Shown: in pieces, positions 1-64,000 of the stretch | Position numbering within the stretch: the stretch's first letter is position 1 | Layout of the letters: each line of letters begins with the position of its first letter | Assembly: GCA_019454045.1 (NCBI GenBank) | Contig: SKCR01033661.1 | Coordinates: 124,001 to 188,000 of the forward strand | Reading direction: 5' to 3' | DNA: 64,000 nt | DNA from: Zanthoxylum bungeanum | Taxonomy: Eukaryota > Streptophyta > Magnoliopsida > Sapindales > Rutaceae | Program-made: the position numbers and the translations under genes | Notes under the pieces: model-generated | What the model was told of the DNA's origin: nothing | What the model saw: the letters and a program-made list of their open reading frames with translations, nothing else | Database searches by the model: none

Positions 1-570
1 CTTACGACAATCAATATACTTTAGTTGAGGTCGTATAGGACTCTAACCGGTTCTGTGTACGCCAACTGCTGGGTATATTGAGAATCGTAGAGTATTGGGT
101 GTGATGTCAAGACGGAAGTATCACTTCAGTCATAGTGGAGATGATGTCACGCAGGATACGGTATTAGTGCTCTTAAGTGTTGCGCAACCATCAGGATATT
201 ATGACTAGGTCATACATATCCGATTATAGAGACTAGTTACCAGACATCCGACATGTGTTTCGGACGGGGCAGACACTTATCCAGCCCCAGCCCTAGCACG
301 TGACTATCCGATACTGGGCCGATATACACAATACTTGGTATACTACGCTTGATAAAGATCCTTGTATATTCTATATGGATATGTCCGGAGAATTGGGTAG
401 ACTTGGTGCTTTGCTAGGAGTCGACCTTGTCTCATAAATCGGTAGAACGTAGTACTTGGTACGTACGTGATTCGGATACTCCGACGACCGTATTTACTGC
501 CAACTTATCTGGGGATCTCATGGGTCGCTTCCCGATAATCCACCGATGACGCATAACTCGCACTCTTAAA

Positions 571-866
571 TAATCTGGGATTATATAGAAGAGAGAGAAA
601 ATTAATCTGGGATTAATTACGGAGATATTTTATCTAGGATAAAATATCGTCTCGAGAGAGATAACGATTAATTTGGAATTAATCGGTAAATTAATATATT
701 CGATATATTAAACGAAATTAGATTTCGACGCGGAATTAAAATTAGATTTTAATTCGGGCGAACGAATTAATTTAGAATTAATTCGTTAGCGACGCGAATA
801 GTGAATTCGCTAGGCGTAATCATTTAATTACGACGCGACGGAAAAATCGTTAATTTGGAATTAGCG
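571..866. repeat. Array of about eleven consecutive short palindromes in LTR U3
   Basis: Inverted repeats with 5-6 nt centres follow one another: 571-583, 601-617, 624-648, 665-685, 692-710, 713-727, 733-755, 763-785, 794-810, 815-832 and 848-866. Many centres read TTTGGA, TTTAGA or TCTGGG. The same array recurs at about 14565-14858, 22485-22790, 36660-36935, 44650-44940 and 57642-57940, and reversed at 11130-11460, 48228-48525, 55595-55895 and 63258-63525. It lies some 300-450 bp upstream of the LTR TATA box. Confidence 0.85.
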
Positions 867-1160
867 AACCCGAGCCCGAGTGTGATTGCGAGCGCATTCG
901 TATTTCGAATTCGAGTGCGGCGACGCAAGTCACATCAAGCATCAAATCATTCGTCACATCAAGCGTCAAATCAAATGTCACTTTGAGTGATGTGATTGAT
1001 TGATGTGATTGATTGATTGATAGACACACATCAAGTCACTTTAATAAAGTGAAATGAATAGTGATGTGAGTTGTTAGAATAGTGTTTGGAGGGAAAAAGC
1101 ATTTACTTTTGGTTTTAATTAATCAATTGTAATTGTTTTAATATATTTTTTCATTGAAAA

Positions 1161-1170
1161 TATATAAAGG
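1161..1170 (+). promoter_or_regulatory. TATA box of the element G LTR
   Basis: TATATAAAGG lies in the LTR, followed about 40 bp later by CT-rich sequence typical of the start of R. Equivalent TATAAAG boxes occur in the two LTRs of B. Confidence 0.5.
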
Positions 1171-1608
1171 CATTTTTGGAAAATGCTTTAATCAACCAAC
1201 ACACAATTTCTTCTCTCTCATTTTCTCTTCTTCTAGTCACGCCCAAAACTGTTTTTCTTCACTGGTTTTGAACCAGAAATGGCGTGAACAAATGGGAAGC
1301 AAAGAGTGAGTTTTTGTGGCAAAAACTCAAGTGCTAGCACACTACGAGACTTGCGAAGGTGGTAGGGAGGTTCACCCATGAGCCGGGATCCGTTGGACGA
1401 AGCTTGGAGCTCCGTTTCTCAGCTCAAAATTCTGTTTTGGAGGGCAGTGAACTGCTGCAGTGGGCGTGAATGGCAGTGCACTTTGTGGCTTCATTCGTCT
1501 TCAAATCGTCTCAACCGATCGATGTGAGTATTCCGCTACCTCCGTTGATGTGTTCACACATGTATTTCATGTCTTGTTTGATCTTGGGACCTAGAAACAA
1601 ACCTAACA

Positions 1609-1755
1609 TCCACCGCCATATACTAAGTGCATATTCCTTGCAGCAATAACTCGACTCAATTCCTGTGCTGCTGCTACGTATTTTGGTTTAATACCAACAC
1701 TAGTACCGCAAAACACACAAATGTTTTCAACTCGTCTTCTTGAAGTGGCTTCCAT
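1609..1755 (-). pseudogene. LOG: 5' fragment of captured LOG-like cytokinin-activation gene
   Basis: From an ATG at 1755 the minus strand reads 49 in-frame codons: the LOG-family N-terminus with ICVFCG (residues 12-17) and LVYGGG (44-49). The gene is then cut by the LTR of G. Unlike the copy in C, this fragment has no frameshift before YGGG, so the 1-nt deletion in C arose separately. The first 52 nt are identical to the copy in C. The next 75 nt or so carry about eleven differences, mostly amino-acid changing, which argues against strong selection in this stretch. Confidence 0.85.
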
Positions 1756-2007
1756 ATTTTACTCTGGATGTCTTCAAAAGTGCAATGATGAGTTGAATTT
1801 ATAACACCTGAAAAGGGTGAGTAAAATAATAGCACTAGTACCTGCCAGATGAAAATTATTAGTTAAACAGTAAAATAAATCGGGAAAGGTCAAAAAGGTC
1901 TGGATCTTGTCGGAGAAAATAAAAGAAAACAACAAAACAAATCACAATTATTAGGAAAAGACAAAGAGATATAATATGTACAAGAAACGTAGCGGCTTGA
2001 TTGACAT

Positions 2008-2584
2008 CTATGCGTCACAGACAAGCTTCCTATCCAATTTTCTTATAAATAGGCAAACAGGGTCTTTTTGAGTCAGATTCCCGAGACTTAATTGTTGTCT
2101 TTCTTTTTGGAATTGTGTAAATAACACGCAAATTTCATGATACACATATCCACTAGAATGCGTCTCAAGAGTTTTAGATATGTCATCTAAAAACTCCTTA
2201 CTCAAGTCATCCCTAATGAAATTAATCTTATCTTCACGGTTATCAGACACCATTCCTAAAGAACGACAACGAGTATCACAAAACATACGAGCACATTTAT
2301 AACAAACACACATTCTTTTGGCTCTTCTCTTTTTAGCATAGGTGCTTCTTCCTAAACATGACAGATGTGAGATAAAAGAATCAGAAAACTCACCTGCCAA
2401 TCGGACCTATGATAATCCAACGAATGTCAGTAGGATTACCTTTGATCATCAGTAGTCTTATCCGTTCTAAGCGAGCTTTGTAGATTTTCATCAAAAAATT
2501 TTGAGGGAGAGAAGGAAATTGCTTGTGAAGATTTGCGAGAACTTGTTCCATCCTGAAATGACTTAACCTGTAAAAACTAAACAC
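2008..2584 (-). pseudogene. Copy of gypsy extra ORF (Cys-cluster protein), frameshifted
   Basis: Two overlapping minus-strand frames (2584-2390 and 2400-2008) together match the 193-codon ORF at 28352-28933 of C over its whole length, so one frameshift lies near 2395. It keeps the basic stretch (KKRRAKRM), a C-x2-C-x4-C cluster with a further Cys four residues on, and the C-terminal LSLGNLTQKDPVC. I do not recognise the family. It lies between integrase and LOG, as in C. Confidence 0.7.
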
Positions 2585-2674
2585 ACCAAATCACAATATA
2601 TACACAAATTGCATGGGTTGCCTAACTACTAGCGCTAAGTTTAACGTCGTCAGCTAGACGTGACTACCCGAACG

Positions 2675-4084
2675 TTATGCTGGATCTGAAAGTGTGACAC
2701 TTTCTTTTTGTCGCTCAAATGATTCTCCCCAGTAGTGCTTGACACGCTAACCGTTAACCTTGAATGTGTTGTTGGTATTGGGATCCAGTAACTCAACAGC
2801 TCCATATGGTAAAACGTGAGTGATCAAAAATGGACCTGACCACCTTGATTTTAACTTTCCAGGAAAAAGTTTCAACCTCGAGTTGTACAATAACACCTGC
2901 TGCATTGGTTCCAACTGTCTGTGCACTGTTTTTCAGTCATGTCATTTCTTGGTCTTTTCTTTGTACAATCTGGCATTCTCATAAGCCTGTAGGCGAAATT
3001 CCTCCAATTCATTGAGTTGGTGAAGTCTTTTCTCTCCTGCAGCTTGTGGATCAAGATTCAACTTCTTCAGTGCCCAGTACGCCTTGTGTTCAAGCTCAAC
3101 TGGCAGATGGCATGCTTTCCCAAACACCATTCGATATGGGGACATACCAATGGGTGTCTTGTAAGTTGTCTGGTAGGCCCATAATGCATCATCCAGTTTT
3201 GTTGACCAATCCATCCTGGTTGATCCAACAGTTCTTTCCAAGATTCTTTTTATTTCTCTATTTGAAACTTCAACCTGTCCATTTGACTCTGGATGGTAAG
3301 CAGTGGCAACCTTTTGAGTAACTCCGTATTTGGATATGAATGCATCAAAATATTTGTTGCAGAAATGTGTGCCATCATCACTGATGATTGCCCTAGGTGT
3401 TCCGAAGCGAGTGAAAATATTCTTTTTAAGGAATTTGATCACCACTTTTGAATCATTGGATGGTAGTGCAATTGCTTCAACCCATTTGGAGACGTAGTCT
3501 ACAACAACCAGTTTGTACAAGTTTCCGAATGATGGAATAAAAGGTCCCATGAAATCAATACCCCACACATCGAATATCTCAACTTCCAGAATGTTTTGCA
3601 ATGGTCCTTCATTTATCCTCGAAATATTCCCCATTCTCTGGCACCTGTCACATTAAAGAGCAAAAAGATAAGCATCTTTAAAAAGAGTGGGTCAGAACAA
3701 ACCTGATTGAAGAACTTTTACTGCAGTTTTATTCCCGCTGAAGTGTCCGCCATATGGTAATGAATGACAGTGCTGCAAAACATTGTTGACCTCCTCATGT
3801 GGAATACATCGTCTCAGTAGTTGATCAGCACAACGTTTAAACAGGTACGACTCATCCCAGATATAATGCTTGACTTCTTTGAAGAACTTCTTTCATTGTT
3901 AAGTTGTCCATTCCAACGGCCATTTTCCAGAAACTATATAGTTGACATAGTCAGCATACCAATGGACTTTCTGCTGTTTCATGGCAAACAACTGTTCATC
4001 TGGAAAAGTTTCTTTGATTGTCAATTCTTTGTCAGCTGTTTCTCCATTCTCGAGCCTCGATAAATGATCTGCCACTTGGTTTTC
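2675..4084 (-). pseudogene. pol: Gypsy pol fragment: RNase H end and integrase
   Basis: The minus strand reads the RNase H tail ([15 protein letters not shown], near 4087-4040), then integrase. The open frame 3634-2942 holds the DDE core: Asp in GIDFMGPF, Asp in IISDDGTHF, Glu in [11 protein letters not shown]. The C-terminal region [14 protein letters not shown] is intact here, where C has a frameshift. A TGA replaces a Trp codon at 2942-2944, and other breaks lie upstream between 3640 and 3900. The reading frame would end at the TAA at 2675-2677. Confidence 0.85.
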
Positions 4085-4542
4085 CACCTACCCTGATTGC
4101 AGACTCCCATAGACACATAGTCATACTACCAATGGGATTCCACGGGGGGTCTATCCAGAGCGAAGCTGTTTCCCGTACCATCGGTAAAACACAACCTCCT
4201 ATTACACTTGCATGAGTATCCTATACCCAAATATATGAGAAATATGCCGTTGTGCCCTCACAAACGCGCACAAGTGTAATACTAGTCTTTTACGTATTTA
4301 TCGATGTCAAATCTCGATAATACTCTGACTAGGGATATTTAATGATTTATCCTTCGTGGACTGATATTGTCTCATATCATTCTCCGTCCAGGAACAAATC
4401 ATAGGGACCTCTCATCATTTATACATCTAGGTGATCTAATCACAAATGATAAGAGTGCAATCTCCTTTGTCACATAGTTAATTTGTACAACAACACCATG
4501 ATCTGTACAAATAGTGACGCTATGGGTCATAATTGTCCAACA
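4085..4542 (-). repeat. D1 3' LTR stub (first 458 bp)
   Basis: The reverse complement starts TGTTGGACAATTATGACCC and matches 12060-12517 closely. It stops at the CAGGGTAGGTG point, where gypsy RNase H sequence begins. The rest of the LTR (about 1.66 kb) is absent. Confidence 0.85.
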
Positions 4543-7500
4543 ATCTCCCACTTGGCCTATAGCCAGTCACCCGAGTCTCTGACACCCGAACTATGTACGG
4601 TTGGCTCAAATTGCTGAGAAATGCTTTTCGTTAGCGGATTTGTATGAACATCATCTTGATACGATTCATTCGATCATCACATCTCCACGATGTATGATCC
4701 GAACGAATCAGATGAATATCGAAGTATGTATCTAGATCGTTGATGAGACCATTAATTCTTTAGCCTGTGCTGACGCCTAGCTCAGCTGCTAACAGAACTA
4801 TATCTAATCCAATTAGATTTGTTATTCACCCATATGGCTTCTATTGCTGCCTCAGCTGCTGCAATTAACCCGCATTTTTTATTTATTTGGTAACAGTATC
4901 TTGCTTGGAAGATTTCCAGTTCACCGTACCATTATTCAAACTATATAGTACCGTTTGCGACTTTTAGTCGTCTTTATCGGTTATAGGAAACTTGCTATAG
5001 TGATCCCAGTCACCTCAAGTTCTCCGTCTCCATAGACTAAGAAAGCATCATTAGTTCTCTAAGATACTAACGGATGTTCTTCACATCAATCCAGTGACTA
5101 TCACTCGGATTGGCCTGTTTGTGAATCCATATGCTCAAAGCGTATGAGACACCAGGTCGCGTACATTTTTCAATGTACGGTTTCTCGGAGAGTATTTCGA
5201 AAGCCAAGCTTTCGCCGATATTTATTTTATGGGAATATCATTTCCAAGAAATGACATATTATCATTATTTTATAGGACAGCCACTGTCAGTGCGCTCCCA
5301 CTAACCTTCTTATATACACAAGAATCATTTTCGTTTTGAATTAAATCATAAATTATTATGATTACATCAAAATGATAATTCCAAGAACCTAATGCTTGCT
5401 TCAATCCAATCATGGATCGAATAACAAGTATTATCCAAATGGATTTACCGTGGCAATAGGTAAAAGGTTGAATCGTAATCAACACAATGTTGATAACGAT
5501 ACCTTTCCATTAAAAGCCTAGCTTTATACGTTGGTATGTTGCCATCCATGTACGTCTTCCTTGAAGACTTATATAGTACCAATAGGCACAATGCCTTGTG
5601 GTACATCAACTAGTATCCAAACTGGTTGATATACATGGAATCCACTTCGGACTCATGGCACTTTGCCATAATAGGGAGTCGATACCTTGTATCACTTCCT
5701 CATACGTAGTCAGTTGGTTTTCCTCAATAAGATAGACATCTTTATGAGGTGAGATCAGAAACCCATACCCCAGGTTGTTTTCTGATTCTCTCCGACCTAC
5801 GCGGTTCTTGTGTATTCGAAGATTAATGGTATAGTTTCATCCTTGATGAACTATTTATGTTCCATTAAGATTCGGTGCCTTGAACAGTATTACTCCGATT
5901 TTCATCGAGTTATACTATCCTCCCACTTACCACTGCATATCGGTATTCCTCTTTGGAAAATCGCATGGTGAGCAATAATCTAATTATTCTCTGGTGAGGT
6001 GTATAAGTACAATTCTTATGGTATCCCTAGGATAACCTACAGTTGGCACTTATCCAATTTGGGTTCTTGTTTGGTATCATCCAAACGTATGCCTAGCATT
6101 CACAAATATTCAGAAATGTGAAACCCGGTTTCTTTTCCTGTTCATATCTAATATGATATCTATCAAACAGATTATTATGGAACCTTATTCAAAATAAGTT
6201 CTTGCACTGTTTAAATCTTATCCGTTGAAGGAAATGGTAGCTCAGAGCGACTCGTGATTAACCTTATCATGTCTAGCAAAATTCGGTTAATCCTGTTCGG
6301 ACACATCGTCAAACTGACGTGTTCCGGGAGGAGTCCTCTTTGAAAGAATACTATACTCTTTCAATTATATTAGAAACTCATTGCTTAAGTATTTTCCATT
6401 ACGGTCTTACCGTGACGGTTTAATACTTTAGCCGATCTATTTGTCTATTTCGTGTCGAAACTGTGAAAGTTTCCGATTTGTGTTCTTCAAAAGAAACACA
6501 CAACCATAACGCGATGCCACATCCGTAAAGGTCACAAAATATTCATATCCACATCTAGCCTAGCTAGACATGGGCCCACTTGCTTCACTATGAACGAGGG
6601 CTAACAGATCGGTGGCACTGGCACTTTTACCAAGTAAATAGTGTTTTAGGCACTTTGCCCAATAAACTAGATTCGTAGACTTTATTTGAATAGAATCAAA
6701 TTAGTCCTAGTACCCACTCTTCGAAAGTGTGGATATACGATTCTTGTTTAATAGTGTCCCTGACAACTATGCCACAATTAGGTTTCTTAACTGATCAAAT
6801 CCGTTTGAGCTATTTATTTGTCATGTTATATATTTGAGATATTATTTATATTCAAAATATAAATGCTGTTATTCACATCTAATGTGCTTATCTCAATATC
6901 ATCTTTATATAATAAAACACTTTAGTGTTCTATAATATAAAGGTTCACCCGCAGCGGGTTAAACACTGATATAGAGATAATGCATCTAGTCAAACTAGTT
7001 ACATTATAACAGTTTCCTAATTTAAGTACATACCCGAAGGTAGTTCCTAAATTCTGGTATCTACGGTTAAAACAGCGACTTTCGTCCCGTTTTCAATTCG
7101 CAGATAGTATCTCAATAGAAGTCAGTATCCTGTTCAAAACGGATTACGAACATCAATATATATTTATGTACCACATTAAGTATTTAAAATCCAATTTCAA
7201 TACTAGTATTTAACATAAATATGACAACTATATTTGAAGTCAGAGCCTTGCTCGTCTTCAATTCCTCTATGTCTGCTTTGTCCAAACGGCAGTCACGCTT
7301 CCGTGATCCCGTTTGCCACATCTAGGCAGACATTCTGGATATGTCATTTATCTTCCCAGAAGATTATAATGATTTTGCCTTTGCCCTTTTCATATTCCAG
7401 AAACCTTTGGCCAAGCCTCGGGTTTCTAGAATATCGAAGTAAGGTGCGCCTTGCGCTACTTGCCTAATTGCAAAGTTTGATTTGTCTCGAGAATAGTCAT

Positions 7501-7870
7501 TAATTCTCCAAGAATTATTTATTGCAATTATAGTATTTCAAAGATCTAAAACAGATCCATGAAAATCCTTCAATTTCATTATCATACTTTAAGGATCTAT
7601 TCCTTAATTCTGATTCAGAAATTAAGGAGTCTACTTGACAAGTATAATGGATTAAGCACTAAATTTATCATTACATGAATATTCCAAATATCATGTTCTA
7701 CTATTTGCTTAACTCCGGGCTTTAAGCTTAATATATATTATTTTATCAAATAAAATAACTTATTATTTTCCAGGACCATCCTGAAACTTTATTCCCAATT
7801 TGAAAATTAAATCATTTAAACACATTTTCCCTAGGATTATGTTTTAAATGTCAATCTTTCAATTATATCT
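4543..7870 (-). pseudogene. D1 fossil gag-pol
   Basis: Read on the minus strand it follows element A in order. gag relic is about 7870-7230 (zinc-knuckle region near 7300 still shows TGTGGCAAACGG). Protease is about 7200-6800, integrase about 6790-5950, RT about 5950-5230, and RNase H about 5230-4560. Stops and indels are everywhere. The longest open piece is 71 codons (5485-5270), in RT. The YVDD catalytic site is replaced by stop-rich sequence at about 5240-5280. About 250 bp of gag seem to be missing relative to A. The polypurine tract is at 4543-4553. Confidence 0.75.
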
Positions 7871-10380
7871 TGATTCTAATAGTCCAACTATTTAATCAAC
7901 GATTTGTGGTACTATGTATTATATTGATTATTATAGTCCAACTATACAATGAAATATAATTTAAATTAATTAACCTCAATTACATTGATTACTATAATCC
8001 AATTATAAAATCAACTGTAAATTGAAATTAATTAATTCAAATATATTGATTACTATATTCAAATTATATAATCAACTATAAAACAGTCCAACTGTTAATT
8101 AAAAACAACAATTTAAATATTAGTCCAACTAACATTTAATCTAACGTCGAAATAATTTGTGATTGAGCGCGTATGGCGAGTAATTGAATGAATATTGCAA
8201 ATTCAATTCTTGCCTCCCACAATTTTTCGGTGAGCCTCTAACCCTCTGTCGAGTACTCGGGAAACCGCGTTTCCTAGTGGGCTAGGATCCCGTTAAATAT
8301 CACACAATCTTGACTTTGGCCAACAAATTGTATGATAATTAACTAGGTAGATCTCTAAGATCAATTGGATCCAATCCAATTCCTAGATCCGGTAGGGGGA
8401 CATCCAAGTCCGAAACATATATCTTATATATGCCAATACATCCAATGTATTACCTAACCTTTTTCCTCTAAATCAACTAAGCCTTGGCTTTGGCACAACA
8501 AACTTAGTGATCCCAGTCAAGTGCGACCCATTGACCATGGAAAGCTTCGTAATCAATGTCGATGGACAAGAAGTGGTCTTGACGTTGGCCAACAAACCAC
8601 AACTTGGACAAGACACTGATATGGAACAAAGCCTTCATGATTCAAACATATCTTCGACGGACAAAGGCCTTGACTTTGGCCAACAAACCAATGCCGTCTA
8701 GGATATTGAGTAAGAATCACTCAATGGAAGGAAAGACGTTTAATATTGAACGAGGGTTTTTCGCGTGCAAATTGGCAACCAATTTATTATCTTTGTTAAG
8801 GTCTCATCATCATACACCCTTAAACATGCATTCTAAACACATAATAAAGCGCATATGAAATAAAATAATAATGATATGCGGATTGATACTTTACATTGAT
8901 CCTAGATCAAATCTCTCATTTTCTCTCTCCAACTAGCACATGTATTTACTTCTACCTGTTACACTACACTTCTAAAGAAACCTCATTTACATTGAGGGGA
9001 ATAGGTGAGAAGAGAATACAAAGAGTATAGAGGTGATAAGGCTGGACACGCAGGTCCAATTAATAAATCAAATTTATTACAACAATTTCTAAAATTGCCC
9101 CACCCATCTAATATCCATCCGATATACATTATTCATGCATCGCAACCATGTATTCATACAAGCATGTTATCAATCAATCTAATCCAATTAATTAATCTGA
9201 TAATTAGTGATCATCCAATGTTCAAACAACGATTTGATTTTTGCTCGAGTCAAACTCGTTTTGCGAATAAGTACTCAAAGTACGAATTCTTGAATTAAAT
9301 TAAACTACATAATTAAATCCAATTTAATACGCATTTAATTCTATATCATTATTTAATTCCAAATTAAATATTACACTTTTACTAACGAACTTTTACGATT
9401 TAAATTCCAAATTCAATCGTTGCGGGTCTCTAAGCCCGATTAACATCTAATGTTTATTTAATTAAAGTCCAATGGGCTTTTAATTAATTTCTATAAGGCG
9501 TGTACTTTTGGTCAACTCGGGTCAAACCGATAACCAAAGTCCAATCCGGGATTTACCCCATAAGCCCATAAATCAATTTTGGCCCATTAGGCCCAATTAA
9601 ATAATTAAGGTCCATTAAGTCATAATTGGACTTTTTGGATGCGGTTTTGGGTCCAAATTGATCCAACCAAATTGGCCTAAACCTAACTTGGTAAAACCAA
9701 GCCCAAAAGCCCAATTACTATCTTTAAGGCCCAATTTCCAAAAACAAGCCCAATTAATTAACTTATAAAATTCCAAATTCCATAATTAATTAACCTAAGT
9801 GTAATCCACAATTAACCACCCAATTAATATTTCTAAAACATCAATTAGCATAATTAATCATGCACTTTAACAACACATAGTGTCCAACACAATTCAATCA
9901 AAATCAAACCCAATTTACATGCTTAAAGTCTCGGCAATTAGGGGTTTTTCTATCTGATTCGGTTTCAATCCAATTGAATCCACAATCATTATTTCCCAAA
10001 TCAATTCAACTCATCCAATGAATCAAAATAAAAAACACAATGAATTTCATGTTACTTGAATTCGACCAAGCCTACTTTAATTTGGGGAAAATTGTTCCAA
10101 ATCAAAATTCAATCCAATTGAACTTCAAATTAACATTACCCACTTGTTTTAAGTCATCCAATGATCAAAAAACAAAAAATCACCAAGAAATTAGGGTTCT
10201 TCAATTTCGGCCATGCCTCCAATTTTGGGGAAAACTTGATCCAATCAAATTTCATGAAATTGAACATACACAACTTCAATTAATCAACATATAAGCATAC
10301 TTAATCAATCAATTTAACCAAATCATGCTTCAATTGATTTTACCCAATTTCAAACCCTAACTTTTTCATGCTTGATCAAA
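7871..10380 (-). other. D1 untranslated leader
   Basis: About 2.5 kb between the primer site and gag, with no sense coding. It contains four copies of a motif whose sense form is TTGTTGGCCAAAGTCAAG (near 8315, 8471, 8585 and 8670), a GGCCCA/AAGCCC-rich block (about 9470-9770), and two open frames on the opposite strand (8507-8701, 9005-9298) that recur in other copies. Collinear with the leaders of B, A and H. Confidence 0.7.
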
Positions 10381-10394
10381 GCTCATAGATACCA
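10381..10394 (-). other. D1 primer binding site, initiator Met tRNA type (degenerate)
   Basis: The reverse complement reads TGGTATCTATGAGC, i.e. TGGTATCAGAGC with a 2-nt expansion, one base from the LTR end. Confidence 0.75.
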
Positions 10395-10395
10395 T

Positions 10396-12517
10396 TGTTG
10401 GTTTCTAATTAGGTCCCAAGATCATGAAATCAAGCAAGAAATTCGCATGAATACATCAAAGAAGTAAGGCGGAATACATACTCACATTGAACGGTTTGAG
10501 ATGCGAAGAACAAAACCACTTGGCCTCCTCCATGAAGCTCGGTTTTGGTCTATTGAACTGCAGTGGTGCTCGGTTTTGGGCTGTGAAAGTCCTCCAAGAT
10601 TCGGCCATGGGAGACACCATGGAAGCTCTAAGTTTCAAGCTCCAAAATTGATTCCAAGCTCATGTGTTCGTTTCCATATCACCTATGTATAACCCATGTG
10701 TGTGCTAGCGCTCCTTCTTCTTCTTTATTTTCGGTCATACCAGAAATTTGAGGAAGAAATCGGCAGTGAGCCGTGAGAGGGAGAAGAGAAAATGGAGGGA
10801 AGAAAGGTTTCCTAGAAACCGTGAAAGTGGAGAGAGAATTAGGAAAAGAAAAAATGAATTATGGTTTATATATTTTCCAAAAAGTAAATTAAACCATTTA
10901 CCACTTTTTCAATTTTCCAAAAGTCAAAAGAGCAAAAGTCAAAAGCAAAAAGCAATAATGTTTTTCAACTACTAGATCAATCACTCAAATCAAGTGACAA
11001 CTTGTCACATCACTGAAAGTGACATTTGATTTGACGCTTGATGTGACTAGCGATTTGACGCTTGATTTGACTTGCGTGCCGCACTCGAATTCGAAATGTG
11101 AATGCGCTCGCAAATAATCCCGGGCTCAGGTTCGCTAATTCCAAATTAACAAATTTTCCATCGTGACGCAATTAAACGATTACGCCTAGCGAAATCACTA
11201 TTCACGTCGCTAATGAATTAATTCTAAATTAACTCGTTCGCCCGAATTAAAATCTAATTTTAATTCTGCGTCGAAATCTAATTTCGTATAATATATCAAA
11301 TATATTATTTTATCGATTAATTTCAAATTAATCGTTCTCTCTCTTTAATTAATATTTTATCCCAGATAAAATATCTCTGTAATTAATCCCAGATTAATTT
11401 TCTCTCTCTTCTAATTAATCCCAGATTAATTTTCTCTCTCTTTTAATTAATCCCAGATTAATAAAGTGCGAGTCATACATCATCAGTGAATCTTCGGGAA
11501 GTGACCCATGAGATCCCCGGATATGTTGGTAGTAAATACGGTCGTCGGACTATCCGAACACGTAAGTACCTCGTACTACATTTGTACTGATTTACAAGAC
11601 AAGGTTGGCTTCTAGCAAAGTTCCATGCCTACCCAATTCTCCAGAAATATCCTTATAGGAATATGTGATCTATATCTAGCGTAGTATACCGTAGTATTGC
11701 GTATTTCTGTCCAGTATCGGATGTTCACGTGCTAGGCCTGGGGTTGGAATTGTGTCTGCCCCGTACGAAGCACATATCGGATGTCTGGTAACTAGTCTCT
11801 ATAATCAGATATTCATGACCTTGTCATAATATCCCGATAGCTCGAGCATTTAAGAGAACGAGATCCGTATCCTACGTGACCATCATCTCCATATGACTGG
11901 AGTGACACTTCCGTCTTGACATCACACCCAACAGACTACGATTCTTAATATACCCAGCATTGGCGTACACAGAACCGGTTAAAGCCCTGGACGACCTCAA
12001 CTAAAGTATATTGATTGTCGTATGTATTAGCGGTGCAAGTCTCAGGTTAAGACCAAATACACCTACCCTGATTGCAGACTCCCATAGACACATAGTCATA
12101 CTACCAATGGGATTCCGCATGGGGTCTATCCAGAGTGAAGCTGTTTCCCGTACCATCGGTAAAACACAACCTCCTATTACACTTGCATGAGTATCCTATA
12201 CCCAAATATATGAGAACTATGTCGTTGTGCCCTCACAAACGCGCACAAGGGTAATACTAGTCTTTTACGTATTTATCGATGTCCAATCTCGATAATACTC
12301 TGACTAGGGATATTTAATGATTTATCCTTCGTGGACTGATACTGTCTCATATCATTCTCCGTCCAGGAACAAATCATAGGGACCTCTCATCATTTATACA
12401 TCTAGGTGATCTAATCACAAATGATAAGAGTGCAATCTTCTTTGTCACATAATTAATTTGTACAACAACACCATGATCTGTACAAATAGTGACGCTATGG
12501 GTCATAATTGTCCAACA
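10396..12517 (-). repeat. D1 5' LTR, complete
   Basis: About 2122 bp. In its own orientation it begins TGTTGGACAATTATGACCC and ends AGAAACCAACA. The palindrome array is at about 11130-11460. A TATATAAA box (reverse complement of 10865-10872) is followed by the CT-rich R/U5 region. The end next to the LTR start has an inverted pair TTTGTACA...TGTACAAA (about 12460-12490). Confidence 0.85.
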
Positions 12518-13050
12518 AGATGTGGATATGAATGTTTCGTGACCTTTACGGATGTGGCATCGCGTTATGGTTATATGTTTCTTTTGAAACATGAATCTGA
12601 AACTTTTGATGTAATCAAAGAGTTTCGACATGAAGTGGACAAATAGATCGGCTAAAGTATTAATATCGTCACGGTTAGACCATGATGAAAATACTTAAGC
12701 AATAAGTTTCTCAAATACTTGAAAGAGTATAGTATTATTTCACTGAGGACTCCTCCCGGAACACGTCAATTTGACGGTGTGTCCGAACGGAGAAATTGAA
12801 TTTTGTTGGACATGATAAGGTTAATCATAAGTCGCTCTGAGCTACCATTTCCTTCAAAGGATACGCATTAACAGTGCATGACTTATTTTGAATAAGGTTC
12901 CATGAAAATCTGTTAGATAGACTTCATATTAGATATGAACAGGAAAGAAACCGGGTATCTCATTCCTGAACATTTGGGTATGATAGGCATATGTTTGGAT
13001 GATACCAAACTAAAACCCAAATCGGATTAGTGCCTAAGTTGTGGGGAAAC
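12518..13050 (+). pseudogene. D fossil integrase
   Basis: Aligns with 41160-41690 of A (GGYEYFVIFTDDASCYGY region onwards, through the GVSERRNRTLLDM region) but with stops and indels. It stops at 13050, where A is inserted, and continues at 45543. Confidence 0.8.
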
Positions 13051-13503
13051 TGTTGGACAGTTATGACCCATAGCGTCACTGTTTTGTAAAAGACATTGTG
13101 TTTTTGTACAAAATTAACTATGTAGTAATGAAATTGCCTTTTATCAGTTTGTAATTTATTTACTTTCACATATGAATGGTAAAAGTCCATATGATTAGTT
13201 CCGGATTGAGATGATATGAGACAGTATCAATCCATAAAGGTTTAGTCATTAAATATCCCTAGTCGTAGTATTATCGAGATTGGACATCGATAATGCGGAA
13301 TAGACTAGTATTGCACTTGTGCGCGTTGTGAGGGAATAACGGCATAGTTCTCATATATTTAAGTATAGGATACTTATGCAAGTGTGATAGGAGGTTGTGT
13401 TTTACCGATGGTACGGAAAACAGCTTCGCTCTGGATAGACCCCGCGGAATCCCATTGGTAGTATGTATATGTGTCTATGGGAGTCCGTTTCAGGGTAGGT
13501 GTA
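13051..13503 (+). repeat. A 5' LTR, first piece
   Basis: Begins TGTTGGACAGTTATGACC and matches 43607-44060. About nine differences in the first 150 bp, fewer afterwards. It ends in GTGTA (13499-13503), the left copy of the target duplication of B. Confidence 0.9.
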
Positions 13504-15570
13504 TGTTGGATAATATGACCCATAGCGTCACTATTTGTACAGATCACGGTGTTGTTGTACAAATTAACTATGTGACAAGGAAATTGCACTCTCATCATTT
13601 GTGATTAGATCACCATAGATGTATAAATGAAGAGAGGTCCATATGATTAGTTCTTGGATTGAGATGATATGAGACAATATCAGTCCACGAAGGATTAATC
13701 ATTAAATATCCCTAGTCGGAGTATTATCGAGACAGGACATCGATAATGCGGAATAGGCTAGTATTGCACTTGTGCGTGTTGTGAGGGCACAACGGCATAG
13801 TTCTCATATATTTAAGTATTGGATACTTATGCAAGTGCGATAGGAGGTTGTGTTTCACCGATGGTACGGGAAACAGCTTTGCTCTGGATAGAGCCTTTGG
13901 AATCCCATTGGTATTATGACTATGTGTCTATGGGAGGCCGAAATCAAGGTAGGTGTGTAAAGTCTTAACCTGAGACTTACATCGCTAATACTTACGATAA
14001 TTGATAGACTTTGGTCTTGGTGGTACAGGGCTTTAACCGGTTCTGCGTACACCACTTCTGGGTTTATGAGAGAGTCGTAGTGTATTGGGTGTGATGTCAA
14101 GACGGAAGTATCACTTCAGTCATAGTGGAGATGATGTCACGCAGGATACGGTATTAGTGCTCTTAAGTGTTGCGCAACCATCGGGATATTATGACTAGGT
14201 CATGCATATCCGATTATAGAGACTAGTTACCAGACATCCGACATGTGCTTCGGACGGGGCAGAACACTTCCACCAGCCCCAGCCCTAGCACGTGACTATC
14301 CGATACTGGGCCGATATACACACTACTACGGTATACTACGCTTGATACAGATCTATATATTCCTGTAAGAATATTTCTGGAGAATTGGGTAGGCATGGCG
14401 CTTTGCTAGAAGCCAACCTTGTCTTGTAAATCGGTATAAACGTAGTACGCGATACTTACGTTTCGGATAGTCCGACGACCGTATTTACTGCCAACATATC
14501 CGGAGATCTCATGGGTCGGTTTCTGAAGATTCACCGATGACGTATGACTCGCACTTTAATTAATCTGGGATTAATTCGATGAGAGAGAAAATTAATCTGG
14601 GATTAATTACGGAGATATTTTATCTCGGATAAAATATCGTTAAAGAGAGAGAACGATTAATTTGGAATTAATCGATAAATTAATATATTCGATATATTAT
14701 AACGAAATAGATTTCGACGCGGAATTGAAATTAGATTTTAATTCGGGAGAACGAATTAATTTAGAATTAATTCATTAGCGACGTGAATAGTGAATTCGCT
14801 AGGCGTAATCATTTAATTACGACGCAACGGAAAATTCATTAATTTGGAATTAGCGAACCGAGCCCGGGATTGATTGCGAGCGCATTCGCATTTTGAATTC
14901 GAGTGCGGCACGCAAGTCAAATCAAGCGTCAAATCGCAAGTCACATCAATCGTCAAATCACATGTCACTTTGAGTGATGTGACATTTGAGTGATTGATGT
15001 GAGTTGATTTGTAGTTTGACAAGCATTTAATGTTTGTTTTTGAAATTGGAAAAAGGTAAATGGTTTATTATTTTTTGGGAAAATATAAAGCCAATTACAA
15101 TTTTTCTTTTTCATTAATTCACTCTCTCTCTCCTTCAAGTTTTGCGTTTTGGAGCCAAAAATGGAACCCATTTTCCATCTTCTTCTCTCTCGGTCTTGGA
15201 CCGATTTCCCCTTCTGTTTTTCTGGTTTGACCGATCAATGAAGGAGAAGCAATGATCTTGTTGCAAGATCTATGTGCTAGCACACTCATGGAGGAATACA
15301 AAGGTGATAGGGAAGTGAGTTCGTGAGCTTGGAAGCTTGAAGCTTGGAGCTTCAATGGTGTCTCCCATGGCCGATTCTTGGAGGAGGAAGCAGCCCCACG
15401 CCGTGCAGCCCACCACACGCGCAGCTCACTGCCGAGCAAGGGAGAGCAGTTCGTACTCCATCTTCGTTGCATCTCTACCGATCAATGTGAGTTATTCTGC
15501 ACCTCCTTTGATGTGTATTCACTCGTTTATGCATGATTTATGATCCTTGGGACTTGATTGAAACTCAACA
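13504..15570 (+). repeat. B 5' LTR
   Basis: 2067 bp, TGTTGGATAATATGACCC to GAAACTCAACA. Palindrome array at about 14565-14858. TATAAAG at 15084-15090. CT-rich start of R at about 15120. An open frame on the opposite strand (15472-15119) recurs in the 3' LTR, but only because the LTRs are copies. Confidence 0.92.
15084..15090 (+). promoter_or_regulatory. TATA box of B 5' LTR
   Basis: AAATATAAAG lies about 35 bp before the CACTCTCTCTC stretch. The same sequence is at 23015-23021 in the 3' LTR. Confidence 0.5.
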
Positions 15571-15571
15571 A

Positions 15572-15584
15572 TGGTATCTTGAGC
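15572..15584 (+). other. B primer binding site, initiator Met tRNA type
   Basis: TGGTATCTTGAGC starts one base after the LTR; the consensus is TGGTATCAGAGC. Confidence 0.8.
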
Positions 15585-18114
15585 CATTTGTGCATAAAAC
15601 ATTTTTAGGGTTCTTGAGCAAAATTTGGGGCTTTTTGATTTAAGCATGATTTTGACAAATTGTTTGTTTAAGAATGTTTGTATATGAATAACTTAGAGTT
15701 ATATGTAATCAATTTGAAGAAAAATTAATTGGATTGATTTTCCCCAATTTGCTTATTGTTGGCCAAAACTTTAATTTGGGTAAACTTGATTTTGAGCATG
15801 TTTAATGAAATTGGATGATTTAGAATGCTTAAATGTTGTTTAATTGATGATTGATTAGATCAATTTGATGAAAAAGTGTTTGGAACAATTTCCCCCATTT
15901 GCTTGTGATGGCCGAAAATATGAACCTAATATTGTCTTGGATTTTTGATTTTTTGTTCATTGGATGACTTGCAAATCATTTGGGGATGTTGAATTTATGT
16001 TTAATCTTGGTTCAATTGGATTGAATTTGATTTGGGCATAATTTCCCTCTTTGGCCGAGACACATGAAGCATGAAATTGGGTTTGATTTTGATCAAATTA
16101 TGTTGGATATGATTAATTGATGATAAACATGATTAATTGGACAAATTTGATGTTTTGGAAACTTTGATTTGGGTAATTAATAATGTTATACACTTTAGGT
16201 AATTTAATTGGGAAATTTGGAATTTTTGGAATTAAATTATTGGGCCTTAAAATTGGATTGGGCTTTTAAAGTTGTTATTGGGTTTATTGGACTTTGTTGT
16301 ACAAAGTTGGTTTAGGCCAAAATTGGTTGGATCCAATTAGGCCCAAACCCGCTTCCAAAAGGCCCAAATGCGACTAATGAACCTTTAACGTTTAATTGGG
16401 CCTAATGGGCCTAAATTAATTTATGGGCTTATGGGGTAACTCCCGGATTGGACTTTGGTTGCGGGTTTGACCCGAGTTGACCAAAAGTCCACGCCTCAAG
16501 AATTAATTAAAAGCCCATTGGACTTTAATTAAATTAATATTGGATATTAATCGGGCTTTGAGACCCGTAACGATTAAATTTGGAATTTAAGTCGTAAAGG
16601 TTTATTTTATAAAGTGTAATATTTAATTTGGAATTAAATAATGAATTAGAATTAAATGCGTATTAAATTGGATTTAATTATGTAATTTAATTAATTCGTA
16701 GATTAGTACTTTAAGTACTTATTCGCAAAAACGAGTTTGACTCGAACAAAATCAAATCGTTGTTTGAACATTGGATGATCACTAATTATCAGATTAATTA
16801 ATTTGATTAGATTGATTGATAACATGCTTGTATGAATACATGGTTGTGATACTTGAATAATGTATATCGGATGGATATTAGCCGGGTGGGGCGATTTTGG
16901 AAATTGTAATAAATTTGATTTATTAATTGGACCTGCGTGTCCAGCCTTATCTCCTATTTCTTTGTATTCTCTTCTCACCTATTCCCCTCAATGTATATGA
17001 GGTTTCTTTAGAAGTGTAGTGTAACGGGTAGAAGTAATACAAGTGCTAGCTTGGAGAGAGAAAGTGAGAGATTTGATCTAGGATCAATGTGTAAAATATC
17101 CATCCGCATATCATTATTATTTTATCATATGCGCTTTATTATGTGTTTAGAATGCATGTTTAAGGGTGTATGATGATGAGACCTTAACAAAGATAATAAA
17201 TTGGTTGCCAATTTGCACGCGAAAAACCCTCATCAAATATCATGCGTTTTTCCTTCCATTGAGTGATTCTTGCTCAAGATCCTAGATTGGCATCGGTTGT
17301 TGGCCAAAGTCAAGCCCTTGTCCGTCGAAGATGTGTTTGAATCACGAGGCTTTATTCCATATTGGTGTCATGTCCAAGTTGTGGTTTGTTGGCCAAAGTC
17401 AAGACCACTTCTTGTCCATCGACATTGATTACGAAGCTTCCATGGTCAATGGGTCCGCGCTTGACTGGGATCACTAGGTTTGTTGTGCCAAAGCCAAGGC
17501 CTAGTTGATTCAGAGGAAAAAGGTTAGGGTATATATTCGATATATAGGCATATATATGATATATGTTTGGGACTTGGATGTCCACCTACTGGATCTAGGA
17601 GTTGGATGAGATCCAATTGATCTTCGAGATCTACCTAGTTAATTATCATACAATTTGTTGGCCAAAGTCAAGATTGTGTGATATTTAACGGGATCCTAGC
17701 CCACTAGGAAACACGGTTTCCCGAGTACTCGACAGAGGGTTAGAGGCTCGCCGAAAAATAGTGGGAGGCAAGAATTGAATTTGCAATACTCGTTCAATTA
17801 CTCGCCATACGCGCTCATTTAATTATTTCGTCATTAGATTAAATGTTAGTTGGACTAATATTTAAATTGTTGTTTTAATAAACAGTTGGACTGTATTATA
17901 TTTGATTATATTTAATTAGATTATATTAATCAATATATTTGAATTAATTAATTTCAGTTTACAGTTGATTTTATAATTGGATTATAGTAATCAATGTAAT
18001 TGAGGTTAATTAATTTGGATTATATTTGATTATATAGTTGGACTATTATAATCATTATAATATATATAGTACCACTAATCGTTGATTAAATAGTTGGACT
18101 ATTGTAATCAAGAT
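15585..18114 (+). other. B untranslated leader
   Basis: About 2.5 kb without sense coding. Four TTGTTGGCCAAAGTCAAG-type repeats lie at about 17300, 17389, 17483 (variant TTGTTGTGCCAAAGCCAAG) and 17654. A block rich in GGGCTT and GGGCC words lies at 16230-16560. Opposite-strand frames at 17585-17352 and 16978-16703 resemble those in D1. Confidence 0.7.
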
Positions 18115-21100
18115 AAAATTGAAAAGTTGGATATTTAAAATATAATCTGGGATTAAAATATTTTAAATAATTTAATTTTCAAATTGGGAATAAATAATAG
18201 GTTACTTTATTTGATAAAATAACTTATTATACCTTAAGCCCAAAATTAAGCAAAATAAGTAGAGCATAAAATCTTTGGAAGATTTATGTGATGATGACTT
18301 TAATGCTTAATTTAATATACTTGTCATAAATCTAATTTTAGATTTAAGAAGTATTAAAATTGCAATTTATAATTCTTGGAGAATTAATTGACTATTCTAG
18401 AGGAGATAAAGTCAAAGTTTGCAATTGGGCATGTAGCACGAGGTGCACATCGTTTCGATATTCTAAAAACCCAAGGCTTGGCCTAAGGTTCCTAAAATAT
18501 TGAAAAGGATAATTGACATATACCAAAGTGACTACCATTTGGATATGGCAGACACGAAGGAATTAAAGAAAGGGCAAGGCTCTGACTTTAAAAATGTTTG
18601 TCAAAGTTATGTTCACAACTAGTATTGAAATTAGATTTTAAATACTTAGTGTGGTACATAAAATATATGTATTGATGTTCAGAATCTGCTTTGAGCAGGA
18701 TACTGACTTCAAGCTGAGATTGCTCTGCGAATCGGAAACGGGACGAAAGTCGCTGTTTCGACCGTAGATACCTAAGTTTAGGAACTACCATTCGGGTGTG
18801 TACTTAAATTAGGAACTGTTATAATGTAACTAGTTTGACTAGAGACATTATCTCTATATCAGTGCTTAATCCATTGTGGATAAACCTTTATATTCTAGAA
18901 CACTAAGTGTTTCATTATATAAAGATGATACTGAGATAAACACATTAGATGTGAATAACAGAATTTATATTTTGAATATAATTAAAATCTCAAACATATA
19001 AAATGACAAATAAATAGCTCAAATTGATTTGATCAATAGAGACTTATTTGTGGCATTGTTGTCTGGGACACAATTATACAAGACTCGTATATCCACACTT
19101 TTGAAGAGTGGGTACTAGGACTGATTTGACTATTCAAATAAAGTCTACGAATCTAGTTTGTTAGGTAAAATACCTAAAACACTGTTTACTTGGTAATAGT
19201 GTAAGTGCCATCGATCTGTTAGCCCTATTCATGGTGAAGTTAGTGGGCCCATGTCTAGCTAGGCTAGATGTAGATATGAATATTTCGTGACCTATACGGA
19301 TGTGGCATCGCATTATGGTTATATGTTTCTTTTGAAGAACACAAATCAGAAACTTTTAGAGTTTCGACACGAAATAGACAAACAGATCGGCTATAGTATT
19401 ATACCGTCACGGTAAGACCGTAATGGAAAATACTTAAGCAATAAGTTTCTTATATACTTGAAAGAGTATAGTGTTCTTTCAAATGAGGACTCCTCCCGGA
19501 ACACGTCAAAGTGACGGTGTATCCGAACGGATTAACCGAATCATGTTAGACATGATAAGGCTAATCATGAGTCGCTCTGAGCTACCATTTCCTTCAACGG
19601 ATAATTTTTAACAGTGCAATAACTTATTTAGAATAAAGTTCTATTAATAATTTGTTTGACAAATATCATATTAGATATGAACGGGAAAGAAACCGGGTTT
19701 CTCATTCTTGACCATTTGGGATGCTAGGCATATGTTTGGATGATACCAAACTAGAACCCAAATTGGATAAGTGTCAATTGTAGGCTATCCTAGGGATACC
19801 ATAAGTATTGTATTTATACATATCACCAGAGAACAATTAGATTGTTGCTCACCATGCAGTTTTCCTGAGAGGAATACAGACATGCAGTGGTAAGTGGGAG
19901 GATAGTAAAACTCGATGAAAATCAGAGTAATACTATTCAGGCACTATTCCTAATGGAACATAAATAGTTCATCAATGATGAAACTATTCTATTAATCTTC
20001 GAGTACACAGAACCGCGTAGATCAGAAAGAGTCAGAAAATAACCTGGGGTATGGGTTTCTGATCTCACCTCATAAGATGTTAATCTTTTAAGGTACACCA
20101 ACTGATTACGTATGAGGTAGTGATACAAGGTATCGACTCCCTATTATGACAAAGTGTCATGAATCCGAAATGGATTCCATGTATAACAACTATTTTTGAT
20201 ACTAGTTGTTGTACCACAAGGCATTGTGCCTATTGGTACATTAAACGTCTTCAAGGAAGACATACATGGAAGGCAACATACCAACGTACAAAGCTGGGCT
20301 TTTGACGGAAAGGTATCGTTATCAACATTGTGTTAATAACGGTTCAACCTTTTACCTGTTGCCATGGTAAATCCATTTTGAAGATGCTTGTTGATAACTG
20401 CGTATTTCATTTATGAAATGTGTCAGTTATAGATCAAAATCGCTTTCCTGAAAAGGAAACCTTTTGGAGAATGTTTATAACATTCTGACGATTTTGTATA
20501 ACCAACAAACGAGGTTTGCGGGTTATTCGATCCATGTTTGGATTGAAACAAGCATAAGGTTCTTGGAACTGACGTTTTGAAATAATCATAATGGTTTATG
20601 ATTTGACTCAAAACGAAATAATTCTTGTGTATATAAGGAGGTTAGTGGGAGGGCACTGACATTGAAATTCCCATAAAGCAATTGGTGAAAGCTTGGCTTT
20701 CATAGATATTCTTTCATAAGAAATTCTCCGTAGAATTCTGGGGAGTAACAACCTTTATTCAAGGAATAAAGATCTACAGGGACAGATTTGGAGTTGTTAA
20801 CACTCTCTGAAATTGTACATTTAAAATGTACTTGTATTGGTGTCTCATACGCTTCGAGCATATGGAGTCACAATCGGGTCAATCCAAGTGATAGTCACTG
20901 GATTGAAGATTAAGAACATCTGTTAGTATCTGAGAGAACTAAAGATGCTGTCTTAAATTATGGAGTAGGAGAACTTGAAGTGACTAGGATCACTGCTGCA
21001 AGTTTCCAAACCGGTAAATACTGCGGTACTATAAAGTTTGAACAACGGGACAGTAAGCTGGAAATATTCCGAGCAAGATAATTGTTGCCGAATTAACAAT

Positions 21101-21422
21101 AAATGCAGATTATTGCTGCAGCTGAGGCAGCAATAGAAGCCATTTGGATCGATAATAAATCTAATTAGATTAGATATAGTTCTGTTAGCGGTTGAGCTAG
21201 GTGTCAGCACAGGCTAAAGAATTAATGGTCTCATCGACGATCCAGATATATACTTCTATATTCATCTGAGTCGTTCGGATCATACATCGTGGCGATGTGA
21301 TGATCGTATAAATCGCGTCAGAAGATAATTACGCAAATCCGCTGACGAAAATCTTTTCTCAGCAATTTGAGCAAACCGTACATAGTTCGGGTGTTAGACA
21401 CTCGAGTGACTGGCTATGTGCC
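18115..21422 (+). pseudogene. B fossil gag-pol
   Basis: Aligns in order with A: gag remnants (18115-18595, with roughly 250 bp missing), protease (about 18600-18980), integrase (about 18985-19735), RT (about 19740-20680) and RNase H (about 20690-21400). Stops occur throughout. At about 20650-20680 the sequence jumps from the GSALT region to IPIKQ, removing the RT YVDD site altogether. Confidence 0.8.
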
Positions 21423-21433
21423 AAGTGGGAGAT
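21423..21433 (+). other. B polypurine tract
   Basis: AAGTGGGAGAT directly before the 3' LTR, as in A, D and (reversed) D1 and H. Confidence 0.85.
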
Positions 21434-23501
21434 TGTTGGATAATATGACCCATAGCGTCACTATTTGTACAGATCACGGTGTTGTTGTACAAATTAACAA
21501 TGTGACAAGGAAATTGCACTCTCATCATTTGTGATTAGATCACCATAGATGTGTAAATGAAGAGAGGTCCATATGATTAGTTCCTGGATCGAGATAATAT
21601 GAGACAGTATCAGTCCACGAAGGATTAATCATTAAATATCCCTAATCGGAGTATTATCGAGACAGGACATCGATAATGCGGAATAGGCTAGTATTGCACT
21701 TGTGCGCGTTGTGAGGGCACAACGGCATAGTTCTCATATATTTAAGTATTGGATACTTATGCAAGTGCGATAGGAGGTTGTGTTTCTCCGATGGTACGGG
21801 AAACAGCTTCGCTCTGGATAGACCCTTCGGAATCCCATTGTTATTATCACTATGTGTCTATGGGAGGCCGAAATCAAGGTAGGTGTGTAAAGTCTTAACC
21901 TGAGACTTACATCGCTAAAACTTACGATAATCGATAGACTTTGGTCTTGGTGGTACAGGGCTTTAACCGGTTCTGCGTACACCACTTCTGGGTTTATCAG
22001 AGAGTCGTAGTGTATTGGGTGTGATGTCAAGACGGAAGTATCACTTCAGTCATAGTGGAGATGATGTCACGCAGGATACGGTATTAGTGCTCTTAAGTGT
22101 TGCGCAACCATCGGGATATTATGACTAGGTCATGCATATCCGATTATAGAGACTAGTTACCAGACATCCGACTTTTGCTTCGGACTGGGCAGACACTTAT
22201 CCAGCCCCAGCCCTAGCACGTGACTATCCGATACTGGGCCGATATACACAATACTACAGTATACTACGCTTGATACAGATCTATATATTCATGTAAGAAT
22301 ATTTCTGGAGAATTGGGTAGGCATGGCGCTTTGCTAGAAGCCAACCTTGTCTTGTAAATCGGTATAAACGTAGTACGCGATACTTACGTGTTCGGATAGT
22401 CCGACGACCGTATTTACTGCCAACATATCCGGAGATCTCATGGGTTGGTTTCTGAAGATTCACCGATGACGTATGACTCGCACTTTAATTAATCTGGGAT
22501 TAATTCGATGAGAGAGAAAATTAATCTGGGATTAATTACGGAGATATTTTATCTCAGATAAAATATCGTTAAAGAGAGAGAACGATTAATTTGGAATTAA
22601 TCGATAAATTAATATATTCGATATATTATAACGAAATTAGATTTCGACGCGGAATTGAAATTAGATTTTAATTCGGGCGAACGAATTAATTTAGAATTAA
22701 TTCATTAGCGATGTGAATAGTGAATTCGCTAGGCGTAATCATTTAATTACGACGCAACGGAAAATTCGTTAATTTGGAATTAGCGAACCCGAGCCCGGGA
22801 TTGATTGCGAGCGCATTCGCATTTCGAATTCGAGTGCGGCACGCAAGTCAAATCAAGCGTCAAATCGCAAGTCACATCAATCGTCAAATCACATGTCACT
22901 TTGAGTGATGTGACATTTGAGTGATTGATGTCAGTTGATTTGTAGTGATTGACAAGCATTTATGTTTGTTTTTGAAATTGGAAAAAGGTAAATGGTTTAT
23001 TATTTTTTGGAAAATATAAAGCCAATTACAATTTTCTTTTTCATTAATTCACTCTCTCTCTCCTTCACGTTTTGCGTTTTGGAGCCAAAAATGGAACCCA
23101 TTTTCCATCTTCTTCTCTCTCGGTCTTGGACCGATTTCCCCTTCTGTTTTTCTGGTTTGACCGATCAATGAAGGAGAAGCAATGATCTTGTTGCAAGATC
23201 TATGAGCTAGCACACTCATGGAGGAATACAAAGGTGATAGGGAAGTGAGTTCGTGAGCTTGGAAGCTTGAAGCTTGGAGCTTCAATGGTGTCTCCCATGG
23301 CCGATTCTTGGAGGAAGAAGCAGCCCCACGCCGTGCAGCCCACCACACGCGCAGCTCACTGCCGAGCAAGGGAGAGCAGTTCGCACTCCATCTTCGTTGC
23401 ATCTCTACCGATCAATGTGAGTTATTCCGCACCTCCTTTGATGTGTATTCAACTCGTTTATGCATGATTTATGATCCTTGGGACTTGATTGAAACTCAAC
23501 A
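21434..23501 (+). repeat. B 3' LTR
   Basis: 2068 bp, near-copy of 13504-15570. It is followed by GTGTA and then the next piece of the 5' LTR of A. Confidence 0.92.
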
Positions 23502-23998
23502 GTGTATTTGGTCTTAACCTGAGACTTGCATCGCTAGTACTTACGACAATCGGTAAACTTTGGTTTTGGTCGTCCAGGACTTTAACAGGTTCTGTGTACG
23601 CCTCTTCTGGGTTTATTGAGAATCATAGTGTATTGGATGTGATATCAAGACGGAAGTATCACTTCAGATATGTGGAGATGATGATCACGCAGGGATTCAG
23701 AACTGGTTCTCTATAGTGTTGTAACCATCGGGATAATATGACAAGGTCATGATTATCCGATTCAAAGAGACTAGTTGCTTGATATCTGATATGTGCTTCG
23801 TAATGGGTAGACATTATTCCAGCCCCAGGCCTCGTACGTGACATCTGATACTGGATTGCAATACATAATACTACGGTATACTACGCCTGATAAAGATCGT
23901 ATATTCCAGTAAGAATATTTCTGGAGAATTGGGTAGGCATGGCGTTTTGCTAGAAGCCAACCTTGTCTCGTAAATCGATAAAAACATAGTACGAGGTA
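23502..23998 (+). repeat. A 5' LTR, second piece
   Basis: Matches about 44060-44550 of the 3' LTR of A. It begins with the GTGTA copy left by B and ends with AGGTA (23994-23998), the target duplication of C. Confidence 0.9.
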
Positions 23999-26105
23999 TG
24001 ACCGGCGTAATCACACACGTATAACGCAAGCGCACGTATCGTTCAAGTAGTATAAAAAGTATCGATCCCACGAGGACTTAAAACCTTTTTGTTATTAATT
24101 TATGGGGCCAACTGATTACCAGTATCTAACAGGTTGTTTGATTGGTTGATTTGAAATGACGATGATTCTAAATTTAAAACAAGTAAATAAAATTGCTTAA
24201 AAGTAGGTTGAGAAAAATCCAAATTTATAAAAAAAAAAACTATCCAGGGTTGTGATTAATTCCAAAATTATTTAGAAGATGAAGTGGTTATCTTAAAGTT
24301 GGGTAATATATTGATTTATTAACCTGGAACACTAATTTATGTAAAAGCCTCTTCCGATGGTCAATTTCAAATACCTAGTATAATCCAATTGAACCATATG
24401 TCTATGTCAACCAAATTACCTAGATTCATTAAGATTAAGTTCCAATTATGGCTACCCCCGCCCGACAGGTATATTCCTATCCTGTAAGGAAATCTATTAA
24501 AAGGGTTATCTATCCTCAAGGAAGATCGTGGGCTATTGAGTCTAAGGTCTTAAACTTAAAATCTCTATGTCTAGTTCATTTTAAGTTTACCTAATCAATT
24601 TTATTAATGGCCAGTTAATAAAAAGCATTAAGATTAAGACTCAATAAATAAATCTTTAAATTACCCAACCTATAATCTAACCCCTTATAAACCGGTTATA
24701 TTGAAATTCATCACAACCCTAGATACTAACTTAGTTACAATACATAGCTATGGCTAATGAAAACTTAAAAGACATAAAATAAAAATGCTAAAAGTAACTG
24801 CGAGAAAGTAAAAGCGGGAAAGTAAATGAAAATAAACTGCAAAGATAAAAGGAATTACTTTTACTAATTACTAACTTAGATATCTCCCTTAGTATAACAT
24901 AATCACTTGTGAGATTAAAACCAACCGACCATATAGGCGGTACCCTGATTAAGTCAAGTTAAGTCCGACCAGCCATAAAGGCGGTAAAATTTGTCCATGA
25001 ACCTGCCATGTAGGCGATAAAGAAATAACCAGCCATAAAGGCGGAACCAAAATTAAATTACCAACCGACCAATCTGGCGGTATCCTTGCTTAGTCAGGTT
25101 TAACAGTTTAAATTAAATAGCCCACCGACCAATATAGCGGTATTCCTTTTAAGTCAAATTTTAGAATAGTGAATATGTTGTGTCTAAGGGAGATTAATCT
25201 AAGATAGTAACAGTAAAAGAATTACCTTTCACCTCGGCAGAGGGAAGTTACCTCCTCATGGTTGAAAAATAAAAACTGAAAAAGTAAAGAAAGGAAAGTG
25301 TTATGCGTAAAGTAAATTACGGAAAGTAAAACTGAAAAGTAAAGAAAAGAAAGTGCGAGAGTGAAAATTAATTACTGAAAACTAAAAATAAACAAACTAG
25401 ATACAATCTTTTTATTTTTTCATTAAGGATTTCAAAGAAGAAAGTATATATATTACAAATGAAATGGCTTGGTATTTATAGGCAAAATTTTGCCACCATC
25501 AAATCATCAATCAATTTCTCCACCAAATCCATTAATTTCTTTCTCCACTAATTACTCCACCAAATCCATAATTGCTCCACTAATTGCTTATCTTGTTTGG
25601 TGGTGATTTGATAATTTTTATTAATTATTTATTAATTAATATTTTGCTTTGAAAATGATTGATAATGACTTTTAATAATTACACTCCACACACTTCTGGA
25701 TGGTTCATCAATTTCGGTCATGAAATCATCGGAATTTGAAACTATTTTCTCTTTCAAAGTTGTAGATCTTTTAGTTTTCTTTAATCTGGAACTTGAATCA
25801 GCTCAATCCGATATCTGAGTAAAGGTTATGCTCAAATACGACAGATGCGCAAAACTGGAATTTCCAAAACTGCACTTCGTCAAAAAACGCCCTTTCACAA
25901 GTTTCCAATCTCCAAAATTAATATATCAAGTCCAATAATTGCCCTTATTTGATCCACATTTCGTTCTAAATGATTTCATTGAGTCCCGATATTATTTTAT
26001 CTGCAAAATAAAATAAAACATATCAAAACGTTCATCAAACTCGAGAAACTAAACAAAATATTAAGTAAAATGGGCGGTAAATATTGATATATTTTCCGCT
26101 CATCA
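23999..26105 (-). repeat. C 3' LTR
   Basis: 2107 bp. On the plus strand TGACCGGCG to CGCTCATCA. It contains the six-copy quasi-palindromic minisatellite (24921-25142) and, on the minus strand, a TATAAATA box at 25480-25473. Confidence 0.93.
24921..25142. repeat. LTR minisatellite with CCGACC...GGCGG units
   Basis: Six imperfect units at about 24921, 24965, 25011, 25029, 25061 and 25121. Each carries a quasi-palindrome such as CCGACCATATAGGCGG. It is repeated in the other LTR of C (about 35370-35590) and in E (about 59950-60150). In element orientation it lies downstream of the TATA box, so it is in transcribed leader RNA. Confidence 0.8.
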
Positions 26106-26120
26106 CACCCCAAACCTAAC
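26106..26120 (-). other. C polypurine tract
   Basis: The minus strand reads AGGTTTGGGGTG directly before the 3' LTR start (TGATGAGCGG). Confidence 0.75.
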
Positions 26121-26896
26121 ATTTTGCTAGTCCTCGAGCAAACAACAAAATAAAATTAAAATTAAACTAAGCCACTTTCGTAGGGATCACGGTTGCATTT
26201 AGCGTATGCAACAAGCCTTTAAACCCCTAGGTGTCCTAGTGGACGAGTTGTAGTCTCGTGAGGGTTTACAGCAACGATACCCACAAACGTTTTACAAAAG
26301 TAAAAAGTTAGTTAAAACTAATGCACACAAAAGCAAAAAGACAAGAGAAAAGAGAATAAAGAAGTTAATGACTAATCAAGTGAAACTTACTCCAAGTTAC
26401 TAGTTGTTTTGTTTCTTTCTAAACTACCGAATAAGTAAATTCTCCGATTATATTTACCATTCTCCATATACACAGCCAGCAAAATATTAATCAACTCATT
26501 TTTGCCCACAACAGTCACAAGTGCAATTGATAAGAGAATAATATTTTTGTCCTAAGGTTCTATTAGATTTCACACCTTTTTATAGTAATGGAGTAAATTT
26601 TTTTTTTCTGATTTTTCTCATTTTTTCTTTCTTTTTTCTCTATTTTTTTATTTATATACAATATCTTCTGTCTATGTAGCGAGCTTTGGGTCGGTGGCTC
26701 CCAAACCAGTTGGCTTTAGGGCACCAGGTGTTAAGACACCCCTATGGACTTAATTACCCAGACATTAGATATAAATATTTTTGCAACATCATTGATCCAT
26801 GTAGCGAGCTTTGGGCCAATGACTCCCAAATCAGTTGGTTTTAGGGCACTGGGTGTTAAGACACCCTTACAGACTTAATAACTCGGATCTCAGACG

Positions 26897-26928
<32 letters not shown>

Positions 26929-27473
26929 CCATCACTTTTTTGAGATGCTTCCTCCAATTAAACTATAGCACTGAATATTACAAAATTTTCAATTTTAGCT
27001 CATGACCGTGTGTTACCATGTATGTTGATAATACCTGCCAACGGAGCATATGAAGATCCATTTTAGTCAGATTTATGGAGAATTCACAAATTAAATAATT
27101 CAAAAGGAAATAAAAAAAAATTAACTTGTTTCGAAATAGGTTTGAGATACGTCTCAGGAGTGGAAATTCCTTACTCGGCTATCTCTTACCAATTTCACCT
27201 TTTTAGTCAAAATAAAAACACAAATGCAAAATATTTTTGTAATTTTTGAAAAAATTTTCAATTTTTTTTTATATTTTCGAAAAATTTTGAACTTTAAACT
27301 AAAAACAACATACAACTAAAAACAAGATAATCAGCTAATTCCCTCCCCCAAACCTAAATGAGACATTGTCCCCAATGTCTTAAATAGTAGAAGAAGAGTT
27401 TAGACGATAATACCTGGTTAACTGAAATTCTACAGGAATTTAAAGGTTAAGATCCAGATTAACCCGACGTCTC
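26121..27473 (-). other. C 3' untranslated region between LOG and the 3' LTR
   Basis: No open frame of note. It holds a tandem pair of about 125-bp units (26674-26798 and 26799-26896), a run of 29 T on the plus strand (26897-26925; poly-A in element sense), and several A/T-rich runs. ATGGAGTAAA (about 26588) faces TTTACTCCAT (about 26923) as an inverted pair around the duplication. Confidence 0.7.
26674..26896. repeat. Tandem duplication, 125-bp period
   Basis: ATGTAGCGAGCTTTGGG starts both copies, at 26674 and 26799. Both contain the GGTGTTAAGACACCC region, itself an inverted repeat (GGTGT...ACACC). Confidence 0.85.
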
Positions 27474-28090
27474 TTACCACGATCGTCCCAGACCAATTAT
27501 CTTTGAAATGATAGGGTCAATTTGTGGTTCATATGCTATGAGTTGGTCAATTAGATCCGGAGCGGTTCTGGCAGTAAATAGAAGTTCTTTTAAAGGTTTT
27601 GATATGAACCCATTCCTCCGTGCATCATCAAGAAACACACAAAGAAAATCATAAAATCCATCAACATTGTATAGCCCAATTGGTTTCTGGTGTATGTTCA
27701 GGTTCGCCCAAGATAGTACAATAAAAATTTCTTCCAATGTACCCAAGCCACCTGGCAAAGCAATAAAAGCATCAGCACGGTTAATCATTTCTACCAGTCG
27801 TTCAGACATACCTGGCACGATCAGTTCCTCTCCATTTGATGGTTCAATAAGATTTGCCTCTGCCAAGGGTTTTGGGATAATTCCCAAGACATGACTGCCT
27901 CCTTCCTGAACGGCCTTTGAAACGATCCCCATTAGTCCAAGATTGCCTCCGCCATATACTAAATCATATTCCTTGCAGATAGGACTCGACCCAATTCCTT
28001 TGCTGCTTCTATGTATTGTGGTTTAGTACCAACACTACTACCGCAAAACACACAAATGTTTTCAACTCGTCTTCTTGAAGTGGCTTCCAT
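27474..28090 (-). pseudogene. LOG: Captured LOG-like gene (cytokinin riboside 5'-monophosphate phosphoribohydrolase), one frameshift
   Basis: LOG enzymes release free, active cytokinin base from its nucleotide. From ATG at 28090 the minus strand encodes about 205 residues, the family's usual length: ICVFCGSS at 12-19, YGGGNLGLMG (27956-27927), then the catalytic PGGLGTLEE (27755-27729) with the preceding Arg of the MSERLVEM region kept, ending GLGRSW before TAA at 27474. A 1-nt deletion near 27965, seen by comparison with 1609-1755, shifts the frame ahead of YGGG; from MGIVSKAV (27932) the frame is open to the end. No introns, although plant LOG genes normally have them, which suggests capture of spliced mRNA. 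It is in sense with C, between the extra ORF and the 3' LTR. Family assignment is firm; activity is not implied. Confidence 0.92.
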
Positions 28091-28351
28091 TTTTATGTTT
28101 TTCTTTCTTAACTCTGGATGACTTCAAAGGTGCAATGATGAGTTGAATTTATAATACCTGAAAGGGGTGAGTAAAAATAGCACAAGTATCTTCCAAAGGA
28201 CGATTAGTAGAACAATAGTAAAATAGATCGTGATAGTCAAAAAGGTATGGATCCTGTCGGAGAAAATAAAAGAAAACAACAAAACAAATCACAATTATTA
28301 GGAAAAGACAAAGAGATATAATATTTATAAAAATTACAGCTTGATTAACGT
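28091..28351 (-). promoter_or_regulatory. Spacer before LOG with TATA-like and 3' splice-site-like sequences
   Basis: The minus strand has a pyrimidine-rich run ending CCCCTTTCAG (cut near 28158), then TATTATAAATTC (about 28155-28145), about 60 nt before the LOG ATG. The same arrangement stands at about 1797-1815 in F. It could be a splice acceptor for a subgenomic RNA or a small promoter. Both readings are inference. Confidence 0.35.
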
Positions 28352-28933
28352 CTATGCGTCAGGGACAAGTTTCCCATCCAATTTTCTTATAAATTGGCAA
28401 ACAGGGTCTTTTTGAGTCAGATTCCCAAGACTTAACTGTTGTCTTTCTTTTTGGAATTGTGTATGTAATTTGCGAATGGCAGTATGAACATATCCACTGG
28501 GATGCGTCTCAAGAGTTGAAGATATATCATCTACAGACTCCTTACTCAAGCCATCCCTAATGAATTTAATTTTGTCTTCGCGATTATCAGACACCATTCC
28601 TAAAGAACGAAAACGAGTATTACAATTCCAACGTGCACATTTGAAACAAACACCCATTTTCTTTGCTCTACGTTTCTTTGAATATGTGCTTCTTCCAAAT
28701 CCAGGCAAATAAGAAGTACAAGAATCAGAATATTCACCTGCTAATCGAACTCGTGCTTCGATTACCCAACGAATGTCATTAGGAATACCATGGATCGTCA
28801 GTAGTCTCATCCTTTCCAAGCGAGCTTTGTAAACTTTCATCAGAGAATTTTGAGGGAGAGAAGAAAATTGCTTGTGAAGATTTGTGAGAGCTTCTTCCAT
28901 CTTGTAATGACTAAATATGCAAAAACTAAACAC
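28352..28933 (-). CDS. Gypsy extra ORF, Cys-cluster protein of unknown function
   Basis: An open frame of 193 codons. The likelier start is the second Met (residue 12, MEEALTNLHKQF), because the F copy is also most alike from there. Visible features: a basic, nuclear-localisation-like stretch KKRRAKKM, a zinc-ligand-like cluster C-x2-C-x4-C (CFKCARWNC), an acidic/polar middle, and a conserved C-terminus (LSLGNLTQKDPVC). No signal peptide or membrane span is evident, so it does not look like an env protein. It lies about 110 bp after the integrase stop and 261 bp before LOG. I do not recognise the family. Conservation in F argues that it belongs to the element family. Confidence 0.7.
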   Translation of the reverse strand: MFSFCIFSHYKMEEALTNLHKQFSSLPQNSLMKVYKARLERMRLLTIHGIPNDIRWVIEARVRLAGEYSDSCTSYLPGFGRSTYSKKRRAKKMGVCFKCARWNCNTRFRSLGMVSDNREDKIKFIRDGLSKESVDDISSTLETHPSGYVHTAIRKLHTQFQKERQQLSLGNLTQKDPVCQFIRKLDGKLVPDA

Positions 28934-29039
28934 ACAAAATTAAATCACACCAAATCACAATATATACAAAGATTGCATGGGTTGCCTCCCTGCGAGCGCT
29001 AAGTTTAAAGTCGTCAGCTAGACGTGACTTTTCGAACGT

Positions 29040-31910
29040 TTAGGCTGGATCTGAAAGTGTGACACTTTCTTTTTGTCGCTCCAACGGTTCTCCCCAATAA
29101 TGCTTAACCCGCTGACTATTAACTTTGAATGTGTTGTTGGTATTGGGATCCAGTAACTCAACAGCTCCATGTGGTAAAACCTGAGTAATCACAAATGGAC
29201 CTGACCACCTTGATTTCAACTTTCCAGGGAAAAGTTTCAACCTCGAGTTGTACAACAACACATGTTGCCTTGGTTACAACTGTCTGTGCACTATTTTTCG
29301 GTCATGCCATCTCTTGGTCTTTTCTTTGTACAGTCTGGCATTCTCATAAGCCTGTAGGCGAAATTCCTCCAATTCATTGAGTTGGTGAAGTCTTTTCTCT
29401 CCTGCAGCTTGTGGATCAAAATTCAACTTCTTCAGTGCCCAGTACGCCTTGTGTTCAAGCTCACTGGCAGATGTCATGCTTTCCCAACACCAATCGATAT
29501 GGTGACATACCAATGGGTGTCTTGTAAGCTGTACGGTAGGCCCATAATGCATCATCCAATTTTGCAGACCAGTCCCTCCTTGTTGATCCAATGGTTCTTT
29601 CCAAGATTCTTTTGATTTCTCTGTTTGAAACTTCAACCTGTCCATTTGACTGTGGATGGTAGGCTGTGGCAACCTTGTGAGTAACTCCGTATTTGGATAG
29701 AAGTGCATCAAAGTATTTGTTGCAGAAATGAGAGCCACCATCGCTGATGATTGCTCGAGGTGTTCCAAACCGAGTGAAAATGTTCTTTTTCAGGAATTTG
29801 ATCACCACTTTTGAATCATTGGATGGCAATGCAATTGCTTCAACCCATTTGGAGACGTAGTCTACAGCAACCAAGATGTACAGGTTTCCGAATGATGGAA
29901 CAAAGGGTCCCATGAAATCAATACCCCACACATCAAATATCTCAACTTCCAGAATGTTTTGCAATGGTCCTTCATTTCTTCTCGAAATATTCTCCATTCT
30001 CTGGCACCTGTCACATTGAAAAGCAAAAAGATAAGCATCTTTAAAAAGTGTAGGCCAGAACAAACCTGATTGAAGGACTTTTGCTGCAGTTTTGTTTCCG
30101 CTGAAGTGTCCGCCATATGGTGATGAATGACAGTGCTGCAAAACACTGTTGACCTCCTCCTGTGGAACACACCGTCTCAATAATTGATCAGCACACCGTT
30201 TGAACAGGTACGGCTCATCCCAGATATAGTGCTTGACTTCTTTGAAGAATTTCTTCCGTTGTTGAGTTGTCCATTCCAACGGCCATTTTCCTGACACAAT
30301 GTAGTTGACATAGTCAGCATACCAAGGGGTATCTTGTTGTTTCATGGCAAACAGCTGTTCATCTGGAAAAGTTTCTTTGATTGATAGTTCTTTGCCAGCT
30401 GTTTCTCCATTCTCGATCCTCGATAAGTGATCTGCCACCTGGTTATCTGTTCCTTTCCTGTCTCGAATCTCCACGTCAAATTCTTGCAGAAGAAGTATCC
30501 AACGGATCAATCTGGGTTTGGCATCTTTCTTCGCGATCATATATTTGATTGCTGAATGATCTGTGTAGACTACCACCTTGGGACCCAACAGATAAGAACG
30601 GAATTTGTAAAAAGCGAACACAACTGCAAGCAACTCCTTTTCAGTGGTTGTGTAGTTGAGTTGAGCTTCATTTAGAGTTCTGCTGGAGTAGTAAATGGTG
30701 TGGAAAACCTTTGCTTTGCGTTGTCCCAAAACTGCACCTACAGCAAAATCACTAGCATCACACATTACTTCAAATGGAAGGGTCCAGTCTGGTGTTACAA
30801 TGATGGGGGCAGAAACCAGCTTCTGTTTCAAGATCTCGAAGGCTTCCTGGCATTCTTTGGTGAAGTTGAAAGGCACATCCTTTTCCAGAAGGTTGCAAAG
30901 AGGTTTTGCAATTTTGGAAAAGTCTTTGATAAATCTCCTGTAAAAACCTGCATGTCCAAGAAAACTCTGAATGCCTTTGACAGATGTTGGAGGAGGTAGT
31001 TTTTCAATTGTCTCGATCTTTGCTTTGTCTACCTCAATTCCCTTTTGTGAGATCCGGTGTCCAAGAACAATGCCTTCATGTACCAAAAGTGGCATTTCTC
31101 CAGTTGAGTACCAAGTTCGTGTCTTCACACCTTTGTAATACATGTTCAAGATTTTGCAAACAATGATCAAATGAATCTCCAAATACAGAAAAGTCATCCA
31201 TGAAAACCTCCATACTCTGCTCCAACATATCTGAGAAGATGGCCATCATGCAACGCTGAAATGTGGCAGGGCATTACATAGTCCAAATGGCATCTGCGGA
31301 AAGCAAAAGTACCATAAGGACATGTGTAAATGTGGTTTTCTCCTGATCCTCTGGTGCAATGGAAATCTGATTGTATCCTGAATATCCATCCAAAAAGTAA
31401 TAGAACTCATGTCCCGCCAATCTGTCTAACATCTGGTCAATGAATGGTAGCGGAAAATGGTCCTTTCTGGTGGCTTTGTTCAGCTTACGGTAGTCCATGC
31501 ATACTCTCCATCCAGTTACCGTTCTTGTCGGAATTAACTCATTTTTTTCATTGGGGATCACAGTAATTCCTCCTTTCTTCGACACACATTGTATAGGACT
31601 CACCCAACTGCTGTCTGAAATGGGATAAATGATGCCAGCATCCAACCATTTGATGATTTCTTTCTTCACGACTTCCTTCATGATTGGATTGAGTCTCCGT
31701 TGATGCTCCACAGTGGGTTTGTACTCATCGTTCATCAAGATTTTGTGCATGCAAAATGATGGACTAATGCCTCGAATGTCTGCTATAGTCCAACCAATGG
31801 CTTTCTTGTGCTCTCGCAATACTCTCAGCAACTTTTCTTCCTGTTCTAATGTTAGCGACGAAGAAATTATAACAGGTAATTCAGAAGAGTTTCCAAGAAA
31901 TGCATACCTG
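29040..31910 (-). pseudogene. pol: C pol: reverse transcriptase, RNase H, integrase (frameshifted)
   Basis: RT begins near 31910 (frame 31831-31274: WVSPIQCVSKKGG, WRVCMDYRKLNKAT, YYFLDGYSGYNQI) and continues in another frame with the FMDD catalytic site at about 31210-31195. The frame 31197-29461 carries RNase H ([37 protein letters not shown]), the integrase zinc region (HCH...CDRCQR) and the DDE core ([27 protein letters not shown]). A frameshift near 29470 puts the [14 protein letters not shown] tail in another frame, ending at TAA 29040. At least four breaks are visible, so this copy cannot make a full polyprotein. Confidence 0.9.
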
Positions 31911-32524
31911 AGATGGCTCGGAGTAACTTCAGCTCCAGCTGCGGTGGTTCTTCAATCGAGGGTTTGATCCGGTCTGTCTTTGGAAGTTCCAAACTTTCAA
32001 TTGGTTGTGTCACTTTGAAACGAAACGGCTTGTCAAGATAGTTGATACATTCCATAATTTCAGCATCAAGCTCACAGTCAGACATGTTGGTGATGCAAGC
32101 TTCAAGTTTGTCTGTGGGAATTGTATCAGTATCTTGAATGATACTATCAACAACATCAATTCTGAAACATTCTTCTTCCTTTTCATCGCTCGGGAATTTC
32201 ATGGCTTTGAACACATTAAAGGTAACTTCTTGGTCTTGTACTTTCATGGTCAGTTCTCCTTTTTGTACATCAATCACAGTTCTCCCTGTAGCCAAGAATG
32301 GTCTCCCAAGAATGATAGGAACATCTTTGTCTTCTTCCATGTCAAGGATAATGAAATCAGCTGGGAGAATGAGTTTGGCAACTTTCACCAACACATTCAA
32401 CCACTCCTCTTGGAAATGCGAGCGTCGATCGGCAAGTTGCAAAGAAACAGAGGTAGGCATTGCTTCTCCAATCTGTAGTTTCCTGTAAATAGAAAAGGCA
32501 TCAAGTTAACACTAGCACCTAATG
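31867..32524 (-). pseudogene. pol: C protease region (disrupted)
   Basis: The minus strand encodes the Athila-type aspartic protease: LGAS then NLMP (about 32505-32485), LQLADR, then DFIILDMEED, PIILGRPFLATGR and VIDVQKGELTMKV in the frame 32460-31867. The catalytic Asp expected before LGAS is displaced by about a dozen inserted bases and the frame breaks there, so the protease appears dead. Confidence 0.75.
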
Positions 32525-34380
32525 CTACTGTCTCACATAAACCTTACCGATGTAATGTTCTCCAATGGTGCACGGGACTGTGAAACTGCCAGGATCTTTC
32601 AACTTCTGGGGTAGTTTCCTCTGAATGATGGCACTGCATTCTTCCGTCAATGCTACTGTCTCGTAATCTCCCAATCTTCGTTTTCGTGAAAGAATATCTT
32701 TCATGAATTTGACATAGCTGGGCATTTGTTCCAAGGCTTCTGCAAATGGAATATTGATGTGCAGCTTTTTGAATACTTCCAGGAATCGAGCAAACTGCTT
32801 GTCCAGTTTGTTTTTCTGAAGACGCTGAGGAAAAGGTGGAGGTGGAGTATCATCTGTTCTTTTTCCTTTGCTTCTTTTTCCTCCATCTGTTGCTCTGCTT
32901 CTTTTGGAACATCTTCAATGGTTGCCTTGATTCCAACATCTTTGTTGATTTCAGTACCACTTTTCAAGGTGATGGCTTGACATTGCTCCTTCCCTCGGTT
33001 CCTTGGATTCGGTTCTGTATTGCTGGGAAGATTTCCTGGTGGTCTGTAACTCTGTGCATTGGCCAGTTGTCCAATCTGATTTTCCAGTGCTTTGATAGAA
33101 GCTGATTGGTTCTGAATCATAGCATCGTATTTTTTTAACTGAGCCAGCACTTCTGCCATTACTGGTTCTTTTTCATGCTCCTGGCCTTTGTTATGTTGCT
33201 GGAATACAGGTGGTGGATTGTTCTGTTGCTGAAATCCTGGTGGTGGATTGTTCCTTTGTCCAGAATTGTTGCTCCATGAAAAATTGGGATGATTCCTCCA
33301 CCCTGGGTTGTAGGTGTTGGAATATGGATTGTTTCCATGTCTGTTGAAATTGTTGACATAATTCACCGTTTCTTCAGGTTGAGTTGGCTCTGGTGCTCCT
33401 CCATATGTTGAACTTGTTGCTCCAATATTGCTTTGAGTGTTGAGAGTCTCCATGAATTTGCATATCTGGTCCAGTTTGGCACTAACTGCTGTGTTGGCTC
33501 CAACTTCATAAATTCCTGCAATTCTTTGAATCAAGCTCCTTTCTGTTGGCCACAAGGAATTGTTATTGGCCATCTCTTCGATTAGGTCCCAGGCTTGATC
33601 TTCTCCTTTTGACATCAAAGCTCCTCCAGCAGCAGCATCAACTGTGGTTTTCATCAATCCAGAAAGTCCATTATAGAAAGTTTGGACTTGAAGCCATTTT
33701 GGAATCTCATGGTGAGGACATTTCCGGAGCAGATCTTTGTATCTTTCCCAAGCTTCGTACATGGATTCTGAATCTTGCTGCACAAAGGATGTGATGTCAT
33801 TCCTCAACTTTGCAGTTCTGGCTGGTGGAAAGTATTTTGCAAGGAATTTGGTGGCTAGAGTGTTCCATGTTGTGATGGAACCAGCTGATAGTGAATGTAG
33901 CCAGACCTTTGCTCTGTCTTTCAAGGAGTATGGAAAAACTCGCAGTCTCATTGCTTCTTCTGATGCTCGGTTGTAATTGAAAGTGCCACAAACTTCCAGG
34001 AAGTTGCTGATGTTGGCATTAGGATCTTCAGTTGCATTCCCCCCAAACTGAACTGACTGCTGAATCATCTGAATGCAATTTTTGATATCTCCTGCATTTG
34101 CTGGTAAGGGAGGAAGTACAATACAGGAAGTGAGGCCATCTACCACCGGAATGGTTCTGTCTCGAATGGGAATTGGTGGTGCAACCTCCAAAGGTTCAGG
34201 TTCCATGTTAACAATTGCTTCTTGGCCTTCTCGCCTTTCCCTTCTCAACTGTCTGATGGTTCTTTCTATCTCAGGGTCAAGCGGATGGATTTCAAAGCTT
34301 CTGGCTCGTCTCATTAAATGTCTGAGAACCTGAAACACAAGAAAACAAAAACAATAAGTAAAAAGAAAAATAAGATACAA
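32525..34380 (-). pseudogene. gag: C gag (Athila type), C-terminal frameshift
   Basis: The frame 34380-32701 encodes the gag core: FEIHPLDPEIERTIRQL, a capsid domain (NFLEVCGTFNYNRASEEAMR, WLHSLSAGSITTWNTLATKF, PHHEIPKWLQVQTFYNGL, DAAAGGALM) and an Asn/Gln/Pro-rich stretch. A frameshift near 32840 moves the tail (EQMPSYVKFMKDILSRKRRL, to 32525) to another frame. The hydrophobic first 17 residues are probably not coding. The likely start is MRRARSFE at about 34315, just after a TTTCAG that resembles a splice acceptor. Confidence 0.88.
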
Positions 34381-34423
34381 GTAACGAAACTAACCCGTAA
34401 ACTAATAATGAAAGATAAATAAG

Positions 34424-34441
34424 TCCCCGGCAACGGCGCCA
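34424..34441 (-). other. C primer binding site, tRNA-Asp type
   Basis: The reverse complement reads TGGCGCCGTTGCCGGGGA, six bases from the 5' LTR end, as known for Athila-type elements. Confidence 0.85.
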
Positions 34442-34447
34442 AAAACT

Positions 34448-36553
34448 TGACCGGCGTAATCACACACGTATAACGCAAGCGCACGTATCGTTCAAGTAGT
34501 ATAAAAAGTATCGATCCCACGAGGACTTAAAACCTTTTTGTTATTAATTTATGGGGCCAACTGATTACCAGTATCTAACAGGTTGTTTGATTGATTGATT
34601 TGAAATGACGATGATTCTAAATTTAAAACAAGTAAATAAAATTGCTTAAAAGTAGGTTGAGAAAAATCCAAATTTATAAAAAAAAAACTATCCAGGGTTG
34701 TGATTAATTTCAATATTATTTAGAAGATGGAGTGGTTATCTTAAAGTTGGGTAATATATTGATTTATTAACCTGGAACACTAATTTATGTAAAAGCCTCT
34801 TCCGATGGTCAATTTCAAATACCTAGTATAATCCAATTGAACCATATGTCTATGTCAACCAAATTACCTAGATTCATTAAGATTAAGTTCCAATTATGGC
34901 TACCCCCGCCCGACAGGTATATTCCTATCCTGTAAGGAAATCTATTAAAAGGGTTATCTATCCTCAAGGAAGATCGTGGGCTATTGAGTCTAAGGTCTTA
35001 AACTTAAAATCTCTATGTCTAGTTCATTTTAAGTTTACCTAATCAATTTTATTAATGGCCAGTTAATAAAAAACATTAAGATTAAGACTCAATAAATAAA
35101 TCTTTAAATTACCCAACCTATAATCTAACCCCTTATAAACCGGTTATATTGAAATTCATCACAACCCTAGATACTAACTTAGTTACAATACATAGCTATG
35201 GCTAATGAAAACTTAAAAGACATAAAATAAAAATGCTAAAAAGTAACTGCGAGAAAGTAAAAGCGGGAAAGTAAATGAAAATAAACTGCAAAGATAAAAG
35301 GAATTACTTTTACTAATTACTAACTTAGATATCTCCCTTAGTATAACATAATCACTTGTGAGATTAAAACCAACCGACCATATAGGCGGTACCCTGATTA
35401 AGTCAAGTTAAGTCCGACCAGCCATAAAGGCGGTAAAATTTGTCCATGAACCTGCCATGTAGGCGATAAAGAAATAACCAGCCATAAAGGCGGAACCAAA
35501 ATTAAATTACCAACCGACCAATCTGGCGGTATCCTTGCTTAGTCAGGTTTAACAGTTTAAATTAAATAGCCCACCGACCAATATAGCGGTATTCCTTTTT
35601 AAGTCAAATTTTAGAATAGTGAATATGTTGTGTCTAAGGGAGATTAATCTAAGATAGTAACAGTAAAAGAATTACCTTTCACCTCGGCAGAGGGAAGTTA
35701 CCTCCTCATGGTTGAAAAATAAAAACTGAAAAAGTAAAGAAAGGAAAGTGTTATGCGTAAAGTAAATTACGGAAAGTAAAACTGAAAAGTAAAGAAAAGA
35801 AAGTGCGAGAGTGAAAATTAATTACTGAAAACTAAAAATAAACAAACTAGATACAATCTTTTTATTTTTTCATTAAGGATTTCAAAGAAGAAAGTATATA
35901 TATTACAAATGAAATGGCTTGGTATTTATAGGCAAAATTTTGCCACCATCAAATCATCAATCAATTTCTCCACCAAATCCATTATTAATTTCTCCACTAA
36001 TTACACCACCGAATCCATAATTGCTCCACTAATTGCTTATCTTGTTTGGTGGTGATTTGATAATTTTTATTAATTATTTATTAATTAATATTTTGCTTTG
36101 AAAATGATTGATAATGACTTTTAATAATTACACTCCACACACTTCTGGATGGTTCATCAATTTCGGTCATGAAATCATCGGAATGTGAAACTATTTTCTC
36201 TTTCAAAGTTGTAGATCTTTTCGTCTTCTTTAATCTGGAACTTGAATCAGCTCAATCCGATATCTGAGTAAAAGGTTATGCTCAAAATACGACAGATGCG
36301 CAAAACTGGAATTTCCAAAACTGCACTTCGTCAAAAACGCCCTTTCAAGTTTCCAATCTCCAAAATTAATATATCAAGTCCAATAATTGCCCTTATTTGA
36401 TCCACATTTCATTCTAAATGATTTCATTGAGTCCCGATATTATTTTATCTGCAAAATAAAATAAAACATATCAAAACGTTCATCAAACCCGAGAAACTAA
36501 ACAAAATATTAAGTAAAATGGGCGGTAAATATTGATATATTTTCCGCTCATCA
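34448..36553 (-). repeat. C 5' LTR
   Basis: 2106 bp, about 99% like the 3' LTR by eye. TATAAATA on the minus strand at 35930-35923 puts U3 at about 36553-35900. The rest, about 1.45 kb, is R and U5 and includes the minisatellite. Confidence 0.93.
35923..35930 (-). promoter_or_regulatory. TATA box of C 5' LTR
   Basis: TATAAATA on the minus strand, duplicated at 25480-25473 and matched by TATAAATT in E (60430-60423). Confidence 0.5.
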
Positions 36554-37503
36554 AGGTACGTACGTGTTCGGATAGTCCGACGACCGTATTTACTTCCAAC
36601 ATATCCAGAGATCTCTTGGGTCACTTCCCGAAGATTCACCAATGACGTATGATTCGAGCTAAATTAATCTGGGATTAATTACGGAGAGACTTTATCTTGG
36701 ATAAAGTACTATTTAAAGAGAGAGAAATATTAATTTGGAATTAATCGTTAAAATAATATATTCGATATATTATTCGGAAATAGATTTCGACACGGAATTA
36801 AAATTAGATTTTAATTCGGGCAAACGAGTTAATTTAGAATTAATTCGTTAGCGACGTGAATAGTAATTTTGCTAGGCATAATTATTTATATAAATTCAAT
36901 TTAAATTAAGTCGCGACGGAAGTTCGTTAATTCGGAATTAGCGAACCCGAGCCCGGGAGTGTTTGCGGGCCCACTCGCATTCGGAATCGAGTGGGGCCCA
37001 CATGTCACATCAACCATCACATCACATGTCACCTTTATTACCTTTAGGTTGATGTGTTTAGGTGAGTTGGTGATTGTGTGTGTTACACTCCAAAGTCAAA
37101 GCATTGAAAGCTTGTGTGACTATTACCTAATACAACTTTTGGTATATGGTTAATATTTGTTTTTGAAAAGAAAACACACAATCTTCATCTCTCCTCCATT
37201 ACCGAAACCAGTGAAGGAAATTCCTCTCCCCATTTTGCTTCTTCTTGACTGAAAATTGAGAGAAGAAAGTGAAGAATTTTTGTGGCAAAAATTCTCCTTG
37301 AGCTAGCACTCTTCAAGGATCATCAAGAGGTGATAGGGAAACTTATACAAGAGCTTGGAAAGACAAAACAAAGCTTGGAGCATTGTGGACTGCCTTGGCC
37401 GAATTCTTGGAGCTCTTGGAGGAGGAAATTTTGTTGTTCATCACATCCTAAACCGATCGTTGTAAGTATGTTTCCGCCATATTTCTTCGTTATTCATCCA
37501 TGT
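36554..37503 (+). repeat. A 5' LTR, third piece, 3' end deleted
   Basis: Starts with the AGGTA copy left by C and matches 44545-45495 of the 3' LTR, including the palindrome array. The match stops at about 37503 (TTCATCCATG). The last 40-45 bp of the LTR and the primer site are missing. Confidence 0.9.
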
Positions 37504-39630
37504 GAGCTTGATTTGATTAAATTGAATGGTTGAGTATGCTTGTATGTTGATCAAATGAGATGTGATTAGATCAATTTCAACAAATTGTGATTGGATCAAA
37601 ATTTACCCCACCATTAGGCTTGGCCGAATGTGTTAGTAACCCTAGGCTCTTGAAATTTTTTATTTTAATGATCATTGGATGAGTTTAAACGAATAAAAAG
37701 TCGATTTGTAATTCGATCGGATTGAAAAACGAAATCGGACTTAAAAACTTACCTTGGCCGAGAGCCCTATGGCATGTATGGACTTGATTTTTGATTCAAA
37801 AATTATTGGACAATTAGATACATAATTAATTGGTTAAATTGTATTTTGGAAATATTGATTTAATTAATTAATTGATGTATTACACTTTAATTAACTAAGT
37901 TATAAAATTTGGATTTTTTAAAATTTGGTTAATGGGCTTAATTTTGAATTGGGCTTGAAATTATTATATTTGGGCATAGTGGGCTTGGTTGGGCCAAGTT
38001 GGTTTAGGCCAATTGGATTGGATCCAAATTGGGCCTAAATCATTCCATTAAGTCCAAATGTAATAAATGGGCTTTAAAGTTTAATTGGGCCTTATGGGCT
38101 TGATATTGGTTTTATGGCAAATGAGGGTGATTCCTTACTTGGGCTTGGTAATTGGGTTTGACCCATATTGACCAAAGCCCATGCCTTAAGAAATCAATTG
38201 AAAGCCCATCGGACTTTAATTAAACGAACATTGGATGTTAGTTAGGCTTTGAGACCCGATAAGATTAGATTTGGAATCTAAGTCGTTAAAGCGCATTAAA
38301 AGTGTAAATATTTAATTTGGAATTAAATAATAGAATTAGTATTGAATAAGAATTAAATTAGATTTAACGAGTAGTTCGATATAATTCAAATAATTCGTAC
38401 TTTAAGTACTTATTCTCAAACGAGTTGGACTCACGCAAAATCAAATCGTTGTTTGAACATTGGATGGTCACATAATTAAAGACTAATTAATTGGATTAGA
38501 TTGGTTGTAATGCATGTTATGAATGAATATATGGATGTGTTGAATGAATAGTGTATATCGGATGGATATTAGAAGGGAAAAGGTAATTTCGGAAATTATT
38601 ATAAATTTGGAATTTATAAATTGGACCTGCGCATCCAGCCTTATCTCTTATTATCTCTTTGTATTCTCTTCTCACCTAATTCCCCTCAATGAAAAAGAGG
38701 TTTCTATTATTGTATTATGTAATTGGGTAGAAGTATAATAGTGTTAGCCAGGGAGAGGAAAGTGAGCGATTTGTTCTAGGAACAATCTGTTTAAATATCC
38801 ATCCGCATATCGTTATTAATTTACTTTTCGCGCCTTATGATGTTTTAGAAGCATGCTTAAGGGTGTATGATGAGACCTTAACAAAGATAATAAATTAGTT
38901 GTCAATTTACGCGAAAAACCCTCAAATCATATTAAGCGTTTTTCCTTCCGTTGAGTGATTCTTACTCAAGATCCAAAGTTGGCATTGGTTTGTTGGCCAA
39001 AGTCAAGACCTTTGTCAATTGCGGATGTGTTTGAATCATGAGAGTTTTGTTACATATCGGTGTCTTGTCCAAGTCGTGATTTGTTGGCCAAAGTCAAGAT
39101 CACTTCTTGTCCATCGACATTGATTACGAAACTTTCCATGTCAATGGGTCCCGCTTAACTGGAATCATTAAGCTTGTTGTGCCAAAGCCAAGGCTTAGTT
39201 GATTCAGAGGAAAAAGGTTAGGAAAATATATTGGATATATTGGCATATATATTATATATATGTTTTGGACTTGGATGTCCACCTACCGGATCTAGGAATT
39301 GGATGGGATCCAATTGATCTTCGAGATCTACCTAGTTAAATATCATACAGCTTGTTGGCCAAAGTCAAGGTTGTGTGTTATTTAACGGGATCCTAGCCCA
39401 CTAGGAAACTGGGTTTCCCGAGTACTCGACAGAGGGTTAGAGGCTCGCCGAAAAATAGTAGGAGGCTAGTATTGAATTAGCAATTTCATTCAGATACTTA
39501 GCTTTACGCGCTTTCAAATTATTTCGTCAAAATTATTTTATTAGTTGGACTAATATAATGTTATTTTTCTTGTAACAGTTAGACTGTACCCAAATATTGT
39601 TGACTAGATAGTTGGACTATCGTAGTCAAG
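37504..39630 (+). other. A untranslated leader
   Basis: No sense coding. Four TTGTTGGCCAAAGTCAAG-type repeats at about 38994, 39080, 39178 (variant) and 39352, and a GGGCTT/GGGCC-rich block at 37930-38240. Collinear with the leaders of B, D1 and H after the first bases. Confidence 0.75.
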
Positions 39631-40480
39631 ATGACAGGAAAGGGAAATGTCCGAGACATTATCATGGGCGAAAATGTCTTCAAGGGCACGAACTTTGCCG
39701 ATTGGGAAATGAATCTGAGGATTGTCCTTGGAGCCGAGAGGTTGCTATATACTATACAGAGACCTCTTGGGCCTAAGCCCAACCCTGATGAGCTACTTGA
39801 GCTGGAGCTTTGGAAGACTCACAGCGATGATTGTGAAACTGCTCAGTCAATTATGCTTACTGCCATGACTCAGCATTTCCATCGACAGAACAGGGACTTG
39901 GATCCCTATAACATGTTGGCGAGGTTGCACGATCTTCATCGATCTAACCGAAGGTCGCAGAGATATGAGTTAGTGAAGAAGCTCTTTCGTTCACGTATGT
40001 CAGAAGGCATGTCTGTTGAGTCCCATGTGGCACAGATGATTGCTAACATAGATGAGCTGGCTAAGATGGGGATAGTCTTGGAGGCTGAAATTACCATAGA
40101 CATGGTCTTGCAATCTCTCCCCGACACTTGGAAACAGTTCATCATAAGCTATAACATGATGAACACTGATGATACTCTTGGAGAGTTGTTGTCAATTCTC
40201 AAGGAAGCTGAAAAGGAGATGCTTAAGGGCAACAAGCGCGAGGCGCACTTTGCTTCGACATCTCAGACACCGAGGGCTAGGCCCAAGGTGACTGGAGGTG
40301 TGAAGAAAAAAAAGCATAAAAGAAAGGGCAAGGCCAAATCGTCAAAGGCTTCTGGGAAGCCTAAGGACAAATCTCAGGATGTTTACCTCCAGTGCGGCAA
40401 GCGGGGTCACTGGAAGCATGACTTCCGCGAGTACAAGGCGCTCCAGAAGGAGATAAAGCGGGCAAGGCACCGGCCTCAGG
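39631..40480 (+). pseudogene. gag: A gag (copia), zinc knuckle damaged
   Basis: Open from ATG 39631. The N-terminal part has the copia gag pattern FKGTNFADWEMNLRIVL, then ENP-type helices, a Lys-rich linker and a remnant CCHC knuckle. The knuckle reads YLQCGKRGHWKHDF: the first Cys is Tyr and the last Cys is Phe, so only one Cys and the His remain. D1 keeps Cys codons at the matching places, so the loss is in this copy. A 1-nt indel at about 40455-40463 moves the pol frame away and lets gag run to TAA at 40498. Confidence 0.9.
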
Positions 40481-43400
40481 TATGTTTGTTATTGAAATAA
40501 ACATGACTACTTCTAGTTTTAAAAATTGGATTTTTGATTCTGGTTGTGGTACTCATATATGTACTGATGTGCAGGATCTGCGGATTAGCAGGAAACTGGC
40601 CTCAGGGGAGATTGATCTACGCGTCGGAAATGGGGCACCAGTCGCCGTTTTGGCCGTTGGCACTTTTTTTTTAGAACTGCCATCGGGGCATGTACTTGAA
40701 CTTAATGACTGTTATTATGTACCTAGTTTGACTAGGAATATTATTTCTGTATCTATGTTAACCCAATGTGGGTATACTTTTGTATTTCGAAACACTGGGT
40801 GTTACTTATATAAAAATGATGTAGAAATTTGCACTACTGTTGCAAATGATGGTCTTTATATTTTGAATATAAATTTATCTCCAACATATAATATAACAAA
40901 CAAAAGGCTCAAAATGAGTAACAAATATGAAACTTATATGTGGCACTGTCGTCTAGGACACATAAACAAGACTCGCATATCCACACTTTCGAAGAGTAGG
41001 TACTTGGACGGATTTGATCCAAATTCATATGACGTCTGCGAATCTTGCTTATTAGGCAAAATGCCTAAATCACCTTTTAGCGGTAAAGGTGAACGCGCCA
41101 CTGAACTGTTAGCCCTCGTTCATAGTGACGTATGTGGGCCCATGTCTAGCCAGGCTAGAGGTGGATACGAATACTTCGTAATCTTTACGGATGATGCATC
41201 ATGTTATGGTTATGTGTATCTGATGAGACACAAGTCGGAAACTTTTGAGAAATTCAAAGAGTTTCGACACGAAGTTGAAAAATAGACCGGCAAGAGTATA
41301 AAGACATTACGGTCGGACCGTGGTGGCGAATACTTGAGCAATGAGTTTCTAGATTACTTGAAAGAATATGGTATTCTTTCACAGTGGACTCCTCCTGGAA
41401 CACCGCAATTAAACGGTGTGTCCGAACGGAGAAACCGAACTTTGTTGGACATGGTTAGGTCTATGATGAGTCGCACTGAGCTACCTATTTCCTTCTGGGG
41501 ATATACATTAAACAGTGCAGTTCTTATTTTGAATAAGGTTCCGTCAAAGTCTGTACAACAGACACCATATGAGATATGGACAGGAAAGAAACCGGGTTTC
41601 TCATTCCTGAAGATTTGGGGATGCTGGGTATACGTCAAACGTTTGGAAGGTACCAAACTTGAACCCAAATCGGATAAATGCCTATTCGTAGGATATCCTA
41701 GGGAAACCAAAGGATATTACTTCTATCACCCACGAGAGAACAAAATATTTGTTGCTCTACATGTGGTTTTCCTTGAGAAGGAATTCCTAAATGTAGTGGT
41801 TAGTGGGAGGAAAGTAGAACTCGATGAAAATCGGAGTGATACTGTTCCTGGCATAGAATCCTCAACGGAACAAGAACAGTCCATCCAGGATGAGACTGTA
41901 CCACAATCGTCTATTACACAAGGACCGCGTAGGTCGGAGAGAGTCAGGAAACAACCTGAGAGGTATGGGTTCCTGATCTCACCTAATAGAGATATTAATC
42001 TCATTGAGGATAACAAACCGGCTACGTATGAGGAAGCGATACAAGATATCGATTCCGCTTTATGGCAAGAGGCCATGAAGTCCGAAATGGATTCCATGTA
42101 CAGCAACCAAGTTTGGACACTGGTTGATGCACCAGAAGGCGTAAAGCCTATTGGATGCAAATGGGTCTACAAGAAGAAGACTGACATGGATGGCAACGTA
42201 CAAACGTACAAAGCTAGGCTTGTAGCGAAGGGGTATCGTCAACAACATGGTGTTGATTACGATGAAACTTTCTCACTCGTTGCCATGATTAAATCCATTC
42301 GGATAATGCTTGCAATTGCTGCATATTTCGATTACGAGATATGGCAGATGGACGTTAAAACTGCTTTCCTTAACGGAAACCTTTCGGAGTATGTTTATAT
42401 GCAACAGCCTGACGATTTTATCTCACCCAGACTTGCAAACAAGGTTTGTAAGTTAAATCGGTCCATTTATGGACTGAAGCAATCATCGCGGTCATGGAAC
42501 CAACGTTTTGATGAGATCATAAAAGAATATGATTTCATTCAAAACTAAGATGATCCTTGTGTATACAAGAAGGTTAGTGGGAGAGCACTGACTTTTATTG
42601 TCCTTTATGTTGACGATGTACTGCTAATAGGCAATGACATTCCCATGCTAACATCGGTGAAAGCTTGGCTTTCATTGAAATTTTCCATGAAAGATCTGGG
42701 AGAAGCAGCCTTTATTCTAGGAATAAAGATCTACCGGGATAGATCTAGAAAGCTGCTTGGACTCTCCCAGAGCACGTACATCGAAAAAGTATTGAAGAGA
42801 TTCAACATGGATCAGTCCAAGAGAGGAATATTGCCAGTGTCACATGGCGTCTATCTATCTAAGGACATGTGTCCTAAAACTCAAGATGAGAGAGACAACA
42901 TGAGTCGGATACCGTTCGCCTCGGCAGTCGGATCGATCATGTATGCCATGATATGTACGCGACCTGATGTCTCCTATGCTTTGAGCATGTGTAGTCGATA
43001 TCAGGCCGATCCAAGTGAAGGTCACTGGATGGCGGTTAAGAATATCCTAAAGTATCTTATAAGAACTAAGGATGCTTTCTTAATCTATGGAGATGGAGAA
43101 CTTAAGGTAACTGGGTATACCGATGCAAGTTTCCAAACCGACAAAGACGACTGCAAGTCGCAATCCGGGTACATATTTTGTTTGAATAACGGAGCAGTGA
43201 GCTGGAAATCTTCCAAGCAAGAGACTGTTGCCGATTCAGCAATAGAAGCGGAGTACATTGCTGCAGCTGAAGCAGCAAAGGAAGCAGTTTGGATCCGAAA
43301 ATTCCTAATTAGATTAGGAGTAGTTCCGTTAGCAACTGAGCCTATTCCATTGTATTGTGACAATAACGGAGCTATAATGCAGGCTAAGGAACCGCGGTCT

Positions 43401-43586
43401 CATCAACGATCCAAGCATGTTCTTCGACGTTTCCATCTGATTCGTGAGATCATACATCGTGGCGATGTGAAGGTCGAGAAGGTCGCATCAGATAACAACA
43501 TGGCAGATCCGCTGATGAAAGCTATTCCTCATCCAAATTTTGAGCGACATGTACATAGTTCAGGTATTATATTCTTGAGTGACTAG
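40458..43586 (+). pseudogene. pol: A pol (copia): protease, integrase, RT, RNase H with two stop codons
   Basis: One frame from about 40458 to 43586, broken only by TAG 41283-41285 and TAA 42546-42548. Protease active site FDSGCG (about 40533-40550). Integrase has the GAG-pre-integrase HHCC region (WHCRLGH...CESCLLGK), then Asp in HSDVCGP, Asp in RSDRGGEY and Glu in GVSERRNRT. RT has MDVKTAFLNGNL and the catalytic YVDD at 42606-42617. RNase H has TGYTDASF, AIEAEYIAA and LYCDNNGA. This is the only near-complete copia polyprotein in the window. The TAG comes just before RSDRGGEY and the TAA just before DDPCVYKK. Confidence 0.93.
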
Positions 43587-43594
43587 CTATAGGC

Positions 43595-43606
43595 CAAGTG
43601 GGAGAT
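43595..43606 (+). other. A polypurine tract
   Basis: AAGTGGGAGAT directly before TGTTGGACAG of the 3' LTR. Confidence 0.85.
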
Positions 43607-45542
43607 TGTTGGACAGTTATGACCTATAGCATCACTGTTTTGTAAAAGACATTGTGGTTTTGTACAAAATTAACTATGTAGTAATGAAATTTCCTTTTAC
43701 CGTTTTGTAATTTATTTAATTTCACATATGAATGGTAAAATTCCATATGATTAGTTCCGGATTGAGATGATATGAGACAGTATCAATCCATAAAGGTTTA
43801 GTCATTAAATATCCCTAGTCGTAGTATTATCGAGATTGGACATCGATAATGCGGAATAGACTAATATTGCACTTGTGCGCGTTGTGAGGGAATAACGGCA
43901 TAGTTCTCATATATTTAAGTATAGGATACTTATGCAAGTGTGATAGGAGGTTGTGTTTTACCGATGGTACGGAAAACAGCTTCGCTCTGGATAGACCCCG
44001 CGGAATCCCAATTGGTAGTATGTATATGTGTCTATGGGAGTCCGCTTCAGGGTAGGTGTATTTGGTCTTAACCTGAGACTTGCATCGCTAGTACTTGCGA
44101 CAATCGATAAACTTTGGTTTTGGTCGTCCAGGACTTTAATAGGTTTTGTGTACGCCTCTTCTAGGTTTATTGAGAATCGTAGTATATTGGATGTGATATC
44201 AAGACGGAAGTATCACTTCAGACATATGGAGATGATGATCACGCAGGGATTCAGAACTGGTTCTCTATAGTGTTGCAACCATCGGGATAATATGACAAGG
44301 TCATGATTATCCGATTCAAAGAGACTAGTTGCTTGATATCCGATATGTGTTTCGTAAAGGGTAGACACTATTCCAGCCCCAGGCCTCGTACGTGACATCC
44401 GATACTGGATTGCAATACACAATACTACGGTATACTACGCCTGATAAAGATCGTATATTCCAGTAAGAATATTTCTGGAGAATTGGGTAGGCATGGCGTT
44501 TTGCTAGAAGCTAACCTTGTCTCGTAAATCGATAAAAACATAGTACGAAGTACGTACTTGTTTGGATAGTCCGACGACCGTATTTACTTCCAACATATCC
44601 AGGGATCTCTTGGGTCACTTCCCGAAGATTCACCAATGACGTATGATTCGAGCTAAATTAATCTGGGATTAATTGCGGAGAGACTTTATCCTGGATAAAG
44701 TACTATTTGAAGAGAGAGAAAGATTAATTTGGAATTAATCGTTAAAATAATATATTCGATATATTATTCGGAATTAGATTTCGACGCGGAATTAAAATTA
44801 GATTTTAATTCTGGCAAACGAGTTAATTTAGAATTAATTCGTTAGCGACGTGAATAGTAATTTTGCTAGGCATAATTATTTATTTAAATTCGATTTAAAT
44901 TACGTCGCGACGGAAGTTCGTTAATTCAGAATTAGCGAACCCGAGCCCGAGAGTGTTTGCGGGCCCACTTGCATTTGGAATCGAGTTGGGCCCACATGTC
45001 ACATCAACCATCACATCACATGTCACATTTATTACCTTTAGGTTGATGTGTTTAGGTGAGTTGGTGATTGTGTGTGTTACACTCCAAAGTCAAAGCATTG
45101 AAAGCTTGTGTGACTATTACCTAATACAACTTTTGGTATATGGTTTATATTTGTTTTTGAAACAAAAAACACACAATCTTCATCTCTCCTCCATGACTGA
45201 AACCAGTGAAGGAAATTCCTCTCCCCATTTTGCTTCTTCTTGACCGAAAATTGAGAGAAGAAAGTGAAGAATTTTTGTGGCAAAAATTCTCCTTGAGCTA
45301 GCACTCTTCAAGGATCATCAAGAGGTGATAGGGAAACTTATACAAGAGCTTGGAAAGACAAAACAAAGCTTGGAGCATTGTCGACTGCCTTGGCCGAATT
45401 CTTGGAGCTCTTGGAGGAGGAAATTTTGTTGTTCATCACATCCTAAACCGATCGTTGTAAGTATGTTTCTGCCATATTTCTTCGTTATTCATTCATGTTT
45501 CATTGTTCATTTTGATCTTGGGACTAATCATAGAAACCAACA
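43607..45542 (+). repeat. A 3' LTR
   Basis: 1936 bp, TGTTGGACAG to GAAACCAACA, followed by the GAAAC duplication. Palindrome array at about 44650-44940. It is uninterrupted and so shows what the split 5' LTR looked like. Confidence 0.93.
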
Positions 45543-45547
45543 GAAAC

Positions 45548-47565
45548 CTAAGTATAGTACTTATACAACTCACTAGAGAACAATTTAATTGTTGCTCGCC
45601 ATGCGGTTTTCCTAAGAGGAATACCTATTGGTACTATATAAGTCTTCAAGGAAGACATACATGGAAGGCAACATACCAACGTACTAAGCTAGGCTTGTAG
45701 CGAAAAGGTATCGTTATCAACATTGTGTTGATTACAATGAAATCTTTTAACTTGTTGCCACATTAAATCCATTTGGAAAATGCTTGCCGAAGCTGCATGT
45801 TTCATTTATGAAATATGACAGCTGAATGCCAAAACCGCTTTCCTTAATGGAAACCTTTTGGAGGATGTTTTCAACATCCTGACGGTTTTGTCATACCAAA
45901 ACTAGCAAACAAGGTTTGCAGGTTATTCGATCCATGGATGGATTGAAGCAAGCATTGAGTTGTTGGAATTATCGTTTTGATGTAATCATAATGGTATATG
46001 ATTTAATTCAAAATGAAAATGATTCTTGTGTATATAAGGCGGTTAGTGGGAGCGCACTGAAAATGAATATCCTAAGTAATGATTACATATCATTTCTTGG
46101 AAATGATATTCCCATAAAACAATCGGTGAAAGCTTGGCTTTCATGAAAATTCTCCGTAGAATTCTTGGGAGAAACAACCTTTATTCTAGGAATAAATATC
46201 TACTGGGATAGATTTAAAAGTTGTTGGCACTCTCCGAGAACTCGTACATTGAAATAAATGTACGTGACCTGGTGTCTCATACGCTTTGAGCATATGGAGT
46301 CACAATCGGGCCAATCCAAGTGATAGTCATTGTGCCTATTGGTACTATATAAGTCTTCAAGGAAGACATACATGGAAGGCAACATACCAACGTACTAAGC
46401 TAAGCTTGTAGCGAAAAGGTATCGTTATCAACATTGTGTTGATTACAACGAAATCTTTTAACTTGTTGCCACATTAAATCCATTTGGAAAATGCTTGCCG
46501 AAGCTGCATGTTTCATTTATGAAATATGACAGCTGAATGCCAAAACCGTTTTCCTTAACGGAAACCTTTTGGAGGATTTTTTCAACATCCTGACGGTTTT
46601 GTCGTACCAAAACTAGCAAACAAGGTTTGCAGGTTATTCGATCCATGGATGGATTGAAGCAAGCATTGAGTTCTTGGAATTATCGTTTTGATGTAATCAT
46701 AATGGTATATGATTTAATTCAAAATGAAAATGATTCTTGTGTATATAAGGAGGTTAGTGGGAGCGCACTGACAATGAATATCCTACGTAATGATGATCTA
46801 TCATTTCTTGGAAATGATATTCCCATAAAACAATCGGTGAAAGCTTGGCTTTCATGAAAATTCTCCGTAGAATTCTTGGGAGAAACAACCTTTATTCTAG
46901 GAATAAAGATCAACTGGGATAGATTTAAAAGTTGTTGGCACTCTCCGAGAACTCGTACATTGAAATAAATGTACGTGACCTGGTGTCTCATACGCTTTGA
47001 GCATATGGAGTCACAATTGGGCCAATCCAAGTGATAGTCATTGGATTAAAGTTAAGAACATCCTTGAGTATCTTAGAGGAACTAAGGATGCTGTCTTAAA
47101 CTATGGAGAATGAGAACTTGGAGTGACTGGGTTCACTGCTACAAGTTTCCTAACCGATAATTACGACTATAAGTCGTAGCAACGGTATTATAAAGTTTGA
47201 ATAACGGAACAGTGAGCTGGAAATCTTCCATGCAAGATACTGTTACCGAATAAACAACAAAAGTGGATTATTGTTGTAGCTGAGGCAGCAATAGAAGCCT
47301 TTTGGATCGATAATAATCCTAATCAGATTAGGAGTAGTTCTGTTAGCAACTGAGCTAAGCTACATCACAGGCAAAAGAATTAATGGTCTCATCAACGATC
47401 CAGATATATACTTCAAATATTCATCTGATTCGTTCGGATCATACATCGTGGCGATGTGATGATCGAATAAATCGCATCAGATGATAACCCTACAAATCCG
47501 CTGACGAAAGCATTCCTCAGCAGAAATTTGAGCAAATCGTACATAGTTCGGGTGTATGACACTTG
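45548..47565 (+). pseudogene. D fossil RT and RNase H with an internal duplication
   Basis: Continues D after A. RT pieces are visible at 45916-46146 and again at 46627-46857 (RSMDGLKQAL, YDLIQNENDSCVYK). RNase H remnants run about 47040-47520. The RT catalytic site reads RNDD instead of YVDD in the second copy. It ends at ACTTG, where H is inserted. Confidence 0.8.
45624..47043 (+). repeat. Tandem duplication in D, 711-bp period
   Basis: Copies 45624-46334 and 46335-47043 are nearly identical. The join (AGTCATTG to TGCCTATTGG) shares CATTG, suggesting microhomology or slippage. Confidence 0.9.
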
Positions 47566-49053
47566 TGTTGGAGTTTGCTAAGGTCCCAAGGATCAATAAA
47601 CAAGCATGAATCATAAGTGAATACAACGAGGGAGTTGCGGAATACTCACATCGATCGGTTGAGCGACGCGGTAGGCAACAAAAATTTCTTTTCTGCCCTT
47701 GTGAGTGCTCGGCAGTGGCAGTTCTGCCTTCCTCCATTTTCAGTTTCAAGCTTCAAGAATCAAGCTCCAAGCTTCGTCAAACGATTCCTGGCTCATGGGT
47801 GGACTTCCCTATCACCTTCGCATGACTTCGTCGTGTGCTAGCACTTCTGATTTTGCCATAAAATCATGACCTTTAGCTTCCCTCATGCTCGGTTTTGCCC
47901 AGCAAAACAGAACCAGAAAATGCCCAAATGGGCGAGAGAGATGAAGAGAATTTGGAGGAGAGAGAGAGATACATGTGTAAAGTAATTTTGGTAATTGATT
48001 TCATAAATCATATACCAAATATTTGGCTTTAAAAAGTCAAACCATTAAATACTTTAACCACTACATCAATCAATCAATCACATCAATCAATCAAATTGTC
48101 ACATCACTCAAAGTGACATGTGATTTGACGCTTGATGCCACTAGCGATTTGACACTTGATTTGACTTGCGTGTCGCACTCGAATTCGAAATGCGAATGCG
48201 CTCGCAAACAATCCCGGGCTCGGGTTCGTTAATTCCAAATTAACGAATTTTTCGTTGCGACGTAATTAAATGATTACGCCTAGCGAAGTCACTATTCATT
48301 TCGCTAACGAATTAATTTTAAATTAATTCGTTCGCCCGAATTAAAATCTAATTTTAATTCCACGTCGAAATCCAATTTCGTTTAATATATCTAATATATT
48401 AATTTATCGATTAATTCCAAATTAATCGTTCTCTCTCTTTAATTGATATTTTATCCTAGATAAAATATCTTCGCAATTAATCCCAGATTAATTTTCTCTC
48501 TCATCTTATTAATCCCAGATTAATTAAAGGTGCGAGTCATACATCATCAGTGAATCTTTGGGAAGCGACCCATGAGATCCCCGGATATGTTGGTAGTAAA
48601 TTCGGTCGTCGGACAATCCGAACACGTGAGTACCTAGTATTACGTTTTACCGATTTACAAGACAAGGTTGGCTTCTAGCAAAGCACCATGCCTACCCAAT
48701 TCTCCAGAAATATCCTTACAGGAATAAAGGATCTACTCCAGAAATATATGAGAACTTGCCGTTGTGTCCTCACAATGTGCACAAGTGTAATACTAGTCTT
48801 TTACACATTCATCGATGTCCAATCTCGATAATGCTCTGACTATGGATGTTTAATGATTTATCCTTCGTGGATTGATACTGTCTCATATCATTCTCAATCC
48901 AAGAACAAATCATAAGGACCTCCTATCATTTATACATCTAGGTGATCTAATCACAAATGATAAGAGTGCAATCTCATTTGTCACATAGTTAATTTGTACA
49001 ACAACACCATGATCTGTACAAATAGTGACGCTATGGGTCATAATTGTCCAATA
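47566..49053 (-). repeat. H 3' LTR, internally deleted
   Basis: The sequence jumps at about 48735-48745 from the AGGAATA region to the ATATATGAGAAC region, losing roughly 500 bp of U3. Palindrome array reversed at about 48228-48525. Confidence 0.85.
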
Positions 49054-49184
49054 ATCTCCCACTTGCCTATAGCCAGTCACTCGAGTGTCTTACACCCGTC
49101 TGTACAAATAGTGACGCTATGGGTCATAATTGTCCAACAATCTCCCACTTGCCTATAGCCAGTCACTCGAGTGTCTTACACCCG
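49013..49184. repeat. 86-bp tandem duplication across the LTR/polypurine junction of H
   Basis: TCTGTACAAATAGTGACGC starts at 49013 and 49099. Each unit holds the LTR end and the reversed polypurine tract (TCTCCCACTT), so H has two LTR/PPT junctions (49053 and 49139). Confidence 0.88.
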
Positions 49185-52100
49185 AACTATGTACGGTTGG
49201 CTCAAACTGCTGAGAAATGCTTTCGTCAGCGGATTTGCATGATTATCGTCTGATGCGATTTATACGATCATCAAATCGCCACGATGTATGATCCGAACGA
49301 ATCAGATGAATAGTCGAAGTATGTATCTGGATCGTTGATGAGACCATTAATTCTTTAGCCTATGCTCAAGCCTAGTTCAGCTGCTAACAGAATTATATCT
49401 AATCTAATTATATTTTTTAATCGACCCAGAAGGCTTCTATTGCTGCCTCAGTTGCAGTAATAACCCGCATTTGTTGTTTATACGGTGACAGTATCTCGCT
49501 TGGAAGATTTCCAGCTTACTGTTCCGTTATTCAAACTGTATAGTACCGTTTATGACTTATAGTCATTTAATCAGTTTAGGAAACTTGCAGTAGTGATCCC
49601 AGTCACTTCAAGTTCTCCAACTCTATAGTTTAAGAATGTATCATTAGTTCTCTAAGATACTAAGTATGTTCTTAACATCAATCCAGTGACTATCATTTGG
49701 ATTAGCCTGTTTGTGAATCCATATGCTCAAAGCGTATGAGACACCAGGTCGCGTACATTTTTCAATGTACGATTTCTCGGAGAGTATTCGAAAGCCAAGC
49801 TTTCGCCGAAAGTTTTATGGGAATATCATTTCCAAGAAATGACATATTATCATTATTTTAGGACAGCCACTGTCAGTGCGCTCCCACTAACCTTCTTATA
49901 TACATAAGAATCATTTCGTTTTGAATTAAATCATAAACTATTATGATTACATCAAAACGAAAATTCCAAGAACCTAATGCTTGCTTCAATCCAAACAAGG
50001 ATCGAATAACCTGCAAACCTTGTTTGCTAGTTTTAGTACGATAAAACCGACAGGATGTTATAAACATCCTCCAAAAGGTTTCCTTTTCAGGAAAGCGATT
50101 TTCCCGTTAAGCTGTCATATTTCATAAATGAAACATGCAGCATTAGCAAGCATTATCCAAATGGATTTACCGTGGCAACAAGTGAAAGGTTGAATCGTAG
50201 TCAACACAATGTTGATAACAATACCTTTCTGCTAAAAGCCTAGCTTTATACGTTGGCATGTTGCCATCCATGTACGTCTTCCTTGAAGACTTATATAGTA
50301 CCAGTAGGCACAATGCCTTGCTGTACATCAACTAGTATCCAAACTTGTTGATATACATGGAATCCATTTCGGACTCATGGCACTTTGCCATAATAGGGAG
50401 TCGATACCTTGTATCACTTCCTCAAACGTATTCAGTTGGTATACCTCAATAAGATAGACATCTTTATGAGGTGAGATCAGAAACCCATACCCCAGGTTGT
50501 TTTCTGACTCTCTCCGACATACGTGGTTCTTGTGTATTCTAAGATTATTGGTATAGTTTCATCCTTGATGAAATATTTATGTTCCATTAGGAATCGGTGC
50601 CTGGAACAGTATTACTCCGATTTTCATCGAGTTTTACTATCCTCCCACTTACCACTGCATATCGGTATTACTTTTAGGAAAACTGCATGGTGAGCAACAA
50701 TTACATTGTTCTCTAGTGAGTTGTATAAGTACAATACTTTGGTATCCCTATGATAACCTACAATTGGCATTTATCCAATTTGGGTTCTAGTTTGGTATCA
50801 TCCAAACATATGCCTAGCATTCCCAAATATTCAGGAATGTGAAATCCGGATTCTTTCATGTTCATATCTAATATGATATCTGTCAAAAAGATTTTTATGG
50901 AACCTTATTCAAAATAAGTTCTGCATTGTTTAAAGCTTATCCGTTAAAGGAAATGGTAGCTCAGAGCGACTCATGATTAACCTTATCATGTCCAACAAAA
51001 TTCGGTTACTCAGTTCGGACACACCGTCAGATTGACGTGTTCCGGGAGGAGTCCTCATTGAAAGAATACTTTACTCTTTCAAGTATATTAGAAACTTATT
51101 GCTTAAGTATTTTCCATTACGGTCTTACCGTGATGGTTTAATACTTTAGCCGATCTGTTTGTCTATTTCGTGTCGAAAACTTAAAAGTTTCTGATTTGTG
51201 TTCTTCAAAAGAAACACATAACCATAACGCGATGCCACATCCATAAAGGTCACAAAATATTCATATCCACCTCTAGCCTAGCTAGACATGGGCCCACTTG
51301 CTTCACTATGAACTAGGACTAACATATCAGTGGCATTTACATTTTTACCAAGTAAATAGTGTTTTAGGCACTTTGCCCAATAAACTAGATTCGTAGACTT
51401 TTATTTGAATAGAATCAAATATGTCTGAGTACCCACTCTTCGAAAGTGCGGATATACGATTCTTGTTTAATTGTGTCCCAAACAACAATGCCACAAATTA
51501 GTTTGTTATGATCAAATCAGTTTGAGCTATTTGTTTGTCATGTTATATGTTTGAGATTTTTATTTGTATTCAAAATATAAATTATGTTATTCACATCTAA
51601 TGTGTATATCTCAATATCATCTTTATATAATAAAACACTTTAGTGTTCTAGAATATAAAGGTACATCTGCAGCAGGTTATACACTGATATAGAGATAATT
51701 TTTCTAGTCAAACTAGTTACATTATAACAGTTTCCTAATTTAGATACACACCCGAGGGTAGTTCCTAAAATTAGGTATCTACCGTTAAAACAACGACTTT
51801 CGTCCCGTTTCCAATTCGTAGATTAAATCTCAACTGAAGGTCAGTATCCTGCTCATAGCAGATTCTGAACATCAGTACATATTTATGTGCCACACTAAGT
51901 ATTTAAAATCCAATTTCAATACTAGTAGTAAACATAATTATGACTAACATATTTGAAGTCAGAGCCTTGCTCGTCTTCAATTCCTTCATGTCTTCTTTGT
52001 CCAAACGGCAGTCACGCTTCCACGATCCCGTTTGCCACAATTTAGGCAAACATTTTGGGATATGTCATTTATCTTCCTAGAAGATTATAATGATTTTACC

Positions 52101-52590
52101 TTTGCCCTTTTCCACATTCTAGAAGCCTTTGGCCAAGCCTTGGGTTTCTGGAATATCAAAGTAAGGTGCGCCTTGCGCTACTTGCCTTATTGCAAACTTT
52201 GACTTTGTCTCCTTGAGAATAGTCATTAACTCTCCAAGAGTTATGTATTGCAATTTAGTACTTCTAAAATCTAAGTATACATTTATGAAGATCCTTCAAT
52301 TTCATTATCTACTTTAAGGATCTAATCCTTAGTTCTGATTCAGAAATTAAGGAGCCTACTGCGACAAGCTTAATGGATTAAGCACTAAAGTCATCATTAC
52401 ATAAATCTTCCAAAGATTATGCTCTACTATTTACTTAATTCCGGGCTTAGGCATAATTTGTTATTTTATCAAATAAAGTAACTAATTATTTTCCATGACC
52501 ATCCTGAAGCTTATTCCCAATTTGAAAATTAAACCATTTAAATACATTTTCCCTAGGATTATGTTTTAAATGTCAATCTTTCAATTACAT
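49140..52590 (-). pseudogene. H fossil gag-pol
   Basis: Minus-strand relic collinear with D1: RNase H (about 49185-49820), RT (about 49820-50650), integrase (about 50700-51480), protease (about 51480-51950), gag (about 51960-52590). Stops throughout; the longest open RT piece is 50067-49873. The YVDD region is the same stop-rich sequence as in D1, showing descent from a common defective source. Confidence 0.78.
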
Positions 52591-54914
52591 CTTGATTCTA
52601 ATAGTCCAACTATTTAATCAACGATTTAGGTACTATCTATTATAATGATTACAATAGTCCAACTATTTAATCAACTATAATTTAATTTATTAATTCAATT
52701 ATATTGATTACTATAATCTAATTATAAAATCAACTATAAATGAATAGTTTGAATACAGTCCAACTGTTTATTAAAACAACATTTTAAATATTAGGCCAAC
52801 TAACATTTAATATATTTGACGAATGATATTTGATTGAGCGTGTATGGCAAGTAATTAAACGAATATTGCAAATTCAATTCTTGTCTCCCACTATTTTTCG
52901 GCGAGCCTCTAACCCTCTGTCGAGTACTCGGGAAACCGTGTTTCCTAGTGGGCTAGGATCGCGTTAAATATCACACAATCTTGACTTTGGTCAACAAATT
53001 GTATGATAATTAACTAGGTAGATCTCTAAGATCAATTGGATCCAATCCAATTCCTAGATCCAGTAGGGGGACATCCAAGTCCGAAACATATATCTTACAT
53101 ATGCCAATACATCCAATGTATTACCTAACTTTTTTCCTCTGAATCAACTAAGCCTTGGCTTTGGCACAACAAACTTAGTGATCCCAGTTAAGCGCGACCC
53201 ATTGACCATGGAAAGCTTCGTAATCAATGTCGATGGACAAGAAGTGGTCTTGACTTTGGCCAAAAAATCACAACTTGGACAAGACACCAATATGGAACAA
53301 AGCTCTCGTGATTCAAACACATCCTCGACGGACAAAGGCCTTGACTTTGGCCAACAAGCCAATTCCAGTCTCGGATCTTGAGTGAGAATCACTCAATGGA
53401 AGGAAAAACGCTTAATATTTTGCGAGGGTTTTTCGAGTGCAAATTGGCAACCAATTTATTATATTTGTTAAGGTCTCATCATCATACACCCTTAAACATG
53501 CATTCTAAACACATAATAAAGCGTATATGAAAAACAATAATGATATGCGGATGGATACTTTACACATTGATCCTAGATCAAATCTCTCTTTTTCTCTCTC
53601 CCGCTAGCACAAATATTTCTTCTACCCGTTACACTACACTTCTAAAGAAACCTCATTTACATTGAGGGGAATAGGTGAGAAGAGAATACAAAGAATAAGG
53701 AGGTAATAAGGCTGGACACGCAGGTCCAATTATTAAATTCCAAATTTATTACAACAATTTCTAAAATTGCCCCACCCATCTAATATCCATCCGATATACA
53801 TTATTCATGCATCGTAACCATGTATTCACACAAGCATGTTATCAATCAATCTAATCAAATTAATTAATCTGATAATTAGTGATCATCCAATGTTCAAACA
53901 ACGATTTGATTTTGCTCGAGTCAAACTCGTTTTGCGAATAAGTACTTAAAGTATGAATTCTCGAATTAAATTAAACTACATCATTAAATCCAATTTAATA
54001 TGCATTCAATTCTAATTCGCTATTTAATTCCAAATTAAATACTACACTTTAATTACGAACCTTTACGACTTAAATTCCAAATTTAATCGCTACGGGTCTC
54101 AAAGCCTGATTAACGTCCAACGTCAATTTAATTAAAGTCCAATGGGCTTTTAATTAATTTCTTTAAGGCGTTGACTTTTGGTCAACTCGGGTCGAACCCA
54201 ATAACCAAAGTCTAATCCGGGAGTTACCCCATAAGCCCAGAAATCAATTTAGGCCCATTAGGCCCAATTAAACTTTAAAGGTCCATTAGTCGCATTTGGG
54301 CTTTATGGATGCGGTTTTGGGCCTAATTGGATCCAACCAATTTTGCCTAAACCCAACATAGTACAACCAAGCCCAATAAGCCCAATTACAACACAACAAG
54401 CCCAAATCCAATTTTAAGGCCCAAATAATTAAATTCCAAAAATCCAATTTTCCCAATTTAATTACACTAAAGTGTATAACACAATTAATCATCCAAATCA
54501 ATATTTTCAAAACATTAATTTATACAATTAATCATGCTCAATTACAAAAAAACATGTCCAACACATTTTATCAAAAAATCAAACCCAAATCATGCTCAAA
54601 GTCTCGGCCAAAGTAGGGTTTTTCAAATCGATTCCGAATTCAATCCAATTAAATCCTAAATCAATATTCCCAACATGATTCCAACTCATCCAATGATTAA
54701 AATCAAAAAATCCAAGACATCAAAATAGGGCATCACATTCGGCCAAGCCAACCAATTGGGGAAAAATTGATCCAATCACAATTTCTTGAAATTGATCCAA
54801 TCAAACTTCAATTAAACATGTTATAAGCATATTCAAACATCCAATTCATTCAAATCATGCTCAAAAACATTTTACCCAAATTTTAACCCTAAGTCATATT
54901 TCATGCTTTTCCTT
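52591..54914 (-). other. H untranslated leader
   Basis: Leader repeats at about 52981, 53153, 53255 and 53341. A GGCCCA/AAGCCC-rich block at about 54130-54430. Opposite-strand frame 53178-53381 matches 8507-8701 of D1. Confidence 0.7.
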
Positions 54915-54926
54915 GCTCTGATACCA
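54915..54926 (-). other. H primer binding site, initiator Met tRNA type (perfect)
   Basis: The reverse complement is TGGTATCAGAGC, one base from the LTR end. Confidence 0.9.
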
Positions 54927-54927
54927 T

Positions 54928-56562
54928 TGTTGGAGTTTGCTAAGGTCTCAAGGATCAATAAACAAGAATGAAACATAAGTGAATACAACGAGGGAATTGT
55001 GGAATACTCGCATCGATCGGTTGAGCGACGCGGTAGGCAACAAAAATTTCTTTTCTGCCCTAGTGAGTGCTCGGCAGTGGCAGTTCTGCCTTCCTCCATT
55101 TTCGGTTTCAAGCTTCAAGAATCAAGCTCCAAGCTTCGTCAAACGATTCCCGGCTCATGGGTGGACTTCCCTATCACCTTCGCATGACTTCGTAGTGTGC
55201 TAGCACTCTTGATTTTTCCATAAAATCATGACATTTAGCTTCCTTCATGATCGGTTTTGCCCAGCAAAACAGAACCAGAAAATGCCCAAATGGGCGAGAG
55301 AGATGAAGAGAATTTGGAGGAGAGAGATAGATAAATTTGTAAAGTAATTTTGGTAATTGATTTCATAAATCATATACCAAATATTTGGCTTTAAAAAGTC
55401 AAACCATTAAAGCCTTTGACCACTACATCAATCAATCAATCAATCACATCAATCAATCAAATTATCACATCACTCAAAGTGACATGTGATTTGACGTTTG
55501 ATGCGACTAGCGATTTGACCCTTGATTTGACTTGCGTGCCGCACTCGAATTTGAAATGCGAATGTGCTCGTAAATAATCCCGGGCTCGGGTTCGCTAATT
55601 CCAAATTAATGAATTTTCCGTTGCGACGCAATTAAATGATTACGCCTAGCGAAGTCACTATTCATGTCGCTAACGAATTAATTCTAAATTAATTTGTTCG
55701 CCCGAATTAAAATCTAATTTTAATTCCACGTCGAAATCCAATTTCGTTTAATATATCTAATATATTAATTTATCGATTAATTCCAAATTAATCGTTCTCT
55801 CTCTTTAATTGATATTTTATCCTAGATAAAATATCTTCGCAATTAATCCCAGATTAATTTTCTCTCTCATCTTATTAATCCCAGATTAATTAAAGGTGCG
55901 AGTCATACGTCATCGGTGAATCTTTGGGAAGCAACCCATGAGATCCCCGGATATGTTGGCAGTAAATTTTGTCGTCGGACTATCCGAACACGTGAGTACC
56001 TAGATGAGGCGTACACAGAAACCGGTTAAAGCCCTAGACGACCAAAACCAAAGTATATTGATTGTCGCAAGTATTAGCGGTGCAAGTCTCAGGTTAAGAC
56101 CAAATACACCTACCCTGATTTCGGACTTCCATAGACACATAGTCAAACTACCAATGGAATTCCAAGGGGGTCTATCCAGAGCGAAGCTGTTTCCCGTACC
56201 ATCGGTAAAACACAACCTCCTATTACACTTGCATGAGTATCTTATACCCAAATATATGAGAACTATGTCGTTGTGTCCTCACAACGCGCACAAGTGTAAT
56301 ACTAGTCTTTTACGCATTCATCGATGTCCAATCTCGATAATGCTCTGACTAGGGATGTTTAATGATTTATCCTTCGTGGATTGATACTGTCTCATATCAT
56401 TCTCAATCCAGGAACAAATCATAAGGACCTCCTATCATTTATACATCTAGGTGATCTAATCACAAATGATAAGAGTGCAATCTCCTTTGTCACATAGTTA
56501 ATTTGTACAACAACACCATGATCTGTACAAATAGTGACGCTATGGGTGATAATTGTCCAACA
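54928..56562 (-). repeat. H 5' LTR, internally deleted
   Basis: 1635 bp. A deletion at about 56003-56006 (GAGTACCTAG to ATGAGGCGTAC) removes roughly 480 bp found in intact LTRs. Confidence 0.87.
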
Positions 56563-56567
56563 ACTTC

Positions 56568-56596
56568 AGTGATTGGCTATAGGCCAAGTGGGAGAT
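56568..56596 (+). other. D end of coding region and polypurine tract
   Basis: TGATTGGCTATAGG then AAGTGGGAGAT, the continuation of D after H, directly before its 3' LTR. Confidence 0.8.
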
Positions 56597-58046
56597 TGTT
56601 GGATAGTTATGGCCCATAGCATCACTATTTGTACAGATCATGGTGTTGTTGTACAAATTAACTATGTGACAAAGGAAATTACTCTTTTATCATTTGTAAT
56701 TAGATTACCAAGATGTATAAATGATAAAAGGTCCATATGATTAGTTCCGGATTGAGATGATATGAGACAGTATCAATCCATAAAGGTTTAATCATTAAAT
56801 ATCCCTAGTCATAGTATTATCGAGATTGGACATCGATAATGCGGAATAGACTAGTATTACACGTGTGCGCATTGTGGGAGCATAACGGCATAGTTCTCAT
56901 ATATTTGGGTATAGGATACTCATGCAAGTGTAATAGGAGGTTGTGTTTACCGATGGTACGGAAACAGCTTCGCTCTGGATAGAGCCCTTGGAATTCCATT
57001 GGTAGTATGACTATGTGTCTATGGAAGTCCGAATCAGGGTAGGTGTATTTGGTCTTAACTTCAGACTTTCACCGCTAATACTTGCGACAATCAATGTACT
57101 TTGGTTTTGGTCGTCCAGGGCTTTTACAGGTTCTATGTACGCCTTTTCTGGGTATATTGAGAATCGTAGTGTATTGGGTGTGATGTCGAGATGGAAGTAT
57201 CACTCCAGTCATAGTGGAGATGATGATCACGTAGGATACGGAACTGGTGCTCTTATATGCTGCAGCTATCGGGATATTATGACTAGGTCATGTTTATCCG
57301 ATTATAGAGACTAGTTACCAGAGATCCGATATGTGCTTCGTACGGGGCAGACACATTTCCAGCCCCAGGCCTTGCACGTGACATCCGATACTGGATCGAA
57401 ATACGCAATACTACGTATACTAAGCCTGATATAGATCACATATTCCAGTAAGAATATTTCTGGAGAATTGGGTAGGCACGGTGCTTTGCTAGAAGCCAAC
57501 CATCTCTTGTAAATCGGTAAAAACGTAGTACTAGGTACGTACGTGTTCAGATAGTCCGACGACTGGATTTACTGCCAACATATCTGGGGATCTCATGGGT
57601 CGCTTCCCGAAGATTCACCGATGACGTATGACTCGCACTTTATTAATCTGGGATTAATTATAAGGGAGAGAAAATTAATCTGGGATTAATTACGGAGATA
57701 TTTTATCTGGAATAAAATATTAATTAACGAGAGAGAACGATTAATTTGGAATTAATCGATAAAATAATATATTCGATATATTATACGAAATTGGATTTCG
57801 ACGCGGAATTAAAATTAGATTTTAATTCGGGCGAACGAATTAATTTAGAATTAATTCGTTAGCGATGTGAATAGTAATTTTGCTAGGCATAATTATTTAA
57901 TTATGTCGCAATGGAAAATTCGTTAATTTGGAATCAGCGAACCCAGAAAATTCGTTAATTATTTATGACTCCGCCATTCTTCATTGTTGTATTCGCACTA
58001 ATTTCATAGCTTGAAATAGATCTTGGGACTTAATAGAAACCCAACA
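56597..58046 (+). repeat. D 3' LTR, internally deleted near the end
   Basis: TGTTGGATAGTTATGGCCC to GAAACCCAACA. Relative to other LTRs about 500 bp between the palindrome array and the end (around 57950) are missing, including the TATA region. It is followed by GAGAG (58047-58051), the presumed target duplication in gypsy E gag. Confidence 0.85.
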
Positions 58047-58982
58047 GAGAGTCTCCATGAATTTGCATATCTGATCCAACTTAGCACTGACTGCTGTATT
58101 GGCTCCAACTTCATAAATTCCTGCAATTCTTTGAATCATGCTCATTTCAGTTGGCCACAAAGAATTATTGTTGGCCATTTCTTCGATTAGGTATCAGGCT
58201 TGATCTTCTCCTTTTGCCATCAAAGCTCCTCCAGCAGCAGCATCAATTGTGGTTCTCATCAGTCCAGAAAGTCCATTATAGAATGTTTGGACTTGAAGCC
58301 ATTTTGGAATTTCATGGTGAGGATATTTCCGAAGCAAATCTTTGTACATTTCCAAAGATTCGTAAAGAGTCTCTGAGTCAAGTTGTACAAAGGATGTGAT
58401 GTCATTCCTCAGTTTTGTTGTTCTGGCTGGTGGAAAGTACTTTGCAAGGAATTTGGTGGCTAGATTGTTCCAAGTTGTGATGGAACCAACTGGTAATGAG
58501 TGTAGCCAAGCCTTTGCTCTGTCTTTCAAGGAATATGGAAAAACACGTAGTCTCATTGCTTCTTCTGATGCTTGGTTGTAATTGAAAGTTCCGCAAACTT
58601 CTAAGAAGTTGCTGATGTGGGCATTAGGATCTTCAGTTGCATTCCCCCCAAACTGAACTGACTGCTGAATCATCTGGATCCATGTTTTGATGTCACTCGT
58701 ATTTACTGGTAAGGGAGGAAGTACAATACAGGAAATGAGTCCGTCAACCACCGGAATAGTTCTGTCTCGAATGGGAATTGGTGGTGAAACCTCCAAAGGT
58801 TCAGGTTCCATGTTAACGATTGCTTCTTGCCCTTCTCGTCTTTCCATTCTCAATTGTCTGATGGTTCTTTCAATCTCTGGGTCAAGCGGTCGGATTTCAA
58901 AGCTTCTGGTTTGTCTCATGTAGTGTCTGAGAACTTGAAAGACAAGAAAAAAAAACAGTAAGTAAAAAGAAATTAGATACAA
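58047..58982 (-). pseudogene. gag: Gypsy E gag fragment (Athila type), interrupted by D
   Basis: The minus-strand frame 58982-58194 encodes the same gag core as C (FEIRPLDPEIERTIRQL, NFLEVCGTFNYNQASEEAMR, PHHEIPKWLQVQTFYNGL, DAAAGGALMAKGEDQA). A stop then interrupts at 58194, and matching sequence continues (MANNNSLWPTE) to the insertion point of D. The matching site in C lies near 33450. The hydrophobic N-terminal residues are probably upstream of the true start. Confidence 0.88.
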
Positions 58983-59026
58983 TTAAAGGTATATAACCTC
59001 AAAACTAATAGTGAAAGATAAATAAG

Positions 59027-59044
59027 TCCCCTGTGACGGCGCCA
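59027..59044 (-). other. E primer binding site, mutated tRNA-Asp type
   Basis: The reverse complement reads TGGCGCCGTCACAGGGGA, against TGGCGCCGTTGCCGGGGA in C: the first nine bases kept, the middle changed. Confidence 0.7.
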
Positions 59045-59050
59045 AAAACT

Positions 59051-61050
59051 TGACCGGTGGTTTCACACGCGTATAACGCAAGCGCACGTATCGTTCAAGT
59101 AGTATAAAAAGTATCGATCCTACGAGGACTTAATACCTATACTATTAATTTTATGAGGCCAAATGATTACAAGTATCTAACAAATTGATTGTTTGATTGG
59201 AATTGTGACTTTAAAATGAAAATAAGTAAATAAAAAGACGTGAAAGTAGATTAAAGAAAATTCAAATTTCTAAGAATTATCCAGGGTTGTGAATCCTTCC
59301 AATATTATTTAAAGGTGAAGTGGTTATCTTACAGTTGGGTGATATATTGGTTTATTAACCTGGAAACGAAATTATGTAAAAGTCTCTTCCGATGATCAAT
59401 TACAAATATCAAGTGTAACCCAATTAATCATATTCATATGTTAATTAAGTTATCTGAACTCATTAAGATTAAGTTCCAATTATGGCTATCCCCGTCCGAC
59501 AAATATATTCCTATCCTGTAAGGAAATCTATTAAAGGGTTATCTATCCTTAAGGAATATCGTGGGCTACTGAGTCTAGGGTCTTAAACCTAAAATCCCTT
59601 TTCCAATTTCATTTTAAGTTTACCATATCAATCTTATTAATGGACAGTTAACAGAAAGCATTAAGAGTAAGGCTCAATAAATAAACCTTTATATTACCCA
59701 AACCATAATCTAACCCCCTATAAACCAGTGATATTAGAATTCATCACAACCCTAGATAACTAACTTAGTTACGACACATAACTAGGGCTAGTAAAATAAA
59801 AGACATAAAGTAAAAAACTGAAAATTAAATGCGGTAAAGTAAATGCTGAAAAATTACAATAAAATAAAATGCTAGGTTTAAATGATCCACTTTTACTACT
59901 ACTATTTTAGATATCTCCCTTAATATAATATATTAACTTGTGATGATTTTACCAACCAGCCATATAGGCGGTAACCTGATTAAGTCAAATTAAGTCCGAC
60001 CAGCCATTAAGGCGGTAACATTATTTGTCCATAAACCAGCCATATAGGCGGTAAATTACCAACCGACCAACCAGGCGGTATCTATGCTTAGTCAGGTTTA
60101 AAACCAGTTTATAATTGTTTACCAACCGACCAATATAGCGGTATCCTTGTTAAGTCAAATTTTAAGTAGTGAATATATTATAATTAAGGGAGTTAATCTA
60201 AATAGCAGTAATAAAAGTTTTACCTTTCACCCTAGCAGTGGGAAGTTACCTCCTCATAGCTGATTAGTAAAAACTGAAAAAGTAAAGTAAGTAAATTATT
60301 ATTACAGAAAGTAACTAAAAATTAATTACAAAACTGAAATTTAAGGAAAACTAGATAAAACTCCCTATTTACATCAGAGAATTCAGAGAGGAAGGTACAT
60401 CTGAAATCAGAAAAATGAGCTGAATTTATAGGCCTCGATAGGGTCTCCGCGTCGCTACGCGCAAGTTGTTATTGCATCGCGACGTAGACACGTGTCACGC
60501 ATATCCGATGACATGGCGATGTGGATGATTAATTCAATCATTATGCTGACGTGGCGTTGATGTGGCAATGACATGGCGACATGTGGCGATAGTGATTGTC
60601 TGCACCGTAGGATTGTGACATGTGGCGCGCTGTGATTGTTGATGATGACGTGGCGATGATGTGGTAATGTTGACTTGTCTTCTGCTGACGTGGCTGACAC
60701 GTGGGGTGACACGTGGCGACATGTGGCGATGGCGATTGTCGGCACCATAGGATGATAACACGTGGCACGGCGCACGTTAGCAAAGTCAAACTTCTCATAT
60801 TTTGACACGTGTCCCCGGCGTATGTTAGCATGGAGCGGCGCACGTTAGACGTCGTGACACGCCAAATTACCATTTTGCCCTTTTGTGTCCTTTTTCAATG
60901 TTTTGACTCCAAATCACCTCCAGAATGTCCTGAAACTTTATTTATCTACAAAATAACACAAAACACATCAAAATATTCACAAAACTCAAGAAACTATACA
61001 AAATATTAGGTCAAATGAGTGGGAAATAGTGATATAATTACCACTTATCA
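59051..61050 (-). repeat. E 5' LTR
   Basis: 2000 bp. R/U5 (59051 to about 60400) is close to C, including the CCGACC...GGCGG minisatellite. U3 upstream of the TATAAATT box (60430-60423) is unlike C over about 470 bp and carries the ACGTG cluster. The terminal 150 bp again resemble C. Confidence 0.88.
60485..60815 (-). promoter_or_regulatory. Cluster of eight ACGTG (G-box/ABRE-like) motifs in E U3
   Basis: ACGTG cores near 60489, 60549, 60648, 60687, 60699, 60711, 60759 and 60807. Several extend to GACACGTGGC or the palindrome GACACGTGTC. Decayed versions (GACATGTGGCG, GACATGGCG) fill the gaps, so it looks like an expanded repeat. It lies directly upstream of the LTR TATA box. In plants such motifs bind bZIP and bHLH factors; action here is inferred. 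Confidence 0.6.
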
Positions 61051-61380
61051 GCGTGCCGAGGTGAATGATGCTTGGTCGCCTCTTCCACTTTCCTCAATCG
61101 AGTCGGGTCGGTAAGTATAACCCACATCGGGTCAGCCTCCATTAATTCTCAAATGATTCCTAATATAGTATTTCTTCAAGTCAGGTTGGTATTCCTACCT
61201 TCATCGGCCGGTATTGCCTTCGGTAAGACTGTTGTACAATTGGCTCGGGTCTCTCATCTGACCAGCCTCTTTGGGCCCTCTTCATTCTCCTGTTTTACAA
61301 TCCCCAGCTTACCCTTCCTCGGGATTATAACTTACTCGGGGTGAAAAACCGCCATCAACAAAATTTATAAATTTAAAAAA
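61051..61380. other. Non-coding flank of E, possible terminal piece of another LTR
   Basis: No convincing gene; one 90-codon frame (61072-61344) has no recognisable domain. The stretch ends GAAAAACCGCCATCAACA before an A-rich run. Read in reverse this starts TGTTGATGGCGG, like an LTR start, but no partner is in the window. Confidence 0.35.
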
Positions 61381-61790
61381 AAAAAAATTAATTTTAGAGA
61401 TATTTTAATTTTATAATTTAATAATAAAAAATTATTGTAGAAATTAGGTGACACGTATCAAATTAATATGTTTCTTAATTTAATTGAAGATTACATTTTT
61501 TATTTTATTATATGTTTCTAATTTTATATTTTAATAATAAAACCGATTCTAGAGATATATTTTAATTTTACAATTTAATGTATTCTTATTATAAAAAAAT
61601 TATTATTTAATTATATTTAATACTGAGCTGCCACTTGACACGATAGCAAGACTTAAAAATGTTTAACTTTTATATATATAAAAATTATTGTTAGAACATC
61701 AGTGACTTAATAATGAAAAAAATTAGGGATACAAAAGACATTCCCCAATCTAAATAATCTGATGGCCCAATTGCTTCAAGTGCAGAGACA
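61381..61790. other. AT-rich intergenic stretch
   Basis: Very AT-rich with a loose internal duplication: TTTTAGAGATATTTTAATTT near 61395 and a like segment near 61545. No gene or clear element ends seen. Confidence 0.5.
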
Positions 61791-61799
61791 CGAATGACC

Positions 61800-62520
61800 T
61801 GTGCACCGTGTCACGGTCCTAGGATCAGACTAGGACGTGCAGTCACTTTACAAAGGAGCTCATGTTTCGGGACATCGGTTTAAGGTCGTTAAGGGTTATA
61901 TGTACCCTTCATGTACCCTTGTACTGGTGAGTTTCCATCCGTGAAGCCTTATTCGGAAGTTTGCCTGGAGATTTAGAAACGTGCTCGCTTGCCGCTAGGA
62001 ACTGGCCTAGTTGTGCAGCGTTATGAAAGAGCCTATATTCCGGAATGCCGGATTGAGCTTGCTCCAAGCCCTAAGTAACTCTTAGGGGTGGATGTACTGG
62101 GAAGTTCTCACCCGTGGGGTCCCGTTCTGAAGTTTGGCGGGAGATTTTGAGATATGCTAGCTTGCCGCTAGTCGTTAGCCTAATTGGTGCATTGTGAAGG
62201 AGCTAACGACCCGGGGTGTCGAATCGAGTGGGACCAAGTTCCAAAGTGAATCTTATGGTCACTTGTACTGGGAAAATATCAGCCCCAGAGTTGGATTTCG
62301 AGATTTGCCGGGAGATTTTGGCAGTGTGCCCACTTTTGGGTCTTTTCCGCTAAAGTGGGGGTGTTGTGGAAACCCATCAAGACGAGCTCGTTTAGGGACG
62401 AGATTTTAACCCAAAGTCGCTTATATGGTGGCTTACTGAATGCCCGGAAGAGTTCCTGAAAACTCCTCTTAAGATAGATTTTAGAGGGGGGTGTGAGCAC
62501 TCAAGCGCTAGTTGTGTATA
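61800..62520. repeat. Degenerate tandem array, about 170-bp unit
   Basis: The landmark GTACTGG recurs at 61921, 62094 and 62265, with a weaker match at 62434 (spacings 173, 171, 169). Each time it is followed by GTTTGCC/GTTTGGC with GGGAGATTT and then a GAAGGAGCT-like block. A partial unit precedes 61921. Units differ strongly, so the array is old. Open frames across it (for example 62194-62409) are not convincing genes. Confidence 0.7.
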
Positions 62521-62630
62521 CTGGTGAGACATGTGCAATGTCTTTAAAACCTCCTTAGGGGGGGAAGCCTAGGTGAACCTTGGGAAGGGCCCAGGGGGCT
62601 TCGGTGGTCTTGGGGCTTTAGCCGTGAACC
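62521..62630. other. Short spacer before LTR I
   Basis: G-rich sequence (GGGGGGAAGCC, GGGCCCAGGGGGC) with no gene; it ends GAACC at the LTR border. Confidence 0.4.
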
Positions 62631-64000
62631 TGTTGGTTTCTATTATTAGTCCCAAAGAAAGTATAAGCCAATGAAACACACGATTTATACATGCAAAGCT
62701 TGAAGCATGGCGGAATCATACTTACAAAGCTTGTGACGAAAAATGATGAAGAAAATCCTTGAGTCTTCAAGGAGGAAACTTTCGGCCAAGAAGAAATGAA
62801 GAAGAAGCTTTAAGTCTTTTAGTATTCCAAGCTCCAAGGTTGTTTCCCTATCACCTCATTTGATCCTTCATTGTGCTAGCAAATGGAGAGAATGAAAAAA
62901 CAATTTTTTCTTGCCAAAAGAAGCTCACGGCGTGAGCAAGAAGAAAAGGGAGAGAAGGCTTTTGGTATGCCTTTGCTTTTCTCTTTCTTGTTTTCAAAAA
63001 ACCGTGAGAAGTGTGATAATAATTACCAAAATATTTGGTAAATATGCTTCCAAAAAGGTGAAAAGTTTTTCCCTCCAAAAAGCCATTAAATGGCCTCACC
63101 CACTTACATCGTGAATAGTGACAATGTGTCACTCAATAAAGGTGACTTGTTACATCCATCAACTAGTCGTGTCAAGTGATGAGACTTCGCGATGTGATTT
63201 GCGGGTCCCACTCGTTTCAAAATACGAATGTGTCGGCAAACACTTTCGGGCTCGGTTTCGCTAATTCCGAATTAACGAATTTCCGTCGCGACGTAAATTA
63301 AATAATTATGCCTAGCGAAATTACTATTCACATCGCTAACGAATTAATTCTAAATTAATTCGTTTGCCCGAATTAAAATTCGATTTTAATTCCGCATCGA
63401 AATCTAATTTCGTTTAATATATCGAATATATTATTTTATCGATTAATTCCAAATTAATCGTTCTCTCTCCTAATTAGGCATTTTATCCAAGATAAAGTTT
63501 CTCCGCAATTAATCCAAGATTAATAAAGTCCGAATCAAACATCATAGGTGAATCTTCAGGAAGCGACCCAAGAGATCTCCGGATATGTTGGCAGTATATA
63601 TACGGTCGTCGGATAATCCGAACACGTACGTACCTCGTACTACGTTTTTACCGATTTACAAGACAAGGTTGGCTTCTAGCAAAGCGCCATGCCTACCCAA
63701 TTCTCCAGAAATATTCTTATTGGAATATTAGATCTTTATCAAGCGTAGTATACCGTAGTATCGCGTACATCGATCCAGTATCGGACGATCACATGTTAGG
63801 CCTGGGGCTGGAAATGTGTCTGCCCCGTACGAAACATATATCGGACATCAAACAACTAGTCTCTTTAAATCGGACAATCCTGACCTGGTCATATTGTCCC
63901 GACGGTTGCAACCTTTTATAGAGTACTAGTTCTGTATCCTGCGTGATCATCATCTCCATATGTCTGAAGTGATACTTCCATCTTGACATCACATCCAGTA
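62631..64000 (-). repeat. Element I: copia LTR, minus strand, continues beyond window
   Basis: The reverse complement ends AGAAACCAACA at 62631. The palindrome array is reversed at about 63258-63525. The base run next to its end (reverse complement GGTTCACGGC) is not a primer site, so this is a 3' LTR or solo LTR whose start lies right of the window. Confidence 0.85.

What the first reader, a model, noticed from the sequence alone, without database searches (positions are those of the whole stretch)
27474..28090. A retrotransposon family carries a cytokinin-activating LOG gene
Gypsy C contains, in sense orientation between integrase and 3' LTR, a full-length intronless LOG homologue with the catalytic PGGLGTLEE motif and the preceding Arg kept. 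The same gene start, at the same place after the same extra ORF, is in F (1609-1755). Two separate insertions sharing it means the gene was captured before the family spread. LOG makes active cytokinin, so a mobile, LTR-driven LOG source would be striking. Against function: C has a 1-nt deletion, and the C/F differences beyond the first 52 nt are mostly amino-acid changing.
Basis: partly seen in the sequence, partly recalled or inferred. Interest (0 to 1): 0.88.

Follow-up and report, generated by a model that had tools for sequence, protein, structure and literature searches.

The report
Retrotransposon-borne, remodelled cytokinin-enzyme gene
A family of plant jumping genes carries a copy of the LOG cytokinin-activating enzyme gene, but the copy has lost hormone-pocket residues and its relatives end in a short tail resembling a gene-silencing signal, so it more likely serves the element in another way than by making hormone.

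Summary
A young Athila-type Ty3/gypsy element (LTRs 99% identical, 5-bp TSD) holds an intronless sense LOG gene between integrase and 3' LTR. F, an independent, older relative, has the same gene start at the same place. C and F diverged under purifying selection (INT dN/dS 0.16, extra ORF 0.35), so they descend from replicating elements, not a DNA duplication. Two unnamed relatives (P0016, P0017) have the same non-coding DNA upstream of LOG. Capture before spread is supported. In C, LOG has two frame breaks, not one. LOG domains in LTR elements of Citrus and Populus are in print (PMC9289625), so the capture itself is not new.

'Cytokinin-activating' is weakened. In an 81-row clade holding C, the substrate lysine (K100) is lost in 80 rows and E125 in 79; the 20 rows outside keep both. 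Catalytic Arg and Glu mostly stay; 7 of 81 lost the Arg. The clade shares a basic, LxLxL-ending C-terminus resembling an EAR repressor motif (60 of 70 readable tails; 0 of 16 rows outside). The neighbouring ORF resembles carlavirus nucleic-acid-binding proteins. Best reading: an exapted LOG-fold accessory protein, probably nuclear, not a bulk hormone source. Function is untested.

The parts
23999..26105 (-). 3' LTR of element C (TG...CA)
   Evidence: 98.9% (blastn) to 99.1% (MAFFT, gaps not counted) identical to the 5' LTR
34448..36553 (-). 5' LTR of element C
23994..23998 (.). target-site duplication AGGTA, left
   Evidence: the second copy is at 36554-36558
36554..36558 (.). target-site duplication AGGTA, right; the flank continues a copia copy
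34424..34441 (-). primer-binding site TGGCGCCGTTGCCGGGGA, tRNA-Asp type (complementarity recalled)
32704..34389 (-). gag ORF (562 aa)
   Evidence: Retrotrans_gag 8.9e-22
31277..31951 (-). reverse transcriptase piece; pol is broken by frame changes and stops
29464..31245 (-). RNase H and integrase ORF (594 aa)
   Evidence: RT_RNaseH, Integrase_H2C2, rve
28355..28900 (-). extra ORF (182 aa), Carla_C4 / Viral_NABP-like
28091..28351 (-). spacer between extra ORF and LOG; 28113-28195 is shared with F and with the upstream DNA of P0016 and P0017 (acceptor-like TTTCAG|G and TATAAAT in C and F)
27443..28090 (-). LOG-derived gene, intronless; three stretches in two frames in this copy (two frame breaks); its tail at 27443-27487 is out of frame with the 182-aa ORF
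1609..4084 (-). fragment F: end of integrase (2684-4084), extra ORF (2011-2551), LOG start (1609-1755)
58047..60350 (-). third related fragment: gag start and 5' LTR, 84% identical to C

Best explanation
An Athila-type Ty3/gypsy lineage captured a LOG cDNA (it is intronless) downstream of its integrase and of a nucleic-acid-binding-like ORF, and kept it as an accessory gene. Shown: the gene's place in C and F, the fold of a relative, the clade, the residue changes, the shared tail. Inferred: its job. I think the LOG fold is kept as a dimeric nucleotide-binding scaffold with a changed substrate pocket, and that the conserved basic C-terminus ending in LxLxL takes it to the nucleus and binds a TOPLESS-type corepressor, altering host gene control in dividing cells to the element's benefit, beside a putative silencing suppressor from the extra ORF. 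It is probably read from genomic or spliced element RNA. The copy in this window is itself broken.
For: Capture and spread. Fold: the model of relative P0001 has pTM 0.83 and best matches AtLOG3 (2a33, TMt 0.94). Clade of 81 of 101 rows, support 100/99. Pocket: K100 lost in 80 of 81, E125 in 79 of 81, H97 in 65 of 81; 20 of 20 rows outside keep all three. Tail: strict LxLxL at the very end in 60 of 70 readable tails (of 80 clade rows besides C) against a mean of 1.8 (max 7) in 1000 shuffles; under a looser pattern 67 of 80 clade rows and 0 of 16 non-PDB rows outside. The tail is of low confidence, as a disordered one would be, in the model. Extra ORF: Viral_NABP in 55 and Carla_C4 in 54 of 59 members scanned.
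Against: LxLxL can occur without TOPLESS binding. T119 stays in 81 of 81, E122 in 80, R99 in 74, so some catalysis may persist. Element context is shown only for C and F and, by upstream DNA, for P0016 and P0017; for the rest of the clade it is inferred. In C itself the tail is out of frame with most of the gene. No expression data. dN/dS of LOG could not be computed beyond 33 codons, which show no constraint. The extra-ORF fold is unresolved (pTM 0.30).
Confidence: 0.5

Rival explanations
1. The captured gene is a working cytokinin-activating enzyme, so the element raises active cytokinin in the cells where it is transcribed, promoting division and its own inheritance.
For: LOG fold and PGGxGTxxE kept; T119 81 of 81, E122 80 of 81, R99 74 of 81. 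P0114, the earliest branch of the clade, has every tested residue.
Against: K100 lost in 80 of 81 and E125 in 79 of 81 rows; R99 lost in 7 of 81, six of them Gln.
Confidence: 0.2
2. Passenger: a once-captured gene copied along without use.
For: The copy in C is frame-broken; in the 33 codons compared with F, 6 of 6 changes are non-synonymous.
Against: Full-length frames, the motif and the tail persist in many rows that are only about 50-60% identical to C, though gene callers favour open frames. The breaks in C fit post-insertion decay: 7 gap openings in the LTR pair predict about 1.1 in 648 nt.
Confidence: 0.12
3. Much of the LxLxL-tailed clade consists of host LOG retrogenes, from which the element picked one up; tail and pocket changes would then be host inventions.
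For: Some rows are annotated as ordinary genes (Populus LOGL10). Element context is not visible for most rows.
Against: PMC9289625 reports the YgdH (LOG) domain in P. trichocarpa LTR-element consensuses when its filter is off. Reevesia rows carry names and contig lengths of several chromosomes, as a dispersed family would.
Confidence: 0.15
4. C and F are one DNA segment duplicated, so sharing LOG says nothing about a family.
For: F, as far as it reaches (1609-4084), has no LTR.
Against: C has its own LTR pair and TSD. C and F differ by 10.9%; in the integrase part 35 of 86 changes are non-synonymous, P 1.4e-14 against neutrality.
Confidence: 0.03

Closest known systems
LTR-element consensuses with a YgdH/LOG domain in Citrus sinensis, C. 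clementina and (filter off) Populus trichocarpa (Alvarado-Marchena 2022, PMC9289625, citing Steinbauerova 2011)
   Same: A LOG domain inside Ty3/gypsy LTR elements; plausibly the same capture (not tested).
   Different: The section read (12) gives no anatomy, residues, tail or neighbouring ORF for it; the 2011 paper was not held.
Plant LOG enzymes (AtLOG3, AtLOG8)
   Same: Fold, PGGxGTxxE motif, catalytic Arg and Glu.
   Different: H97, K100 and E125 changed; clade C-terminus with a basic run and LxLxL; no introns (host LOG genes have introns: recalled).
Athila lineage of Ty3/gypsy
   Same: No extra RNase H or chromodomain found; tRNA-Asp-type PBS (recalled); extra ORFs after integrase.
   Different: The extra ORFs are Viral_NABP-like and LOG; Athila ORF-1 (PF03078), named for 16% of Athila elements in PMC6317226, was not seen among them.
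Carlavirus / betaflexivirus nucleic-acid-binding proteins (PF01623, PF05515), some of them silencing suppressors
   Same: Cysteine-rich region preceded by a basic stretch.
   Different: Carried by a retrotransposon; 182 aa with further helices predicted on either side; function untested.

Membership tests
LOG (cytokinin riboside 5'-monophosphate phosphoribohydrolase) | Lysine_decarbox fold and PGGxGTxxE motif | tested here: met
   motif and Pfam match in C; fold on relative P0001
LOG (cytokinin riboside 5'-monophosphate phosphoribohydrolase) | catalytic Arg99 and Glu122 | tested here: met
   C has both; in the clade R 74 of 81 and E 80 of 81
LOG (cytokinin riboside 5'-monophosphate phosphoribohydrolase) | adenine/prenyl pocket His97, Lys100, Glu125, Trp129 | tested here: not met
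   C has S, L, I, W (clade); roles of the residues from PMC4979012
LOG (cytokinin riboside 5'-monophosphate phosphoribohydrolase) | activity on iPRMP/tZRMP | not testable with these tools
   needs an enzyme assay
LTR retrotransposon, Ty3/gypsy | LTR pair, TSD, PBS, gag, RT-RH-INT order | tested here: met
Athila lineage | OTA superclade without the aRH domain that marks Tat (PMC6317226, passages seen) | tested here: met
   no second RNase H and no chromodomain at E<=1 in the RH-INT ORF or in P0249; this excludes Tat and chromoviruses but does not place the element by itself
Athila lineage | placement in an RT/INT tree with reference Athila elements | not tested
   no reference set at hand
Viral_NABP / Carla_C4 | Pfam profile match | tested here: met
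   55 and 54 of 59 members at E<=0.01; the window's own ORF passes the Carla_C4 cut-off (24.9 vs 20.9 bits) but misses that of Viral_NABP (20.7 vs 23)
Viral_NABP / Carla_C4 | same fold | tested here: inconclusive
   model pTM 0.30; the three best viral hits are betaflexivirus proteins (virus family recalled), two named RNA silencing suppressor, at E 0.11-0.35 only
EAR-motif repressor | LxLxL motif (definition in the PMC6479872 abstract, listing) | tested here: met
   60 of 70 readable tails of the clade end in it; in C the tail is out of frame with the 182-aa ORF
EAR-motif repressor | binding of TOPLESS-type corepressor | not testable with these tools
   needs a binding assay

The most novel reading that the evidence does not exclude
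Athila-type elements of several plant families carry a two-gene host-manipulation cassette: a betaflexivirus-type nucleic-acid-binding silencing suppressor, and a LOG enzyme turned into a nuclear corepressor adaptor that gained an NLS-EAR tail before losing its cytokinin pocket (P0114 would be the intermediate: tail present, pocket canonical).
Probability: 0.22. Interest if true: 0.86.

Novelty: new variant of a known kind. Interest (0 to 1): 0.58.

Why it matters
Host-gene capture by plant LTR elements is known, but what elements do with captured genes is rarely known. Here the residues suggest a story: a hormone enzyme kept for its fold, with its pocket changed and a repressor-like tail added, beside a virus-type nucleic-acid-binding protein. 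If true, plant retrotransposons carry effector-like genes as pathogens do. It also warns annotators: proteins of this clade named cytokinin phosphoribohydrolases (such as Populus LOGL10) may be neither ordinary host genes nor cytokinin enzymes.

Tried and rejected
Element copies elsewhere: scans of viral contigs with the extra-ORF alignment, the RH-integrase ORF and a LOG alignment matched 51, 5 and 30 stretches, none confirmed as a relative. The window's own genome was never reached: eight identical requests to the genome search did not complete, so genome-wide copy number, dN/dS of LOG and the host species are open. Among the named integrase hits listed that cover most of the query, Melia azedarach has the highest identity, 72%, which does not name the host.

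Rejected: segmental DNA duplication for C/F. The Xanthoceras canonical LOG P0106 as an element copy by its upstream residues: they match the C and F spacers no better than random window stretches (12 and 92 of 200 as good). The short upstream pieces of P0018 and P0028 did not exceed shuffles. A shared contig length (2425) between one LOG hit and one extra-ORF hit as a sign of linkage: too weak to use. The extra-ORF model (pTM 0.30) is too poor to claim a fold.

Full report
What is there. The window is a nest of plant LTR elements. Element C runs from 23999 to 36553 on the minus strand: LTRs 23999-26105 and 34448-36553, 19 mismatches in 2102 aligned columns and 7 gap openings, K2P 0.0091, about 0.35-0.65 My at recalled plant rates of 1.3e-8 and 7e-9. 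It is flanked by the 5-bp duplication AGGTA and sits inside a copia copy. A PBS of tRNA-Asp type (complementarity recalled) follows the 5' LTR. Gag, RT, RNase H and integrase are present but pol is broken. No extra RNase H and no chromodomain was found at E<=1 in the RH-INT ORF or in its relative P0249. By the division in PMC6317226 (passages seen) this fits Athila rather than Tat; no reference tree was made.

The two extra genes. After integrase comes a 182-aa ORF at 28355-28900. It matches Carla_C4 above the curated cut-off and Viral_NABP below it; among 59 sequences scanned (the window's ORF and 58 of the 120 listed hits, 248 found in all), 54 and 55 match at E<=0.01. Named relatives are in Xanthoceras, Populus, Acer, Orobanche and Rhamnella. 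Its model is poor (pTM 0.30); still, the three best viral structure hits are betaflexivirus proteins (virus family recalled), two of them named RNA silencing suppressors, at E 0.11-0.35. Then comes LOG, 28090 to 27443. In C it falls into three stretches, the middle one in another frame than the first and last, so this copy has two frame breaks. The LTR pair shows 7 gap openings in about 4.2 kb, which predicts about one in 648 nt, so decay after insertion, or assembly error, suffices.

One capture, spread with the family. F (1609-4084) is a separate, truncated relative, 10.9% different from C over 2466 columns. Between C and F, dN/dS is 0.16 in 324 codons of the integrase part and 0.35 in 178 codons of the extra ORF; F has 5 stops in the first and 1 in the second, left out of the count, as were 3 gapped codons of the extra ORF. 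Non-synonymous changes fall below neutral expectation with P 1.4e-14 and 1.4e-4. So C and F descend from replicating lineages, not from a DNA duplication. The 33 LOG codons compared (6 changes, all non-synonymous, P 0.22) are uninformative. Two longer database proteins, P0016 and P0017, include translated upstream DNA. Back-translated, it matches the C and F spacer with scores 51-72, against at most 40.2 in 200 shuffles each and at most 33.4 in 200 random window stretches each. They are 61 and 63% identical to C's LOG, so the same place in the element is kept over a long distance.

The clade. Of 7959 protein hits the best 120 are listed. The tree holds C, four PDB chains and the 96 of 120 hits with at least 185 aa; 24 shorter ones were left out. 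A clade of 81 rows (100/99) holds C, all the Populus, Reevesia and Diplodiscus rows of the tree and many unnamed rows. Outside are seven Xanthoceras or unnamed rows with canonical sites, 11 LOG7/AtLOG-type rows and two bacterial chains. The list is ranked by similarity to C, so host LOGs are thinly sampled.

What changed. By CgLOG numbering (PMC4979012, passages seen) R99 and E122 are the proposed catalytic residues, M96, K100 and E121 form the adenine site, and M96, H97, K100, E125 and W129 line the prenyl site. C reads S97, R99, L100, T119, E121, E122, I125, W129. In the clade K100 is kept in 1 of 81 rows, E125 in 2, H97 in 16; R99 in 74, E121 in 79, E122 in 80, T119 in 81. All 20 rows outside keep all of them. 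P0114, branching first in the clade, keeps the canonical residues yet has the tail. So the tail seems to have come first and the pocket changes later (inference). Six rows have Gln and one His in place of the catalytic Arg. An intact relative, P0001, is predicted with confidence (pTM 0.83) and matches AtLOG3, with N-terminus and tail of low confidence, as disordered ends would be.

The tail. Of 80 clade rows other than C, 70 have a C-terminus readable by the script's pattern; 60 of 70 end strictly in LxLxL, most of them behind a basic run. Shuffling the last 12 residues gives a mean of 1.8 and a maximum of 7. Under a looser end pattern 67 of 80 clade rows and 0 of 16 non-PDB rows outside match; 69 of 80 and 9 of 16 pass a loose count of basic residues, so the basic run alone is not special to the clade. 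LxLxL is an identifying motif of EAR repressors (PMC6479872, abstract in listing), and a pathogen effector that interacts with TOPLESS is reported (PMC7446885, title and start of abstract in listing). TOPLESS binding by the tail is my inference.

How it most likely works. Shown: place, fold of a relative, clade, residue changes, tail. Inferred: the protein is made from genomic or spliced element RNA (an acceptor-like TTTCAG|G and a TATAAAT are shared by C and F), dimerises as LOGs do, enters the nucleus by its basic run, and recruits a corepressor. A residual or altered nucleotide activity is possible. The cytokinin reading remains open at about 0.2.

Known and new. PMC9289625 (section 12 read) reports YgdH/LOG domains in LTR consensuses of two Citrus species and, with its filter off, of P. 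trichocarpa, in line with Steinbauerova 2011 (not held). So the capture is not new. Paper searches on LOG with LTR elements, on extra ORFs, and on carlavirus-type proteins in elements (open-licence papers only) listed no report of the NABP-like neighbour, the pocket loss or the tail; no search was aimed at the pocket or the tail alone.

Noticed in passing
window 28355-28900 (-) and 2011-2551 (-): The extra ORF before LOG resembles carlavirus/betaflexivirus nucleic-acid-binding proteins (PF01623, PF05515), with relatives in Populus, Xanthoceras, Acer, Orobanche and Rhamnella; it may be a virus-type silencing suppressor carried by gypsy elements and deserves its own study.
   Followed up: partly
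window 58047-60350 (-): A third related gypsy fragment (gag start and 5' LTR, 84% identical to C); it could be the 5' part of the element whose 3' part is F, split by nested insertions.
   Followed up: no
window 45624-47043: A 709-bp stretch occurs twice in tandem at 97.7% identity inside a copia-like stretch.
   Followed up: no
window 28039-28090 and 1704-1755: The first 52 nt of LOG are identical in C and F although the neighbouring DNA differs by 13-14%; longer identical runs (86, 70) occur elsewhere in the pair, so this may be chance.
   Followed up: partly
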